Below are positions 1 through 64,000 of a stretch of DNA of 64,000 nucleotides, piece by piece. Made by a program: the position numbers and the translations under genes. This DNA comes from Pseudalgibacter alginicilyticus (lineage in GTDB: Bacteria; Bacteroidota; Bacteroidia; Flavobacteriales; Flavobacteriaceae), in NCBI RefSeq assembly GCF_001310225.1, contig NZ_CP012898.1, forward strand, positions 1,116,001-1,180,000, written 5' to 3'. The notes beneath the pieces were generated by a model. The model searched no databases and was not told the DNA's origin. It saw only the letters and a list, made by a program, of their open reading frames with translations. Numbering within the stretch: the stretch's first letter is position 1; each line of letters opens with the position of its first letter.

Positions 1-289
1 CACCATAAGCCAAAGGGCTTTCATCAAGAGTTAATATTTTAAAATGCGAGGTACCCATTGAGCTTTCTCCATTCCAATCCCATTGCAACGCAGATTTACC
101 ATATCTTACATGGGTATTGCTTAAAGATAATTTACCATGAGACGTATCATAATTTGTTAAGACGGTTTCATCTTCAAACGATTCTACTGTAGGTTTATAA
201 TTGTTTTGAGCAAAATTTATAGTTACCATCAAAAAAACGGTCACCAGAAGTAATCTCTGCTTTTTTGATCTTAAAAATGAATACATCAT
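1..289 (-). CDS. PL8-like polysaccharide lyase, N-terminal part only (runs off the window)
   Basis: Only the first 96 codons are inside the window. They begin with two adjacent ATG codons (289 or 286), a hydrophobic signal peptide ending near NFAQN, and then a segment starting VESFED. This segment resembles the start of the mature 1278-aa PL8 lyase encoded at 5055-8891 (ESFEASVP there), including a matching SALQWDWN versus SLEWNW stretch. That region corresponds to the N-terminal carbohydrate-binding-like domain (Lyase_N) of chondroitin-ABC-lyase-type PL8 enzymes. I infer a second, paralogous lyase of the same locus. The catalytic domain is not visible, so activity cannot be judged. It lies downstream of the sulfatase on the same strand with an 81-base gap. 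Confidence 0.6.
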   Translation of the reverse strand, partial: MMYSFLRSKKQRLLLVTVFLMVTINFAQNNYKPTVESFEDETVLTNYDTSHGKLSLSNTHVRYGKSALQWDWNGESSMGTSHFKILTLDESPLAYG

Positions 290-370
290 AATCTTATAAT
301 TTCTTTATTTTATACAAAAAGTAATTTCTTTAATTAAAAGGTTATACTAACTGAAATATTTTAATACTGC

Positions 371-1885
371 TTATTCTACCAATTTCTTGTAACGCTGTAA
401 CCAAGGATCTTTCTTCATTTCTAATTGTAATATCAATTCTGCTTTTAGTGTTTTTTCCAAAGTTGAATCTACACCTATCAAATTATTTTTTTGATAGGGA
501 TCCGCCATATTATCATATAACATTTTATGTTCCACACCAGCTTTGTCTATTGCAATTACATACGTATGCCTTTGAGTTCTGAGTCCTCTATGCCCTGAGG
601 CTGGCTGGCCTTCTTCAATATAGTAATACATGACAGAGGTGGGACGTTTTCCTCTATTTTTTAAAATGATTGATGACAAATCTTGACCATCCAAATTTTC
701 AGGGATTCCATCAGTTGTTCCCAACATATTTAACAGTGTTGGCATAACGTCAATAGGACTTATTAATAAATTATCTTTTTGACCTGCTTTAATTTTCTCT
801 GGCCAACGAATAATAAAAGGTATATTAATTGCTTCTTCATACCAAATATTTTTAGACATTAGCCCATGGCTCCCCATCATTTCACCATGATCGGAGCTTA
901 TAACAACAATAGTGTTTTTATCTAACCCCTCGTCTTCCAAGGTTTTTAATACACGGCCTATTTGCTCATCAACTCCTGTTACCATAGCAAAATAATCACG
1001 CACATGTTCTTTTGCTAAATTTACACGATTTCTAGTGGCTCCATTATGAAATGCTAAATGACCAGCATCGGTTTGTAAATTGACATTACCTCTAACCAAT
1101 AACTCCTCTAAAGATTTATCTTTATAAGTTTCCAAATATTTTTCAGGCACATACTGATAAGGGGGGTGTGGAGGATTTACAGACCAAAAAAGTGCAAATG
1201 GCTTATTTCCATCTCTTGTTTTTTCTGAAGGGTTTTTCAAATAATCAATAATAACATTAGCTTCATGTATTGGAGACCATTCTTTTACAAAAGTTAGCTC
1301 GTCTTCTTTAGCATCATTTACCCAATAATGCGGCTCATTATGCACGTCAAAAGTCCCATAAGAATACCAAAAATTAAATCCGTGACGCTGTTCTTTAGGA
1401 GTATATGCATCCCATACAATAGAATCTTTACCTGGTATGGGAGGCGGTGAAGTAAGGTGTAACTTACCAACATAACCTGCATCATACCCATTTTTAACCA
1501 AAACATCAGAAAAACTAACATCTTCTTTTTGCCAAGAATTATTATACTTATAGCGTCTAGAGTTACTGTTACTCAATACATTATTATTATATGGTAATTT
1601 CCCTGTCATAAGCATACCCCGGTAAGGGCTACACAAAGGGAAACTGCTTATGGCATTTGAAATAACCATTCCTTCTTTAGCTAATTTATCTAAATTAGGT
1701 GTAACAACAGGGTCTTGATTATTAATCCCTATTGCTGCATTTCTTAACTGGTCGGGGAATATAAAAAGTAAATTTGGTTTTTGAACTTCATCAAGCTTTT
1801 CTGATTTTTTTTTGATTAAACTTATATAGCCTAATAACAATAAAATTGAAGAAATAGCAATTATATATTTAAAGGAATACCTCAT
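371..1885 (-). CDS. S1-family sulfatase
   Basis: A 504-aa arylsulfatase-type enzyme that would remove sulfate esters from the glycan. Residues 7-24 form a hydrophobic segment that anchors or exports the protein. The metal-binding start of the fold is PNLLFIFPDQLR (37-48), and the sulfatase signature C85-S-P-Y-R89 carries the cysteine that is matured to formylglycine. Later conserved elements are SSDHGEMMGSHG, which contributes Asp/His metal ligands, and a C-terminal arginine-rich segment (GHRGLRTQRHTYVI). The length is normal for S1 sulfatases. It lies 22 bp downstream of the GH88 gene and is probably co-transcribed with it. Sulfatase, GH88 and PL8 together point to a sulfated glycosaminoglycan-like substrate. 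The exact S1 subfamily and sulfate position cannot be read from the sequence. Confidence 0.9.
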   Translation of the reverse strand: MRYSFKYIIAISSILLLLGYISLIKKKSEKLDEVQKPNLLFIFPDQLRNAAIGINNQDPVVTPNLDKLAKEGMVISNAISSFPLCSPYRGMLMTGKLPYNNNVLSNSNSRRYKYNNSWQKEDVSFSDVLVKNGYDAGYVGKLHLTSPPPIPGKDSIVWDAYTPKEQRHGFNFWYSYGTFDVHNEPHYWVNDAKEDELTFVKEWSPIHEANVIIDYLKNPSEKTRDGNKPFALFWSVNPPHPPYQYVPEKYLETYKDKSLEELLVRGNVNLQTDAGHLAFHNGATRNRVNLAKEHVRDYFAMVTGVDEQIGRVLKTLEDEGLDKNTIVVISSDHGEMMGSHGLMSKNIWYEEAINIPFIIRWPEKIKAGQKDNLLISPIDVMPTLLNMLGTTDGIPENLDGQDLSSIILKNRGKRPTSVMYYYIEEGQPASGHRGLRTQRHTYVIAIDKAGVEHKMLYDNMADPYQKNNLIGVDSTLEKTLKAELILQLEMKKDPWLQRYKKLVE

Positions 1886-1907
1886 AAATAGTTACACGTT
1901 TCATTTT

Positions 1908-3176
1908 TTATATTTTTTCTTGTATTTTTTTCAATCTATCCAAAGCTTCAATATAATAATAGTCGGCATAAATTAAAGCCACATCAATTTCATGACCTAA
2001 CGATTTTGCACCTGTAGAATGTAATAAAAATGAATCTGCTTTTCCAACTGCCGAATACTTTTCGGAGCCTAAAGATTTTAGCATTTTTAAAGCTTCATTA
2101 TAATAACGCTCTTGATCTTCTTTATTATCAACAAGGGTACTTAAATCTAACAATGCTGAGGCTACAACTGCTGCTGCCGATGCGTCTTTTTCCTCCTTTG
2201 GATCATTTTGAACATCAAAATCCCAGGCAGGAACCATATCTTCTGGCAGAAGCGACAAATATTTATCTGCTAATTTTTGAGCAAAATCCAAAAACTTTTT
2301 GTCCTTAGTTTCTTTGTAAACCAAAGTATATCCATAAACGCCCCAAGCTTGACCTCTTGACCAACGACTATTATCAGCATACCCCTGTTTAGTGTGCCTA
2401 TTCAAAATAGCTCCTGAAATAGAATCATATTCAATAACATGCCATGATGTATAATCTGGTCTGAAATGATTTTTCATTGTAGTTTCAGCATGTTTAACTG
2501 CAATATCATAATGCGATTTGCTACCACCGTGCTTTGCCGACCAAAATAATAATTCTAAATTCAACATATTATCTATGATAGTAATGTGTTGCTGCCAGCG
2601 AGGGTGCATTTTATTAGACCATGATCTGATAGTTCCCACTTTAGGATTGTATCTACTAGCCAAAGAATTTGCTGATGTTATAAGAATATCTTTATACTCT
2701 TTTTTTCCTCCAATCTCGTAACCAAGCCCATAAGCGGGAAACATCATAAATCCAATATCGTGATGCTCAGTAATATTTTTAAAATCCTCAAATACCTCGG
2801 TTCGCTTAATAGCTTCTTCTTTCCATCTTTCATTACCTGTAGCTTCATAAGTGTACCACAAAATGCCTGGATAAAAACCAGAAGTCCAAATTAATTTATC
2901 ATTTGGTACTTGCTTCCATTCTGTTTCATTGGTTTCAATTAAACGCGGATGTTTAGTAAGGTCTGTTAATTTAGGTGCTGCTATCTCTAATTGTGATTCA
3001 CAGTCATTAATTAATTTATCTAAATCTAAACTCACATTGTTATCAGATGTTGCTAAAGCAATTTGTTGAGTTTTAGAATTTTTACAACTTATTATAAAAA
3101 CTAAAAGACCTGTAAAAAAAAGTTTTTTAAAAGGAAACCTTAGTTCTTTGAGTAAATTTAAATTGTTATCCATCAT
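1908..3176 (-). CDS. GH88 unsaturated glucuronyl hydrolase, lipoprotein
   Basis: This 422-aa protein matches glycoside hydrolase family 88, which hydrates the 4,5-unsaturated uronic acid left at the non-reducing end by polysaccharide lyases such as PL8. The (alpha/alpha)6-barrel hallmarks are visible: HHDIGFM with Asp140 and IIDNMLNL with Asp202. Their 62-residue separation agrees with the two catalytic aspartates known for bacterial unsaturated glucuronyl hydrolases (D88 and D149 in the Bacillus GL1 enzyme). The motif YADNSRWSRGQAWGVYG is also typical. A lipobox ending at Cys31 (FIISC) suggests a membrane-anchored, probably periplasmic enzyme. Two adjacent ATG codons make the start uncertain by one residue. 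A tandem repeat of the putative HTCS operator lies 82-117 bp upstream, so this gene probably starts its own transcript. Confidence 0.93.
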   Translation of the reverse strand: MMDNNLNLLKELRFPFKKLFFTGLLVFIISCKNSKTQQIALATSDNNVSLDLDKLINDCESQLEIAAPKLTDLTKHPRLIETNETEWKQVPNDKLIWTSGFYPGILWYTYEATGNERWKEEAIKRTEVFEDFKNITEHHDIGFMMFPAYGLGYEIGGKKEYKDILITSANSLASRYNPKVGTIRSWSNKMHPRWQQHITIIDNMLNLELLFWSAKHGGSKSHYDIAVKHAETTMKNHFRPDYTSWHVIEYDSISGAILNRHTKQGYADNSRWSRGQAWGVYGYTLVYKETKDKKFLDFAQKLADKYLSLLPEDMVPAWDFDVQNDPKEEKDASAAAVVASALLDLSTLVDNKEDQERYYNEALKMLKSLGSEKYSAVGKADSFLLHSTGAKSLGHEIDVALIYADYYYIEALDRLKKIQEKI

Positions 3177-3257
3177 AATTATTATTAATATTTATTTTTA
3201 GTCTCTCTAAATTTTTAAGAAACTTATGCAAAGCAAAGCATCATTCCGCAAAAAAAA

Positions 3258-3293
3258 GGGGGATATACGTTCTTCTAAAAGGGGTAACTGTTC
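3258..3293. promoter_or_regulatory. Tandem direct repeat, candidate HTCS operator upstream of GH88
   Basis: Two related 13-15-base units end in GTTC at 3272 and 3293, 21 bp apart: GGGGGATATACGTTC (3258-3272) and GGGGTAACTGTTC (3281-3293). Closely related pairs occur upstream of the genes starting at 4881 and 14812 at similar distances. Direct repeats about two helical turns apart suit binding by an AraC-type HTH dimer such as the C-terminus of the HTCS encoded at 15014-19162. The function is inferred. Confidence 0.55.
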
Positions 3294-3317
3294 TAATTGC
3301 ATTTACTTTGTTAAAAC

Positions 3318-3364
3318 AATGGAGGCCGAACTAAAAAATTGTTGATTTGTAGACGGCCTCCATT
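3318..3364 (-). terminator. Hairpin terminator after the discoidin-like protein gene
   Basis: An 11-bp perfect inverted repeat (AATGGAGGCCG at 3318-3328, complement at 3354-3364) with a 25-base loop lies between the stop of the gene ending at 3403 and the GH88 promoter region. The following T-run on the minus strand is weak, so termination may be partial. Confidence 0.5.
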
Positions 3365-3402
3365 TTATATTAATTTTGAACGCTAATTAACATCCTTATT
3401 TT

Positions 3403-4881
3403 CTAATTTATCAATACTTTTTTTGTAGCCACACCACCTGTTTGAGACTCAATTCTTAAAATATAAACCCCTTTAGAATAGTTTGAAACATTAATAGGCT
3501 GAGCATTCATTTTATTATAAATCACTTTACCTGTTACATCAATCAGTTTTACATTTTTAATATTGATATCAGAATTTAACTTACTAATATTTATAAAACT
3601 ATTGGATGGGTTTGGGTAAACTGCAAAAGCAGTTTTTAATTCACTGTCGTTATTTGTTGACAAAACAGAATCATCTACAGTAAAGTCAAGTTGGTGTAAT
3701 GCTGTATATGCACCTATTGGCGTCCAAGCTTCTGCCAGCACAAAACGATAATATCTATATGCTTGCGAAGTTGATAAAGTAATAGAATATTCGAAACCTG
3801 CTCCACTATTAGAACTAAACATTCCAAGAGGAGTACTTAAATCATCCCATGTACTATCGTCATTACTACCTTGAACAATCCACTTTGATTCATTCCCAGA
3901 CGTTCCTTGATTTGAAGTACCATTTACTAAAATATATCTAACTTCAGAAACAAGTATTGGATTGTATACACTCGCTACTTCAAATTTATAACCTTCTCCT
4001 ATTGGTATTAGCGATTGAGCCAACCTAGGAACAGTCGTACCCGTAGTTAAAACATCAGCCCATTTAGTTGTATTTGTAAAATTACTTTCTGAAATAGCCG
4101 CACTAGGGGTATTGAAAATATTCGTTTGTCCTGAAGAACTTGTGTTTAAAGCAGAAAAAGCTCCATTGGCTACATCTTGTAAGGTCGCATCAAATCTTAC
4201 ATCCGAAATATAAAATGTACCATGTTGGCTAACGCCAGCTTCATAAGCCGTGTCATCAGTTTCTATTTTAAATGCTACCGTTACCGATGAACTATTATAT
4301 GCTGATAAATCTAACTCTCCATATACATACGTTTGAGGTGAAACATCAGATGTTGCTATGCTACCAACAATATTTGCGGTTTCATTAGTCCAGGTTGCCG
4401 TATTTGGCAAATCGCCATGCGTATAATTTTCCGAAACCCAAACAGTAAGAGTTGCTCCTCCTCCAACAACATACCTTTGTTGTGTCCAAAAAGAAACCTT
4501 TGGCGCATTAGCTGTAGAAAGATCTTGATTAGTCATTAAAGCCCAAGCTTCAATTTCATGATTTAAAATTGACGGTGAACTACCTGACACATTACCAAAA
4601 GCTATGGCTCTTTGGTCTCTTGTTGCACCTGCTGGCACTCTATCAATTGGTCTAGAATTTTCATCAAAAACAGGGCTTGAATCAGTAGCATCAACAATAT
4701 CACTTACTCTTTTACCTAACTCAATAGCAGTCTGTCCTCCTAAGGCTACCTGTTGCACAGTAAAACCTCTCGTACCATTATCATATCTAAAATCTTCATA
4801 ATGGATTGTTTGTGCATTCATAGAGAGCACCATCATTCCAAATATTGAAAATGACAAGATTATTTGTGTAATTTTTTTCAT
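3403..4881 (-). CDS. Secreted T9SS protein with a YEDFRY module and a discoidin-like (F5/8 C) domain
   Basis: A 492-aa secreted protein with no recognised catalytic domain. It has a signal peptide ending in NAQ (residues 22-24), then a module starting IHYEDFRYD and running to about residue 235. An F5/8 type C-like domain follows (KWADVLTTG, then WIVQGSNDDSTWDDL and RYYRFVL, typical of discoidin folds). It ends in a type A T9SS sorting domain (VYPNPSNSFINIS through GVYILRIE to VLIN). The first module is clearly related to the C-terminal module of the PL8 lyase at 5055-8891. I infer a surface or released glycan-binding protein of this locus. It has its own upstream operator-like repeats and a downstream hairpin, so it may form a single-gene transcript. 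Confidence 0.75.
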   Translation of the reverse strand: MKKITQIILSFSIFGMMVLSMNAQTIHYEDFRYDNGTRGFTVQQVALGGQTAIELGKRVSDIVDATDSSPVFDENSRPIDRVPAGATRDQRAIAFGNVSGSSPSILNHEIEAWALMTNQDLSTANAPKVSFWTQQRYVVGGGATLTVWVSENYTHGDLPNTATWTNETANIVGSIATSDVSPQTYVYGELDLSAYNSSSVTVAFKIETDDTAYEAGVSQHGTFYISDVRFDATLQDVANGAFSALNTSSSGQTNIFNTPSAAISESNFTNTTKWADVLTTGTTVPRLAQSLIPIGEGYKFEVASVYNPILVSEVRYILVNGTSNQGTSGNESKWIVQGSNDDSTWDDLSTPLGMFSSNSGAGFEYSITLSTSQAYRYYRFVLAEAWTPIGAYTALHQLDFTVDDSVLSTNNDSELKTAFAVYPNPSNSFINISKLNSDINIKNVKLIDVTGKVIYNKMNAQPINVSNYSKGVYILRIESQTGGVATKKVLIN

Positions 4882-4954
4882 AATAAATAAATTTAAGTTA
4901 AACGGAAAAACATTTTGTTTGAAGTAAAATTACCTGATAATCAAATATTTTAAG

Positions 4955-4991
4955 AGGGCTTAACTGTTCTTAAGGGTGGGCATAGCTGTTC
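4955..4991. promoter_or_regulatory. Tandem direct repeat, candidate HTCS operator upstream of the discoidin-like gene
   Basis: Units AGGGCTTAACTGTTC (4955-4969) and GGGCATAGCTGTTC (4978-4991) end 22 bp apart, 71-110 bp upstream of the start at 4881. The spacing, order and CTGTTC core match the pairs at 3258-3293 and 14881-14915. Confidence 0.55.
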
Positions 4992-5054
4992 AAAAACCTA
5001 ATAATGACTTATTTTCACTGAAACAACAAAGGATATCCGTATTTCAAATAACTT

Positions 5055-8000
5055 TTAATTGATTATAATTTTTTTTATAATTACCTGAGCGTTATTTGTT
5101 TTTATAGCCAAAAAATAAAGTCCTTTCGAGAAATTACTTACAAGAATTGAATCGCTATTAACACGACTACTGTATATCGTTTTTCCGGTTATATCAATAA
5201 GACTCACCTCATTTATATCAATCTCCTCTTTTAAAATATCTATATTCAAAATATTACTTGTAGGATTGGGATACACATTAATATGATTCTCATTTAAAAC
5301 AGTATTTTTTTCAACAGATAAAGTTGTGGATTGCGCATAAAATTGTAAGTCAGAAAAATAAAATGTCCCATTTCTATTTGTACTACTATAGTTAGTATCA
5401 CTCCCTTGATAACGACAAGCTAAAGTAACTGAAGTTCCATTTGCTCCATTAGCATAAGGTGTTAAATCTACAACCCCCTTTACAAAGATAAGTCCATCTG
5501 ATGTTTCAGCTAATTTACCAGAATACAATGGTAGTACTGTCCATGATGTTGTTGTTGGGTTGCCTGTATATGCTGTAGAAACTAACATAGTTACAGTAGC
5601 AATATCACCATTACCATAACGTCTTTCTGTCCAAAACGAAGCATATTTATAAGTATCATTGGTATTAATTCGTGGGTTTGATTCTGTTAAATCTAAAGTT
5701 GTAAAAACAGCATATGCATCCACAGGAAAGTTTGTAGTTCCATCATTTCCTGAAATAGAAATACTCCTTTGGTCACTTGAATCCCCTTGAGGTATTCTAT
5801 TAGAAGGCCTATCCGTTTCTGGATTAAACAAATTTTTACTATCTGCTAAATCAGGAATATCGCTCACTCTATTTAAAATACTTGAAACATTAGTATGCCC
5901 ACCATCATTTTCAATATATTTAGTAAATCCATTATTCCCTAAATCATATCTAAAATCTTCGTAATATACTATTGGATAATCAGGGTTTTCATATCCATTA
6001 GAAAGCACAATATCAACAGGCAAACCATTTTTTGCCTCAATTGACAATACTGTTTCTCCTGTATTTACGGTTGCACTCACTGCACCTCCATTACTTGAAG
6101 CTAATGTCCACTCTCCATTAATTGTAATATCTATAATTCTTACTTGACTATCTCCATTATTCGCTGCAAAATTTAAATCTGGACTTACAACAGATATATT
6201 TAAATTATTACCAATTTCTTCAGCCATTACTAAGCATGGACCTAAGTTTTCTTTTATAGGTGTAGTTGTTCCATAATTACCCCCATCAAAAAGAGCATAG
6301 CCATATATGTTATTATATTTTACAATATGAGCTGTTTGATTTTTTTGAATAACCTCATAATAAGCCGTTTCTTCATTAGCCATATTAGCACTAAATGCTA
6401 CCATATCTGTGGCATTCGTTCCTGGTATGATAACATATTCATACCCCACATCAATTGGACTTGAGCCATGTGTTATATAAGCAGATGCAAAATTCCCATT
6501 TGTATCAGCTCCATTCCCTGTTTCAGAAGGAGAATCTTGATTTTTTCTATCAATAACCACAGAATTTCCACTCTTAACATAATACCCTGTATTTACAGCA
6601 TCCATTAACCAATGGTCAGCGGTATTAGATAAAATATTGTTATAAGGAAATGTAGCTACCTCAGTATTATTTATATTCACTGCAGCAGAGGTAGAACTTA
6701 GATAATTTTGAAATAAATTAGTAGCAATTAAACCAGATGCACTGTTTATGTTACTCCCTAAACAAATAAGTTTTCCATCAAAACAAAATACCGATTTTTT
6801 AAACTTAAAGTCCGCATCATGTGTTGAAGAAATGTCTTTTTGAGTAAAGTCCATTCCAAAAACACCATAATTCCCTTCTATATCCCTATCAATATAATAA
6901 TTTACTTTAGAACCAAATCTTAAACTTGCAGCAAAATTAGAATCTGTTGTTTCATCTAATCTACTTGTATCTGCCAACAGATCATTCCATGACAAAAATT
7001 TAGTGGTAGCACCTGGTGTTCGTCTCCAATCCCAGCCATTTATATTAAACTTAGAATTAGTATGTCCGCCTTGATACATAATTTCTATTGCACCATAACT
7101 TTGATACCTTCCATATCGATTATCTGAACTATAAATTTCTGAGCCCCAAAAATATTTATTAAACCCTTTAATATCGGCTACCCAATTATCTTGCCTATAC
7201 ACCCCTAAATTTGCAAAATTAACTTGCCAAAATCCCGTTGGTGCTACTTCAGTGCCATAAGTAGATGTTTCTGAATCACTGCCATACATGTAATTATAAG
7301 CCTTTAACAAATCAGTATCTACGGGACTTGCCAAACCTAAATCTTTCAAACCATTTTTAAATGATGGATTTACAAACGGATTTCTACCTGACAATGAATT
7401 TGGAATATCTCCACTTGCCGAAATTACCCGTGCTAATAACAACGCTTTTTTTAAAACCTCTTTTGTATTTGTTTCAACAGCAAATTCACCTTCTGATAAG
7501 TAATTTACAGCCTTTGATATTTCATTATAACCTAAAAAAGCATAACCTGGATAATAAGTATTATGATGAAACCCTGTAAAATCAATTTTCATTCCTTGAC
7601 CTTCCTTGGGGTAAAGCGTTAAAAAATTTTCTAAATAATTCTTATAGCCTTTTAAATATTGAACTTTTTCTGCATCGGTGCTTTTGTACAAACAAGCCCC
7701 TAATCTATTAAGAGAACGTGTATTAGCATCATCCATATTACTACTTGAGGCTGTTGGCTCCCAAATTCCATCTAAAGCAATATACCATTCTACCATTTTT
7801 TGGGCATCATTCCACAATTCTTCTGTTTTTAATTCAGTTTCCATCAAATGAATTGCTGCAGCAATATTTCGAAAGTTATATCCTATATGATGAATGGTCT
7901 CCATGATACTACCATCTGCAAAACCTTGGTCTAATAAGTACCGTACTGTATTAAGAAAATAATTTTTGCTTGTTGAACTTAATGTATATGTATAATCTCT

Positions 8001-8891
8001 AGCAAAAGTTAAAATATAATCATCAACTGCTTTTATATTTTGTGAATTAGAATAATCTTGACCATACAGCGGACTCCCTTTTATCAAACCTCCTGAATAA
8101 TCAATATTTAGTGCATTGTATTTAGAAATTGCACTTGTAACTGCACTAACGCTTGGTGCAGAACCTTTAATTGAGGCATCATATTTTTGTTTAATACTTT
8201 CTAAATCTGATAATTCTTGTGTTGTTGGTGTTGTTAAAGGAAGTTTCATTAAAGTTTGAAAATACATCATATCTCCCCAATGTTCATTATTATTTAAGGT
8301 GATAAATGGCAATTGATAATCAGCACTTCTACTCGTATTTCTAGCCATTGTATAATCTATATAATCAAAAAAGAATGTACCACTGCCTGTACTTGGTGCT
8401 TTAATTTTCATGGTGGTGATATTGTTAGAACTTTTTATACCTGACATTTCATTTACGTAGCTTGCTGATGCTGCTCGCCACCCATAAAAATTTAACTGAA
8501 AGGTATAATAAAACTGTAATGTATTTGTATTGTCATAAAACTCAACAGTCATTGATGAATCTGAAATTGCAGACACATTATACACCCACATTCTAAACAT
8601 ATTGTAATAATACCCATCTACTTCAGACGGTACGAGACCGTGACTTTGCAAATTATCAACAGTAATAATAGCATCCGCTGTCCAATTCCATTCTAAGGAT
8701 TGATTTCCTAATTTATAATGATCTGTGGATGTACTTAAAGTTCCATTTGAAGTATTCCAATGAGCAGGTACTGATGCTTCAAAAGATTCATCTTGTGCAT
8801 ACATTTGCATACTCAAACACAACACAGTACAAGCTATTAATACAAACTGTTGTATAGTTATCTTTAATCTTTTATGTATAAACTGTATCAT
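5055..8891 (-). CDS. PL8 polysaccharide lyase (chondroitin ABC lyase-like) with T9SS tail
   Basis: A 1278-aa secreted lyase that would cleave a uronic-acid-containing chain by beta-elimination, producing the unsaturated ends used by GH88. After a signal peptide (to about 33) there is an N-terminal jelly-roll-like domain (about 35-185). The alpha-helical catalytic domain carries H443 and Y450 (GFHHNTYYPGY) and R503 (NSLSGRNPF); these spacings match H501, Y508 and R560 of Proteus chondroitinase ABC I. NRYGRYQSYGAIEIM carries the likely conserved Glu. Beta-sandwich domains follow, then an extra YEDFRYD module shared with the neighbouring secreted protein, and a type A T9SS sorting tail starting VYPNPTSN. 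The substrate could be chondroitin, dermatan or hyaluronan; the sulfatase favours a sulfated one. A hairpin separates it from the upstream DUF5017 gene. Confidence 0.9.
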   Translation of the reverse strand: MIQFIHKRLKITIQQFVLIACTVLCLSMQMYAQDESFEASVPAHWNTSNGTLSTSTDHYKLGNQSLEWNWTADAIITVDNLQSHGLVPSEVDGYYYNMFRMWVYNVSAISDSSMTVEFYDNTNTLQFYYTFQLNFYGWRAASASYVNEMSGIKSSNNITTMKIKAPSTGSGTFFFDYIDYTMARNTSRSADYQLPFITLNNNEHWGDMMYFQTLMKLPLTTPTTQELSDLESIKQKYDASIKGSAPSVSAVTSAISKYNALNIDYSGGLIKGSPLYGQDYSNSQNIKAVDDYILTFARDYTYTLSSTSKNYFLNTVRYLLDQGFADGSIMETIHHIGYNFRNIAAAIHLMETELKTEELWNDAQKMVEWYIALDGIWEPTASSSNMDDANTRSLNRLGACLYKSTDAEKVQYLKGYKNYLENFLTLYPKEGQGMKIDFTGFHHNTYYPGYAFLGYNEISKAVNYLSEGEFAVETNTKEVLKKALLLARVISASGDIPNSLSGRNPFVNPSFKNGLKDLGLASPVDTDLLKAYNYMYGSDSETSTYGTEVAPTGFWQVNFANLGVYRQDNWVADIKGFNKYFWGSEIYSSDNRYGRYQSYGAIEIMYQGGHTNSKFNINGWDWRRTPGATTKFLSWNDLLADTSRLDETTDSNFAASLRFGSKVNYYIDRDIEGNYGVFGMDFTQKDISSTHDADFKFKKSVFCFDGKLICLGSNINSASGLIATNLFQNYLSSTSAAVNINNTEVATFPYNNILSNTADHWLMDAVNTGYYVKSGNSVVIDRKNQDSPSETGNGADTNGNFASAYITHGSSPIDVGYEYVIIPGTNATDMVAFSANMANEETAYYEVIQKNQTAHIVKYNNIYGYALFDGGNYGTTTPIKENLGPCLVMAEEIGNNLNISVVSPDLNFAANNGDSQVRIIDITINGEWTLASSNGGAVSATVNTGETVLSIEAKNGLPVDIVLSNGYENPDYPIVYYEDFRYDLGNNGFTKYIENDGGHTNVSSILNRVSDIPDLADSKNLFNPETDRPSNRIPQGDSSDQRSISISGNDGTTNFPVDAYAVFTTLDLTESNPRINTNDTYKYASFWTERRYGNGDIATVTMLVSTAYTGNPTTTSWTVLPLYSGKLAETSDGLIFVKGVVDLTPYANGANGTSVTLACRYQGSDTNYSSTNRNGTFYFSDLQFYAQSTTLSVEKNTVLNENHINVYPNPTSNILNIDILKEEIDINEVSLIDITGKTIYSSRVNSDSILVSNFSKGLYFLAIKTNNAQVIIKKIIIN

Positions 8892-8927
8892 AACAACATT
8901 TTTTAGAAGTTAACTTTTAATGATATT

Positions 8928-8982
8928 AAAAACCCCCAATACCTATACAAAATATTCAGTATAGGTTAATGAGGATTTTCTT
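8928..8982 (-). terminator. Long imperfect hairpin between the DUF5017 and PL8 genes
   Basis: Perfect 8-bp arms ACCTATAC (8941-8948) and GTATAGGT (8959-8966) extend with mismatches through a C-rich and a G-rich arm. Read on the minus strand, the hairpin is followed by GGGGGTTTTTAA. It could act as a partial terminator or RNA-processing site that lowers PL8 expression relative to SusCD. Confidence 0.45.
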
Positions 8983-9003
8983 GCTATTAATATATTTTAG
9001 TAT

Positions 9004-9936
9004 TTAATCTGTGACTGTAATAGTAAATTCTTGCACACTATCTTTTTGCCCATAAATTGTTTCATTATTTCCAACAAATGTTATTGTATAAGTACCTGCT
9101 TCTGTGTAGATATATTCAAAAGTTTCCAACTTTTCAGAGTAAGTCTTTAAAGCAATTCCCTTATCTGGTGATACAGACCCTGATAAATTTACAGGCTTAG
9201 TTATTAACCAATCATCATTGGTATATTCTGCAATACCACCATGCATTCTAAATTTAGTTGATTGATCTATCCAGTTATCATATGACGTATTTGAATTAGT
9301 TCCTTCTACATTTACAGCAACCCACCCTGGACTTTGAAGGCTGGCAATATCTAATGTACGTGTTTCGTCGAGTGCAAGTTTTAAATCAAAACTATAAAAA
9401 TCGAATATACCTTGCCTATTTCCTTCTGATGTTTTTCCTTCAGCATATACTCTTAATGCAAAATACAACGGTTTGTCTGTTGATAAATCCGTAATATCAA
9501 CAACACCTGAGTTGGTCAAATTATAAGATCTATCGGTAGCAAACACAAATCTATCAGAAATATCTGTCCATGTAGCTGCTTGTACATCTTCAGCAGTTCC
9601 TGACCCAGAATAGTCTGATGAAAATAATAGCTGCCAAGCACCATCTGTTCTGCTTGTTCCATCTTGATAATGTCTGGATGTATCAAATGATAATGAAAAG
9701 CTTCCTTCTGCTTTGGTTCTATCTCTGTTTTTATACTCATGACCAAATTCTCCTGAATAAAAGTTCAAAAAATTAGGAGCATTACTCACACTAAACAGAA
9801 TAGGCTCTCCTACTTTAGCTGTTGAATCAAAGCTAACTTCAAAATTAGGGGTATCTACGGCTTCTAAATCTTCGCAACTCTGAAATACAAAAGTTACAAG
9901 AAGCAACATTGTTAATATATAAACTGTTTTTTTCAT
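9004..9936 (-). CDS. DUF5017-type surface lipoprotein in the SusE/F position
   Basis: The reading frame is open from 9972, but the ATG at 9936 is preferred. It gives MKKTVYIL followed by a hydrophobic stretch and a lipobox ending in FQSC (Cys21), and it avoids overlap with the susD stop. The mature part starts with a Cys-Glu-Asp lipoprotein sequence and contains NFLNFYSGEFGHEYKNRDR, the pattern I associate with DUF5017/choice-of-anchor proteins next to SusD. A PKD-like C-terminal segment (YTEAGTYTITFVGNN) follows. The probable role is a cell-surface glycan-binding accessory protein of the SusCD complex; no enzyme motif is visible. It lies 29 bp after susD in the same operon. Confidence 0.75.
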   Translation of the reverse strand: MKKTVYILTMLLLVTFVFQSCEDLEAVDTPNFEVSFDSTAKVGEPILFSVSNAPNFLNFYSGEFGHEYKNRDRTKAEGSFSLSFDTSRHYQDGTSRTDGAWQLLFSSDYSGSGTAEDVQAATWTDISDRFVFATDRSYNLTNSGVVDITDLSTDKPLYFALRVYAEGKTSEGNRQGIFDFYSFDLKLALDETRTLDIASLQSPGWVAVNVEGTNSNTSYDNWIDQSTKFRMHGGIAEYTNDDWLITKPVNLSGSVSPDKGIALKTYSEKLETFEYIYTEAGTYTITFVGNNETIYGQKDSVQEFTITVTD

Positions 9937-9965
9937 TTTAAATGCTTTATAATTAATATATCTTA

Positions 9966-11621
9966 TTACCAACCTATGGTTTGCTTTAAATTTGTATTAA
10001 CCCCCAATTCTTGTTCTGGAATTGGAAGGATGTAATGCTTACTTAAATCAAAATCATTATAACCATCATAATAATTAAATGAAGCATTCATTACATTTAG
10101 TCTTGGGCTTGTGTTAATAGGTACATCTCCAAATACAGGAATATTATTTGGGCCTAATTCAAATGTTCCTAAAGTGGTCCAATCTTCATTGAAAAAAGTA
10201 GGGTCGGCCGCTAAAGTTTCCATCATACTTTTTGTCTCATTTACTTTTTGCTCTAAGATGCCCCATCTTACCAAATCATATTTACGCTGTCCTTCAAAAC
10301 ACAATTCTAATAAGCGTTCTTCTTGTATAACAACATCGTTAACAACTGTAATAGGTGTAGCATTAGCTCTATTTCTCACACTATTAACAGCATTTAAAGC
10401 TAGTACTGAACCAGGTGTTAATTTATTTTCTGCTTCAGCATATATTAAATACATTTCAGATAAACGCAACACTGGCCAATGATGCTCTCCATAACTGGTA
10501 TTAGTTGTGTTTGACTCTAAATATCTACGGTATTTAGATGCAGGAATCATAAATTGACTGTTTATAAGACCTAACTGACAGTTATCATCTCTCTTGTTAT
10601 AATATGGAAGAGTATTCCAAAGCCCTCTTTCATCATCAGGATCTGATCTATATTTTAAAACTAAAGAAACGGTTGCGTAAGTTAAAGCAAAGCCTTTTCC
10701 TTTTAAATCATCTGAAGTACCACAATTTTCATCGTCAAATTTTATACCAAATGCGGAACCTAATTTAGAAGATTGATTAGAATCTAAATTGGCAAAAGAA
10801 AAGCCTACCTGAAATAAAGTTTCTTTTGTTTCATAATTCCCCAATGCCAATTGATTAAAAATATCAGCATAGCTAGAGTTTAATTCATGATATGAATCAT
10901 CTATAACCTTTTTACTCCATTCTTTAGCTTTTTCATACGCCCCTTCCTCATTATAAGGCTCACTTGCCATGTACAGATACGCTCTAGCCAACAAGCCTCT
11001 TGCAGCACTTTTACTTGCTCGGCCAGGTGTAGCTTCAGCTGCAGTAGGTAAAAAAGCTTCTGCAAATTCTAAATCTGAAACTATTTGTTTGTAAACATCA
11101 ATACCTGGAGTTCTAGGAAGTAATTGTTTATTGGTTTCTTCTAAAGGCATAGGAATACCTTCAATACCTCCAAACGCTTTCTGTATATCAAAATATAAAA
11201 AGGCTCTTAAAAAACGCCCTTCTGCAGTAAATTCCTGTTTTATGTCTGCATCTAAAGGTGAGTTTTCTAAACCTACTAATAGCGTATTCGTTGCAGAAAC
11301 CCCTTCGTAATAGGTAGCCCAAATATCATTTAATATAGGCTCTGCTGCTGTGAAATTATTTTTAAGAATGTGTTGTGTTCCTACTCTATTATAAAACCCT
11401 TCATCTGTCCAATCTGTAGGGTACTGTGCATTAATTATAGCTTCTCTGTATACTGCAACTACCCGACTATATGCGCCAGTTAAACCTGCTAAGGCACCTG
11501 CTGGTGTGTTATATAAGTTTTCTGAAGTGATATTGTCATTTTGTGCTATCTCTAATTGATCATCACAACCTTGTGTTATAAAGGCAATGAGAACTATGAA
11601 TACTATGAATTTTATTTTCAT
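9966..11621 (-). CDS. susD: SusD/RagB-family outer-membrane glycan-binding lipoprotein
   Basis: A 551-aa lipoprotein with a lipobox ending at Cys19 (ITQGC) and the usual SusD layout. An N-terminal NITSENLYNTPAGALAGLTGAYSR segment is followed by TPR-like helices (EFTAEGRFLRAFLYFDIQKAFGG and ARGLLARAYLYMA). The C-terminal region carries RLSEMYLIYAEAENK, EERLLELCFEGQRKYDLVRWG and the closing HYILPIPEQELGVN. SusD caps the SusC transporter and captures oligosaccharides at the cell surface. It is 11 bp downstream of susC, so the two are co-transcribed. Identification as a family member is secure; the ligand is inferred from the neighbouring PL8, GH88 and sulfatase genes. Confidence 0.95.
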   Translation of the reverse strand: MKIKFIVFIVLIAFITQGCDDQLEIAQNDNITSENLYNTPAGALAGLTGAYSRVVAVYREAIINAQYPTDWTDEGFYNRVGTQHILKNNFTAAEPILNDIWATYYEGVSATNTLLVGLENSPLDADIKQEFTAEGRFLRAFLYFDIQKAFGGIEGIPMPLEETNKQLLPRTPGIDVYKQIVSDLEFAEAFLPTAAEATPGRASKSAARGLLARAYLYMASEPYNEEGAYEKAKEWSKKVIDDSYHELNSSYADIFNQLALGNYETKETLFQVGFSFANLDSNQSSKLGSAFGIKFDDENCGTSDDLKGKGFALTYATVSLVLKYRSDPDDERGLWNTLPYYNKRDDNCQLGLINSQFMIPASKYRRYLESNTTNTSYGEHHWPVLRLSEMYLIYAEAENKLTPGSVLALNAVNSVRNRANATPITVVNDVVIQEERLLELCFEGQRKYDLVRWGILEQKVNETKSMMETLAADPTFFNEDWTTLGTFELGPNNIPVFGDVPINTSPRLNVMNASFNYYDGYNDFDLSKHYILPIPEQELGVNTNLKQTIGW

Positions 11622-11632
11622 GATTTTTTATT

Positions 11633-14600
11633 TTAAAATGAAACTTTTAAACCTAAGCTAAATGTTCTATGCTTTGGGTAAGCAGAATAATCAATACCTG
11701 GTGTAATCAAAGAACTAGCAACAGATACTTCTGGGTCAAAGCCCGAATAGTCTGTCCATGTAATTAGATTTTGTCCTGATAGATACAATTCCAAACTATT
11801 CAGCTTTAACTTTTCTATAGCTTCCTTATTAAATTTATAAGAAAAATTAACCGTTTTTAATCGTATATAAGACCCATCTTCAACAATGCGAGACGAAATA
11901 TCTTGAAAACCTTGCCCATTAGCTCTGTGCATATCTGTATCTTGATTTTCTGGGGTCCATCTGTTTAGCGTTGTTGCTAATTGATTTTGGTTTGGTCTGT
12001 CCATACTCTCAAGTACTAAACGGTTTGCATTTAATATATCATTTCCATAAGACCATTGTAAAAATGTACTCAATTGGAAATTTTTATACGTAAATGTATT
12101 TCCAAAACCTCCAAAATGTTTTGGCAAACCATTTCCGATAATAGTTTTATCACCACCTGTAATTACACCATCGCCATCTAAATCTTTATATTTTTCGTCT
12201 CCTGGTTGATGACTTCTATAACTAGGCTGTCCTCCAAGTAAGGTGTGTGTGGAAGCATCAGGATCATAATTTTCAAAATCTTCTGGTTGATATACACCAT
12301 CCGACACATAACCAAACATATTACCTAAGGCCTTACCTTCTTCAACAATATATTGATTGGTACTTAATAACCAGTAATAATTTGGTTGTCCAAAAATTGG
12401 TTTTGATTCCGGTAATGATACAATGGTGTTTTGATTGAAAGAAATATTAAAATCTGAAGTCCATTGAAAATTTTTGCTTTTAATATTAACTGTGTTTAAG
12501 CTAAATTCCAAACCTTTATTTCTTACTTGTCCAGAATTAGTCCAAATAGAGGAATAACCTTGTGATAAAGCAGCATCTGCATTTATAAGAAGATCATTGG
12601 TGTCTTTCTGATATACCTCAACTAACAAAGACAACCTGTCTTCAAAAAAGCCCATATCTAACCCTAAATTATACTGCTCTGTTGTTTCCCAAAACAAATT
12701 TGGATTGGCCCCATAGCTTGTTGGTCGTTGCCCTTGAACGGTTTCACCTCCATAAAAATATGATGCATCAGCATCCGTTAAAAATTCAAATCTTGCAGTA
12801 CTAGGAATTCTATCATTTCCTGTTTTACCATAACCTGCTTTAAACTTTAATTGAGAAAAAACATTTAGATTTTTGATAAATTCTTCTCTATCGGCGTTCC
12901 ATGAAACAGCTGCTGATGGAAAATATCCAATTCTGTTCTGTTCTGGAAAATTTGAAGATCCATCACGTCTTAAAGATGCCGTAAATAAATATTTGCCTTT
13001 ATAACCATAGTTAATTCTTCCTAATACTGAAAAAATTCTTGATTCATCTGTACCATTATTATCATCTGAACTATCTAATGTTCCTCCATCTAAAGAATTA
13101 ATACCTAATGCCTCTAAATACTGAGGTATATCAATTGATCTAAAATAAGTTGATGAATTTTTTCTAATATTTAAAGTCACCCCTAATAAACCATCAATAG
13201 AATGGTTGTTAATCCTTTTTTTATAATTTATTGTATTAACCGTAGAAAAGTTTTTCCATTTTTGTTCGTATAACGAACCGTTAATTCCATCAATTTTACT
13301 TAATAATCGACCATAAACTGTTTGACTATTATTAAAAATCCCTGTGGTTCTGAATTGACGACTAAAACTAGCTTTGGTTTCTAAGGTAAAATCTGAGGTT
13401 AATTTATATTTTAAACTTAAATTACCTATAAATTGATCATTTTCTCGTTTTCTATATTCATTTTCTAAAGACACAATAGGATGCCACACAACAACATTAA
13501 AACCATCATAATCATCATTAACCTGTGCTAAAGGGTCTACACCTTCAGGATAGTCAATAAATTTATTTGCTACATTGTTGTAAGTTATCAAACTTCTTAA
13601 AAATGAATACGATGAACTTCCGTTAGTATCGAGCCCTTCTTGTATGTAATTAGTATAAAGCACATCTACCGTAGCATCAAGTTTGTCATTAACTTTATGG
13701 TTAACGGTAATGCGTCCATTCAATCTATTATATTCTGAATTTAATAATGAGCCTTGATCTTCAACGGCATTAATTGAAGCATTAAATCTTGTCACATCAG
13801 TACCACTTGATATATTAAGTTTGTGTGTTTTTGAATAAGCAGTTCTAAAAGCTTCATCTTGCCAATTTTTCCCTTCAACGCCTACATAATCTTCAATATC
13901 TCCAACTTGTACACTTTGCCCCAAATCATCATCAAAAATAGAAAAGAAACGTGTTGTTGTACTTGATTCATTAATTTCTGATGACAATTTTAAAAAATCA
14001 TAAGGTTCTAAAACATCTAATGTTTTTGTCACATTTTTTACATCTAATCGCGATTCATAAGTAATTTTTGTTTTTCCTGATTTAGCGCGTTTAGTTGTTA
14101 TAATAATTACACCATTTGCACCACGCACACCATAAATAGCTGTTGCAGAAGCATCTTTTAAAACAGACATAGATTCTATATCAGAAGGGTCAACAATACT
14201 TGGATTAAAATTTTCAATAATAAAACCATCCATTACATATAAAGGTGAGTTATCTCCATTAACGGTATTACCACCTCTTATAACAATATTCATACCTTCT
14301 CCAGGCTCTCCACCTCCAGCACTTACTTGAACACCTGCAACACGTCCAGCTAAAGCCTCGTCAAAATTAGCAACCGGAGCTTCCGTTAATTTATCCATTT
14401 TAACTGAAGCTACTGAGCCTGTAAGATCTTTCTTTTGAACACTACCATAACCTATTAATAACACGTCATCCAATTGTTGAAGATCTGGCTTTAACGAAAT
14501 ATTTATTATACTTTTATTTTCAATAGGTTGCACTATAGTTTTATAGCCCACATAACTAAACGTTAAAGACACGCCCTGTTTTGCTTGTATAGTGTATTTA

Positions 14601-14812
14601 CCATCAAAGTCGGTGGTAGCACCATTAAGAGTCCCTGTTTCTAATACATTAGCTCCAGGAAGTGGTAAACCTACTTCATCTGTTACTACTCCTGTAACAG
14701 TTATTACTTGTGCATATGCTGAGTAACTACACAATGCAACAAAAAAGACCATCAAACAAACAAGTTTGCATTTTTTTGGCTTTGTTAAAATTAGTTTAAA
14801 ATGATTTTTCAT
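11633..14812 (-). CDS. susC: SusC/RagA-family TonB-dependent outer-membrane transporter
   Basis: A 1059-aa TonB-dependent transporter for oligosaccharide import. It begins with a signal peptide (to about residue 34, SAYAQ), then a carboxypeptidase-D-like regulatory domain (GVVTDEVGLPLPGANV, GATTDFDGKYTI, FSYVGYKT). A TonB-box/plug start (DDVLLIGYGSVQKKDLTGSV) and the plug hallmarks (VIRGGNTVNGDNSPLYVMDG, SMSVLKDASATAIYGVRGANG, VIIITTKRA) follow. The rest is beta-barrel and ends in an aromatic residue (LGLKVSF). Length and features are normal for SusC. It is the first gene of the core operon susC-susD-DUF5017, and a tandem operator-like repeat lies 69-103 bp upstream. Confidence 0.96.
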   Translation of the reverse strand: MKNHFKLILTKPKKCKLVCLMVFFVALCSYSAYAQVITVTGVVTDEVGLPLPGANVLETGTLNGATTDFDGKYTIQAKQGVSLTFSYVGYKTIVQPIENKSIINISLKPDLQQLDDVLLIGYGSVQKKDLTGSVASVKMDKLTEAPVANFDEALAGRVAGVQVSAGGGEPGEGMNIVIRGGNTVNGDNSPLYVMDGFIIENFNPSIVDPSDIESMSVLKDASATAIYGVRGANGVIIITTKRAKSGKTKITYESRLDVKNVTKTLDVLEPYDFLKLSSEINESSTTTRFFSIFDDDLGQSVQVGDIEDYVGVEGKNWQDEAFRTAYSKTHKLNISSGTDVTRFNASINAVEDQGSLLNSEYNRLNGRITVNHKVNDKLDATVDVLYTNYIQEGLDTNGSSSYSFLRSLITYNNVANKFIDYPEGVDPLAQVNDDYDGFNVVVWHPIVSLENEYRKRENDQFIGNLSLKYKLTSDFTLETKASFSRQFRTTGIFNNSQTVYGRLLSKIDGINGSLYEQKWKNFSTVNTINYKKRINNHSIDGLLGVTLNIRKNSSTYFRSIDIPQYLEALGINSLDGGTLDSSDDNNGTDESRIFSVLGRINYGYKGKYLFTASLRRDGSSNFPEQNRIGYFPSAAVSWNADREEFIKNLNVFSQLKFKAGYGKTGNDRIPSTARFEFLTDADASYFYGGETVQGQRPTSYGANPNLFWETTEQYNLGLDMGFFEDRLSLLVEVYQKDTNDLLINADAALSQGYSSIWTNSGQVRNKGLEFSLNTVNIKSKNFQWTSDFNISFNQNTIVSLPESKPIFGQPNYYWLLSTNQYIVEEGKALGNMFGYVSDGVYQPEDFENYDPDASTHTLLGGQPSYRSHQPGDEKYKDLDGDGVITGGDKTIIGNGLPKHFGGFGNTFTYKNFQLSTFLQWSYGNDILNANRLVLESMDRPNQNQLATTLNRWTPENQDTDMHRANGQGFQDISSRIVEDGSYIRLKTVNFSYKFNKEAIEKLKLNSLELYLSGQNLITWTDYSGFDPEVSVASSLITPGIDYSAYPKHRTFSLGLKVSF

Positions 14813-14880
14813 TTCTGTATTGAGTTTTTATTATAGTTTTTGTTCCATGTAAAATTAGGATGAAACATATTAAATAAAAG

Positions 14881-14915
14881 GGGGGTTAGTGGTCTTAAAA
14901 CTGGGGGTAGCTGTT
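14881..14915. promoter_or_regulatory. Tandem direct repeat, candidate HTCS operator upstream of susC
   Basis: Units GGGGTTAGTGGTC (14881-14893) and GGGGGTAGCTGTTC (14902-14915) end 22 bp apart in the short gap between susC and the HTCS gene. They match the pairs at 3258-3293 and 4955-4991. The rest of the 14813-15013 gap shows nothing else clear. Confidence 0.55.
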
Positions 14916-15013
14916 CAACTTTACACAAATCAACTGTTTGTAAGCTACTTATGTTTTTCAAAGTACCAAACAGAGATCGTTCTAATATTTTATTAGTTTG
15001 TTGATTTTTACCT

Positions 15014-18000
15014 TTAAGCACCTTCATTCTTAAAATCTCCACTGTGATTTTGACGGTACTCAGAAGGTAATTCATTAAATAAATTTTGAAAGGATTTTCT
15101 AAAATGCTTCAAATCATTAAATCCTAAATCATATGCAATTTCTGAGATATTTAATTGAGACTGAACAATAAGTTGCCCTGCTCGTTTCAATTTAATTGTT
15201 CTTATAAATTCAGTAAGCGATTGTCCTGTTAGTGCTTTTAACTTTCTATACAATACAGAACGACTCATACCCATTTGTTCTATAAAATCATTGATTGAGA
15301 ATTCTGAATTTGACAGGTTAGCTTCCACTAAGTCTATTGCTTTTTGTAAAAACAACTCATCTGCAGAAGTCACTGTTAGTTCTTTAGGTTGCAGTATAAT
15401 GTCTTTTCTAAATTTATCAATCAAGTTTTTTCTAGATGTTAATAAATTAGTAACCCGTATTTCTAAAATATTAGCATCAAATGGTTTTGTAATGTATGCA
15501 TCTGCTCCTAAAGTGTATCCTTGTACTTGGGCATCTTCTGAAGTTTTTGCCGTTAACAATATAACTGGAATATGGCTTGTTAAAATGTTTGTTTTAATAT
15601 GTTCACATAAGGTAGTACCATCCATAATGGGCATCATTACATCACTTATAATTAAATCTATATTATTTTCTTTAGCTATTTCCAATGCTTTTTCTCCATT
15701 TTCAGCTTCTAATATGTTGTTGTTATTTTTAAAAATATCTTTAATAAACAACCTCACTTCTGCATTATCTTCCACCAATAAAAGTGTAGGTTGCGATTCA
15801 TTAATAGTAGCATCATCTGAACCCAAATCTTCTAATAAAGATTCTTTTACTAAAAAATTGGATTGTTCAGAGTAAAACGAATCATCAATTTTTACATCGT
15901 TAGATTGTGAAACTATTTCATTGGCTTTTAGGTGTTGTTTTCCTAAAGGAAGAGTAAGAATAAAGGAAGTGCCTTTGCCTTCTTGGCTTTTAGCTTTAAT
16001 TTTTCCATAGTGTAGTTTTACCAAATTTTTACATAAAGCCAAACCAATTCCTGTTCCTGTTCGTGTGTTCTCATCTTCATCCAATTGATAATACCTATCA
16101 AAAACGGCTTTAATACTTTTTTCTGGTATGCCCCTTCCGCTATCTTTTATAACCAGTTTCAGAAATTCTGTATTGGGTAATAATTTTCTTTTTTTAGTGA
16201 TAGTAGATAAATTTATAGAAATTTCACCTCCATCTGGAGTAAACTTAAATGCATTGGATAATAAATTAAAAGCTATTTTTTTAAGATTGATTTTATCAAA
16301 CCAAACCTCTATAGTGTCTTCTGAAGCATAAAATGTATAATTAATTTGTCTGACTCTTGCTAATTCATCAAATGATTGCTTAATATCCTCTATAAACGGC
16401 ACAATATTATTTTTGGACGCATGAAGTTTTAATTTTCCTGATTCGCTTTTTCTAAAATCAAGCAATTGGTTAATCAATTGTAAAAGAGCACTAGCATTGC
16501 GATGCATAATTTCATGCTGTCTCTGTACAAATTCATTTCCTGTTTTTTGTTTAAGCATGCGTTCTAACGGACCAATAATTAAAGTCAATGGTGTTCTAAA
16601 ATCATGGGAAATATTAGTAAACAACCTTAATTTCATTTGGTTTATTTCCTCCATTCTTTCTTTTTCCAAACGTTCTTGTTTCAATTCATTCTTTTCATGA
16701 ATTCGTATCAAGGTTTGTTTTCTTATCACTAACACTATAGATAGTAAAATGATGGAGTATATAAGGTAAGCCCACCACGTCTTCCATGGTGCTGGTAAAA
16801 TATTAACTTTTACATGAGCACCTTTTTCATTCCACAAACCATCATTGTTAGATGCTTTTACCTTAAAAAGGTATTCTCCTGCATCTAAATTTGTATAGGT
16901 GGCAGATTTTTTATTCCCTATATAATTCCAATTAGCATCAAAGCCTTCTAATTTATAGGCATACTGATTTTTTTTAGGTTGAGAATAACTTAAAGCTACA
17001 AAATTAAAACTAAACACATTCTGATTGTGTTTAAGGGTCATTTCTTTATTAAGATTATTTTTGGGTAAAAAGGGCTTATTGTTTACTAAAATTGAAGTAA
17101 CAGAAACTGGAGGAATAAAACTATTTTCTTGAATGTTTTTTGGATTGTAAAAATCAATACCATTGGTGCCTCCAAACATCAAATCACCATTACTTAATTT
17201 TATAAACGCTCCGTAGTTAAACTCATCACTTATTAAACCATCAGATACATCAAAGTTTTTAAATTGACGCGTATTTAAATCCAACCTACTCAAGCCATGA
17301 TTTGTACTCAACCAAAGCGTGTTAGAATCTGCAGGCAAAATACTATATATAACCTCATTTGGCAAGCCTTCTTGCATACCATATTTTATACTCTCTTCGG
17401 TATCTTGATGGTAATAATACAACCCATCACCTTCTGTTGCTATCCATAAATTTCCATTTGAATCTTCAGAAACACAAAGTATGGCATTGGTGCTATAGGC
17501 ATCTAACTTTTCCTTATAATTAATGGAAGTAATTTTTTTTGTTTTAATGTTAATTTTTGCAAGCCCTTTACTTCCTCCCACCAATAAAACATTTTTATCA
17601 GAAGTTTTTGAAATGCTATAAACCAAATTACCAATGCTATTTAAAGGGTCTTTAATTCTAGTGATAGACTCTGTTTTAACATTTAAAACATTAACTCCTC
17701 CCCCTGAAGTACCAATCCAAATATTTTTTTGATAATCTTCAAATAAGGCAATAACCCGATTATTACTTAAACTTGTAGAATCATCGGGTATGTTTCTATA
17801 TTTTTTAAATTTAAATGGGCGGTTTTCTGGGTTTAGAAAATTAAGTCCTCCATCATGGGTTCCTATCCAAAAGTTACCATTTTGAGTCCTAATCATTGAT
17901 TTTACATTATCTGTACTAAGACTATTAGGGTTACCTCCATCATGCATATAATAGGAGAAAGTACCCGTTTTTTTATCATAAAAATTAATACCACCGCCCT

Positions 18001-19162
18001 CTGTACCTATCCATAAATTTTGTTCTGAATCTTCTATTATAGAACTGATAACTTTATAATTAAGTTTTGAATTATTACTCCCTGCAGAAAAATGTTTAAA
18101 TACATCAAAACTTCTGTCGTAATAATTTATACCCCCTGCATATGTACCAATCCAAATATCTCCTTTACTATCTTCAAATATTTTATATATAGAATTCTGA
18201 CTTAAACTGTTTGGTTCATTTTCATCATGATAAAAGTGAGAGATTGATTTTTTATCTTTATTTAAAACATACAAACCAGCATAAGTCCCTACCCATAAAT
18301 TACCTAAATGATCTTGATGGATACTCCTCACTTCTTCTGTAATATCATGAACAGTGTGGGGTGGCATCTTATAACGCTCAAAAACACCTAAGTGTTTGTT
18401 AAAAAGAAACAATCCGTTTTTATAGCCTAACCATAAATTACTATCAAAATCTTCATATAATACAGGCACATAATTTAAACTCTTTTCTTTTGAATCTCCT
18501 TCGGGATAATCATAATGTATAAAACTATTCGTTTGAGGATTGTATACATCTATATTACTAACATTACAAATCCATATATTCCTATTTTTTGATACAAATA
18601 AAAATCGAATTTGATTCGCAGATATACTATTATGTTCATTTTTATTTTCAAGAAAATGAGTAGTTTGTCCATTTGAAATATTAAACTTTTCAAAACCGTA
18701 ATTGGTACCTAACCATAAATACCCCTTTTCAGATTGGGCTATACTCCATATTTCATGATTCGATATACCATAGTCATTATTTGCTAGTTTAAACCTTTCA
18801 AACCTATCTTCATCTGGCACATATTTGTTCAACCCATTCCTTGTTCCTACCCACAAATTACCATCTTCATCTTCTAACAAAGATTTTATAAAACTATTAC
18901 TTATACTATGAATATCTTCAGAATTGTGTCTATAGGTTTTAAAATCATGTCCATCATATTTATTCAACCCATCTCGAGTGCCAAACCACAAAAAACCTTT
19001 AGTATCTTGTAAAATGCATAATACAGAACTTTGTGACAATCCATCTGTAAGCGACAGGTGTTTAAATTTTAATTTCTTATAATCTGTTAATTGTTCTTGT
19101 CCGAAAGTGGAATCTATTATTAAAAATAAAAGCACTAAAGCTATGTATTTTTTGAATCTCAT
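15014..19162 (-). CDS. Hybrid two-component system sensor/regulator (HTCS)
   Basis: A 1382-aa one-protein sensor-regulator typical of Bacteroidota PULs. After a signal peptide it has many periplasmic propeller repeats (pattern DGNLWVGTRNGLNKY, GDIWIGTYAGGINYYDR), a Y_Y_Y domain (YKLEGFDANWNYIG, then YTNLDAGEYLFKVKASN) and one transmembrane helix (WAYLIYSIILLSIVLVIRK). The cytoplasmic part has a histidine kinase core (phospho-acceptor His853 in NISHDFRTPLTLIIG, GRGIPE and GTGIGLALCKNLV ATP-binding boxes), a receiver domain (phospho-acceptor Asp1174 in LIISDVMMPIMDG) and a C-terminal AraC-type helix-turn-helix (SRSVLYRKLKALTGQSLTEF, ISEIAYDLGFNDLKHFRKSF). HTCS proteins bind breakdown oligosaccharides in the periplasm and activate the adjacent locus. 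It is the likely reader of the tandem repeats seen upstream of three genes here. Confidence 0.96.
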   Translation of the reverse strand: MRFKKYIALVLLFLIIDSTFGQEQLTDYKKLKFKHLSLTDGLSQSSVLCILQDTKGFLWFGTRDGLNKYDGHDFKTYRHNSEDIHSISNSFIKSLLEDEDGNLWVGTRNGLNKYVPDEDRFERFKLANNDYGISNHEIWSIAQSEKGYLWLGTNYGFEKFNISNGQTTHFLENKNEHNSISANQIRFLFVSKNRNIWICNVSNIDVYNPQTNSFIHYDYPEGDSKEKSLNYVPVLYEDFDSNLWLGYKNGLFLFNKHLGVFERYKMPPHTVHDITEEVRSIHQDHLGNLWVGTYAGLYVLNKDKKSISHFYHDENEPNSLSQNSIYKIFEDSKGDIWIGTYAGGINYYDRSFDVFKHFSAGSNNSKLNYKVISSIIEDSEQNLWIGTEGGGINFYDKKTGTFSYYMHDGGNPNSLSTDNVKSMIRTQNGNFWIGTHDGGLNFLNPENRPFKFKKYRNIPDDSTSLSNNRVIALFEDYQKNIWIGTSGGGVNVLNVKTESITRIKDPLNSIGNLVYSISKTSDKNVLLVGGSKGLAKINIKTKKITSINYKEKLDAYSTNAILCVSEDSNGNLWIATEGDGLYYYHQDTEESIKYGMQEGLPNEVIYSILPADSNTLWLSTNHGLSRLDLNTRQFKNFDVSDGLISDEFNYGAFIKLSNGDLMFGGTNGIDFYNPKNIQENSFIPPVSVTSILVNNKPFLPKNNLNKEMTLKHNQNVFSFNFVALSYSQPKKNQYAYKLEGFDANWNYIGNKKSATYTNLDAGEYLFKVKASNNDGLWNEKGAHVKVNILPAPWKTWWAYLIYSIILLSIVLVIRKQTLIRIHEKNELKQERLEKERMEEINQMKLRLFTNISHDFRTPLTLIIGPLERMLKQKTGNEFVQRQHEIMHRNASALLQLINQLLDFRKSESGKLKLHASKNNIVPFIEDIKQSFDELARVRQINYTFYASEDTIEVWFDKINLKKIAFNLLSNAFKFTPDGGEISINLSTITKKRKLLPNTEFLKLVIKDSGRGIPEKSIKAVFDRYYQLDEDENTRTGTGIGLALCKNLVKLHYGKIKAKSQEGKGTSFILTLPLGKQHLKANEIVSQSNDVKIDDSFYSEQSNFLVKESLLEDLGSDDATINESQPTLLLVEDNAEVRLFIKDIFKNNNNILEAENGEKALEIAKENNIDLIISDVMMPIMDGTTLCEHIKTNILTSHIPVILLTAKTSEDAQVQGYTLGADAYITKPFDANILEIRVTNLLTSRKNLIDKFRKDIILQPKELTVTSADELFLQKAIDLVEANLSNSEFSINDFIEQMGMSRSVLYRKLKALTGQSLTEFIRTIKLKRAGQLIVQSQLNISEIAYDLGFNDLKHFRKSFQNLFNELPSEYRQNHSGDFKNEGA

Positions 19163-19484
19163 TTTTTACTGTGCTATTAAATATGAATCTAATATAATAA
19201 TTTATGATTTTCTAAGCATATATATTAGTAACTTAAAAACAACCTCAACAGCAGACCATACAAATAAACATGAATTTAAAGACACAATAAACTAATAATA
19301 AACAACTTATAATTAACACAATAATAAACTTAAATACAGAAAACTAACTAAAAAATAAACATATTCAAAAACTTCCACATTCCATTTAATAGCTAATTTT
19401 TATACCATACGGAATACCGTAAAATTTTCCTACAACATGTTTTTAGTTTTGTTATAAGTAAATACTTAAAAGTATTCAAAACTT
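19163..19484. other. AT-rich divergent intergenic region
   Basis: This gap separates the minus-strand HTCS gene from the plus-strand SGNH gene and must hold both promoters. The only structure I see is a small inverted repeat TACGG-AATA-CCGTA near 19408-19421. No gene is supported. Confidence 0.5.
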
Positions 19485-20237
19485 ATGATAAAGAATATAA
19501 AATCAACAAACAGGATAGTATGTCTAAAGAATTTAATAATTATAACATTATTATTCGTCTTAGGTTTTGTATTAATTAGGGAAAAATATGTAAGTAGGAT
19601 ATTTGACCGATTAACCAGAGAGAAATACATACATACTTATGACAAAAATATAAATTTTAAACGTGAATTAGAATTATACGAGAACTATAAGAAAAAAGGT
19701 AAAGTTGTTATGTTAGGAAACTCAATAACATATCAATGCAGATGGAATGAATTGTTACAAAGACATGATATAATAAATCAAGGCATTGGTGCAGATGTAA
19801 CAGACGGATTTTTACAAAGAATGAAGTATGTTTATAAAACGGAACCTAAAGTATGCTTCATAATGGGAGGAATAAATGACCTTTTCGGTAATATTAGTAG
19901 TATAAAAATTAACTATAACATTGAAAAAATTATAGATACACTACAATCAAAAAATATTGAACCCATTATTTACTCAATATTATTTGTATCAAAAAAATAT
20001 GAAGAAAATCATCCTACACTCAACATGAGAGTTAAAGAAACGAATAAGTTATTAAAGCAAACTTGCTTAAATAAAGGGATTGACTATATTGATTTAAATA
20101 AGTTCATGGGAAATGATGATTATTTAAGAGAAGAGTATTCGTATGATGGCCTACATATTAACGGGAAAGGTTATAAAAAATGGGGCGAAATAATTCTTCC
20201 TATAATTAAAAAAAAAGTGGACAAGGATACTATTTAA
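19485..20237 (+). CDS. Membrane-anchored SGNH/GDSL hydrolase (esterase)
   Basis: A 250-aa protein with one N-terminal membrane helix (about residues 15-31) and an SGNH hydrolase domain. Block I is VVMLGNSIT with Ser80 as nucleophile, block II is the Gly in NQGIGADVTDG, block III is GGIND with Asn131, and block V is DGLHINGKGY with Asp221 and His224. All catalytic elements are present. The family includes acyl and acetyl esterases; in a PUL context deacetylation of a sugar is plausible but not shown. It faces away from the PUL on the opposite strand and stands alone, so it may belong to the accessory island instead. The start gives a short basic N-terminus before the helix. Confidence 0.85.
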   Translation: MIKNIKSTNRIVCLKNLIIITLLFVLGFVLIREKYVSRIFDRLTREKYIHTYDKNINFKRELELYENYKKKGKVVMLGNSITYQCRWNELLQRHDIINQGIGADVTDGFLQRMKYVYKTEPKVCFIMGGINDLFGNISSIKINYNIEKIIDTLQSKNIEPIIYSILFVSKKYEENHPTLNMRVKETNKLLKQTCLNKGIDYIDLNKFMGNDDYLREEYSYDGLHINGKGYKKWGEIILPIIKKKVDKDTI

Positions 20238-20430
20238 AATTCTCTTTTTCTATACAAAATGTGTAAAAGAATAAAACTACTATTTGATTTATGTACTGAT
20301 TTTATAAGGTTGAAAAAAGCAAAAATTCAATAATCAAATCAATTTAATTGCACGTAAATTCTAAGCTTATAATGTCAGTTTAAATAACTCAAGCTTTTTA
20401 GAAATAAATAGATCACAGTGAAATACAAGA

Positions 20431-20463
20431 AACAAAAAAAGGCTTCAATTTCTTGAAACCTTT
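20431..20463 (-). terminator. Rho-independent terminator, related to the one at 40708-40740
   Basis: On the minus strand this reads AAAGGTTTCAAGAAATTGAAGCC followed by a T-run: an 11-bp stem with one G-T wobble and a GAAA loop. The 15 bases CAATTTCTTGAAACC (20446-20460) are repeated exactly at 40721-40735, in the same orientation, next to the tRNA-fMet fragment. Confidence 0.65.
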
Positions 20464-20512
20464 ATTACCATCAGTGACCTCGACAGGATTCAAACCAGAC
20501 TCACAATTCTTA
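20464..20512 (-). other. tRNA 3'-end-like remnant (possible decayed attachment site)
   Basis: The minus strand reads GTCTGGTTTGAATCCTGTC followed by GAGGTCACTG. It resembles a T-arm plus acceptor end but with mispaired stem positions. It sits immediately before the terminator at 20431-20463, the same order as the fMet fragment and terminator at 40708-40793. The rest of the 20238-20867 gap holds only this remnant and the palindrome at 20818-20841. Confidence 0.3.
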
Positions 20513-20817
20513 ATGTTTATAAGGGTTTTGAGATGTTGATAAATTTGAGGTGTTACAATAACGACCTTTTTAATTGAATTAATTTGCTGAAAATTATCTT
20601 TCACTCTAATATAAAAATACAAAATTCAAATGAAAATTGAGGGTAAAGAGCATCAAAAGTTATGATATTTTCTTAAAATGAAATTATTTGCTAGAGACTT
20701 TCAATGATATTATCATTTCACTATGTTGGAAATAGTTTTTAATACAACAACATAAATAAGTTGACCTGTAACAAATCATGATTTCTGTAATAATTTACTA
20801 TCTTAGTATTATAGTGT

Positions 20818-20841
20818 GAATATAGACAATTGTCTATATTC
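20818..20841. promoter_or_regulatory. 24-bp perfect palindrome upstream of the metallopeptidase gene
   Basis: The half-site GAATATAGACAA is followed at once by its exact complement TTGTCTATATTC, 26 bases before the ATG at 20868. A palindrome with no loop suits a dimeric repressor operator better than a terminator. No regulator gene lies next to it. Confidence 0.5.
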
Positions 20842-20867
20842 AATCTTGTTGTATACAATTATATAAA

Positions 20868-21860
20868 ATGAGTTACATAGAAGAAATTTCTGAAATTGTT
20901 CAAAAAAAACTCATTGTTAAGAATGAAATTTTTGATTACTTCGAAACACCTCTTGAAATACTTTGCAACAAAATATATTTGTACTACAAAAGACTAATCG
21001 AAAACAATTCAGATTTATATAATATTGAACCGAATTTCTTTTTCTTCAAAAACAATACAACTGTTAATGCTTCAGCTTACATAAAAGAAAAAAACACTTT
21101 AACAAGTATTAATATTGGAACAATTCAAAAACTAAAGAACACTTTTTTGGACAATGAAGAACTGACAGATGAAATTTTTGGTGAACCCATACAAACACTT
21201 AATCAAATTTTAATTGAAAAAGAAAGTTCTGTAATGGAATTCATGTACTATTCGTCAATAATTTTCTTGATAAATCATGAAATAGGTCATTTGATACAGA
21301 ATAATGGTGAATTAGAAAAACACATAAATGAATCAATTAATGAAGCAGAAGATTTCAATATTGAAAATCACATTTATGAAGTTGACTCGGATGTATTTGC
21401 TTCAATGAAACTTACTCAAGATATTCATCAAGTTTGGCTTAAATTCGATGACAAATATAAAACTGACGAATTTCTTTGTGATTTAATTTCTTTAGCATCA
21501 TCTGCAATTGGGATCTTTAAACTCTTTAATTTAGAAGCAGAAAAAGAAATTTATTACAAGGAGAAATCTCATCCACATATGGCAGTTAGGTTTCTTATTA
21601 TACAAGAAAATATAGTAAACTACATCTCTCACATTAGAAAATCAGAAATATCAGAAAAAAATAAGGATAAAATGATGATAAATTCATTTGCCATAATTGA
21701 CACTTTAAACAAATTTCACAAGGATTCATTTTTTGATAATTTCACAAAAACAGTTAATCAACATTCAGATGAGTTAGAAGAATACGGAATGTATTTAACC
21801 AAAGAAATAGCCGCAAATAAAAAATGTGCTTATTATAAAATGAAAGCCTTAGAAAAATAA
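20868..21860 (+). CDS. HExxH zinc metallopeptidase, unassigned family (Lit/U49-like features)
   Basis: A 330-aa soluble protein without signal peptide or membrane segment. The zinc motif is NHEIGHLIQ, with H137, E138 and H141. A candidate third ligand is Glu171 in HIYEVDSDVFAS, and a SHPHMAVRF segment (234-242) resembles the HP...R element downstream of the active site in several gluzincin-like and ImmA/Lit-like peptidases. The Lit (U49) peptidase of E. coli cleaves EF-Tu in response to phage T4, and the neighbourhood here is rich in defence-type genes, but the assignment to Lit is only a suggestion. The gene is flanked by an 11-bp perfect inverted repeat (TTGTTGTATAC at 20846-20856, complement at 21863-21873) and stands as a single-gene unit. 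Confidence 0.65.
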   Translation: MSYIEEISEIVQKKLIVKNEIFDYFETPLEILCNKIYLYYKRLIENNSDLYNIEPNFFFFKNNTTVNASAYIKEKNTLTSINIGTIQKLKNTFLDNEELTDEIFGEPIQTLNQILIEKESSVMEFMYYSSIIFLINHEIGHLIQNNGELEKHINESINEAEDFNIENHIYEVDSDVFASMKLTQDIHQVWLKFDDKYKTDEFLCDLISLASSAIGIFKLFNLEAEKEIYYKEKSHPHMAVRFLIIQENIVNYISHIRKSEISEKNKDKMMINSFAIIDTLNKFHKDSFFDNFTKTVNQHSDELEEYGMYLTKEIAANKKCAYYKMKALEK

Positions 21861-22041
21861 CAGTATACAACAAAGGTGGTTATAAGTAATTGCTAGTGCT
21901 CGAGTACTCTGAAAATCCTCTCTATATTTGCCTATGCGATTAATCATAAATTCACTATTTTAACACCAAATAAATAATGCTTTGTAAACATCCGAGCCTA
22001 ACACGTTACATGCAAAAACTAAAAAAAACATCATACTTTAA
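21861..22041. repeat. Intergenic unit A of a recurring accessory-gene spacer
   Basis: This non-coding spacer shares order and wording with the spacers at 22999-23161 and 26642-26770: an AATTG-containing start (TTATAAGTAATTGC), a TGAAAATCCTC segment (21910-21920), a TATTTGC segment (21925-21931), and an end CTAACACGTTACATGCAAAAACT just before the next gene. It begins with GTATACAACAA, the right arm of the inverted repeat flanking the metallopeptidase gene. It has no canonical integron attC core (GTTRRRY). Confidence 0.5.
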
Positions 22042-22998
22042 ATGAAAGACATTGAATTGATCAAAGTTTATGAAGAATCTTATAAAATACAGTTTGATGA
22101 TTTATTTAAGTCTTTGGATAAAATATACATAAATGCAGTTGACAAACAATACGCTATAAAATGCCAATTAGGAATAATTAACTTTGTCGGTGGGTTTATG
22201 GTCAATAGCGAGTTGGATAAAAAAATCATCAAATTATTTGACCATACAATGAAACTTGGAGGAAATATAAGTGACGTAATAAATACCATTCCAAACACAG
22301 TAAATTTTCACAAACAGGAAAAAGAATTAAAAACCAAAGACAATAATAATGACGTAACAATTGTATGGAAAAAAATTCTTGGAATACCATACAAAATCGA
22401 ACGAATAAATGCTGTTATTCAAGGGACTATAAGTTCAAATTTTGAACATCTTAAAGAGAAAAGTGAGATTGCAGAACATCTTGGAAAACAAAGAGCTGTA
22501 GTTGATCTTCTTGAGCAAATAAAAGTAAAATTCATTGGTAATGGTGGACTAATGGAACTTGACGAAAAAAATGGAGAAAATATTCTGCCTGTAAAATTTC
22601 AAACTTTAAATAATTTAAAAGAGTGCATAATTAGAAATGACTTAGCTGATTTTTTTAAAACTTTACAAAGTGTATTCGCTTCTCTTTCATACGATATGAA
22701 AATAACCGAAGGATATTTTCATAGCCATATTCATTTTTTATTGACTTTACTTGATTTTGATATTCATTCTGAGGTCGAAACTAACAGAGGCAGAATTGAT
22801 TCTGTTATTGAAACTGAAAATTACATTCATATTATAGAGTTCAAACAAAATGATTCGGAAATAGCTTTAGAACAAATATTGGAAAAAGAATATTATCAAA
22901 AATATTTAACGAAAAATAAAATCTTAATTTTAGTAGGAGTTGCAGTAGACAAAAGTCAACGTAATATCATCGATTGGAAAATGAAATCGTACGGATAA
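22042..22998 (+). CDS. PD-(D/E)XK nuclease-like protein (PDDEXK_9 type C-terminus, unknown N-terminus)
   Basis: A 318-aa cytoplasmic protein. The C-terminal 130 residues follow the PDDEXK_9 (DUF1703) pattern found at the end of Bacteroidota AAA-ATPase-like proteins: LADFFKTLQSVFASL, EGYFHSHIHFLLTLL, then the nuclease core GRIDSVIE (Asp253) and IIEFKQN (Glu266, Lys268), followed by YYQKYL. The usual N-terminal ATPase domain is missing. It is replaced by about 190 residues I do not recognise, mostly helical, with no P-loop. It could be a standalone effector nuclease or a protein lacking its sensor partner. It stands alone between intergenic units A and B. Confidence 0.65.
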   Translation: MKDIELIKVYEESYKIQFDDLFKSLDKIYINAVDKQYAIKCQLGIINFVGGFMVNSELDKKIIKLFDHTMKLGGNISDVINTIPNTVNFHKQEKELKTKDNNNDVTIVWKKILGIPYKIERINAVIQGTISSNFEHLKEKSEIAEHLGKQRAVVDLLEQIKVKFIGNGGLMELDEKNGENILPVKFQTLNNLKECIIRNDLADFFKTLQSVFASLSYDMKITEGYFHSHIHFLLTLLDFDIHSEVETNRGRIDSVIETENYIHIIEFKQNDSEIALEQILEKEYYQKYLTKNKILILVGVAVDKSQRNIIDWKMKSYG

Positions 22999-23161
22999 GT
23001 GCTGCAAGTAAGCCTTATGAAATTAATTGTTTGTTCGAGCTTGCTTACGAAAATCCTCGCTAATTTATTCGATTTTTATTTGCTAACTTTCGTGCTTTAC
23101 CTCGCACCTAATCATACATAAACACAATACCTGCAAACTAAAAAAAAGAAACTGCATCAAA
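22999..23161. repeat. Intergenic unit B of the recurring spacer
   Basis: Contains GAAATTAATTG, CTTACGAAAATCCTCG (23044-23059), TTTTATTTGCTAA (23074-23086) and an end AAACACAATACCTGCAAACTAAAAAAAA. The second and third blocks match unit C with one or no mismatches, although the two units are 3.6 kb apart and the genes between are unrelated. Confidence 0.55.
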
Positions 23162-26100
23162 ATGATAAACAGCTCAATCGAAGACGACCTACTTAGATAT
23201 ATTGATAAAATATACAACGAAGGTTTATTTAATAAGAATAACGAAAGAGTTAATGCAGAAGATATCTTTTGTCGTTTATTTAAGTTAATTTACAATTGGA
23301 GTGATTTAAAAAATCTTAATTATTCAGAACCAAATTCTGCAGGAATTGATATATATTCAGAACAAAAAGGAATTGCAATACAAATCACAACAATACAGAG
23401 TAGCGAACTAGATAAAATAGAAAAAACAGTAGAAAAAATTTTAAGACACCACGCAACTAAGAAGATAAAAGGTGTTATCTGTTTTTTTGTAAAAGATAAA
23501 AGAGCAATTAAAAATTTAAACGAGGAATCTTTATCCAAAAAATTTGGGAAAAAAATTAAAATACGAACTTCACTTGATTTAATAGGAGATATTAATAGAT
23601 TTAGTACTCCAGCTAAAAGAAAAAGAATTGAAGAAATTGTCAAACAAGAACTATCTCCAGAATTTAATGGATTAAGTAATCTTAACTCATTTAAACCATT
23701 TGACAAAGTAATAACATCTACGGAATATATTACTCCAGAAAATGCCATTTACTTCTCTGAATTTGAGAAAAATAAAATTAAAGAGATTGCCTTACTTTTC
23801 AATAAAAACAAGACTAAAGAATATTCTATACTCGGGAATCCTTGTAGCGGAAAATCAACCTTTACAAAAGCAATTGTTAGAAACTTAATCCCTTATTACA
23901 AGACCTATACTTTAGACCTATCAAATCCGGATTTAAATCACTCAAGAAGAGATTTAATGATGGAGCTAAATCAACTTTCGTTTTATCATTCAATTGTAAT
24001 ACTTGAAAATGTACACGATAACGTAAACTTATTTAAAGAGCTACGTCAAAAAATCGTGCTTTTTGAATGGATAAAAGGAATCTATATCTCGAGATATTAC
24101 AACTCTTTTAGAGAAGAAGACAAAAACTCAATTCTAAATGTTTTCAAAGATATATATCAATTTAGGTATAATCCGGATTTTGAATTTGAACAAAAGGTTT
24201 CAGGCATTATCGACAATAGAATTCGCCATTTAAAAAAAGAATATCCTGATTTTACTTGGTACAAAGGAGATTTTAAAACCATCTTAAAAAATACAGATAG
24301 CAATCTATTAAAATTAAATATTGCACTTGAAACCTGGATTTCATCAAACAAAAAAGGTAAAAACCTTAAACTTGACCAAGTTAACAATGACAATATTTAT
24401 TCCTACTTTTTTGATGCTCATAAGCTAAACGAATTCAATACTGAACTTCTATTTCTGTATTCTTATTTGTTCAGTCACGACATTTCATTTTTAAGAGTCA
24501 AAGGAAAAAACGAAGAGTTTACAAAACTTAAAGAAAAAGGAATTATTTTAAACTACACTACCAGTGATTATTACTATTTCCCTCATAAGGATTATGCAAG
24601 TTTAATCCATCTAACTTTAACTAAAGAAAAAGATTTAGAAACAACATATTTGATAGAATTGCTCATTAATTATCTTGACAAACACAAAACTGAATCAGAA
24701 TTAAATATCACCGAAATAGTAATTAAATTATATGCGTCAGCTCAATTTGAAATTGTAAAAGCACTATTAAATGAAGCAAAAGTTCTTGAGCTTATTTCAA
24801 TTAAATTCGATAGTAATATTAGAAATTATGAAGTATTTGAATTGCAAAAAATATTCTTCCACTCATTTGATATTTTGAACAACAAAAATCAATCGGCTTA
24901 TTACAATCTTTTTATAAAATATTACTCTAAAAGCAAACTTGAACTTTACTTATCAAAAGATTATTCTGTTTATAGCAATTTGCTTCAAATTGCTAATCAA
25001 TTAAACAAAGAGTTAGGAGGCATTATTAAAACTCTTCGACCAAACGAACAGGCAAATACTAATTCCATTACGGAATTAACAATGCGAATTAGCAAAAAAA
25101 AAGCAACTCCAGAAACCGTAAATAGAATTCTAAATTCTTTTCATTTTCCCGAATGGCTATCTATGATAGAAAAATTGCCTACTCTTTCAAGAATCACAAA
25201 TTCATTATCTGAATTAAATACTTCGCCTTTATCAAAAAAATTATTACTTGGAATTATTAGAAATTTAAATATTCAAAAACTTGTCAAAAAAGGGAATAGT
25301 TTAAAAACTGTTCAAATTGGCAAATCAATCAGAGAGTTAGAAAAAATTGATATTGCACTGGGTACAAACATTGCGAAAAAACTCCTTGACCAACTATCAT
25401 TGAATATTAATACATCTAATACAAATCTATCAGATTTTTCAAAAAGCTTATCTGATTTATCTTCCATTGCACCAGATTTAGTGAATTTAGAATTGAAAAA
25501 GAGTTTTGGTAATGGAACATTTCACAAATTACTTGAGAAAGAACAAAGCCTAAGTAATATTTCAGCTCGACTATTAGAACTAAACACTACAATTGACAGT
25601 GAAAAAGAGATTTTTCATGAAATAATAAATCAGTTTTTTATTTCTACCAGTTTCAAAAAACTATTAAATAGTGAACAGAACATAAATAGTTTGTTAATAT
25701 TCTATGAATTAGTAAAAAAGAACGAAATAGGAATTACCCAAATTAGTCAAAATGACATTTTATATATAACTAAAGAACAAATATTAAAGATTGATTTTGA
25801 CATAACAATTTTATCAAATCCTAAAGTATTAAACATTCAAGAATTAAAGGAGAAAGTAAAAAATGAAATATCAGCTGAATTATTAAATAAGGTTATATAC
25901 GGTTCCAAGTTTACTGTTATTGAATCTTTATTCCTTGTTTTGACAAGGGTTGACAAAGAAAAAACAGTAAACGCATTGAATATGTCAGATTTAAATATCT
26001 TTTGTAATTCAATGTGCCACAATGAACTTAATATTAGTCAATCAACCGAAGTTCTTAATAAGACAAAGAATAAAACATTTGTAAATGACAACTTGAATTC

Positions 26101-26641
26101 AAATCTATTTTGCAGTAATCTTTTAGATAAATACTTAACAATACAACGAGCAGACCAATATCAATACGGAAGATTGAATTTTGGAGATTACTTAAAGGCT
26201 TTTGACTATTCTCTAAAAATTGATTTCAAAATAGCAATAAAGCATTTTGAAAATGATTTTCTTAAAAAGCTAAAAATATCGAATAACAAAAATCTAACTA
26301 TTTCATCTTTGTTCCAATCATTGAGAAGAATAGAACAATTAACAGATAGTAAATACAATAAAGAAATCCGAGCATTTCTTAAACTATACAAAGCAAAATT
26401 CTTAACTGGAATTAAAAACGAGAATTTAGCAAAAACTACATCTGGACTTGTTGAATTAAGTAAATGTGATTTAAAAGATTTCGCAGACGAGTTACTTTAT
26501 GATTCAAAGAATGTTGTTTTAAATAAGATTAGGCAGTTGAATGGAGATAAAATTCTAAATGCAAAAATATTTCCTGATATTGAAAAGATAGCGATTGGAA
26601 AAGCAAAAATTCTACTGACGGAAATAAAAACCAGCAGGTAG
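23162..26641 (+). CDS. SMEK-type nuclease domain fused to a STAND-like NTPase with helical repeats
   Basis: A 1159-aa cytoplasmic protein. Residues 30-100 follow the SMEK domain pattern, a predicted PD-(D/E)XK-like fold: DIFCRLFKLIYNWSDLKNLN, then SAGIDIYSE (Asp63) and GIAIQITT, where the usual E-x-K is Q-x-T. A P-loop ATPase follows, with Walker A GNPCSGKS (225-232) and a Walker-B-like strand SIVILENVHD (277-286). The last 550 residues are repeated Leu/Ile-rich helices with recurring SDLSS/LSELN-type stretches. Effector, STAND ATPase and a long helical sensor is the layout of Avs-type and related antiphage proteins that recognise a phage protein directly. I infer an antiphage role. The gene is alone, flanked by units B and C, and very AT-rich. 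Confidence 0.7.
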   Translation: MINSSIEDDLLRYIDKIYNEGLFNKNNERVNAEDIFCRLFKLIYNWSDLKNLNYSEPNSAGIDIYSEQKGIAIQITTIQSSELDKIEKTVEKILRHHATKKIKGVICFFVKDKRAIKNLNEESLSKKFGKKIKIRTSLDLIGDINRFSTPAKRKRIEEIVKQELSPEFNGLSNLNSFKPFDKVITSTEYITPENAIYFSEFEKNKIKEIALLFNKNKTKEYSILGNPCSGKSTFTKAIVRNLIPYYKTYTLDLSNPDLNHSRRDLMMELNQLSFYHSIVILENVHDNVNLFKELRQKIVLFEWIKGIYISRYYNSFREEDKNSILNVFKDIYQFRYNPDFEFEQKVSGIIDNRIRHLKKEYPDFTWYKGDFKTILKNTDSNLLKLNIALETWISSNKKGKNLKLDQVNNDNIYSYFFDAHKLNEFNTELLFLYSYLFSHDISFLRVKGKNEEFTKLKEKGIILNYTTSDYYYFPHKDYASLIHLTLTKEKDLETTYLIELLINYLDKHKTESELNITEIVIKLYASAQFEIVKALLNEAKVLELISIKFDSNIRNYEVFELQKIFFHSFDILNNKNQSAYYNLFIKYYSKSKLELYLSKDYSVYSNLLQIANQLNKELGGIIKTLRPNEQANTNSITELTMRISKKKATPETVNRILNSFHFPEWLSMIEKLPTLSRITNSLSELNTSPLSKKLLLGIIRNLNIQKLVKKGNSLKTVQIGKSIRELEKIDIALGTNIAKKLLDQLSLNINTSNTNLSDFSKSLSDLSSIAPDLVNLELKKSFGNGTFHKLLEKEQSLSNISARLLELNTTIDSEKEIFHEIINQFFISTSFKKLLNSEQNINSLLIFYELVKKNEIGITQISQNDILYITKEQILKIDFDITILSNPKVLNIQELKEKVKNEISAELLNKVIYGSKFTVIESLFLVLTRVDKEKTVNALNMSDLNIFCNSMCHNELNISQSTEVLNKTKNKTFVNDNLNSNLFCSNLLDKYLTIQRADQYQYGRLNFGDYLKAFDYSLKIDFKIAIKHFENDFLKKLKISNNKNLTISSLFQSLRRIEQLTDSKYNKEIRAFLKLYKAKFLTGIKNENLAKTTSGLVELSKCDLKDFADELLYDSKNVVLNKIRQLNGDKILNAKIFPDIEKIAIGKAKILLTEIKTSR

Positions 26642-26770
26642 CATCGGTATAATTAATTGCTTGGTTCTGTCCTACTTACGAAAATACTCGTGTATTTTCT
26701 ATTCGGGTTTTATTTGCTAAATTAGGTTCTTAGACACTGAACAAACCATATACAAACACGTTACACAACA
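26642..26770. repeat. Intergenic unit C of the recurring spacer
   Basis: Contains TATAATTAATTGC, CTTACGAAAATACTCG (26675-26690), TTTTATTTGCTAA (26708-26720) and AAACACGTTACACAACA (26754-26770). It follows the SMEK-STAND gene; no plus-strand gene follows it. Confidence 0.55.
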
Positions 26771-27117
26771 TATTTTTATGATGGAAAAATAAGCGTGAAT
26801 AATTCGAAACACGCTATTGTCAAGGAATTCAGATTGACCAATTAGAATAAATTTAAAGTACCTAAAAAAATACGCTTGCCAACAAAGAAAGTGCTAAAAA
26901 AATGTTTTTTACCTTAATTTTTACCTTGCTAATTTCTTTTTGGTCATTTACAACAGTATAAATGATAAAAATAAGCGGGTATCATATCACAATTTAAAAC
27001 ACGAACCGACTTAATATCACCGATAAATATTAAAGGTCATCAGAGTATCTTACACTGCTCCCTTCCGGAGAAGAAAGACGTGTTCGACTCATATCTCAGA
27101 TTGACTAATGTTCTCAA
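26771..27117. other. Non-coding gap between the defence units and the HEPN cluster
   Basis: About 350 bases with no supported gene. It is AT-rich to about 27030, then a more GC-balanced stretch (CTCCCTTCCGGAGAAG near 27057-27072) continues to the stop of the next minus-strand gene. It may be the scar of a lost cassette or an element boundary. Confidence 0.4.
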
Positions 27118-27474
27118 TTAATCCTTATTCTTTGTCAACAAAAGTTTTTCAATACTATCATAGCTTGCCAACTGGGCATCTGGAAGAATGCTGTCCACCA
27201 AGTCCAATACAGTGGCTATAGTCAGATCCTTGGAACAATTTGACAGCCTAGGTGAAGCAAAATCGTTCTCACTATCCAATGCCAAAATACATGTTCTTAA
27301 CAAGCATGATATAATATAACGCAGTTCGCCATTGTCCGTGACCTCAAAAGTTACTTCCTGCATCAAAGGGCTGTCTTCACGCTTATAATATTTGCGTTCT
27401 CTGGGGTTTAATAATCTAAAGACTGTTTCCAGTTTTTCTTTATTCGTCATATCGTTAGTGTCTTCTGTTTTCAT
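27118..27474 (-). CDS. Small protein with the shared C-terminal domain of the HEPN cluster
   Basis: A 118-aa cytoplasmic protein of unknown function. Its C-terminal half (GELRYIISCLLRTCILALD, then TIATVLDLVDSILPDAQ) aligns with the second halves of the two genes upstream at 27489-27860 and 27866-28996. All three share a helical pattern of about 55 residues ending in a hydrophobic stretch with LIP/LLP/ILP. The three genes are 14 and 5 bp apart and must form one operon. No signal peptide or catalytic motif is visible. A role in a toxin-antitoxin or regulatory complex with the HEPN protein is possible but unproven. Confidence 0.6.
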   Translation of the reverse strand: MKTEDTNDMTNKEKLETVFRLLNPRERKYYKREDSPLMQEVTFEVTDNGELRYIISCLLRTCILALDSENDFASPRLSNCSKDLTIATVLDLVDSILPDAQLASYDSIEKLLLTKNKD

Positions 27475-27488
27475 TCTATTTTTAAATT

Positions 27489-27860
27489 TTAATTAACGTC
27501 CTCTTGGGTAAACATAAGTTTTCGCATTTTGTCTAGGTATATCCCTTCTTCTAATGGGATTAAGTTTTTCATAAACTCCAAAACCGTCCTTACATCAGAT
27601 TCTCTCTTTTTTATATCTAATGTTAAATCTTGTTGATCTTCTAAGGCTAGAATACACACATTAAGTGTCGATTTTATAGTGCAGAACAGTTCAAAATAAT
27701 CATAAACACGACAATAATTTAGGTAATAACCTTCTTGGACGCCTTCTATCTTTTTTAACAATACTAAGTTTTCAGCACTCAGTTTCTTAATCTTCTCTAA
27801 TTTTGATAAGGCCTCCTTTTTTGTTTGTTTCCCTTTCTTGTTTACTTTTTTATTTTTCAT
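27489..27860 (-). CDS. Small lysine-rich protein, second member of the HEPN cluster
   Basis: A 123-aa protein of unknown function. The first 28 residues are strongly basic (MKNKKVNKKGKQTKK), followed by an amphipathic helix and then the shared domain (FELFCTIKSTLNVCILALED, TVLEFMKNLIPLEEG). The ending IPLEEG is nearly the same as the LLPLEET at the end of the HEPN-like protein next door. It is 5 bp downstream of that gene. The basic N-terminus suggests RNA or DNA contact; this is inference only. Confidence 0.6.
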   Translation of the reverse strand: MKNKKVNKKGKQTKKEALSKLEKIKKLSAENLVLLKKIEGVQEGYYLNYCRVYDYFELFCTIKSTLNVCILALEDQQDLTLDIKKRESDVRTVLEFMKNLIPLEEGIYLDKMRKLMFTQEDVN

Positions 27861-27865
27861 GGTTT

Positions 27866-28996
27866 CTATGGGCTTGTTTCTTCTAAGGGTAATAGTTTTA
27901 TGGCTAATTGTAATACTTCATTGATTTCGTATTGGAATCCATAAATTGAAATGGGCGGTGTGATATCATCCTGTAAACAGGTGACACTCAAAACCATTAA
28001 TGATTTTGCAATGCAGAGCATTTCATAGGCATTTTCAAATTCAAGCTGACGAACTAAATACGCAGTTTTATTAGTTTTGCTTGATGCTTCAATAGTTTGT
28101 TCTGAATATGAATCCATATCATCATGTATTTTAATTGCTTTAAAAACTGATAGTTCCTCATTGAAAAGAAATTGGATATCCTTGATGAACAATCCCAATT
28201 TTTGTGATAATTGGTCCAGTTCTTTTTCTGTTATCTTGTAGTTGTGGCTATATCTAGCAGAAGAATAGGCATCTTCCAATACATCCAACATTCTGGTTTC
28301 TGCATCTGATTCCACTAGAAAAATACTTTCTAATTTATGTACTGATTTCAGAACATAGTTTTGATGGTTCTTGATGCTATGACATATCTTAATCCTACCA
28401 CATATAAATTTTTCTAAAATTCTATAGCCTTGCTCAAATGCTTGATGCATCATAAATGCACTTTGCGACAAATGGTTTTGTGTTCTGAAATAACATATCC
28501 CCTTCTTAAATGACTTCACTCTAGACATATCCCTTTTGAAATCTTGCTTTATTTTTTCAACTAGTTTGTTTGAATCTTGGCTAGGATAGTTCCAAATTAA
28601 TGTATCTTGGAGTGTTTTATATACTAAGTTATTTTTATGACAGTTATTTACAAAATACAGATTCCCTTGCTGCAATTCAAGATTAGCATAGCTGAATGGA
28701 AAAACTTGGTAACTAAAATTTTCGTTATTCAAAAATATACTGTCAAGAACAGGTCTTATATCTTCAACATTATCTTTTTGAGAAACTTTCGTTATAATAT
28801 TCAATCTATTTATAAACGACTGATGGGAAACACCTTTATTTAAATAAATGCGCTCAACTTCGATAACCTCTACTATTTTAGCTATGATTTCATTAAGCTC
28901 ATTTGGGTCTTCCTCTGTTTGGTGTTCGATGCTTGTAGTTTTCATGGTCTTCTCTTTTCCATAAAATAACATTCCTTTTTCTGTGTACCCAACCAC
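27866..28996 (-). CDS. HEPN-domain-like protein with the shared C-terminal domain
   Basis: A 376-aa cytoplasmic protein. Residues of about 175-290 follow a HEPN pattern (SAFMMHQAFEQGYRILEKFI, then DAYSSARYSHNY). The N-terminal 150 residues resemble the degenerate nucleotidyltransferase half often fused to HEPN in Bacteroidota, without clear catalytic GS..D-x-D residues. The RNase motif R-x4-6-H is not obvious; only RYSH is seen, so it may be a non-catalytic or NTase-associated HEPN. The C-terminus carries the domain repeated in the two genes downstream. The start may be 28996 or the ATG at 28945 (MKTTSIEHQ), which follows a purine-rich stretch. It is divergent from the XRE regulator, which may control it. 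Confidence 0.65.
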   Translation of the reverse strand: MVGYTEKGMLFYGKEKTMKTTSIEHQTEEDPNELNEIIAKIVEVIEVERIYLNKGVSHQSFINRLNIITKVSQKDNVEDIRPVLDSIFLNNENFSYQVFPFSYANLELQQGNLYFVNNCHKNNLVYKTLQDTLIWNYPSQDSNKLVEKIKQDFKRDMSRVKSFKKGICYFRTQNHLSQSAFMMHQAFEQGYRILEKFICGRIKICHSIKNHQNYVLKSVHKLESIFLVESDAETRMLDVLEDAYSSARYSHNYKITEKELDQLSQKLGLFIKDIQFLFNEELSVFKAIKIHDDMDSYSEQTIEASSKTNKTAYLVRQLEFENAYEMLCIAKSLMVLSVTCLQDDITPPISIYGFQYEINEVLQLAIKLLPLEETSP

Positions 28997-29034
28997 AACA
29001 AGTTGTAATTTACCTTTTCATAGTTGTTTTTTAC

Positions 29035-29066
29035 TTGTGTTTTTATTGGATTTATTACTATATTTG
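29035..29066 (+). promoter_or_regulatory. Bacteroidota-type promoter for the XRE gene
   Basis: The -7 element TATATTTG (29059-29066) fits TAnnTTTG, with TTG at 29035-29037 as a weak -33 element 21 bases upstream. The ATG starts at 29071, only four bases after the -7 box, so the transcript would be leaderless or nearly so. Confidence 0.4.
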
Positions 29067-29070
29067 AAAT

Positions 29071-29478
29071 ATGGAAACAGCTACAAAACCAAATCATATC
29101 GGACGTAAAATAAGCCGTATTCGTGAACTTAGAGGCATGAAACAGGAAGCACTTGCTGATGCACTAAACATTAGCCAACAGGCAGTTTCGAAAATTGAAC
29201 AGTCTCCTGATATTGAGGATGATAAATTAGAGCAGATTGCTAAGGCACTTGGAGTGACATCAGAAGCTATTAAAAATTATAGTGATGAAGCAGTATTTAA
29301 CTACTTCAGTAATTTTTATGATAACAGTACTGGTCAAGTTTATAATAATAATTGCACATTCAATCCACTAGATAAGCTAATGGAATCTCACGATGAAAAC
29401 AAAAAACTCTATGAACGCCTGTTACAAGCTGAACAAGATAAAATCACTTATTTAGAAAAGCTATTGAAAGAAAAATAA
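29071..29478 (+). CDS. XRE-family (Cro/C1-type) transcriptional regulator
   Basis: A 135-aa DNA-binding protein. Residues 10-65 form a Cro/C1 helix-turn-helix (KISRIRELRGMKQEALADAL, NISQQAVSKIEQSPDI, KLEQIAKALGVTSEAI). A linker and a C-terminal coiled-coil-like tail (LLQAEQDKITYLEKLLKEK) for oligomerisation follow. It is divergent from the HEPN cluster and precedes the mobilization genes on the other strand, so it may repress either. A strong terminator follows directly. Confidence 0.9.
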   Translation: METATKPNHIGRKISRIRELRGMKQEALADALNISQQAVSKIEQSPDIEDDKLEQIAKALGVTSEAIKNYSDEAVFNYFSNFYDNSTGQVYNNNCTFNPLDKLMESHDENKKLYERLLQAEQDKITYLEKLLKEK

Positions 29479-29502
29479 AATTACTTAGTAAAAATACTTT
29501 TG

Positions 29503-29536
29503 AAAAAGGAATCATTTTGAAATGATTCCCTTTTTT
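29503..29536 (+). terminator. Strong terminator between the XRE and mobC genes
   Basis: The stem GGAATCATTT with complement AAATGATTCC is followed by a T-run on the plus strand and an A-run at the other side. It can serve both the XRE gene (plus) and mobC (minus). Confidence 0.8.
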
Positions 29537-29563
29537 ATGCTTTTAACTTTGGTAAATCTTGGT

Positions 29564-31156
29564 TTAAGATTTCAATTGGAACAGTTGTCTGACCTCAAGA
29601 TGAATCCGTTCAAAGTTCGCCTGTATCTCTGCATCATTATAGCAATGGATCGGTGGTGGTAATGCCCTGGTAATATTTGGCATTTTAAACTGAACCTTTC
29701 GGTCTTTGCCATCTGCAAAAGAGATAAATTCCCCTTCCTTTAACCGAAAGAACACATCCGAACGTATTTTGCTGACCTCCTTTTCCCCCGTGCTGATCCT
29801 GGAATCAAAGTCCAGGCTATTTTGACTCTTGCTAATCGTGGTCGTTGGTCTTTTGACAATTTCAAAGAAGCGTTCATAATACTTGGCGGTATCGGGGTCA
29901 TTGGCCTTTCCAAAGAACTGATAGGATAAATTACTTAATATGGCACGGCTTGCTTTATCCCCATACATCATATCGTTTTGGGTCTTGTCCTGCATCACAT
30001 AGACCGTAGAGATATCATAGCTCCGTAAGGTTGCCGGGATTCGGTGCATATTGAGCAGCCTGATAGTGGGGGCTTCTTCCATAAGGATAAAAGAAGATTC
30101 CCGATGTCGTATACTCATTTGTTTTGTCATGGTATGGATAATGGTGGCAATCACTGGTGAGTAAGCGGTTTCAAATTTGGGATTGTTGACGATGGACACC
30201 ACGGCTGGGTTTTTAGGGTTATTGATATCCAAGGGCACTTCATCTGCTGAAAGCGTCATAAAGATGCGTTGGGTGCTGATTTTTTTTAAGGCATTCGCCA
30301 ATGTGCTCATCACCCCTGCCGTTTGGCGTTCGGAATCCCTTCCTGAAATAAAAGCATTCGCCATAGCCTTAGAGGTATAATCGGAACTCAAAAAATCAAT
30401 GAGACTATCGGTATCCAAATATTGATAGGTAGCGATTAAATGGGGAAGCGTGCAATACTTGGGGTGGGCGGTCTTCAATTTCCAGATAAGTCCTCCCAAT
30501 AATCCTTCCACGGCATCATTAAAAAACTTGGAAGACCCTGAGGCGATGGATTCCCTTTGTTCCAATAGGTTTTCCAAGAGTACCCGTGATACTTCATTGA
30601 CACTTTCCTCGTCTTCCACATATCTTGGGGCAATGGGATTCACCTTGGCATAGATATCATCAAAGGAAATGATATGGAAAGGACGGTTGGATTCCTTATA
30701 TAGAGGGTACGCCATTTCGGTAATCTCAAAATGTTTATAATCGTGGATAAGACCGCAAAATTGATACTGCTGAAAATGCTTTAACATATTATAGACCACT
30801 GATTCGGTCTTGCCACTACCAGCAGACCCAATAACGGAGGCACCCCTACGGATGTTTCGGAGTTTTATAGTGCCATTCTTTACCTTGATTTTCATGAAAT
30901 ATTTTCGCTGTGTTTTAGGCTGCTCCCAAACTGGGCGAATCCAAACAAACAGGATATTTTTGATAATTATTAGGGGCAAGAACCAATAGCCCAATAGAGC
31001 CATGAGCTTGTCAGGATGTTGGAGGTAAAGTAAATAACCTATCATGAATAGGCCTAGGGCATGGAAGCCATAAGCGAACCGCATATAACGGTAACCAATA
31101 GCCATCAAGGCAATTAATGAGCTATAGATACTGATTATTAAAACTGGTGTTGTCAT
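29564..31156 (-). CDS. mobC: MobC: type IV coupling protein (TraG/VirD4 family)
   Basis: A 530-aa coupling ATPase that brings the relaxase-DNA complex to a type IV secretion channel. Two membrane helices are at the N-terminus (about 3-25 and 30-72 with breaks). Walker A is GSAGSGKT (110-117) and the Walker-B-like strand is SFILMEEAPTIRLL. The sequence VYVMQDKTQNDMMYG follows the usual VirD4 sensor region. Length and features fit the Bacteroidota MobC group. It is 12 bp downstream of mobB. No transfer-channel genes are present, so the element would rely on a helper conjugation system. Confidence 0.9.
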   Translation of the reverse strand: MTTPVLIISIYSSLIALMAIGYRYMRFAYGFHALGLFMIGYLLYLQHPDKLMALLGYWFLPLIIIKNILFVWIRPVWEQPKTQRKYFMKIKVKNGTIKLRNIRRGASVIGSAGSGKTESVVYNMLKHFQQYQFCGLIHDYKHFEITEMAYPLYKESNRPFHIISFDDIYAKVNPIAPRYVEDEESVNEVSRVLLENLLEQRESIASGSSKFFNDAVEGLLGGLIWKLKTAHPKYCTLPHLIATYQYLDTDSLIDFLSSDYTSKAMANAFISGRDSERQTAGVMSTLANALKKISTQRIFMTLSADEVPLDINNPKNPAVVSIVNNPKFETAYSPVIATIIHTMTKQMSIRHRESSFILMEEAPTIRLLNMHRIPATLRSYDISTVYVMQDKTQNDMMYGDKASRAILSNLSYQFFGKANDPDTAKYYERFFEIVKRPTTTISKSQNSLDFDSRISTGEKEVSKIRSDVFFRLKEGEFISFADGKDRKVQFKMPNITRALPPPIHCYNDAEIQANFERIHLEVRQLFQLKS

Positions 31157-31168
31157 TGGATTGTTTTT

Positions 31169-32194
31169 TTAAATGCCGATGGAGCTTGCGTTTTTTGCAA
31201 CATCAATCGTTTTTTTTAATTGTTTGAAGGCTTTCAGTGCCAATTGCACTTGGTTGGTGGGAATGTTCAGGTTGGGGACGTGTATACCCGCTTTGCCCAT
31301 CATCTTAAAGGCGGCACTTTTTTCATTGGTTGGGAGTGACATCAGGTGCGCATAGAACTTGTAAGGTTCTTTGTTGTACATTTTATGTGCCGTATAGCTT
31401 TCTACAAAGTTCCGCTCGTATTTAAAGAGTTTATCAAAGGTCTTTTCTGCCTTTTCAAAAAACAGGTCGCGTTCAAAGCCCCGCTTGACTGGGCTGCCGT
31501 TCAAGATGACCTCGGAGGCTTTGTGAGAACTTCCTGGGGATAAACTGAGCGTGTTGGTTACATCCTTGCGGCTAACAATGATATGTACATGGGTCTGAAG
31601 TCCCTGCTTTTTCATTCCCTGCACGACCATCTTGCCATTGATGTGGTGTGGGGCTTCTGCCTTGAGCTGTTCGATGGTTTTTTGTATGACTTGACTGTTG
31701 CCCTCCAACTCCCCTCTTCTGATTTTCACTAGGTCATTTTCCAGTTTTACAATTTGTGACCTAAAAGGTTGGTTCTCCTTTATTTCCCTATCAAAGCCTT
31801 TATAGGTACGTTCGTACTCTATCTTGGCATAGTATTTTATACTGTCCACCGATATGGGCGTCTCCCTATAAAAGGAACTGGCGTAGTCCTTCATGGTTTC
31901 CCTGACATACTGCCGTAGTTTTTCTGGGTCATTGTCGATATGCTTCAGTTCCCTTTGGCTTGGACTTATAGTGAGGGAATAAAACTTGGGCTCGTTTTTT
32001 CTGAGCTTGGCGGTATTACCGTCGATGTCCTTGACGATGTGCTTGGGGGATACATGGTCGTTGTGCTGGTCAAAAAAGTGCTCTTGCACCTCAAGGGACT
32101 TGTCCCTGTTTTCCTTTTCCAGATAATCCACAAAATCGCCGCAGCTTTTTGAAAAGGTGGTGTCCATGTGTTGTTTGGTGATAGAGATGTACAT
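31169..32194 (-). CDS. mobB: MobB: relaxase-like mobilization protein (DUF5712 family)
   Basis: A 341-aa protein of the DUF5712/MobB type that nicks and pilots DNA at oriT. The metal-binding motif THVHIIVSR carries H202 and H204, and FYSLTISPSQREL near residues 71-83 corresponds to a conserved relaxase strand. Classic MOBP/MOBV three-histidine spacing is not seen, as is usual in this family. The C-terminus is helical. It lies 2 bp from mobA and 12 bp from mobC, so the three form an operon. Base composition is higher in G+C than the defence genes on either side, which fits a separate origin. Confidence 0.8.
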   Translation of the reverse strand: MYISITKQHMDTTFSKSCGDFVDYLEKENRDKSLEVQEHFFDQHNDHVSPKHIVKDIDGNTAKLRKNEPKFYSLTISPSQRELKHIDNDPEKLRQYVRETMKDYASSFYRETPISVDSIKYYAKIEYERTYKGFDREIKENQPFRSQIVKLENDLVKIRRGELEGNSQVIQKTIEQLKAEAPHHINGKMVVQGMKKQGLQTHVHIIVSRKDVTNTLSLSPGSSHKASEVILNGSPVKRGFERDLFFEKAEKTFDKLFKYERNFVESYTAHKMYNKEPYKFYAHLMSLPTNEKSAAFKMMGKAGIHVPNLNIPTNQVQLALKAFKQLKKTIDVAKNASSIGI

Positions 32195-32196
32195 AA

Positions 32197-32748
32197 TTAA
32201 CTGTTTTTGATTTCTTCTTTAAGGGACTCATATTCTTCCAAGGTCATATCCAGTTGAAGCTTGGGCTTCCCAAAACTACTTTTTACAATACGTACCTTGG
32301 AAAACAGGAGATCCTCAAATTGTTGTTTGGTCTCTTTTAAATCCCTTTGGAGGGTGTTCTTTTCTTTTCTCAGTTCGATGGCTTCCAACGACGTGGCAAA
32401 GAAAGGGTCAGGCTTGATGTCCTGTTTGACCTCGACCAAACGGGGCTGTTTATGTTTGGGAGGTGTTTGCTCGAACAACAATTGTAGCATCGCCGTCGTC
32501 GGCTGCGTCTGGTGCTTTTCGATATCCTTGACAATTGAGATGAGCGCATTGATGCGCTTTTTGATATTTGCTTCCATGCCCCGCATGTTGGGGCCCAGGT
32601 CGGACATGGGGGACAGTTGGTAGGTATCGAAAAAGTCCATCATATGATCCAGGGTTTCGGTATAAGAGCCTCCAACTTTGGCACAAAAACCCTTGAACCG
32701 CTCTACGGTGTCCTTATGGAAATTGATGCTTAAAAATCGGCGTTTCAT
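32197..32748 (-). CDS. mobA: MobA: BfmA/BtgA-family mobilization accessory protein
   Basis: A 183-aa protein similar to the BfmA/BtgA group, the DNA-binding accessory proteins of Bacteroides mobilizable elements. The N-terminus MKRRFLSINFHKDTVERF looks like a ribbon-helix-helix start, and the helix VGGSYTETLDHMMDFF follows. The C-terminus is a long coiled-coil (EKNTLQRDLKETKQQFEDLL). It is the first gene of mobABC and borders the palindrome-rich gap that probably contains oriT. Confidence 0.8.
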   Translation of the reverse strand: MKRRFLSINFHKDTVERFKGFCAKVGGSYTETLDHMMDFFDTYQLSPMSDLGPNMRGMEANIKKRINALISIVKDIEKHQTQPTTAMLQLLFEQTPPKHKQPRLVEVKQDIKPDPFFATSLEAIELRKEKNTLQRDLKETKQQFEDLLFSKVRIVKSSFGKPKLQLDMTLEEYESLKEEIKNS

Positions 32749-33165
32749 TTGTTTATGTTATGGTCTTTTCCTTGATTATGTTAATGCGACCCAGTATTTA
32801 TAGGGGTCTCCAAAGGCATTAACATAATTCTGGTGTTTGTTCCAAGGAACAAACAGGATTTTAAACGTATTAAACAACTGATTTACAGTTATTTATAAAA
32901 TTATAAGATAACGCAATGCCGCTTTAGCGCATTGCCCTCTTGCTATACCTTTTCGTCCCGCTAGCGGGACAAAATATTCTACAACCTGACTAAAAAAAGT
33001 CAGTTGCTTTTTCCTATGTTGCTGTTCTTTTAAAGTTATTAGATTAGGTTGTAAAATTCAAACCCAAATTGGTTTCAAATGGTTCGTTTTGAAACCAAAA
33101 AATATGATTTCCAATAAAACCTCAAATTGGAACGTCAGATTTTCAAAATAATCAGGATAAATTGC
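32749..33165. other. Palindrome-rich gap upstream of mobA, candidate oriT
   Basis: Four inverted repeats lie within 180 bases: TGTTTGTTCC/GGAACAAACA around two A bases (32834-32855); GCAATGC (32913-32919) with GCATTGC (32929-32935); the 16-bp perfect palindrome GTCCCGCTAGCGGGAC (32955-32970); and CTGACT (32986-32991) with AGTCAG (32998-33003). Origins of transfer usually lie beside the relaxase operon and carry such repeats. No gene is supported here. Confidence 0.5.
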
Positions 33166-33198
33166 AAAAAAAAAGACCCCATATCCAATGGAGTCTTT
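33166..33198 (-). terminator. Terminator after the small gene at 33219
   Basis: On the minus strand AAAGACTCCAT pairs with ATGGGGTCTTT across a short loop and is followed by a run of nine T. It closes the SSB/RadC-side transcript before the oriT-like region. Confidence 0.75.
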
Positions 33199-33218
33199 AG
33201 GTTTATTTAATCCAATAA

Positions 33219-33416
33219 TCATATATTGAACACGTACTTATAATTATATAGATTCCGTGTTGCTTCTTCTTCCAATAATTCATCATAATCCAATTGATTC
33301 TCTTGGGCGTACTTTTTCAAATCATGTCCAAACCTGTTTTCGATATCTTTCTTGGATATGGAAAGTAGATGGTTTTGTGTTTGTGCATCAAGGTTATTAT
33401 AATTAAGATATACCAT
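33219..33416 (-). CDS. Small hypothetical protein next to the RadC-like gene
   Basis: A 65-aa acidic protein without recognised domain. The frame is open to 33482, but the ATG at 33416 (MVYLNYNNLDAQTQ) is preferred because it removes overlap with the RadC-like gene, which ends at 33433. The body NRFGHDLKKYAQENQLDYDELLEEEATRNLYNYKYVF is well charged and helical. It is followed by a good terminator, which supports its being a real gene. Function unknown; small proteins in this position are common in mobilizable elements. Confidence 0.5.
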   Translation of the reverse strand: MVYLNYNNLDAQTQNHLLSISKKDIENRFGHDLKKYAQENQLDYDELLEEEATRNLYNYKYVFNI

Positions 33417-33432
33417 AATTTGTAGTTTTAAA

Positions 33433-33882
33433 TTATAACAAACCATTATCTGAAAAGCTGTAATAATCACCATTTGGAACAACGATGATATGGTCCAGTA
33501 CCTTTACATCAAAGAAAGCAGCTGCGTTCTTTATTTTTTCGGTGAGTTGTTTGTCCGCTTCACTGGGCATCAATTTTCCGCTCGGATGGCTGTGCGATAA
33601 AATCACCCCTACCGAAAGGGATTTTAAAATAACCGCAAATAAAATGCGTATATCCACTAATGTACCTGTAATACCTCCTATTGATAATTGATAGATGCCC
33701 TTGATTTTATTGGAGTTGTTCAATAACAATACTTTAAAGGATTCCTGTACCTCAATGGTGTTTTTGTCCCATGTTTCAAAAAGTAGTCTTCCTGCATCGG
33801 CTGAACTTTTGATGCTAGGGGATTTTGAAAGGGCGATGTTTTCTTTGTAACTTATCCGTATTTCGTTAACTTTGTTTTTCAT
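33433..33882 (-). CDS. RadC-like JAB-domain protein
   Basis: A 149-aa protein that corresponds to the C-terminal JAB metalloprotease-like domain of RadC. The motif SHSHPSGKLMPSEAD carries the metal ligands H97, H99 and D110. Upstream conserved text is SSADAGRLLFETW and SIGGITGTLVDIR. Short RadC-like proteins are a constant companion of Bacteroidota integrative and conjugative elements; their biochemical role is not settled. It is on the minus strand in line with SSB and the mob genes. Confidence 0.88.
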   Translation of the reverse strand: MKNKVNEIRISYKENIALSKSPSIKSSADAGRLLFETWDKNTIEVQESFKVLLLNNSNKIKGIYQLSIGGITGTLVDIRILFAVILKSLSVGVILSHSHPSGKLMPSEADKQLTEKIKNAAAFFDVKVLDHIIVVPNGDYYSFSDNGLL

Positions 33883-33910
33883 TGTTCTTTTCTTTAGAGA
33901 TTAATAATGA

Positions 33911-33955
33911 AAAGAGGGCACATACTATTTGAAAACTGGTTTTAGTGCCCTCTTT
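33911..33955. terminator. Hairpin between the SSB and RadC-like genes
   Basis: The outer stem AAAGAGGGCAC (33911-33921) pairs with GTGCCCTCTTT (33945-33955), and an inner AAAAC/GTTTT hairpin sits inside. T-runs flank it on the plus strand, so it may terminate in either direction. Confidence 0.6.
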
Positions 33956-33962
33956 ATTTTTT

Positions 33963-34301
33963 TTATTCATTGCTTCCAAGTAGCAATATTTCACTCACTA
34001 TCACTTCGGTCACATAGCGTCTTGTGCCGTTCTTGTCCGCATAACTTCTTGAGGTTAATTTACCTTCAAGTGCCACTTCTTTTCCTTTGTCCACATATTT
34101 TTCAATAATATTTGCCGTTTTGCCCCAAGCCACAATCGTGTGCCATTGGGTGTCCTGTTGTTTCTCTCCTTTTGAATCTTCGTAAAATTCATTGGTAGCA
34201 ATTGAAAACTTAGTGACTTTCTTTCCGCTTTCAAGATTTGTAGTTTCTGGCTCGTTCCCAACGTTGCCAATTAACTGTACTTTGTTTTTTAGAGTACTCA
34301 T
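33963..34301 (-). CDS. ssb: Single-stranded DNA-binding protein, short form
   Basis: A 112-aa OB-fold protein that would coat single-stranded DNA. The family text is clear: MSTLKNKVQLIGNVGNEPE, KFSIATNEFY, QWHTIVAWGKTANI, YVDKGKEVALEGKLTSRSY and RRYVTEVIVSEILLLG. It stops right after the OB fold and lacks the acidic C-terminal tail with which housekeeping SSB recruits partner proteins. This is usual for element-borne SSBs and suits protection of transferred single strands. It lies upstream of RadC on the same strand. Confidence 0.92.
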   Translation of the reverse strand: MSTLKNKVQLIGNVGNEPETTNLESGKKVTKFSIATNEFYEDSKGEKQQDTQWHTIVAWGKTANIIEKYVDKGKEVALEGKLTSRSYADKNGTRRYVTEVIVSEILLLGSNE

Positions 34302-34343
34302 AATTAAAAAATTTAAGGGTTAATATTGACCTCTCTGAACCCT

Positions 34344-34559
34344 TCAGAAAGGCTTTGTTATTGATTTACTTAGTATATCCAGAGCGTTTTCCTTCTTTTG
34401 TTTTTTTAACTTGTGTTCCGCTTCCTTTTTATTGATTTTGTATGATTTCATAAGATTCATTTTAGATTTACTTCCCATAGAGCCGACGCTGTTACCTTTT
34501 TTTGTTGCTTGGTCCCTTTCAATATTTGGAATTGATAAGGACTTATAAAAGGGAGGCAC
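34344..34559 (-). CDS. Possible small basic protein upstream of ssb
   Basis: A 71-aa open frame with a lysine-rich second half (MNLMKSYKINKKEAEHKLKK). It may start at an internal ATG giving MGSKSKMNLMK. A hairpin CTCTCTGAA/TTCAGAAAG (34331-34351, one mismatch) sits at its 3' end, as if terminating it, and its composition is protein-like. No domain is recognised and the frame could be chance. It would be the first gene of the element's minus-strand module. Confidence 0.3.
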   Translation of the reverse strand: MPPFYKSLSIPNIERDQATKKGNSVGSMGSKSKMNLMKSYKINKKEAEHKLKKQKKENALDILSKSITKPF

Positions 34560-34905
34560 GACCGGTTATGCAGTCCGTTCAACTTCCAAATGTTGGTATT
34601 TTGCTGTCAAAAAAAGGGAGGGACAGTGAGGGTGCGGGACTAGGCTTAAAGGCTTTTGTGAAGTACCAATACATAGGAAGCGGCACCAAATGATTAAATG
34701 GAATTCCGATGGAGCGGACTCCATTCACGATTTCGGATTGGGAATGCAGTGTTCCTTCCCAGATCATCGGGAAGGGTTAACGGAATGGAAAGGAGAAATT
34801 GGGGATGGTGTCCAAGACTTTTTTAGGGAAGCTCTTTGCCCGAAATGTAGCTTTTCGCGAAATGGAGGGGAATGTGCTGAACAATATGTGTGTAATAATC
34901 AAAAA
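34560..34905. other. G-rich non-coding segment with hairpins
   Basis: About 350 bases that are visibly richer in G than both neighbours. They contain ATGGAG-CGGA-CTCCAT (34709-34724) and CCTTCCC (34754-34760) with GGGAAGG (34769-34775), plus purine-rich runs. Short open frames on both strands look like chance translations. It may be an element end, origin or structured RNA; I cannot decide. Confidence 0.4.
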
Positions 34906-34911
34906 AATGTA

Positions 34912-34974
34912 TATATTTGTTCACGAATTAATTATGTTCACGAATACTGAACAAATAAAAATAATGAACAAAAT
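34912..34974 (+). promoter_or_regulatory. Promoter and paired operator repeats of the abiE operon
   Basis: The -7 element TATATTTG (34912-34919) is followed by the direct repeat GTTCACGAAT at 34919-34928 and 34936-34945, and then TGAACAAA at 34948-34955 and 34965-34972. Both pairs have a 17-bp period, and the two types are inverted relative to each other (GTTC versus GAAC). AbiEi antitoxins are known to repress their own promoter by binding inverted repeats, so this is the expected autoregulatory site. Confidence 0.6.
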
Positions 34975-34983
34975 ATTTTTGTA

Positions 34984-35982
34984 ATGACTGAATTAGATAT
35001 TTTCAATAATGCAATTCATAATTTAGAGAAGGATATCCCGATTACTTGGGACTGGAAAACCATTGCTCCTAATAAAGATATTGGTATAGATGGGGAATTG
35101 GATATAACCTTGAATAATAAGAGAGTCTTATTAATGGTTGAGATTAAAAAAGATGTAAAAAATCACCAAATACTCAATATACTTCATTACAATAATAAAT
35201 TTCAAAATTTTCTATTGGTTGCCGAAAAACTATTCCCAAAAGTAAAGGAAGAACTTCGACAGCATAACGTGAATTATTTAGAGGGCAATGGAAATGTCTA
35301 TATAAACCATAATGAGATATTCCTTTATATAGATACGAATAAGACACTTAAAACTAAAAAGGATAAAGGAAATAGAGCATTTACCAAAACTGGCCTTAAA
35401 GTCATATTTCATTTTTTATTAAATCCGCAGTTAATAAATCAGACACAGAGAGATATTGCTGAGATTACAAATGTAGCCTTGGGAAATATTCCCTTAATTA
35501 TAAATGGGCTATTGGACACCAACTTCATCTTAAAATTGAATAAGAATGAATACGTCATTAATAATTATGAAGAACTCCTCAATAGATGGATTACAGAATT
35601 TGAACAAACTTTAAGACCTACGATTTTTAAGCAACGTTTTAGATTTCAAAATAAAAATCAAGATTGGAAAGAGATACAGTTCAACCAAGGGAAAACGGTA
35701 TGGGGGGGTGAACCTGCTGGGGATATACTCACCAATCATTTACGTCCGGAAAAGTATATCCTATATACCAAAGAGACCGTAAGAGATCTGATGATCAACT
35801 ATAGATTAATTCCAGATGACGAAGGAGATGTATGGGCATACGACCTCTTTTGGAACCCCCAATTTAACGAGAATACAGCACCCACAGCATTGGTTTATGC
35901 GGAACTAATGATCGGGAATGATAAAAGAAGCAAAGAAACTGCAAACATAATTTTCAATGAGCAAATCAAACCAAACCTATAA
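34984..35982 (+). CDS. abiEi: AbiEi-family type IV antitoxin
   Basis: A 332-aa antitoxin and autorepressor of the AbiEi_2 group. The N-terminal 120 residues look like a PD-(D/E)XK-fold domain (IGIDGELDIT with Asp36 and Asp40, then MVEIKKD with Glu53 and Lys55). A winged helix-turn-helix follows (QTQRDIAEITNVALGNIPLIINGLLDTNFI, about 153-182). The C-terminal half (KTVWGGEPAGDILTNHLRPEKY) is the conserved AbiEi antitoxin domain. It overlaps the toxin gene by 26 bp, which gives translational coupling. In the AbiE system the antitoxin represses the operon and counters the nucleotidyltransferase toxin without direct complex formation. Family call is firm; the intact catalytic-looking residues in the N-terminal domain are of interest. 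Confidence 0.88.
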   Translation: MTELDIFNNAIHNLEKDIPITWDWKTIAPNKDIGIDGELDITLNNKRVLLMVEIKKDVKNHQILNILHYNNKFQNFLLVAEKLFPKVKEELRQHNVNYLEGNGNVYINHNEIFLYIDTNKTLKTKKDKGNRAFTKTGLKVIFHFLLNPQLINQTQRDIAEITNVALGNIPLIINGLLDTNFILKLNKNEYVINNYEELLNRWITEFEQTLRPTIFKQRFRFQNKNQDWKEIQFNQGKTVWGGEPAGDILTNHLRPEKYILYTKETVRDLMINYRLIPDDEGDVWAYDLFWNPQFNENTAPTALVYAELMIGNDKRSKETANIIFNEQIKPNL

Positions 35983-36799
35983 GGAATTAGCAATCCCTTA
36001 TTTTAAAGAGGTTTTTGACATTATCGATGATGTATTGGTAAAACTGAACATACCATACTACCTAATTGGCGCAAGTGCGGTAGCCTTAGAACTATTGAAA
36101 GGAGGTATTAAACCGAGCAGGGGAACAAAAGATATTGATTTTGCAATAATGATATCTTCCATACAGGAATTTGAAGCCGTGGTTGAAGCACTTCTCAAAT
36201 ATGGATTTAACAAAGTAGAAGCCCCGTGGACGCTATATAATGACAGATTAAATATTGCCATTGACCTATTACCTTTTGGAGAAATTGAGGAAAAATTCAC
36301 CATACAATTTAATGAACGCTATACAGATTTGCACGTTTTAGGTTTTAGCGAAGTGCTACAAGAATCCGGAACCGTACAAATAGAAGAAAAGTCTTTAAAG
36401 ATTCCGTCCCTTCCTGGAATGGTAGTTTTAAAATTAATCGCCTGGAGCGACAGGCCAGAAGATAGGGATAACGACCTATATGATATTTTGAGAATTATAG
36501 AACATTACTTCGATTTAAATTTTGATGAAATAGTAGAACATCATAACGATACCTTTCCGGAAGAAGATGACTTGGATCAATTCAAAATTGCAGCAAGAGT
36601 ATTAGGGAGAAAAGCAAGCCAGTTTTTAAATATTTCAGAAGCCATCAATGATAGAATTTTAAAAACTATCAACGATAACGTTGCAAATGCCAAAGATTCA
36701 GTAATTGCCAAACAATGGATAAGAAATAGAGAATGGGATTTAGAATATGCCGTTCAAATTTTGGAAGAATTTAAATTAGGTTTGATTGAAAATAAATAG
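35957..36799 (+). CDS. abiEii: AbiEii-family nucleotidyltransferase toxin
   Basis: A 280-aa nucleotidyltransferase toxin of the AbiEii/DUF1814 family. The active-site strand-turn-helix is LIGASAVALELL (Gly38, Ser40), and the metal-binding pair Asp59/Asp61 is in RGTKDIDFAI. A third conserved patch is LKLIAWSDRPEDRDNDLYDI. Related toxins of this family (MenT) modify tRNA acceptor ends to stop translation. The start ATG at 35957 lies inside the antitoxin gene and is followed by MSKSNQTYKE. The downstream gene begins 2 bases after its stop, so a third protein belongs to this operon. Confidence 0.88.
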   Translation: MSKSNQTYKELAIPYFKEVFDIIDDVLVKLNIPYYLIGASAVALELLKGGIKPSRGTKDIDFAIMISSIQEFEAVVEALLKYGFNKVEAPWTLYNDRLNIAIDLLPFGEIEEKFTIQFNERYTDLHVLGFSEVLQESGTVQIEEKSLKIPSLPGMVVLKLIAWSDRPEDRDNDLYDILRIIEHYFDLNFDEIVEHHNDTFPEEDDLDQFKIAARVLGRKASQFLNISEAINDRILKTINDNVANAKDSVIAKQWIRNREWDLEYAVQILEEFKLGLIENK

Positions 36800-36801
36800 A
36801 T

Positions 36802-39800
36802 ATGTCTCAACTTTCTGAAATAGTTTCAAAAATAGTTTCATTAAACAGCACATTATTTCAGGAAATGTGCGATGAAATCATACTACGTAATTACCCGTCT
36901 CACAAAGATTTTGGTCGGTCTGGTATGGCATTAGGAAAAGAAGAAACAAAATCAGGGACACCAGACTCTTACATACTTTTGGATAATGATCTTTTTGTTT
37001 TTAATGAGATTACAAAAGATAAAAGTGGAGGGTTAAATAAGCTTATAAATGACTTCACTAAATGTATAGATGAAGAAAAGACTGGAGTAAAAAAAGAAAA
37101 AATACAGACAATCACATTCTGTGCAAGTTTTGAGTTAAAACCAGGTCAAAGTGATCAACTCAATGAGCTATGCAAAAAAGAAAATATCTTAATGGATTTT
37201 TGGGGTATCAATCGTATTGCGAGAAATATTTTATTACAAAATACAGACATAGGTAATAAATATTTAGACATCCCTTTAGATAAATCCCAGTGGGTCTCTT
37301 TAGAAACATTTGTCAAAAACTATAACAGTGCTGGCAAACAAATTGCTACACCATTAAACAACCCATTTCTACATAGAGAGACTGAAATCAAGGAAGTTTT
37401 TCAATTAATCAATAAGCATCATATTTCAATCATTTCTGGCCCTGCCGGGACAGGAAAATCTAAATTATGTGTTGAAGTATTAGATAGACTACTAAGAGAA
37501 CAACCTAGCACAATGGTTTGGGTAAATTCATTTGACAGTGATTCAATTGTAGATGACCTAAAAGGAAAGCTATCGGTAGGCTCGCAAACCATTCTTTTTA
37601 TTGATGATGCACATAGAATATCTCATTTTGAACGGATTTTACAGTTTTTAAAAAATAGTTCTTACAAAAAAGTAAAAATACTTGTAACTGTTAGAGATTA
37701 TGCTGCAACAGATTTTTCTGAACACATTAGTGAATTTGATTTCGAAACTATAAGTATCAATAGACTTAAAGATGAGGAATTAAGAGATATTTTAACTACC
37801 GAACCCTTTTGTATAAAAAATAAAGATTCACTTTATAAAATATTAGATTTAGCAAAAGGAAATGTTAGACTTGCTCTTATGCTTGCTAAACTTGATGGCG
37901 TTAATCAAGATATGTCGGCTCTTAATAACACAGAAGACGCATTTGACCTTTATTTTAAAACTTTCTTAAAGGATTCAAGCGAATTAAAAAATGAAAATGT
38001 TATTAATACAATGGCTTTGATTACCTTCTTCAGTTCAGTAAATATGAATTCTATTGATTTTGATAATTTACTCAAGACATTCAAACTAAATAAAAATGAC
38101 TTTGTTTCAAATGTCGAGTTATTAAGAAAGTCTGAATTGATAAGTATCTATAAAGAAGAAATTAAAATAGTAGAGCAAAACTTAGGTATCTATTTTTTTA
38201 ACAAAGCTTTTTTTCAATTAAAATCATTAGATTTTGAGATATTACTATTTAATTATTTTCCAAAATATGATTATCGATTTAAAGATTGTGTAATATCTGC
38301 TAACAATAGCTTTAATCACGAAAACGTAGTAGAAGCAATTAAATCTGTGCTCTTAAATTTTGCGCGTAGCTCTAAAATTAATCTATTAGGATTCTATGAA
38401 TTGTTTTGGTTTATCATACCTGACCAAACAATTGAATATATGCTTGAGTTAGGCCTTCAAGGTGAACCTAAATCAGTTGATAAATACAAATTTAACTTTG
38501 AGACTAACGAGTTTTCATCACAAAAGCGAAACATATTTAGCTTATTAAGTCATTTTTCAAGAAGACCATCTACCTACCTAAAGAATGCTTTATTAGCTAC
38601 ATTAGAATTTATTAGACGTAATCCAGAAACAGCAAGTGAATTTCATTATACAATAAAAGAATATTTAAGTTTTGATTATCAAGATGTACAATATGGCTAT
38701 TATAAACAAAGAACTTTATTAGATATTATTTTAAAAGGGGCAAATGAAGAAAAACAACTTGAGAAAGAATTGTTTTATGTAATAGGGAAAATGCTATTAA
38801 AACATAAATTCCAACAAGTAAAACCCATATATGGTAACAGTTTATCAATTTATAATTACGAAGTCAAGAAAGGAACAATCATAGAAGAATTAAGATATGA
38901 TATATGGAATAGAGTTTTTACACATTTTGATTCGTATGAAAATGAGTCTTTAGAATTATTAGAATCTTGTGCTTCAATGCATCCGGATAACAATAAAGAG
39001 TTAATGAAATATGATTTAGAATTTATATTAAAAATCATTAATGAAAAATTAAATCCAAATATGTTTGAACATTGTAGATATGTACAAAAACAAATATGGT
39101 GGTGTAAAAGATCTAAGGTTAATCATAAATTCTTTAGAGAACTTTCAACATCGTTTAACTGTGAGTTATATCAATTTTATAAAATTTTAAACAGACAGGT
39201 ATTAAATGGGGTTCACAGATATGAACTAGATGATAAATTAGATCATAAAATATATGAGGAAAAAAAGAACAATGAAATAAAGGCTTATACAATTTCTATA
39301 TATTCTAAAGAACCTGAATTACTCTATAAAGATTACAAGTATTTATATGAGGCTACAAATGCTGAATGGAGTATCTCTGGAAACAGTTTTGACATATCAG
39401 TTAATTCCATTTTTGGAATTGATTTTAAAAAAGGGTTAGAATTGTTAGAAACTATAATTAAAGATAACAATCAAGTGAATTATATACCGTATTGGCCATT
39501 TTCAAATTTTCTTATTGAAGAAAAGGAATCTCTTGAAATTTTTGAGGCAATTAGTAAAGGAGATTATAATAGAAAAACCAATATAATGTTATGTTATTTT
39601 GAAAGACTTAAAGTTAAAAAATTATATCATAAGACAGCGATAGGTATTGTTGAATGGTCACAAACGGCTTCTGAAAACTTCAGTATTTCTTTTGAAAATT
39701 TAGAGAAATATTTAAAAGCAGACTCGAAGTTGTTTCATAAGATATTATCTTCTTTGAACAAAAAGATGAAAGAAGGGTTGAGAATCTATTTTTATGGTAG

Positions 39801-40521
39801 TCTGTTTGAAAAGTATGTAAATTTATTTACTGATGATATTAAAATTTTAAAAGAAACATATTTGCTGCAAGATTTCACACAAGCTCATTTTGATTATGAT
39901 AGCGAAGGATTAGAGCAACTATGTATATTCTATCCTGAATTTCTTTTAGAATACTTTGAATACTATTATAGTATACCGGAACTTAAAAGACCTAATAGAG
40001 AGCATCGCGATAAATACAATTTTGTATGGAAAAATGAAGATTTAATAAAAAGAATGGAATCTATTTTAGATTATATTATTGACAAAGAACATTACTACGG
40101 AATAAGTGACCATCCTACAGGAAATCTTTTCGAACAATTAAAACCTGAAGAAAGTAAAAGAGCAATCTCTTTTTTAAGAACATATATGATAAAACATACT
40201 AACAGTCCTGAACACTTGACGGTTGTTATGGACATAGTTCATAAAAAATTCGCAAATGAAAAGGAAAGCTTTATAAAAACTCATCTGATTAAAAATAAAG
40301 ATAAGGCTGTTTTTGAAAAGGTAAGGTGGATATACCAACAAGCAGTTTGGAGTGGAAATGAAGACCCTGATTTGATTAGAGCCAAAAGATGGGAAGAAGT
40401 TTTAGGTTATGTAAATTCCTTACCTGAAGATATAATGTTATTACCGATACAAAACTATATTAAAGAAATTATTGAAAGAAATAAGGAATATAATAGAAGA
40501 AATAAAAAGAGAAGAGAATAG
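36802..40521 (+). CDS. Large STAND-type NTPase with an N-terminal nuclease-like domain, third gene of the abiE operon
   Basis: A 1239-aa cytoplasmic protein. The first 150 residues resemble a PD-(D/E)XK-like domain (GTPDSYI with Asp55, then VFNEITKD with Glu69 and Thr71 where Lys is usual). A P-loop module of novel-STAND type (nSTAND3-like) follows: Walker A GPAGTGKS (213-220), Walker B TILFIDDAHR (263-272), and a sensor-like VTVRDYA. The remaining 850 residues are helical and unassigned; this is where STAND defence proteins sense their trigger. It starts two bases after abiEii, so it is translated with the TA pair. I infer antiphage function. It shares its plan (nuclease-like, P-loop, helical repeats) with the SMEK protein at 23162-26641, but the sequences are not obviously homologous. 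Confidence 0.72.
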   Translation: MSQLSEIVSKIVSLNSTLFQEMCDEIILRNYPSHKDFGRSGMALGKEETKSGTPDSYILLDNDLFVFNEITKDKSGGLNKLINDFTKCIDEEKTGVKKEKIQTITFCASFELKPGQSDQLNELCKKENILMDFWGINRIARNILLQNTDIGNKYLDIPLDKSQWVSLETFVKNYNSAGKQIATPLNNPFLHRETEIKEVFQLINKHHISIISGPAGTGKSKLCVEVLDRLLREQPSTMVWVNSFDSDSIVDDLKGKLSVGSQTILFIDDAHRISHFERILQFLKNSSYKKVKILVTVRDYAATDFSEHISEFDFETISINRLKDEELRDILTTEPFCIKNKDSLYKILDLAKGNVRLALMLAKLDGVNQDMSALNNTEDAFDLYFKTFLKDSSELKNENVINTMALITFFSSVNMNSIDFDNLLKTFKLNKNDFVSNVELLRKSELISIYKEEIKIVEQNLGIYFFNKAFFQLKSLDFEILLFNYFPKYDYRFKDCVISANNSFNHENVVEAIKSVLLNFARSSKINLLGFYELFWFIIPDQTIEYMLELGLQGEPKSVDKYKFNFETNEFSSQKRNIFSLLSHFSRRPSTYLKNALLATLEFIRRNPETASEFHYTIKEYLSFDYQDVQYGYYKQRTLLDIILKGANEEKQLEKELFYVIGKMLLKHKFQQVKPIYGNSLSIYNYEVKKGTIIEELRYDIWNRVFTHFDSYENESLELLESCASMHPDNNKELMKYDLEFILKIINEKLNPNMFEHCRYVQKQIWWCKRSKVNHKFFRELSTSFNCELYQFYKILNRQVLNGVHRYELDDKLDHKIYEEKKNNEIKAYTISIYSKEPELLYKDYKYLYEATNAEWSISGNSFDISVNSIFGIDFKKGLELLETIIKDNNQVNYIPYWPFSNFLIEEKESLEIFEAISKGDYNRKTNIMLCYFERLKVKKLYHKTAIGIVEWSQTASENFSISFENLEKYLKADSKLFHKILSSLNKKMKEGLRIYFYGSLFEKYVNLFTDDIKILKETYLLQDFTQAHFDYDSEGLEQLCIFYPEFLLEYFEYYYSIPELKRPNREHRDKYNFVWKNEDLIKRMESILDYIIDKEHYYGISDHPTGNLFEQLKPEESKRAISFLRTYMIKHTNSPEHLTVVMDIVHKKFANEKESFIKTHLIKNKDKAVFEKVRWIYQQAVWSGNEDPDLIRAKRWEEVLGYVNSLPEDIMLLPIQNYIKEIIERNKEYNRRNKKRRE

Positions 40522-40679
40522 ATAAGGTAGGAGAATCATTTAAACAGAGACTAGCTCCATCACTTAAAAAGCTGAAAAATTTCTACTTTATGTTGAATAA
40601 ATATAAGCTTTGTGGTTGTTTTGGCATTAATCAACAGTAAATAATATCAAATTGTATATCAATATCAAAAATGGCAAAA

Positions 40680-40699
40680 TGTTGTACCTATGTTGTACC
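40680..40699. repeat. Two copies of TGTTGTACC beside the tRNA fragment
   Basis: TGTTGTACC occurs at 40680-40688 and 40691-40699 in direct orientation, 11 bp apart. Together with the CGTATGCA pair at 40854-40873 it brackets the tRNA-fMet fragment, as arm-type binding sites of a tyrosine recombinase would. Confidence 0.45.
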
Positions 40700-40707
40700 C
40701 AGTCCAT

Positions 40708-40740
40708 AAAAAAAGGGTCTCAATTTCTTGAAACCCTTGT
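40708..40740 (-). terminator. Terminator next to the tRNA-fMet fragment
   Basis: On the minus strand GGGTTTCAA-GAAA-TTGAGACCC is followed by seven T bases. It sits 6 bases after the fMet fragment's 3' end, like a normal tRNA terminator, and shares 15 identical bases with the terminator at 20431-20463. Confidence 0.75.
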
Positions 40741-40746
40741 CTTTGC

Positions 40747-40793
40747 TAGTAGCGGGAACTGGACTCGAACCAGTGACCTTCGGGTTATGAGTT
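40747..40793 (-). other. 3' fragment of initiator tRNA-fMet (attachment-site remnant)
   Basis: The minus strand reads CTCATAACCCG (CAT anticodon and the 3' side of a GGG/CCC anticodon stem typical of initiator tRNA), then AAGGTC, a complete T-arm ACTGGTTCGAGTCCAGT, and the acceptor end TCCCGCTAC. The 5' half of the tRNA is absent: the sequence before the anticodon loop (GTGAAGAA) cannot pair. This is the usual product of integration at a tRNA gene. Confidence 0.7.
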
Positions 40794-40853
40794 CTTCACT
40801 TAAATTGATTTAAGCACAAATTTTAAGCTCAAAAGCCCTGAAAATTATAAAAT

Positions 40854-40873
40854 CGTATGCAAAAACGTATGCA
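40854..40873. repeat. Two copies of CGTATGCA beside the tRNA fragment
   Basis: CGTATGCA occurs at 40854-40861 and 40866-40873 in direct orientation, on the other side of the fMet fragment from the TGTTGTACC pair. Confidence 0.4.
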
Positions 40874-41597
40874 CTTTTTAGTCTTCGGGTTATTAAAATA
40901 TTTGATGCAATTTAGTAAATTAATTTTTTGTACTTTAATATAGTCTCGACTAAATTCAAACTTTTAGTTCTAACCCTAAGTTTATTGTCTTACCACTCTT
41001 TTATTAATAAAATGATGAAACAATAGGGAAACATCAATTTTTCATTACCTGTCAAATATAATTTTTTCAAAAATTGTTAGGATTATGTACTATAAAACAA
41101 TTCTGTCTTACTAAGAAGTAGTAAGAGCAAGACAAATGTCGTACCAAGTTTCATCTCTTGACTCATATAACAATTGTCTATATCAATTCATGTCCTCTTA
41201 AATTCTAACAAGTTAATTCTAAATGTCCTTAGTATAATTAATAATACTATCTCTTTTTGCTGGTACATTCTACTCTGTTTTTACTACTAAACATAGGTTG
41301 TCGAAACACCTACCTTCTTCCTTTTCATCAGGAAACAATAAGCCGTTTAGACAGACGCTTCGGAATTAACACATAACTACTTGTATTCTTAATCAGTTTT
41401 TCATCTAGCTGATTAAAAATCGCATTTGAAAACAGTGCTGTAATAGTTGAAAAGTTATAGATATTCTACTATTTCTAGATTAGAATTTCCCCACTCCAAT
41501 CACTGGCATTTTCCGCCATCTCTTTTTGATATTTCTTATCCAGTCGTACAATGATTAATCACTTAAAAAGACTAACTTGACGAGAAAACTTTCTTTA
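40874..41597. other. Gene-free decayed region
   Basis: About 720 bases with no supported gene. On the minus strand short protein-like scraps appear (for example KKYQKEMAENASDWSGEIL near 41495-41555) but are broken by stops. I take this as decayed coding DNA at the island boundary. Confidence 0.45.
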
Positions 41598-41780
41598 ATA
41601 ATTGTCTACTAATGAATAAATTTTCTTATTCTGCTCTGATACAAACGAATACTGAGGCAATTTTCCACGAGGTATAACCTGAGCTACAAAAATTTTTACA
41701 TTAGGATTTATGCTAATGCTTTTTAAGAATACAGATTTTTGTACAGCTATAATACTTCGACTGATTTTTCCATCAATTGC
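41598..41780 (-). pseudogene. Remnant of an SGNH-type esterase, in frame behind the CE7 gene
   Basis: The minus strand is open for 60 codons directly after the CE7 stop codon and in the same frame. The translation includes SISINPNVKIFVAQVIPRG and SFVSEQNKKIYSLVDNY, which resembles the middle of GDSL/SGNH esterases (the strand before block V). It has no start codon or catalytic residues of its own. It is either the scar of a neighbouring esterase gene or the truncated last domain of a formerly longer CE7-SGNH protein. Confidence 0.45.
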
Positions 41781-43100
41781 TTATTTAGTTTCTAAATTGT
41801 TTTTTATTGAACTCAAGAAGTCATTAACTCCATTGCACACAAACTCCCATCCCTCTGGTGAAACGACGTGACCTTTATCATAGATGTTCAAAATATGCTT
41901 TTCTCCTTTTAGCTGATTATACATAGCATACACGCTAGTGGGAGGAGAACTTAAGTCAATAAACCCTACTGTAACATATGCTTTGGCATTGGTACGTTGA
42001 GCAAAATTAATCGCATCTACATAAGGAACTACCTGAAGCGCCGCTTTGTCGTAAGTTTCTCCATTCCCCATTAATTTTGGCCAACCGTTCACACGACTAG
42101 CCACATTGCCGGTATGGTCGCATAAGGCAGGGATTTCAGCACACAACAAATTCACGCGCGGATCCATGCCCGCAGCAATTATGGCTTGTCCGCCTCCTTG
42201 ACTTCGTCCAAAGGCAATGAGATTTTTTCCATCCCAATCAGACTGCATGGTGATAATCTCAAGGGCACGAAATACCCGCAAAATCATGGAACGGAAAAAC
42301 AGTGAATCCCGGGACTCCATACCTTTTAAAAAATATTTTTTAAGAGGGCCGGTGTATAATTCTTTGTAATAACTTGTGGGTTGACCGTTGGCAAGCCCAT
42401 GTACATTAAAATCGATAACACACACCCCTTCCTTGGCCCAACGAATAACTTCACTTAATCTGGAACTGGCTACCCCGGCACCATGAAAAAGGATCATTGC
42501 AGGAAGACTATTAGGCTTAGCATTTAGGGGTCGGGCCATATAGGCGGAAAAAGGGCCGGCTAATGAATTGGCTTGTACATCATAGACCTCAACGTCCGGC
42601 TCATTGATACTAATTCGGTTAAACCATGGTTCCAAAGGCTGCAATTCCTGTTTCCGCTTTTCACTCTCCCAATACGAATCAAAATCCACAGGGCATGCCA
42701 TACTCGGTTTTATGTCTAAAGGATTCACTGCAACCCCTACCAATTTCGATAGTAGCGTATCTGAAGGTGTTTTAAAATTAAAACGGTTTAAAACAAAACC
42801 AGGCTCATCCAACTTTGCCTTGAATTCTGCAACTCCCTGTTTAATAATTAGCATTTTACGCTCAGCTGTCGGCGTATAATTATCTTTACTTTTAATCCAT
42901 ATCACTGTATCCCGTTGAACTGGATTTCCGTTTTTCGTTAGCGTTAGCCTTCCACTAATTACGTCCTTGACCTGGTATATCGGTTTTGATTGGTCTATTG
43001 CCACCTTAAGCGTATAACCGTCACCATTCTCACGAAGCTTCTGCCCGAAAACATTAACAAAAGCAACACATGTCAAAACAATAGATACTATTAGTTTCAT
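41781..43100 (-). CDS. CE7 acetyl-xylan-esterase-like deacetylase
   Basis: A 439-aa secreted alpha/beta-hydrolase of the AXE1 (CE7) family, which removes acetyl groups from sugars and oligosaccharides. After a signal peptide (to about 19) and a beta-sandwich-like domain of about 110 residues, the AXE1 domain shows CPVDFDSYWE, ILFHGAGVASS, the nucleophile elbow GRSQGGGQA (Ser300), Asp382 in GFIDLSSPPTSVYA, and His411 in DKGHVVSPEG. The triad is complete. It is the last gene of the second PUL operon, 82 bases after the GH106 gene. The fragment behind its stop codon is described separately. Confidence 0.9.
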   Translation of the reverse strand: MKLIVSIVLTCVAFVNVFGQKLRENGDGYTLKVAIDQSKPIYQVKDVISGRLTLTKNGNPVQRDTVIWIKSKDNYTPTAERKMLIIKQGVAEFKAKLDEPGFVLNRFNFKTPSDTLLSKLVGVAVNPLDIKPSMACPVDFDSYWESEKRKQELQPLEPWFNRISINEPDVEVYDVQANSLAGPFSAYMARPLNAKPNSLPAMILFHGAGVASSRLSEVIRWAKEGVCVIDFNVHGLANGQPTSYYKELYTGPLKKYFLKGMESRDSLFFRSMILRVFRALEIITMQSDWDGKNLIAFGRSQGGGQAIIAAGMDPRVNLLCAEIPALCDHTGNVASRVNGWPKLMGNGETYDKAALQVVPYVDAINFAQRTNAKAYVTVGFIDLSSPPTSVYAMYNQLKGEKHILNIYDKGHVVSPEGWEFVCNGVNDFLSSIKNNLETK

Positions 43101-43181
43101 AAGCCTTAGATTCGTTTATATAATCTTGTAGTTGAATAGACATCGTAAGTCTTTAAGTCCACCATTTCAAGAGCATGGTAT

Positions 43182-46100
43182 TTAAAATTTAACAAATTCA
43201 TTATACACCTCCAACTGAACCGGGCCTAAAAGTCCTGACTTTTTTAAGGGAGCATCAGCTGTGTAGTGTTTCCAGGTTGTAAACGTGTGACGTTTGTTCT
43301 CCTCTTTGGCACGTTGCTCATCCCGCATCCAATCGGGAAATGCTTCAATCACTCCTGTTGTAAACTTACCCGATCCTTCACGGTAAAGAATATCCGTTTC
43401 TATCTGTTCGTCGCCAATCAATCTGTTTATCCAGCGATTAGCAACGCCTATAGTTATTTTATTTTCACCATTTACCAGCATATCCGTCACATCAAGCTCG
43501 GCTGGCTTTTTCCATACGATTACAGGTTTATGTCCATTTATAGAAACTTGTGCTACATCATAAACATCCCCAAGCTTCAATATGCATCTCTGACCTTTAT
43601 TGATGTAATTATTTGGCAAAGTGAATGTCTTAGCATATTCGGCAATGCCAGAATAATATTTGATGTCCTCATTTGAATGTTCTGTCCATGACATAAGACT
43701 TTCAAATGCCACTGCTTCAGAAGGAGCTCCCCTTCCCTCTATAAATGTCACTTGCCATGATTTTGACAGGTCCATAGGTTCGGAGCACTCCTTAGTGAGA
43801 TGTGTTTTTATGCTATCATCAGAATACACTATTTTCAACTGTTTATCGCCTTTAACCAAATAGTTAGTCTCTAATGTTTCTAGGATGTCTGGCTCTACTT
43901 TAGCAATCCATTTTGATGGGAGTTTGTCTCTAAACACTATAAATCTAGAACCTCCAGCTTCTAAGTTAAAAGGTATTTCTGTTGAATTAGATACTTTATA
44001 GATGGGTACATCACTTGTTTTTCCTGTTGCCGCATCCCATAGTTCAGGTTTTTTTCCTGTAATGCGTATACTAACTTTTACAGATTGCAACGCTGAACTT
44101 AAATTTGTTACAAAGTAAACATCGGTATCATCTATTTTCTTATGAATATATCTTAGGCTATCTATCTGCTGGTTTGGGATAAATTCTAAATCTGGTTTTA
44201 AATCGGTTATAGTAACTATTTTATCCAAATTTGTAGTATTCCACACCTTACCTTTTCCTATGGACTTACTAGCATGATCATCATCTAAACCACCCCAAAT
44301 CTTATCCACTAATTCATTAAATTCATCCATTGAATTTTCTATCTCCTTATAACCCGGAGGAGACATGGGCGGTTTTCCAGCTATAATGGCGCCTTCATTG
44401 ACTAATCTATAAAGGTTTTTAAGGGTTGCAATGTCCATATAGGAACTTCTATCATTTAAAACCAACATTTCGCAGTGTGCTAGATCAGATAACTCAATAA
44501 CGCCATTTACTACTTTGGAATTATCTAAATGTTGTGGGTAGGCCATGGTTAAATCATAGCCTAATGGCGCCTTAATATCACCCCCGGGGATATCATATCT
44601 CATATCATTACTTAGCAATACCCCTATATCGGTTATGGTTTTACCTTGTTGAAGCAAAAATTGAGATCTGGATATATAATCAATCCAATCCTTGGCATAT
44701 GCCCACCATGCTGATTGTCGGCCAAAATGCGTTCCATATCTTCCCATGGTAAAACCAGGTTTTAGATAATCGTAAGGCTGGTGTATGTAAGTGTGAAATA
44801 TAAATCTGTTAATTCCAGCCGTAAATGCACAATCCCCTGCTCTCTTAAGTGTAAATGGCGTACTTTGCCATTTTCCATATTCTGGTATCGCTGTAAAAGA
44901 TTCAGCGCCTACAACGCTTTTGTTATAGAGATGTGCTGAGGCTGCAGATTGTTTCATTAACGGAACTCTCTGAATGTAATTTCTAAGCCAAAATTCATTC
45001 ATGGGAACATCCACATACTCATTTACGGTAAAAGGATTTAGGGGACCACCCTGAGATTCAGCATAGGTTACCAGCTTATTTTCATGTGCTAAGTCTTGCA
45101 TCGTTTTAAAATAATTCTCAGCAATCAATTTATCGATAGTCCCTCTAAAATCATATAAGATGGCTTCCGTAGTGACTTTCGAATCTATTATGACACCTGC
45201 AAGAATTGGTAAGTATGGTGTTAAATCATAACCATTGATTCGCTCGAATTGGTTAGGAAAATCTTTTGTCCAGTTTTGATAGCCTCCTTCAAAACTATCA
45301 AACACTAGTCCTTTGAATGTACTTCCTAGATAAGGTTGGGCATTTTTTATGATCCTCCCTAAGGCCTTATCGAACTGAAATTTAACACTTTCGACATCTA
45401 ACTTATCACATTCCAATCCATGGCCTTCCGGAACCGCAGGGTGATTTGTTGAACCGGTGGAGGTAAAACCAAAACGCATGATGATCCAATTTCCTGCCGG
45501 AAGGTTACAGGTTAGCATACCATCATCCGACAACTTTGTGGAAAGGTTTAAAACCTGATGTTTTTGAATCGCCTTGTTATCCGCTTCTTTTGAATCCATG
45601 TCACGTTTAAGAGGGGTCTTAGAAAAAGCTATTTTATTTTCCCAATTCTCAAGACGATCATGAGAATTGACAGGTACTGCCAATACGGCTATGTCCTCAA
45701 AATAATCATGCTTTATTTCTGGTAGCGGAAGCTCAATGATCTGTTCCCCTCCTCCTTCAATGTGCGTTTCACTCCAAACGATTTGCTTCATCGATTTTTC
45801 AGGCGTATTCCAAGGACCTCCACTTGCGGACCAGCCCGGACAGTTCATGACATGAAATTCTAAGCCCAAACTATCAGCAATGTGCATGGCATAATTAACG
45901 TGTTCAAACCAATCATCAGTTCCATATCTAACGGGCCCTTTGGGCATATACACCTCCAAATCGAATAGTTGGGCACCTCCGATGCCCACCCGCTTCATAT
46001 CTAACAAATCGGCCTTAATGCCTTCTTTGGTTACATTCCCATTGACCCAATCCCACCATACCAATGGTTTGGCTTCACGCGGTGGACTGGTAAATCCTGA

Positions 46101-46202
46101 TTTTAATGTATCTGTTTTAGATACTTGTGTATTAACACAGGATGAAATAGCTATACAAAACAGGAGCATAATTACTGTTTTCAATTTTCTAAATTGTTTC
46201 AT
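43182..46202 (-). CDS. GH106-type alpha-L-rhamnosidase, lipoprotein
   Basis: A 1006-aa enzyme of the GH106 type, which releases alpha-L-rhamnose. The family start is clear: FTSPPREAKPLVWWDWVNGNV, TKEGIKADLLDMKRVGIGGAQLFD and HVMNCPGWSASGGPW. A lipobox ending at Cys22 (IAISSC) places it on a membrane, probably in the periplasm. The middle keeps GLVFDSFEGGYQNWT, VTYAESQGGPLNP and VVGAESFTAIPEYG, with conserved acidic residues near the active site. The C-terminus has a beta-sandwich domain (YSGIAEYAKTFTLP, LKLGDVYDVAQVSING). It indicates a rhamnose-containing substrate. Rhamnogalacturonan-type pectin or another rhamnose-rich glycan would fit. It lies 9 bp after the two-module esterase gene. Confidence 0.92.
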   Translation of the reverse strand: MKQFRKLKTVIMLLFCIAISSCVNTQVSKTDTLKSGFTSPPREAKPLVWWDWVNGNVTKEGIKADLLDMKRVGIGGAQLFDLEVYMPKGPVRYGTDDWFEHVNYAMHIADSLGLEFHVMNCPGWSASGGPWNTPEKSMKQIVWSETHIEGGGEQIIELPLPEIKHDYFEDIAVLAVPVNSHDRLENWENKIAFSKTPLKRDMDSKEADNKAIQKHQVLNLSTKLSDDGMLTCNLPAGNWIIMRFGFTSTGSTNHPAVPEGHGLECDKLDVESVKFQFDKALGRIIKNAQPYLGSTFKGLVFDSFEGGYQNWTKDFPNQFERINGYDLTPYLPILAGVIIDSKVTTEAILYDFRGTIDKLIAENYFKTMQDLAHENKLVTYAESQGGPLNPFTVNEYVDVPMNEFWLRNYIQRVPLMKQSAASAHLYNKSVVGAESFTAIPEYGKWQSTPFTLKRAGDCAFTAGINRFIFHTYIHQPYDYLKPGFTMGRYGTHFGRQSAWWAYAKDWIDYISRSQFLLQQGKTITDIGVLLSNDMRYDIPGGDIKAPLGYDLTMAYPQHLDNSKVVNGVIELSDLAHCEMLVLNDRSSYMDIATLKNLYRLVNEGAIIAGKPPMSPPGYKEIENSMDEFNELVDKIWGGLDDDHASKSIGKGKVWNTTNLDKIVTITDLKPDLEFIPNQQIDSLRYIHKKIDDTDVYFVTNLSSALQSVKVSIRITGKKPELWDAATGKTSDVPIYKVSNSTEIPFNLEAGGSRFIVFRDKLPSKWIAKVEPDILETLETNYLVKGDKQLKIVYSDDSIKTHLTKECSEPMDLSKSWQVTFIEGRGAPSEAVAFESLMSWTEHSNEDIKYYSGIAEYAKTFTLPNNYINKGQRCILKLGDVYDVAQVSINGHKPVIVWKKPAELDVTDMLVNGENKITIGVANRWINRLIGDEQIETDILYREGSGKFTTGVIEAFPDWMRDEQRAKEENKRHTFTTWKHYTADAPLKKSGLLGPVQLEVYNEFVKF

Positions 46203-46211
46203 GACATATAA

Positions 46212-48491
46212 TTATTTATTTAAAACCTTATTTACCCATTCTCGGAGTTCCCGCCTTTCTGGAATATTTTGCAACACCCATCTAGCATCATGGTTCCTAT
46301 ATGGAATGGTCAAGAATGTGAAATCCCCGATAATTCCTGATTTTTCAATGTAAGATTTAGTAGCCCTTGGACCTTCATTTTCCTGAATTATGAGTTGTGG
46401 CTTTCCGTTTAAGCGCTTCAATCTCGTAATGGCTGAAGCCTTATCGCTATCAGGATATGACCACTCTCTCACCCCATCATAATGACTAAAAGCAATAAAA
46501 CCCCTCCATAAATCAGCAATGTCGTCGTTATGAAGGCCTATATAATTGCAAGCAATAGCACCTCTAGAAAACCCCGCCACAAAGACTTGTTCTTTATTGC
46601 CACCAAATTGTTCACAAACATCCTTAACAACATCCATGGTATAATTAACAGTGGCTTCGACATCTCCCCACCAATACAACTCATTTTTTTGACCATTGCT
46701 GGAAACAAATGGCATCCCAATCCAAATAAAATCTTTCCCACCACTAAGACCGTAACCCAAATAAGCGTCTTCTACCTTTCCAGAATTAGCATCTCCATAT
46801 TTATTTACATACGGACCATTTCCCGAATATTCCACAATCAAGGGGTATGCTTTACCTTTTTCCCAATTTAGAGGCAAATACAGCGTATGGTACACTTTAG
46901 TACCCTTATATGCTGGTAGAGTTTGCTTAACGCGCTTGCCTTCTGCTGGTGTTTCCCCGGTAAGTTCAGGCACTACAAGGTCGAAGGGCACATTTCTTAT
47001 ATCAGGCATTGTACTCCATGAAGTCATATTACTTGAATAGGTAAAATTGATCCAGTCATCCGTTTTAAATGGGGAAGCCGGCAATCCTTCCTCATTAAAA
47101 AAATTGGGCACTGCTATATTATGCCATGCAAATCTTACCGCTTTTGGCTCTTCTACAAAAGGTGAGCTAACTACTATATCCTTACCATCAACAAATGCAT
47201 TTCCCTGATAGAACTTTCTATCAGGGCCCGCAATGATAAACCAGTTTAGCTCTTCATAGGTCTCTTGGATGCCATTCTTTACACAATCAAAACTCAAACG
47301 AATCGTGCTGCCTTCCCGAGTATGACTTTTATATTGAGGACCAGAAAACACTTTGTCCTTTTGACCATAGTTTTGATTTAGAGCCAGTTGAGCAAGTCTC
47401 TCGCCTACAGGTCTTTTATTAGTAGGGTGAATATCACCAACATCCCCTACATCGGTAGTTACCACAAGACCTGTATTATTTATGGTATTGGTAACTTGTA
47501 ATTGCGCATCGCGCAATACGGCTGCACTGAATGTATTTCCAGGTTCTTGCTGGGATGCGCTATAATTATAAGGTGGTATCTGAACAATGTGAAAAGGCAT
47601 ATCCCTATTTTCAAACGCCACCCTATAGGCGTTAATCATAGTTTTAAGGGCTTCTTCATACTGACTCGCCCTTACACAATTAGATTCGCCTTGATACCAC
47701 ACCATACCTTTAATAGTATAGGGTTGCAAAGGGAAAATCATGGCATTGTAACACCAGGTCGGATTTTTAGACTCTTTATCACTTGAATAGTTATGATAAT
47801 GATCTGCCAAAAAATCTTTGGATAATAATGTTTCCTTACTCATAAACGCCTCTATGGTGGCGCTGCCATAGGCGGCACTAATTAAACCAATGGGAATATT
47901 GGGCAAAGAAGCGCTTAAAGATTTAGCAAAATAATACGTAACCGCCGAAAAGTCTTTTAAAGATATAGAAGAACAAGATTGCCAGGCTACATCCTTTATA
48001 GTTTCCTCAGGCTTAGGAGATGTAATCGATGGAACTTTAAATAATCTTAAAGCACTATTTTTACCATTTGCAATGGCTTGCTCTCCATTATCATCAAACC
48101 TTAAACGGAATGCCATATTAGACTGCCCGGAAAGCAACCATACTTCACCAACCAGCACATTTTTAAATAAAATGGTATTCCTGTTTGTACGGACTTTAAC
48201 CGTCTGCACATCAAAAGATGCTGTAGGGGTTTTTATGTTGAGCCTCCATTTTCCGTTAGCATTCGCATTGGTGCTATTCGTGCCACCCCATGATGTCTCT
48301 ACAACAACCTTTTGACCTGCCGCAGCCTTACCAAAAAAAGCGACGCTGTCATGCTGCTGCAATACCATACCATCTCCAAAGATGCTTGGAAGCTGTAGTG
48401 TATTGGTATGTTCTGATTGGATTGGTTTTGCAAATAAAAGCGAATAGGCCAAACAGCAATACATACTTAAAAGTATTTGTCGTCTTTCCAT
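46212..48491 (-). CDS. Two-module esterase: SASA/CE20-like domain fused to an alpha/beta hydrolase
   Basis: A 759-aa secreted protein with two separate esterase modules. After a signal peptide, residues 30-500 follow the sialate-O-acetylesterase-like (SASA/CE20) pattern: LPSIFGDGMVLQQ, VWLLSGQSNMAF with Ser124, GMVWYQGESN, and GDVGDIHPTNKRPVGERLA with the catalytic Asp/His. Residues of about 515-759 form an alpha/beta hydrolase with nucleophile elbow AGFSRGA (Ser642) and a likely catalytic His734 in YRNHDARW, similar to PHB-depolymerase-like or feruloyl-esterase-like folds. Both active sites appear intact. It could strip two different esters, for example two acetyl positions or acetyl plus another acyl group, from the polymer before GH106 action. 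Confidence 0.82.
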   Translation of the reverse strand: MERRQILLSMYCCLAYSLLFAKPIQSEHTNTLQLPSIFGDGMVLQQHDSVAFFGKAAAGQKVVVETSWGGTNSTNANANGKWRLNIKTPTASFDVQTVKVRTNRNTILFKNVLVGEVWLLSGQSNMAFRLRFDDNGEQAIANGKNSALRLFKVPSITSPKPEETIKDVAWQSCSSISLKDFSAVTYYFAKSLSASLPNIPIGLISAAYGSATIEAFMSKETLLSKDFLADHYHNYSSDKESKNPTWCYNAMIFPLQPYTIKGMVWYQGESNCVRASQYEEALKTMINAYRVAFENRDMPFHIVQIPPYNYSASQQEPGNTFSAAVLRDAQLQVTNTINNTGLVVTTDVGDVGDIHPTNKRPVGERLAQLALNQNYGQKDKVFSGPQYKSHTREGSTIRLSFDCVKNGIQETYEELNWFIIAGPDRKFYQGNAFVDGKDIVVSSPFVEEPKAVRFAWHNIAVPNFFNEEGLPASPFKTDDWINFTYSSNMTSWSTMPDIRNVPFDLVVPELTGETPAEGKRVKQTLPAYKGTKVYHTLYLPLNWEKGKAYPLIVEYSGNGPYVNKYGDANSGKVEDAYLGYGLSGGKDFIWIGMPFVSSNGQKNELYWWGDVEATVNYTMDVVKDVCEQFGGNKEQVFVAGFSRGAIACNYIGLHNDDIADLWRGFIAFSHYDGVREWSYPDSDKASAITRLKRLNGKPQLIIQENEGPRATKSYIEKSGIIGDFTFLTIPYRNHDARWVLQNIPERRELREWVNKVLNK

Positions 48492-48594
48492 ATTTTCAAT
48501 TAATTAGTATGATTCCACCATTTCCTGTAATTCAAATAAAATCGTAAAGCACAAATTTTAAAAATTAACATAAAATGAGTTTTTATAATTGCCA

Positions 48595-50421
48595 TTAGTC
48601 TTCATTAGTCACATTATACACATCCCAAAGCTGGACATACTTATCGAAACCCTCATAAGAATTATTCCTGATTAATACATTACCCACTTCGTCCAACTCA
48701 ATTGGTGGCATACTGGTCGCAGAGGTGGTACTTATAAATTTGTTATTTTGAATTACCAGATCTGTTACATACATATTCGAGAAGACCTTGCTTAAATTGA
48801 ATGCGCTGATATAACCATGTTGCTTTTTTTTGTAAAAGTTTCCTTCCCAAGCACAGTCTTTGTATTCATTATTTGAAAATTCTAAATTTCCCCCTGTATG
48901 ATTACGTGTAATGTTGGCGCCTAAACGCACTGGAGAATACATGATGTTTTCGTGGTAATTATTAGAAGAGTATACATTATCGCAGAAGTAAAGCTCTGAC
49001 GCACCTCCTATACTTTTGAAGGTACTATTTTTTACAATTACCGTAACCGGACTCAGGCCGCTCGGTATCAAAGTTGTACTATTATCAACAAAAGAAGGTA
49101 TATCCCGGGCCGTAACCACGTTATAAACACTGCCTGACGAACTATGACTCACGTAGTTTACACGTTTTACTGGCACCTTATGCCTTATATTATTATCATA
49201 AAAGTACAGCGGTGTATTTAAGCAGCTAAAATCCCGAACACTTTGATCCGTAATAAATTTAAAACGCCTTGAATCTTTTATGATGTTCACTGTGGCGGCT
49301 GTCCCCGTCACCACATAACCATCTAAACGTGTGCCTTTAATGTACATGTTATCAGACACAAATTCCCCGGTATTCCTGGAAGCATGGACACCGTCCCGAG
49401 GGCTCATTGAAAATCGATTATTTTCGGGTCGGATTTCCAGTTCATTGAAGTATAAATTATGGTTATAGGAAAGAAATAATGCAGATCTAAGAGCCGTATA
49501 GATGTGAACATTTTCAAGATGGATATTGATATTCTTGCTCATGTAAACCGTCCCCTGGGCGTTCCACCCGTAGTGCCAGGAGACATAATCCCCTACCGAA
49601 GCTTTACCATAAAAGGCGTTATCCTTTTTCACGCACTGCATGGTTCTGGCCTCAGCATCGAGTAATGAAAAGAAATGACCGACATTATCCCCATAAGTGA
49701 CGGACGGTTCTCCAATTTTCAAAATCTCCTCACCTTCATTAACACCATCCCAAGTCCACACATTTGCTGACGCAACAGGACAGCCATTGTCCATAGGATA
49801 GCCTTTTACAATCTCTACGGTAATCGTTGTGCTATCTATTGAAAGTACTTTACCAACTGTGTAATGAAGTTTATTTTTAAAGGCAATATTCTCAATTTTA
49901 ACACCATGATTATTTCTGGCATCCAATATGGAAACCCGATTAAATGAACTCGAAATGGGTTGATTAGTATAAAACAATAGGTTTCTATCAAAAACTGTAG
50001 TAGGTTCTCCAGTGGTTTCATCTACGGCACCTCTCAAGGTCATATTTGTTTTACCGGAGACTTTAATGTGTGCTTCGGCCCCTGTTAAACTACGCCCCCG
50101 AGCCGGATCATCTGGAGCCGAGAAATTATAGGTGCCAGCAGCAAAAACAACGACAGTATGATCTCCGGCAGCATCTATAGCTGCTTGAACGGCTTTTTCA
50201 TCATCGATTCCATCATTTGGATAAGCACCATACTTAGCCACGTGAATGGTTCCACCGGTTTCATTAATTGAAAATGTCGGGTATATTTGAGAAAAAGAAA
50301 GCAGACAAGAAAAGCTTAGAATGCAAATCGTAAAACACTTTCCGACCAGAGGCTGTAATTCACGCTTATTGAATAATCCAATACTATTATTAGGAAGGTT
50401 ATAATAATGTTTTGATTTCAT
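48595..50421 (-). CDS. Secreted right-handed beta-helix protein (pectate-lyase-3-like start)
   Basis: A 608-aa protein with a signal peptide preceded by a long basic region (cleavage near SFSQ, residue 45). The mature start HVAKYGAYPNDGIDDEKAVQAAIDAA is the pectate-lyase-3/GH28-type beginning of a right-handed beta-helix. Repeating Asn-rich strands follow (NNHGVKIENIAF, SKNINIHLENVHIY, NYHENIMYSPV, IRNNSYEGF). It lacks an obvious T9SS tail or lipobox. No assigned CAZy family is apparent to me; a lyase or glycosidase acting on the backbone of the rhamnose-containing polymer is likely. It sits between the unknown 955-aa lipoprotein and the esterase in the PUL. Confidence 0.7.
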   Translation of the reverse strand: MKSKHYYNLPNNSIGLFNKRELQPLVGKCFTICILSFSCLLSFSQIYPTFSINETGGTIHVAKYGAYPNDGIDDEKAVQAAIDAAGDHTVVVFAAGTYNFSAPDDPARGRSLTGAEAHIKVSGKTNMTLRGAVDETTGEPTTVFDRNLLFYTNQPISSSFNRVSILDARNNHGVKIENIAFKNKLHYTVGKVLSIDSTTITVEIVKGYPMDNGCPVASANVWTWDGVNEGEEILKIGEPSVTYGDNVGHFFSLLDAEARTMQCVKKDNAFYGKASVGDYVSWHYGWNAQGTVYMSKNINIHLENVHIYTALRSALFLSYNHNLYFNELEIRPENNRFSMSPRDGVHASRNTGEFVSDNMYIKGTRLDGYVVTGTAATVNIIKDSRRFKFITDQSVRDFSCLNTPLYFYDNNIRHKVPVKRVNYVSHSSSGSVYNVVTARDIPSFVDNSTTLIPSGLSPVTVIVKNSTFKSIGGASELYFCDNVYSSNNYHENIMYSPVRLGANITRNHTGGNLEFSNNEYKDCAWEGNFYKKKQHGYISAFNLSKVFSNMYVTDLVIQNNKFISTTSATSMPPIELDEVGNVLIRNNSYEGFDKYVQLWDVYNVTNED

Positions 50422-50572
50422 CTTTTATAGTTCGTTATATATTAATTTTGATTTGTGTACTTAGAGCTACGGTCTCCTCTATCATGTAATGGTTCTTGTA
50501 AACATCCTTAAGAATAGGCTTTATAAAAAGACTCATAACTATTAAGTTGTAACACATTAAAAATTTCATAAT

Positions 50573-53404
50573 CTATTCCCCTAATACCTGCCAACTGCTT
50601 TTTGAAACCTTCCCATCCAGATCGTTACCCGAAATCATAAATTCCAAGCCTGTATTTTCAAGAGGAATGGTAAATTCATAGGGATAATCTTGATCTATAA
50701 TGGTCTTTTCAGCACCCTTATCATTTTTATAAGTTAAAGACACGCTAGACCATTTTGAATCATCATCTTGCAAATAGATGTACGCTCTTTTAGCATAATT
50801 ACCAAGATTAAAAATCATCGCTTTCGTATTCCCAAAGTCTAATACTTTATAGCTATTATCTATTTTTTCATCGTGAGCTAATATGGACTCCTGAAATCCT
50901 TTCTTTAAATGAACGCCATCAATGACAACCGCTGTGATACCATTAGGAGAGACTTCCACATCAAAAGAGCCTGAAGTAGAAAATTCACCATCAACTACAT
51001 TGTCTTTCCAAATCTTGCCTTGAGCATTTTCTATGTCAACATATTCAGAGTTTAGCGAAACCCGTGTTTTTACTATTTTGTTGCTTTGGTTGGTAAACGC
51101 TATATACATCTTATCGTCTTTACGTGCCGTTATATAGTTTAACTCTAGATTATCCATAGCTAAAAGCTTTTTAGGCATCCATAATTGCACTCCCTTTTCG
51201 TCATAGAAGTCTCCTTTCTCAGAGCCATAAAATTTGTTTTGCAAATAGGCATAGCCTTCTATAAACTCTGACGGGAAATTGATTTTTCCTTCAGACCTTA
51301 CAAAAGCATCTGTTACTAAATAATCTAGTAACATAGAGGCCATTGGCAGTATATGGTTATAATGAAACGAATTGACACTAAGCTCTTTGTGCTTATGATA
51401 AGGATAGTCAAATTTTTCATAAGCTGTTGTACGGGCTGTGTTAATATGGTAGCCTGGGAAATTTCTGTAGCGACCAATAATGGCAGATTTTGCAACATCC
51501 TTTAGTAATTGGTCATTGGCATAGTACCCTACTCGCAACATCCATGGCGCATAATTTGCCATAAATATGGCACGGTGGCCTGTACTGGTTCCTGTGGATT
51601 CTGGGGTGAGTCCCATTTCTGATAAACGCCATGCAGGAACTTGTTCTTCAGGATAATACATAGGGGTATGCCCTTTGCTTGCTAAATACCAATAAACGGG
51701 AGCCTTTCCATCTTTATTTACAGTGATGTTTTTATCCGGTATTTGTGGACTCATCCATGTAAACATAGTGTAATGCCTTGCTCCATACTGAGCGGCATCA
51801 AGGTATTTTTTATCTTTGGTTAGTTCATACAACTCCAATAACTGTATCCAACGCGGCGTTAAACCTGTCCAAAAAAAGGCACCTTCAGATAAAGGGTCTG
51901 TAAAATTAACAGGTTTTTCATTAATTCGCTCGTTTATGTATTCATCAGCTAACGTTTTAGCTTTTTCAATATATTTGCTCTCTCCCGTAGCTTTATAAAG
52001 GTACATGGCACTCATCCAATTATCGGAAGACATTTTTACATCGAGATTTCGGGCTTTCACTTTTCCAACCTCATCTTTAGCCATTTGTAAAAGAAAGTCA
52101 TTCTTTTTACCAAGCGTATTGTAGAGGGTTGTAAGTTCTGAAAGTGGTGCAGCGGGTCCGTACATTTTCCGGGAAGGCTGTTGAATCTTTTGTTCGGGAT
52201 CTAGACTAAAAAGAAATTTTTCTCTCGATATAATATATTCCATTATTGGGTAGGCACGCTTATCAAACATGTCCTTGTCATCAGTAACCAAAGAAATTTC
52301 GAGCGGATTGAGACTGGAAACATTCTTGACAGCTCCGGGAACATCCGTAGAATAGGCATAACCCTTTAATGAATCGACATACCAAGCGTTTTGGGACATA
52401 GAATATTCGACAATATTTTCAAAGACATCGTTTAAAGAAGCTATCTCATTTTTTCTATAATCATCAAAACCAAAAATATTGTAAGCGATGTGTTCGTAAG
52501 TTTGAGTTATAGAAGCCGGATGTACCACCAAATAAGATGAAAAATTGTAGGCTTGTGCTGCTTCCATTTTTGATTCGACCCCACCCAGTACAGGGGCAAA
52601 TAATTGGGGCTGAGCTTCTCCATTAAGATTGCGAAGCATTACACCAAACCTACTATTTTCAAGTAAAGGTAACGGATTAAAAGGAAACTCTTCTGAAGCT
52701 GCTAAAACCCCAATGGTATTTTTACCATCATGCACTAATGTTGTTGGTATAGGGGTTCGGTATGCTAAGGTCATAAAAGGTTTTTCTGGAAACCTTTTTT
52801 CCTGCCATATTAGAGGTTGCCATATTTCTTCTGTTTCATCAATATTAAGCTTGGGAGCGCCAGTATAACCTATCGAAAAATAGCCTGCTATTTTTGGAAT
52901 AAAAGAATAAGAAAGTTTTGGAAAGGGTTTTGCCGACACATCAACATAGGCCTCTAAACTGAATTTTTCGTTTTCCGGAAAAGTTAAATGGATTGTATCG
53001 CCAACCTGTTCTAAAGATTGTGCCTTTATAACCATGTTTTCTCCTGCATTGTAAATAATGGGGGTTCTTTCTTTTGTGGTCGCATCCAGAATTCTATCGT
53101 CGAAACCATCCCCGCCTTGACTATCATTTCTTTTAACCTCTTTTAAATCACCCTGCATGCCATTAGGGGTTTCCCAAGTAATAACATTATAACTAACATT
53201 ATCTATACCACCCGGACGGGCGGCTATATTAGGATCTGAATCTGTGTATATTATTGTAAATTCCGTAGTAAAGCTATAGACTTTTTCTAAGCTTGTTATC
53301 TCAATTTGATTATTATGTATTTCAACTGGAAGTTGATCTGTTTTCTTGCATGAAACACTAATTAACAAAAATAAAGCATATAAAATAATATTAATTTTTC
53401 TCAT
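50573..53404 (-). CDS. Large lipoprotein with an (alpha/alpha)-barrel-like middle, unknown CAZyme candidate
   Basis: The ATG at 53404 is preferred over the frame start at 53440, because it gives MRKINIILYALFLLI and a lipobox ending in SVSC (Cys19). The mature protein has a beta-rich N-terminal part (to about 330), then a helical region with repeats typical of (alpha/alpha)6 barrels (ESKYIEKAKTLADEYIN, WIQLLELYELTKDKKYLDAA, SGEG-like EGAFFWTGLT) and conserved aromatics. A C-terminal beta-sandwich ends near WQVLGE. I do not recognise a named family. The layout and its place in the operon suggest a glycoside hydrolase or lyase. Length of the preferred form is 943 aa. Confidence 0.65.
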   Translation of the reverse strand: MRKINIILYALFLLISVSCKKTDQLPVEIHNNQIEITSLEKVYSFTTEFTIIYTDSDPNIAARPGGIDNVSYNVITWETPNGMQGDLKEVKRNDSQGGDGFDDRILDATTKERTPIIYNAGENMVIKAQSLEQVGDTIHLTFPENEKFSLEAYVDVSAKPFPKLSYSFIPKIAGYFSIGYTGAPKLNIDETEEIWQPLIWQEKRFPEKPFMTLAYRTPIPTTLVHDGKNTIGVLAASEEFPFNPLPLLENSRFGVMLRNLNGEAQPQLFAPVLGGVESKMEAAQAYNFSSYLVVHPASITQTYEHIAYNIFGFDDYRKNEIASLNDVFENIVEYSMSQNAWYVDSLKGYAYSTDVPGAVKNVSSLNPLEISLVTDDKDMFDKRAYPIMEYIISREKFLFSLDPEQKIQQPSRKMYGPAAPLSELTTLYNTLGKKNDFLLQMAKDEVGKVKARNLDVKMSSDNWMSAMYLYKATGESKYIEKAKTLADEYINERINEKPVNFTDPLSEGAFFWTGLTPRWIQLLELYELTKDKKYLDAAQYGARHYTMFTWMSPQIPDKNITVNKDGKAPVYWYLASKGHTPMYYPEEQVPAWRLSEMGLTPESTGTSTGHRAIFMANYAPWMLRVGYYANDQLLKDVAKSAIIGRYRNFPGYHINTARTTAYEKFDYPYHKHKELSVNSFHYNHILPMASMLLDYLVTDAFVRSEGKINFPSEFIEGYAYLQNKFYGSEKGDFYDEKGVQLWMPKKLLAMDNLELNYITARKDDKMYIAFTNQSNKIVKTRVSLNSEYVDIENAQGKIWKDNVVDGEFSTSGSFDVEVSPNGITAVVIDGVHLKKGFQESILAHDEKIDNSYKVLDFGNTKAMIFNLGNYAKRAYIYLQDDDSKWSSVSLTYKNDKGAEKTIIDQDYPYEFTIPLENTGLEFMISGNDLDGKVSKSSWQVLGE

Positions 53405-53628
53405 AATTTCTGCATTACTTACTTGGCACTTTAACCCCATATTGCACTAGTTGTATTATTTACCGGCACTCCTGATCAATAGATGCCTATTTTGTATTTA
53501 TTTTAAAATTCCCATTTCAGGCCTATAACCTATACCTCTAGCGCACAGGAAATAATAATCCAGCTTCAAGTATTATTAAAATTGAAAAAATAGTGATTTA
53601 GTAAACTTTAAATATTCAATACATATAC

Positions 53629-54537
53629 TTAAACTTTTTCTCTATAATACATATCTATCATGGGCCTTTGGGTTTCATCACTGTAAGTGTCTGAACCAAT
53701 ATAGTAGAGTCCACCGTTATCAAGTTCTCTCACTACAAAAGTTATTTTATCAACATTGTTTTGTATGGCTTCATAAATAATGGGATTTATATTACCTTCA
53801 AATTTAATTTGGTCGGTGGTGGCTGCTGTTAAAAAATCTTGTGTAAACAAAGAGGTTAAATCTAAAACTGCAGGTTGAGAATCCCATGTCATGTTCTCAT
53901 CTAACTCCCCTAATACAGCCTTAACTGTCATAGTACTTGGTATATTAAGACCAACACTATGAGATTGTACCAGCCAGAACATTAAATTATATCGGCTTTT
54001 ATCTTTAACTTCGTTAAACTGCGAAATATCAAATTCAAAGAAAACGGTTCTATCGTTATTGTTATTAGAACTTCTTAGCTGCAAAAGCTCACTATAGGAT
54101 AGTTCATTCTTCGATCTTTGCATAAAAGCGGTTTTTGAAGCAGGAATGCTCTCTGAAAAGGTATACTTAACAGGAGATACTTTAATATCTGCCCTACCCG
54201 AAGCACCTCCCACTAGTCCATAAGAAGCCACAGCATGAGCCACATAACTAACATCTTTTGATGGCAAGGTTTTAAAAGTAAAAGACTGCTCAGGTATGTC
54301 AATAATATTCTTAACTATTGTAGTCTCTCCGTTAAAATAACTATACCTAAAGGCATATGGAGGTTTACCACCATTAATGGTAATTGAAACTGATGCTGAG
54401 TCTCCTTGAAGTACCTCTTGCGTAAAATCTGTTATACTCGCAGATATTCCATGGCTATCGTCTCCACTGCATGATATAAATGTGCATATTGTTGCGGTGA
54501 GCATTATAAAACCTACTTTAAAATTTATAGTATTCAT
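53629..54537 (-). CDS. Surface lipoprotein with a DNRLRE/CBM96-like domain (SusE/F position)
   Basis: A 302-aa lipoprotein (lipobox ending at Cys23, FISC). An N-terminal PKD/SusE-like sandwich (SVSITINGGKPPYAFRYSYFNG) is followed by a DNRLRE-like domain: DRTVFFEFDISQF, YNLMFWLVQSHS and LGELDENMTWDSQP. Proteins of this kind sit beside SusD on the outer membrane and bind the polysaccharide; CBM96-type domains bind uronic-acid-containing glycans such as alginate. It lies 11 bp after susD in the same operon. No catalytic motif is visible. Confidence 0.75.
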   Translation of the reverse strand: MNTINFKVGFIMLTATICTFISCSGDDSHGISASITDFTQEVLQGDSASVSITINGGKPPYAFRYSYFNGETTIVKNIIDIPEQSFTFKTLPSKDVSYVAHAVASYGLVGGASGRADIKVSPVKYTFSESIPASKTAFMQRSKNELSYSELLQLRSSNNNNDRTVFFEFDISQFNEVKDKSRYNLMFWLVQSHSVGLNIPSTMTVKAVLGELDENMTWDSQPAVLDLTSLFTQDFLTAATTDQIKFEGNINPIIYEAIQNNVDKITFVVRELDNGGLYYIGSDTYSDETQRPMIDMYYREKV

Positions 54538-54548
54538 GATTATATTTT

Positions 54549-56180
54549 TTAATTAATTTCTGTATTGGAATCTGTTTCTACTTTTGGTATTGGCCATAAA
54601 TAACTTCTGCTTGGATCAAAAGTAGCGGTCAAATAATCATACTCTTCATAAGCTGCACTAGAAGTGGTTAAGGACTCTATTCTATAGCCTTTCACCGTTG
54701 TTAGTGCTGTAGCACCTATGTCCCATCGTTTGATATCAAAAAAGCGCAAGCCTTCAAAGGCGAACTCCACACGTCTTTCATGACGAACAATTTGTCTCAG
54801 TTCATTTTGTGATAGGCCTGTCCCTTCCACATCTTGAACCTTTGGCATCATAACACTTGCACGCTGCCTTACCTCATTTATTAAATTAGACACATAGGTT
54901 TCGTCATAATCTCCTGATTCTATTAAGGCTTCTGCCTCCATTAACAAAATATCTGCGTACCTGACAATTATAGGATTTACGCCTGATACCCTGTGCTCCC
55001 ATTTATTGCTGTAATCTATATGTTTACGGACTTTAAAACCTACCGGGGTATTTCTTCCATGACTTGCCGGAATAAATACCTCTGGACTCTCATTAGCTCT
55101 TGTATAGCGAAAAACAGAATACGGTACCACTATTGTAGAATTCATTCTTGGGTCTCTATTAGTAAATCTATTATCATAAATCCCTTCTTGTTTTCCTATA
55201 TAATTTGGGGACAAAACATCTGGATTTACACTTGGGTCATATAATGTGTTTAAAGGATCTTTTATTGATAATCCATTGGTAGAATAAAACTCATCATGCA
55301 AATTTCTGGTCGCGGCATAAGAACCGAACAGCAAAAAATAAGTGTTCCATACAGAAGACAAAGCTAAATCGCTCTGATTTTCTATAAATTGCATATCGAA
55401 GATTGTTTCATTATTACTGGCCTCTCCTTCAGGTAAAAACAATAGTTCATAGTCATCCATTAAACTGTATTTACCTAAATCCTTTACTTTTTGACAATAA
55501 ATTGCAGCTTGATCATACATTTTGTTATATAACAAAACACGCGCCTTTATGGCTAAAGCAGCTCCTTTAGTAGCCCTTCCTTTATCGCTAGCACTATATT
55601 CTATAGGTAATAGATCTGAAGCCGTTTCTAATTCATTTAAAATAAAATCAACAATGTCATTTTTAGGAGTAATAGGTTTATTAGCCTCTGCTAAACTTTC
55701 TACTCTTATTCTTAAGGGAACACCTCCATAAAATTCAGTCAAATCCAAATATGCTAAAGCTCTCATGAAAGTAGCTTCTCCTTTAAATTGGTTATACTTC
55801 TCTTCCGACAACTCTATATTATCTATATTATCCAAAACGGTATTTGCTCTCAATATCATTTTATAGTTACGAACCCATTTGGTTTCCACAAAAGTATTTT
55901 CGTTATTAAAAGAGCCGTTCCATATCTCTATATAAGTACTTTGAATGCCATTATCTGTAAAGAAATCTGTGATAATAGGCTCTAGAGGATCAGAAATATA
56001 GGAACTATATATACCATTTACAGCCTCTTCTATATCCCTACTTGATGAGATATTATCGGGAGCCAAAAAATCAATAGGCTGCTTATCAAGGAAATCGGCA
56101 TCATCGCATGCACAAAAAAACATACCGAATAGGCCTAACAGCAGTAGGACCTTGTTTTTAATATTTTTCATAGTTTTCAT
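54549..56180 (-). CDS. susD: SusD/RagB-family outer-membrane lipoprotein, second PUL
   Basis: A 543-aa SusD homologue with lipobox ending at Cys25 (FFCAC) and the family markers NISSSRDIEEAVNGIYSSY, KGEATFMRALAYLDLTEFYGG, ALAIKARVLLYNK, RYADILLMEAEALIESG, LRQIVRHERRVEFAFEGLRF and the closing YLWPIPKVETDSN. It binds oligosaccharides at the SusC entrance. It follows susC by 4 bp and is surely co-transcribed. A second methionine at residue 4 could be the true start. Confidence 0.95.
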   Translation of the reverse strand: MKTMKNIKNKVLLLLGLFGMFFCACDDADFLDKQPIDFLAPDNISSSRDIEEAVNGIYSSYISDPLEPIITDFFTDNGIQSTYIEIWNGSFNNENTFVETKWVRNYKMILRANTVLDNIDNIELSEEKYNQFKGEATFMRALAYLDLTEFYGGVPLRIRVESLAEANKPITPKNDIVDFILNELETASDLLPIEYSASDKGRATKGAALAIKARVLLYNKMYDQAAIYCQKVKDLGKYSLMDDYELLFLPEGEASNNETIFDMQFIENQSDLALSSVWNTYFLLFGSYAATRNLHDEFYSTNGLSIKDPLNTLYDPSVNPDVLSPNYIGKQEGIYDNRFTNRDPRMNSTIVVPYSVFRYTRANESPEVFIPASHGRNTPVGFKVRKHIDYSNKWEHRVSGVNPIIVRYADILLMEAEALIESGDYDETYVSNLINEVRQRASVMMPKVQDVEGTGLSQNELRQIVRHERRVEFAFEGLRFFDIKRWDIGATALTTVKGYRIESLTTSSAAYEEYDYLTATFDPSRSYLWPIPKVETDSNTEIN

Positions 56181-56184
56181 ATTT

Positions 56185-59100
56185 TTAAAAGTTTAAGTTA
56201 AGTCCACAGGACAAAGACTGTATTTGAGGATGAAACGGTTGATTGGTAACATTATACGGTCTTTCTGGATCAAAACCGCTTATATAGTTCGTAAAAGTTA
56301 AAATGTTTTCTGCACTAAAAAACAATCTTAATCTAGATATGTTTAATCTTTCTATAACTTCTTTCGGTAAATTATATGATAGTTCTATGTTTTTTATCCT
56401 GAAATATGAAGCGTTCGTAACATAATAACTGGATTCCAAACCATTCCTTTCCAAACTCTTTGTAAGTCTTCTGTATTTGGTTGAAGGATTATCAAAAGTC
56501 CATCTATTGTCCGCTTGAAATTGCTGAATGGAGCTATTACTTCCATTATTTAAAAACTTCTGAAGATATCCATTTTGATAAGCTTCCGCTCCGCCAATAC
56601 CTTGACCTATGATATTTAATCCCCAGTTTTTATAAGATAAGTTTATAGTACCTCCATAATAAAATTTAGGTACAGACCTACCTATAATAGTTTTATCATC
56701 TGAGTTGATAATTCCATTGCCATCAATATCCCTGAATTTCTCATCCCCAGGCCATACTCTAGGCATAATACCACTTGGGTCAGCATTTTCATCTTTCAGT
56801 TGATAATCTCTATTATAATGCTCAATGGATGGGTCGCTATCATTTTGCCAAGTAAAATCATCTACTTGATAAATGTCATCAACTTTGTAGCCATAAAAGC
56901 TCGCAAAAGGGTGGCCTACTTGACTTCTTAAAACATCAGATTGATCCACAAAATCCAAGCCTCCTAAATCGGTAACTTCATTCTTCAGATAGGTGAAGTT
57001 TGTATTTATAGAATAACTAAATCCATTTTTATTTGGCTTACTAGTATAGCCAAGGGATAACTCAAAACCTTTATTGGTCATGTCTCCGATATTTTGGTAA
57101 GGACGTTCTGAAACACCTAGAGACGTTGGAATAGTTACTCTCGCTAAAATGTCATAGGTTTTCTTGTCAAAATATTCAAATGTTGCCGATACTCTATTAA
57201 AAAGTTCTAAGTCGAATCCTAAATTGATTTGTTCGGTTGTTTCCCATTTTGTATCTGGGTTAGCTAAAACAATGGTTCCTCTACCAGAAACTACGCTGCC
57301 ACCAAAGTTATAAAATTCACTACCACTCATTTGGTCAGATGCTGCGTAATATGAACCAATACTTTGATTACCCAATCTACCCCACGACCCTCTCAATTTT
57401 AAAAATAAATAATCTAGAGATTTCATGAATTTTTCTTTAGAAATTACCCAACCCGCAGAGATAGATGGAAAATTACCCCATTGATTTTCTAGAGCGAACC
57501 TTGAAGACCCATCTCGTCTCATGTTTAATTCCAGTAAATATTTGGATGCAAAGGAGTAATTTAAACGACCAAAATACGATACAGTTGAACTCTCATTAGC
57601 ATTACTTGTTAAAAAATAGGAATTAGGATCCCCTAAATCAAAAATTGGTTGATTAGATGATAAATCGTCTACTTTAGCATAATCTGTTTGGTAAATTCGT
57701 TCTAATCTTTCGTATCCTAACAGAGCAGAAAAGTTATGTTTTTTAAGTCTCTTAGAATAGTTTAATGTTGTGGTTAATGTACTGTTGGTTGTACTAGTGA
57801 ATCTTTTCTCTAAAGAGGAATCCGTTAAACTTGGTGACTCTCCTAAAATGTTTCCCGCAAAAAACATCTCTGGAACAAACCTTTGGTATTCTAAATTATA
57901 TTTATTGTTTCCATAGGTAAGTTTTGCTTGCAAGTTTTTAATAGGCTCTATTTGCATATAGTATTGTGTAATTAAAGATTTAGTAGTACGATCAATACCA
58001 CCACCAAAATCTTTTGCTCCCAAATATCTCCCTTGTCCAGAATAGTAGGTAACACCTTCTTCGTCTGGTAACGACTCTACAAACGTTGTAGCATTTGTGG
58101 CAGATAGTACATTCATTAAACTGGCTGTAGAAGAAATTAATTCATCAACAACTTGATCATAACCAGATAAAGCAACACCAATTTTAACCTTTCTGTTCAA
58201 AAAATAAGAATCAAACCTGGTTCTATAAGTTACCTTGTCTGATTCAGTACCTTTAAGAATTCCTTTCTGATTATAGTAACCTACTGAACCTGTAAATGTA
58301 AAATCCTCAGTCCCTTGTTTAACATTTAAGAAACTATTTTGAGTTAAACCATCTCCTAAGAAAATACCATACCAATCTGTGTTAGGTCTTATAGGGTCAA
58401 TACCATACTTAAACAATTCTATATCCTCTCGAGAATATTGATCTTGTTGACCTACATTTCTTAAGGCTTCATTTGTTAATTCAGCATGCACCCAAGAATC
58501 TAAAGTTTCTGGTAATTTAGTCGCATATTGTACTGCTGTAATTGTATTAAAATCCAAAGAAAGTTTACCAACTGAGGCTCTTTTAGTTTTTATAACAATG
58601 ACCCCCGCTGAAGCCCGTGACCCATAAATGGAAGCTGAAGCAGCATCTTTTAAAACAGAAATACTTTCAATGTCAGCTGGATTGACATCACTTAATTGCC
58701 CCGGAATATCATCAATAATTACCAAGGGGTCATTATTATTATCTATAGAAGAAATTCCTCTAATTCTTATGGTAGCGTTGTCATCTCCTGGGCTTCCAGA
58801 ACTTTGTGTCACACTTACCCCAGCGACCTTACCTTGTAAAATTTGACTACTAGAAGTTAAGGGTCTTGATTCTACGTCTTTTAATTCAACGGTTGAAACA
58901 GCACCAGTAACCTCTATTTTTTTCTGACTTCCATAACCAATTAGAACAACTTCGTTAAGTTCTGAGATTTCCTCTTGCATGACCATTTTCAATTCAGTTA
59001 AACCTTTGATATTTATTTCTTGTGGGACATATCCCAAATAAGAAACCCTAATAATTTCGTTGTCTTCTAGAGGTGCAATAGTAAATTCACCATTAAAATC

Positions 59101-59256
59101 GGTTAGAGTACCTATGGTCGTTCCTTTTACAATCACGATTGCACCGGGTATTGGTATTCCAGATCCATCTACAACAAGACCCGAAACCCTATTATGTTGT
59201 CCATAGCTAAAGGCGCACAACAAACATGTGGCAATTAATAATTTAATGTTCTTCAT
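56185..59256 (-). CDS. susC: SusC/RagA-family TonB-dependent transporter, second PUL
   Basis: A 1023-aa TonB-dependent transporter. It has a signal peptide (to about 19, FSYGQ), a carboxypeptidase-like domain (GLVVDGSGIPIPGAIV, GTLTDFNGEFTI, VSYLGYVPQ), a TonB-box/plug start (NEVVLIGYGSQKKIEVTGAV), plug markers (TIRIRGISSIDNNNDPLVIID and SISVLKDAASASIYGSRASAG) and a C-terminal beta-barrel ending in an aromatic residue (SCGLNLNF). It imports the oligosaccharide released at the surface by this locus. It is the first gene of the susCD part; the FAD oxidoreductase gene ends 84 bases upstream. Confidence 0.96.
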   Translation of the reverse strand: MKNIKLLIATCLLCAFSYGQHNRVSGLVVDGSGIPIPGAIVIVKGTTIGTLTDFNGEFTIAPLEDNEIIRVSYLGYVPQEINIKGLTELKMVMQEEISELNEVVLIGYGSQKKIEVTGAVSTVELKDVESRPLTSSSQILQGKVAGVSVTQSSGSPGDDNATIRIRGISSIDNNNDPLVIIDDIPGQLSDVNPADIESISVLKDAASASIYGSRASAGVIVIKTKRASVGKLSLDFNTITAVQYATKLPETLDSWVHAELTNEALRNVGQQDQYSREDIELFKYGIDPIRPNTDWYGIFLGDGLTQNSFLNVKQGTEDFTFTGSVGYYNQKGILKGTESDKVTYRTRFDSYFLNRKVKIGVALSGYDQVVDELISSTASLMNVLSATNATTFVESLPDEEGVTYYSGQGRYLGAKDFGGGIDRTTKSLITQYYMQIEPIKNLQAKLTYGNNKYNLEYQRFVPEMFFAGNILGESPSLTDSSLEKRFTSTTNSTLTTTLNYSKRLKKHNFSALLGYERLERIYQTDYAKVDDLSSNQPIFDLGDPNSYFLTSNANESSTVSYFGRLNYSFASKYLLELNMRRDGSSRFALENQWGNFPSISAGWVISKEKFMKSLDYLFLKLRGSWGRLGNQSIGSYYAASDQMSGSEFYNFGGSVVSGRGTIVLANPDTKWETTEQINLGFDLELFNRVSATFEYFDKKTYDILARVTIPTSLGVSERPYQNIGDMTNKGFELSLGYTSKPNKNGFSYSINTNFTYLKNEVTDLGGLDFVDQSDVLRSQVGHPFASFYGYKVDDIYQVDDFTWQNDSDPSIEHYNRDYQLKDENADPSGIMPRVWPGDEKFRDIDGNGIINSDDKTIIGRSVPKFYYGGTINLSYKNWGLNIIGQGIGGAEAYQNGYLQKFLNNGSNSSIQQFQADNRWTFDNPSTKYRRLTKSLERNGLESSYYVTNASYFRIKNIELSYNLPKEVIERLNISRLRLFFSAENILTFTNYISGFDPERPYNVTNQPFHPQIQSLSCGLNLNF

Positions 59257-59340
59257 GTGTTAAAATTTTAGTTGTCGTTAATAATTTATAGTTAGTTTTA
59301 TTTTTAGTAAGGTTTCTCATTGTATTCAATTGTTTTCGAA

Positions 59341-61620
59341 TTATGTTATAAATATTTCAAATAATGACACTGGAATATTCTTTTTATTAGAATAGAATTC
59401 TATGGTCAGCATGTTTGTATTAATAGTTTTAGATAATAAGACCGAGACTATTGTTTGATGATTTTCAACTTCCTCGAATATTACTTTTCCTAGCTGATCT
59501 TTTATTTTAAAATGTCTCACACAAAATGGCATTACACTCTCGGGATGACCGTAAAGAGAGGATTCCATAGGGTGGTCAAAATCTGTATCAAAAAATAATT
59601 TGATTGATTTTATACTCTGAACCGTTTCCCATTTCAGTGTTATTTTAGGTTTTTCATCATTTAAATTCGCCGCCCAAGCATTCGTGCCTAAATAAGGTCT
59701 TACAAAACCATTGCATAGATTGTCCTTACCATATATATCTAAAGCTGGACTTATAGAAAATGCCAGATTATGACCTTGTGGTCTTCGTTGTGGAATCCAA
59801 AACTCAAAAGTGTCAATCCCAATATTAGATGGAGGTGTTTGCATTCCATTATTATTTACCGCTTTGTTTTTTCCATTGAATAAAGACAGTATACCTGTAA
59901 TACGCTGTTCACTTGTGCGAATTGAAACATCTTCATTTTTTAGGAATGTTATAAATGCATATTGATTTGTTTCTAAAGTTGTATTAAATGAAAACTCAAC
60001 TTCCTGTACTCCAACTGCCAATTGAATTTCTTTGCTCTCTAAAATAACATCTGGTGTATAATGCCCTGTATTCTTACAAATCCTAAGTTGTACTTGTACC
60101 GCTGTAACTTTTTTTGAAGAAAATTGAAATGAATAACTATACTTAATTCCGGCAATTAAAGGTATTAACTGAGCAGTACCCTTGTCTAAAACAACCCATG
60201 CACCATCGGGCTTTAAATGACTAAATTTTAAGGTACTAGATGTACTAATCATTGCTTTATTAACCAAATTAGTATCTTGGTTTATAGCAACCCCTGGAAT
60301 ACTTTGCCCATTTAAACTTAAGGTTTGTTGTAGTTGTGTTATTTGATTTTTTTCAATTAAATCCGATGGTAATATTTTATTCTTAATACATTGGGCCGCT
60401 CCGTACCCAATAGACTGACCACTATGCGCTGTGGTTGCCATTACACGTGTAGTACCAAAGGCCACGTGCGTGGCACTCATAATACGACCTCCAATAAATA
60501 AATTTGAAATGTTTTTGCTTATCAGAGAACGTAATGGTATTTGGTAAATCCCTTTAGAATGGTATTGAGTACATCCAGGTTTACTATCGTACACACCATC
60601 AGCAGGATGTAAATCAACCGCCCAACCACCAAAGGAGACCGCATCATCAAAAAGACGTTGTTCAATGACATCTTGTTGTTTCATCATGTATAAACCTTCA
60701 AAACGTCTACTTTCCCTTTTTCCAGGTATAGTACCTACCCATTCAAGCGTTAAGTTTTCTGCATCCGGAAAGTTGCCTGAATTTTTTATATAATCCCAAA
60801 CTCCATATACAACTTTCCAAAGTTCCCATTTAATGTCCTCAGATTCGTGAGTAGTGTCTTTTCTGCCTCCATACTCTAACCACCATAACCTACATCCTTG
60901 TGATGTAGAACTAATATCTTTATATCGAGGAATTTTAGTTATATCTTTTAATGCAAATTCTGGAGCAACATATTTTATTGGTCTTCCAGCATCCTTGCTA
61001 TAAAAATAAATGGAATGTCCCAAAAGCTCACCAAAGGCAACATCTGGCGCAAATTTTTCACCAAACTCCTTAACCGTTTCTGCCCCCATTCTAAATGCTG
61101 CTCCAGCTTGAAAAGCAACTATACCATCACCTGAAGTATCGCAAAATAAGTGACCTATAATTCTATAAGTTGTTGAATTTTGACTGCAAAATGCAGCTAT
61201 TTCACTAATTGTTGTGGAGTTAGATTTTGAAACTTCGTAAACAGAAGTATTCAATAATAGAGTGATATTCTTTTCATTAGTAACTTTTTCAAGTAAAATT
61301 GTATCAAAAATTAGGGTATTCCCTTCTTTATTACGATACATGTTTTCTACCAATATTTCATCAATGATACCGCCTTCTCTTGCCCATCTATTATTGTTCC
61401 CCATATGCGAAGTCGCCCCTAAAATCCATAATCTTACCTCACTAGAAGCATTCCCTCCCAAAACCGGCCTATCTTGCACAAGAGTCACAGAAATACCCTC
61501 GCGAGCGGCAGAAATGGCAGAACAAACACCTGCCATTCCACCACCTACTACTACTAACTCAGAATTTATAACTACAGTTTTATTACTTCTGGTGTTAATA
61601 TCAAAATCTTTAATTATCAT
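59341..61620 (-). CDS. FAD-dependent oxidoreductase with C-terminal discoidin-like region
   Basis: A 759-aa cytoplasmic protein of the FAD_oxidored type. The nucleotide-binding start is LVVVGGGMAGVCSAISAAREG (Gly26-Gly31), then LVQDRPVLGGNASSEVRLWI, ALFCDTSG-like HLFCDTSGDGIVAFQAGA, and the closing FAD contact NLFIGGRIMSATHVAFGTTRVM. From about residue 450 there are two beta-sandwich-like modules, the last resembling a discoidin fold. There is no signal peptide. Members of this family occur in PULs and may oxidise a sugar, but no substrate is established that I can name. It overlaps the symporter gene by 11 bp, so the two are translationally coupled. Confidence 0.8.
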   Translation of the reverse strand: MIIKDFDINTRSNKTVVINSELVVVGGGMAGVCSAISAAREGISVTLVQDRPVLGGNASSEVRLWILGATSHMGNNNRWAREGGIIDEILVENMYRNKEGNTLIFDTILLEKVTNEKNITLLLNTSVYEVSKSNSTTISEIAAFCSQNSTTYRIIGHLFCDTSGDGIVAFQAGAAFRMGAETVKEFGEKFAPDVAFGELLGHSIYFYSKDAGRPIKYVAPEFALKDITKIPRYKDISSTSQGCRLWWLEYGGRKDTTHESEDIKWELWKVVYGVWDYIKNSGNFPDAENLTLEWVGTIPGKRESRRFEGLYMMKQQDVIEQRLFDDAVSFGGWAVDLHPADGVYDSKPGCTQYHSKGIYQIPLRSLISKNISNLFIGGRIMSATHVAFGTTRVMATTAHSGQSIGYGAAQCIKNKILPSDLIEKNQITQLQQTLSLNGQSIPGVAINQDTNLVNKAMISTSSTLKFSHLKPDGAWVVLDKGTAQLIPLIAGIKYSYSFQFSSKKVTAVQVQLRICKNTGHYTPDVILESKEIQLAVGVQEVEFSFNTTLETNQYAFITFLKNEDVSIRTSEQRITGILSLFNGKNKAVNNNGMQTPPSNIGIDTFEFWIPQRRPQGHNLAFSISPALDIYGKDNLCNGFVRPYLGTNAWAANLNDEKPKITLKWETVQSIKSIKLFFDTDFDHPMESSLYGHPESVMPFCVRHFKIKDQLGKVIFEEVENHQTIVSVLLSKTINTNMLTIEFYSNKKNIPVSLFEIFIT

Positions 61621-63295
61621 ACTTATTCTGTATTTTTTTTAACGCCTTTTTATTTAAATTTTTCTTGATAACGAATCCACCAAGAGTCGTAACTAAAAGT
61701 CCCATACCACCAACTAGAAAGACTCCATTTTCAGCAACAATAGTTAATGAGAGGATTAACGCCCCTGTTGATGCGACACCAATACCAATAACGCGCCCCC
61801 CTTTTTTATTAATCTTTTTTGAATCTTCCTCAGGAATATCGGATACTAATTCGACATTTTTTATATAATCTTGATAAACTGTTTCACTACCTTTTGTAGT
61901 CATAAAATACAGTTCCGTTATAGCTAATAACACTATTGGAATACCTACACCAAAGCTCATTTCTAAAGTCCTACTCAAAGTTATATCTAGGAATTGAGGT
62001 GCTAAAAACTTAAAGAAACTATTAATAGATAATGCAATTATAGTAACAAACAATGCTGTTTTACCGGTTTGTCTACTCGAAAACATAGCCCATAATGGTG
62101 GTAAAAACATCGCACCTCCTGTAATTGCTGCCAAAGACAAAACAAATTCTACAACACCACCTAATAAGGGCACCAATAAGGCAACAACTATAGTTATTAA
62201 ACCTAAAATGATTGTTGATAGCTTCGCAACTTTAATTAGTTGATTTGCATTAGCATTTGGTTTAAAATGTTTATAAACATCATTAGTCAATACACCGGCC
62301 GAAATATTTAAAGTTGTGTTTACGGAACTAGATGTTGCAAAAACCATCCCTCCAAGTATAAGTCCTAGCATGCCAACAGGCAATACTTCTTTGCACATTA
62401 ATAAATAGGCCCCTTCATTAGCAAGGCCTTCTAAATTAGGGTTCAGTACTCGATAAATCATAGGAGGTAGCATCCAAACAATTGGACTTACTAAATACAG
62501 CGCTCCAAAAAGCCATCCCACTTTTTTTGCATCTCTGGCCGTTGAAACACTTGTATATCTTTGTACATAAGCCCAATTCCCTGCAATAAAAAAAAGATTA
62601 TAAAATCCAAAAGCTACAATAAAGCCCCATGAATACTCTTCATTCACAAGATTGAAAAAATCTACAGGAGCTTTAGCTACAAAATTATTTATTCCACCAA
62701 TTTTATCTAAGGATAATGGCACTACTATTAATACTGCGGCGGTAAGAACCACAAATTGTAATACATCTGTAACTATAACGGCCCAAAGACCTCCAACAGC
62801 TGTATAAATGAGTATTAACACTCCCAAAACTATAATACTCATTGTAATCGGCACTCCAGTGGACACCTCTACTATCTTCGCCACTGGATATAAAAAAGCA
62901 CCTGTTGTAAATAAAGAGATAACCAAAAACAAATAGGTATATACTTTTTGAGTACTGTAACCCAATCTGTTTGTAATAAATTCTGCAGCCGTTAGAGCCT
63001 TAGTTTTTCTCCATTTAGGAGCAATAAAAAATCCAATAATAAATCCAGCAATAGCCATAGTTAATTGTATAGTGACAGCTACCCAGCCACTATTGTAGGC
63101 TATAGAGCCCCATACTACAAAAGTTCCTGCCGAGAAAAAACTCATGAATAGAGATAAACCACTCATCCACCAAGGTAAATTACCTCCTGCAGCAAAATAG
63201 GATTTCATATTTTTTCCAGAATTGGAAAAAGAAAGGCCACAAATAAAAATAAGAATTGTAAATATTATTAATATACCAAAATCTATAGTACCCAA
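61610..63295 (-). CDS. SSS-family sodium:solute symporter
   Basis: A 561-aa membrane protein of the sodium:solute symporter family, about 13-14 helices. Family markers are SNSGKNMKSYFAAGGNLPWWMSGLS, the TM-rich GWVAVTIQLTM, FITNRLGYSTQKVYTYLF, the signature AVGGLWAVIVTDVLQFVVL and GMVFATSSSVNTTLNISAGVLTNDVYK. The C-terminus is cytoplasmic and lysine-rich, followed by two helices. It would import the monosaccharide or a small acid released by the PUL enzymes, coupled to Na+. It is the first gene of the whole minus-strand run to 41781. LacI-type operator sequences lie 79-127 bp upstream. Confidence 0.93.
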   Translation of the reverse strand: MGTIDFGILIIFTILIFICGLSFSNSGKNMKSYFAAGGNLPWWMSGLSLFMSFFSAGTFVVWGSIAYNSGWVAVTIQLTMAIAGFIIGFFIAPKWRKTKALTAAEFITNRLGYSTQKVYTYLFLVISLFTTGAFLYPVAKIVEVSTGVPITMSIIVLGVLILIYTAVGGLWAVIVTDVLQFVVLTAAVLIVVPLSLDKIGGINNFVAKAPVDFFNLVNEEYSWGFIVAFGFYNLFFIAGNWAYVQRYTSVSTARDAKKVGWLFGALYLVSPIVWMLPPMIYRVLNPNLEGLANEGAYLLMCKEVLPVGMLGLILGGMVFATSSSVNTTLNISAGVLTNDVYKHFKPNANANQLIKVAKLSTIILGLITIVVALLVPLLGGVVEFVLSLAAITGGAMFLPPLWAMFSSRQTGKTALFVTIIALSINSFFKFLAPQFLDITLSRTLEMSFGVGIPIVLLAITELYFMTTKGSETVYQDYIKNVELVSDIPEEDSKKINKKGGRVIGIGVASTGALILSLTIVAENGVFLVGGMGLLVTTLGGFVIKKNLNKKALKKIQNKYDN

Positions 63296-63321
63296 AACAG
63301 TTTAGTTTAATTTAGTTCAAT

Positions 63322-63329
63322 CAAAAATA
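63322..63329 (-). promoter_or_regulatory. Candidate -7 element for the symporter operon
   Basis: On the minus strand this reads TATTTTTG, fitting TAnnTTTG, 26 bases before the start codon at 63295. No clear TTG -33 element is present, which fits a regulated promoter. Confidence 0.35.
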
Positions 63330-63373
63330 TGTATTAAAAGTTCTTTAAAGTGTAACACGAAATGAAATAAAAT

Positions 63374-63422
63374 CGAAAACGATACCGAAAACGATACCAT
63401 TTACCGAAAACGTTTTCGGTAA
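63374..63422. promoter_or_regulatory. LacI-type operator cluster upstream of the symporter
   Basis: A 22-bp perfect palindrome (half-site TTACCGAAAAC, 63401-63422, centre CG) is typical of LacI-family operators. On one side are two tandem copies of CGAAAACGATACC (63374-63386 and 63386-63398, sharing one base) that repeat the same CGAAAACG core at a 12-bp period. No LacI-family gene is in the window. Confidence 0.65.
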
Positions 63423-64000
63423 TATGCTCTATTTATAATTATTTGACAAAATGTATCAATTTCGTATAATAAACGAAAAGAGGTTATGACTTTTACTCGG
63501 ATATAAAATTTAAGACCGCCTGTGGTTCATCAAGGGACAAAATAATATTATATGATTTGTGTTATTCTATTTTTCTTTGTAAACCCTTGTTAACATAAGC
63601 AATTTTTAAATGTAATGGGTTACCATCTTTATTTCGAACTCCATTTTTTAAATTAAAATTTTTCAGAGAACATTGAACTGAGTAACTTCATTTTGCCCTC
63701 AATATAAGATTCAACGAACTGAAAATAAATTATACATTTTTATTCAACCTAAATGTATGGAATATGTCTGAAAACCCTAACCCAATTATGGAAGCATTTA
63801 TCTTTCATTCGGATTGAGCTTCTCAATATGCTAGTAGCTATTTGTTTAGTGATATTAAATGAACCACCTCGAGGCAGAGCCATCGAAGTAGTTTGTTTTT
63901 TGATAATTTTCAATATACCTTTTTTATATTTCTTGGTATGAAGATGATGATATTCTATTAACTGTACTTTTACAGCCTTATAAGGATTTTCAAAATTATA
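63423..64000. other. Right-end region without a supported gene
   Basis: About 580 AT-rich bases. Short open frames exist but none has recognisable protein features. One GC-richer stretch (ACCACCTCGAGGCAGAGCC, 63861-63879) stands out without explanation. Confidence 0.45.

Follow-up and report, generated by a model that had tools for sequence, protein, structure and literature searches.

Three promoters in the window (the whole stretch of 64,000 nucleotides of Pseudalgibacter alginicilyticus DNA that we analysed) carry the same paired operator, and these three pairs of repeats are in all likelihood activator sites of the adjacent hybrid two-component system (HTCS). The half-site is 15 bp long, reads close to (A/T)GAACAGnTAnCCCC on the coding strand and occurs as direct-repeat pairs; on the plus strand the half-sites start at 3260/3281, 4957/4979 and 14882/14904, with the downstream genes on the minus strand (Table 1). 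The original prediction had placed this repeat pair before the GH88, 'discoidin-like' and susC genes, with half-sites 21–22 bp apart and the operator 69–117 bp from the start codon, and all of this is borne out, the measured spacing being 21, 22 and 22 bp. The consensus printed with it proved only approximate: with up to two mismatches allowed it finds five of the six half-sites, missing the one at 14882. This is the form of operator described in PMC3878776, in which two directly repeated sites stand before PUL operons at a distance of about 21 bp.

As read from its genes – a susC/susD pair, a PL8 chondroitin lyase, GH88 and sulfatases – the locus appears to be a chondroitin-type PUL. Its regulator has the domain make-up of an HTCS, a periplasmic sensor fused to HisKA, HATPase, receiver and AraC-type HTH, and its closest solved relatives (4a2l, 3v9f, 12aw) bear two-component or hybrid two-component names. 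As judged by eye, its phosphorylation residues are intact (the kinase His in NISHDFRTP, the receiver Asp in LIISDVMMP), and it has an S-HIP motif as given in the excerpted text of PMC11253607. PL8 probably ends unit 1, and the GH88 unit probably extends beyond the window. The label 'discoidin-like' comes only from an F5/8 match that one ortholog gives below the threshold (E 0.0012; 19.4 bits, cut-off 28.2), while the N-terminal module of the protein matches PDB 8jiy.

What is exceptional is the pair, not the single half-site. Single half-sites are common, with 15 matches in the window against 10.04 expected, a number reached by 4 of 100 shuffles; counting them by the earlier consensus fails to separate signal from chance. 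In window scans leaving out one promoter at a time, the left-out pair scored 29.5 (GH88), 30.9 ('discoidin-like') and 32.8 (susC) bits, and the best place outside the three sites 17.7, 21.3 and 16.2 bits. Trained on 26 sites from other genomes, a model gave the three operators window E-values of 1.2e-7, 2.7e-6 and 1.1e-4, the sole further match up to E 10 being at 40165 (E 0.22). We also used two models trained on relatives' sites only: R1, restricted to the operator, and R2, which also takes in general promoter composition. In genome searches scoring the best 150 first-look candidates, the three operators were the top three of the 3.99-Mb genome with both models, the next R1 match having an E of 0.13. 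The original prediction had named occurrence of the motif at random positions across the genome as speaking against it, and this check did not refute it. Also as predicted, there is no copy at the PL8, sulfatase and HTCS genes (1.7, -5.0 and -6.0 bits, where the three sites have 40.3, 36.0 and 32.2), nor is there one at the second PUL: neither strand of the 64 kb holds a further pair of at least 20 bits. To the left of the window (L039), the operator search gave three weak pattern matches, not above chance, and a best R2 match of 11.6 bits (E 0.069), so no operator was found there.

Table 1. Operators, predicted -7 boxes and genes of the locus (window positions unless L039 is named)
Feature	Position	Strand	Remarks
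Operator 1 (susC)	14881..14917	-	two 15-bp half-sites, 22 bp apart; R1 genome E 7.6e-6, rank 1; R2 47.9 bits
Operator 2 (secreted 'discoidin-like' gene)	4956..4992	-	two half-sites, 22 bp apart; R1 genome E 1.7e-4, rank 2
Operator 3 (GH88)	3259..3294	-	two half-sites, 21 bp apart; R1 genome E 0.0069, rank 3; R2 E 6.4e-6, rank 3
Predicted -7 box TAATTTTA, susC promoter	14850..14857	-	23 nt past operator; predicted start near 14845
Predicted -7 box TAATTTTA, 'discoidin-like' gene promoter	4925..4932	-	23 nt past operator; predicted start near 4920
Predicted -7 box TTGCTTTG (5/6 letters), GH88 promoter	3229..3236	-	22 nt past operator; predicted start near 3224
HTCS regulator	15014..19162	-	Reg_prop/Y_Y_Y sensor, HisKA, HATPase, receiver, AraC-type HTH_18 (Pfam, in this order)
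susC, first gene of unit 1	11633..14812	-	TIGR04056 E 8.6e-272
susD, unit 1	9966..11621	-	PF07980
DUF5017 protein, unit 1	9004..9972	-	PF16409
PL8 lyase close to chondroitin sulfate ABC lyases	5055..8891	-	without own operator
Secreted protein (T9SS tail), unit 2	3403..4881	-	N-terminal module like PDB 8jiy
GH88 unsaturated glucuronyl hydrolase, first gene of unit 3	1908..3176	-	3wiw E 6.5e-93; Pfam match below cut-off
Sulfatase, unit 3	371..1885	-	
Second PL8	L039 15218-18289		left of window, after sulfatase
Second sulfatase	L039 13560-15170		left of window, after sulfatase

Two weaker matches follow in the same genome, which has nine HTCSs. The fourth lies upstream of a susC/susD cluster transcribed divergently from an HTCS paralog; it has its own repeat, two copies of GAGCAAATnnCACC. 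The fifth (C1:3074016+, R2 E 0.011) precedes a nucleotidyltransferase/kinase operon; as a candidate distant regulon member, its gene is present in 11 of 12 other genomes (L033 left out), with no R2 match better than E 0.15 in the searched stretch, and among the 12 genomes a weak similar site was seen only in Lutibacter (9.8 bits).

The operators stand at a fixed distance from a promoter box. A flavobacterial -7 box, which occupies positions -12 to -5 in the account excerpted from PMC9723704, starts 22–24 nt past the operator in all 32 sites and exactly 23 nt past it in 26; its sequence was not used for the matrices. This box is a feature that the original prediction did not mention, and its constant position supports the claim of at least three promoters in the locus. 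A scan for sigma-70 promoters and terminators did not rise above shuffled sequence.

The operator is conserved in orthologous loci with an orthologous HTCS, as in the regulons of PMC3878776. With a matrix built from the window's own six half-sites, a pair of at least 17 bits was found at 11 of the 12 orthologous susC genes (59% identity or more) that have upstream DNA; counting against conservation, the same score was reached at four of seven orthologous GH88 promoters, and Lutibacter susC had only 7.3 bits. Retrained on relatives, the matrix found 29 sites of at least 14 bits in 13 loci, before susC, 'discoidin'-type and GH88 genes, and none of at least 8 bits before the susD, DUF5017, sulfatase and HTCS genes of those loci. 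Half-sites are 22 bp apart in 26 of the 29, 21 in one and 23 in two. The second 'discoidin'-type gene of L043 is without a site, which counts against the pattern. The 13 loci were picked by SusC identity, though after the first scores were seen, and two training sites are doubtful: L033 GH88, where the site overlaps an ORF start that is itself probably misplaced, and L036 GH88 (21 bits). These scans covered the DNA upstream of ORFs on their own strand; a later scan covered both strands of the window and the 13 whole loci, and 32 of its 34 pairs of at least 20 bits precede a same-strand ORF, while the other two, which count against, precede none within 200 nt. In one genome (G094) the GH88 unit has been relocated across the HTCS gene without losing its operator: the site (35.1 bits, outside training) points away from HTCS, towards a GH88-sulfatase-PL8 set that is orthologous to unit 3 (GH88 76%, PL8 70% identical).

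Proximity links a related signal to HTCS genes beyond the training set. At HTCS loci outside training, R2 gave 22 non-duplicate matches, of which 12 fall in the 300 nt directly behind the HTCS gene, a region that makes up about 1% of the strand-sequence. At E of 1e-5 or better, R2 found matches in 4 of 149 family genomes, all nine at this locus beside an HTCS relative; the best 32 candidates per genome were scored, and three of the four matching genomes had supplied training sites. Three results count against the link: of ten R1 matches on held-out HTCS loci, five lie behind HTCS, three before other genes and two elsewhere; Lutibacter has the motif though the DNA-binding domain of its HTCS is only 58% identical; and L046, whose HTCS is 56% identical, has no site in its 20 kb (best 12.2 bits). 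One single-base shuffle of a locus (eight per locus) scored 25.4 bits, and lone locus-wide scores near 25 are therefore weak. A strong correlation of DNA-binding-domain identity with operator score (rho 0.73–0.75, 33 loci) includes the training loci; since the rho of 0.75 is partly circular and 21 held-out HTCS loci give only a weak 0.40 (p 0.07), we do not rely on it. Taken with the genome ranking, the recurrence at related promoters and the form and spacing published for Bacteroides, the held-out HTCS loci support the predicted HTCS site, which the adjacent HTCS very probably binds.

That another regulator (for instance LacI-type, Crp-like or stand-alone AraC) binds the sites, with HTCS control being indirect, is very unlikely. 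LacI-like genes, recognised by eye, do adjoin the HTCS gene in two relatives (L035 and L036), and the genome has several further AraC-type matches, but none of these regulator types is found among the annotated neighbours of the locus. LacI operators are palindromes, whereas the operators here are direct repeats. Eight annotated loci, in which the closest susC is no more than 28–39% identical, also have a related signal behind the HTCS gene, and this too argues against another regulator.

Under control by the adjacent HTCS, degradation of the polymer would yield a ligand for the periplasmic sensor, probably a chondroitin-type oligosaccharide, and phosphotransfer within the HTCS would free its AraC-type domain. 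Two such domains would sit on the same helix face, one on each of the tandem half-sites, with two turns (22 bp) between them and the whole at about -72 to -36. Since the sigma-A -7 box lies 22–24 nt downstream, the promoter-proximal subunit would adjoin the would-be -33 element, and it probably recruits RNA polymerase directly. Three units would be turned on together: susC-susD-DUF5017-PL8, the secreted binding protein, and GH88-sulfatase-PL8-sulfatase. It is highly improbable that the HTCS binds as a repressor or dual regulator instead: while BT2391, an HTCS with an altered S/CHIP-DK motif, was shown to repress (excerpts of PMC11253607), the HTCS here still has S-HIP and its two phosphorylation residues, the -7 box is downstream of the sites and not overlapped by them, and a B. 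thetaiotaomicron susC reporter needs the sensor BT3334 for its chondroitin response (excerpts of PMC9845299). That the repeats are functionless promoter copies left by gene duplication within the locus is scarcely credible: L045 does have, by eye, a near-copy of the susC promoter before a second susC, but although half-sites, spacing and -7 box are constant in the window, the sequence that separates and flanks the half-sites varies, as it does across the 13 loci.

Extending activation by HTCS to the family, we tentatively propose, with a little less than even confidence, that Flavobacteriaceae HTCS promoters follow one strict plan (half-sites 22 bp apart, about 23 nt, -7 box, no conserved -33 element), the HTCS giving the missing upstream contact and paralogs being insulated by half-site letters (such as GAGCAAATnnCACC in the same genome) at constant geometry. 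If so, HTCS regulons would be readable from raw genomes.

This type of control is already known, because HTCS motifs of Bacteroides are on record as direct repeats with a spacing that averages 21 bp (Ravcheev et al. 2013, PMC3878776, in the excerpted text); among the matches listed in full-text literature searches, none describes a flavobacterial HTCS motif. The Bacteroides regulons likewise have a two-site direct repeat upstream of PUL operons beside the HTCS gene, with a dimer on one helix face proposed there as here. They belong to another bacterial family, and the likeness drawn here is one of form and spacing. To the known type our analysis adds the fixed operator-to-box distance, of which the excerpts of PMC3878776 make no mention. 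In gene content, the closest parallel we draw is with the BT3334/HTCS_Hya chondroitin-hyaluronan system of B. thetaiotaomicron, also an HTCS locus with susC, lyases and glucuronyl hydrolase, whose BT3334 sensor is required for the chondroitin response (excerpts of PMC3878776 and PMC9845299); unlike there, GH88, the sulfatases and the second lyase here seem to form a single unit under a separate operator. The TAnnTTTG-type -7 box is common to these promoters and the flavobacterial sigma-A promoter (PMC9723704, as excerpted), but here it is coupled at 22–24 nt to an upstream tandem operator. The layout offers a well-supported and directly testable predicted HTCS site and promoter outside Bacteroides, a means to predict PUL regulon membership of genes, and, in its fixed spacing, a concrete proposal for HTCS activation at promoters without a conserved -33 element.

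Three tandem half-site pairs stand where the original prediction had placed a shared operator, upstream of the GH88 gene, of the gene for a secreted 'discoidin-like' protein and of susC, and equivalent bases within them are 21, 22 and 22 bp apart, respectively. All genes of the locus lie on the - strand, and the consensus proposed as GGGnTAnCTGTTC therefore becomes GAACAGnTAnCCC when written along the coding strand; the window itself covers positions 1116001-1180000 of a single contig of 3,992,500 bases, a genome whose closest named relatives place it in or near the Flavobacteriaceae. Lone half-sites are not uncommon (allowing at most two mismatches, 15 matches were counted and 10.04 expected). 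The pairs are exceptional: with matrices built from two promoters and used to score the third, the GH88, secreted-protein and susC sites reached 29.5, 30.9 and 32.8 bits, the background maxima away from the sites on both strands of the 64 kb being 17.7, 21.3 and 16.2 bits, respectively. With a matrix built from relatives alone the three sites scored, in descending order, 40.3, 36.0 and 32.2 bits; among the other window promoters examined the best reached 1.7 bits.

Coordinates of the operators and of neighbouring or related features
Feature	Position	Strand	Remark
susC operator	window 14881..14917	-	
Secreted-protein operator	window 4956..4992	-	
GH88 operator	window 3259..3294	-	
HTCS gene	window 15014..19162	-	adjoins susC
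Secreted-protein gene	window 3403..4881	-	unit 2
PL8 lyase gene	window 5055-8891	-	probably end of unit 1
Inverted repeat	window 3318-3364		11 bp, perfect, 25-nt loop
Apparent mobile island	window 22042-40521		between two PULs
Paralog repeat	G000:C1:2746010-2746083 = L080 11010-11083 (own genome)	-	fourth R2 match
HTCS-like site by nucleotidyltransferase gene	L081 9016-9074 (G000:C1:3074016, own genome)		
Copied susC promoter	L045 8156-8229 (one relative)		near-copy, operator included
Displaced GH88-sulfatase-PL8 unit	L115 4871-11017 (relative G094)		divergent from HTCS

To follow the operators in relatives, we combined seven named loci from a SusC search (Flavivirga, two Gelidibacter, Lutibacter, Wocania, Maribacter and Mucilaginibacter; Wocania and Gelidibacter are Flavobacteriaceae) with 20 stretches of DNA around the matches of an HTCS search, which at E ≤1e-300 hit 26 of 397 family genomes, own genome counted. 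Six named loci and seven of the 20 stretches, 13 loci chosen after the first scores had been seen, carry an orthologous susC (at least 59%) and served as PUL relatives; Mucilaginibacter (SusC 29%) and the remaining 13 stretches were left out of training. With the window's own half-site matrix, a pair of at least 17 bits was found at 11 of the 12 orthologous susC genes having upstream DNA and at four of seven orthologous GH88 genes (at least 77%), Lutibacter susC (7.3 bits) and three GH88 genes (10.2, 6.9 and 7.9 bits) falling below. Retrained on relatives alone, the matrix yielded 29 sites of at least 14 bits across the 13 loci: 14 upstream of susC genes (two of these being additional, non-orthologous copies), nine at genes of the secreted-protein type (three bear a PL8 label by best hit) and six at GH88 genes. 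In these scans, which covered the upstream regions of ORFs alone, no site of 8 bits or more preceded susD, DUF5017, sulfatase or HTCS genes, and six other ORFs scored 8.2–12.6 bits, including one GH88 gene (L045, 12.6).

A scan of the window and of the 13 loci in full, on both strands and with the relatives-only matrix, gave 34 pairs of at least 20 bits, of which 32 are followed at no more than 200 nt by a same-strand ORF; the exceptions are a pair at the threshold value (L044 4223, 20.0 bits) and one farther upstream of the second L045 susC (33.0 bits), a gene that together with its susD follows the near-copy of the susC promoter. The scan also surfaced a site absent from training in relative G094, which scores 26.7 bits here, 35.1 bits by the window-only matrix and E 1.2e-5 in 20 kb by R2 (described below). 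It lies beyond the HTCS gene, about 150 nt upstream of a divergent ORF start, and is directed at GH88-sulfatase-PL8 genes orthologous to window unit 3 (GH88 76%, PL8 70% identical); the operator thus stays with the GH88 unit despite the rearrangement.

The distance from operator to predicted -7 box is also nearly invariant. A TAnnTTT(A/G) box (at least five of six letters) begins 22–24 nt past the operator in all 32 sites (29 from relatives, three from the window), in sequence outside the matrices: 23 nt in 26, 22 nt in five and 24 nt in one, every other offset accounting for at most six. In F. psychrophilum the -7 box of sigma-A promoters is TAnnTTTG at -12 to -5 (PMC9723704), and a -33 motif was reported as not found in F. 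johnsoniae (PMC7366714); a column listing of our promoters shows no prominent TTG-like element in the stretch from operator to box. By the predicted -7 box, the operators would span about -72 to -36, with leaders of about 33, 39 and 48 nt. Unit 2 perhaps ends at the inverted repeat that separates its gene from the GH88 operator.

To search genome-wide, we built two sequence-only models, R1 of the operator alone and R2 of the operator plus the -7 region, both trained on the 26 sites of relatives whose half-sites are 22 bp apart. Across the own genome, the whole-genome search that the original prediction had called for places the window sites at ranks 1–3 with both R1 (E 7.6e-6, 1.7e-4 and 0.0069; rank 4, 0.13) and R2 (4.2e-12, 4.1e-11 and 6.4e-6; then 2.9e-4 and 0.011). 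In 149 family genomes, under stricter filters, R2 at E ≤1e-5 gave nine matches in four genomes, all at this locus and adjoining an HTCS relative. Three of the four supplied training sites, and the informative part is therefore that the remaining 145 genomes lack such a match. One of the nine, in G115 and upstream of a second susC, lay outside training.

The own genome encodes nine full-length HTCSs, and the fourth R2 match belongs to a paralog (35% identical): it lies upstream of a cluster that runs divergently from this HTCS gene and has susC and susD behind its first gene. The half-site here is another one, GAGCAAATnnCACC, repeated directly with 22-bp spacing, and a -7 box follows as far downstream as in the window: alike in geometry to the window operators, different in letters. 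Separately, a nucleotidyltransferase gene occurs twice in the own genome, each time with a kinase-like gene behind; one copy carries an HTCS-like half-site and a -7-like box, and the other (L104), near a LacI gene, and several relatives carry a TGTGTTCGArCACA palindrome instead, possibly a duplicated operon with a changed regulator.

Held-out DNA, made up of the Mucilaginibacter locus and 28 partly overlapping stretches that surround other HTCS genes, links such sites to HTCS genes. R2 at E ≤0.1 gave 25 matches, three being the same DNA twice; 12 of the 22 non-duplicates lie within 300 nt behind an HTCS gene on the same strand (about 1.0% of the strand-sequence), six upstream of another ORF and four at neither (one at a stretch edge). 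This enrichment may in part reflect promoter composition. In 26 of the 29 stretches R1 at E ≤0.5 gave ten matches, five behind HTCS genes, three upstream of other genes and two elsewhere. In 21 stretches retrieved for reasons other than an HTCS it matched three times, in DNA that had been chosen for its earlier hits. Site score and identity of the HTCS DNA-binding domain correlate only weakly (rho 0.40, p 0.07; 21 held-out loci).

The gene set (SusC, SusD, DUF5017, PL8 lyase, GH88 enzyme and sulfatase; a second PL8 and sulfatase lie left of the window) points to a chondroitin-type glycosaminoglycan as substrate. The PL8 lyase is closest to chondroitin ABC lyases (7eip, E 3.1e-91; 1hn0), and the GH88 enzyme, whose matches include an unsaturated chondroitin disaccharide hydrolase, to 3wiw. 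The secreted protein has a T9SS tail and may be a stand-alone surface glycan binder: its residues 26-242 match PDB 8jiy (E 7.6e-40), and a similar module occupies residues 968-1193 of the PL8 lyase. Our guess is that 8jiy belongs to CBM100, a chondroitin-binding family (PMC11943901, PMC11122601). The apparent mobile island encodes an nSTAND ATPase, an AbiEi-type antitoxin and PD-(D/E)XK, SMEK, conjugation coupling and DUF5712 proteins.

The HTCS is complete in its domains and carries the S-HIP motif, which has been associated with an inhibition of DNA binding that phosphorylation relieves (PMC11253607), and in B. thetaiotaomicron the response of a susC reporter depends on the chondroitin sensor BT3334 (PMC9845299); we therefore take the sites to be activator sites. 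A phosphorylated HTCS dimer would occupy them and contact RNA polymerase, substituting for a -33 element; we infer binding, activation and ligand alike. Among the papers listed by full-text literature searches, which covered few subscription papers, no flavobacterial or footprinted HTCS motif was identified. Of the 36 HTCSs of B. thetaiotaomicron, 16 have motifs predicted by Ravcheev et al. (2013), all direct repeats, 21 bp apart on average (PMC3878776). Direct repeats and a dimer model were thus already proposed in Bacteroides, and the window operators are alike; what is added here is the flavobacterial half-site, its specificity across the genome and the constant spacing between operator and -7 box.
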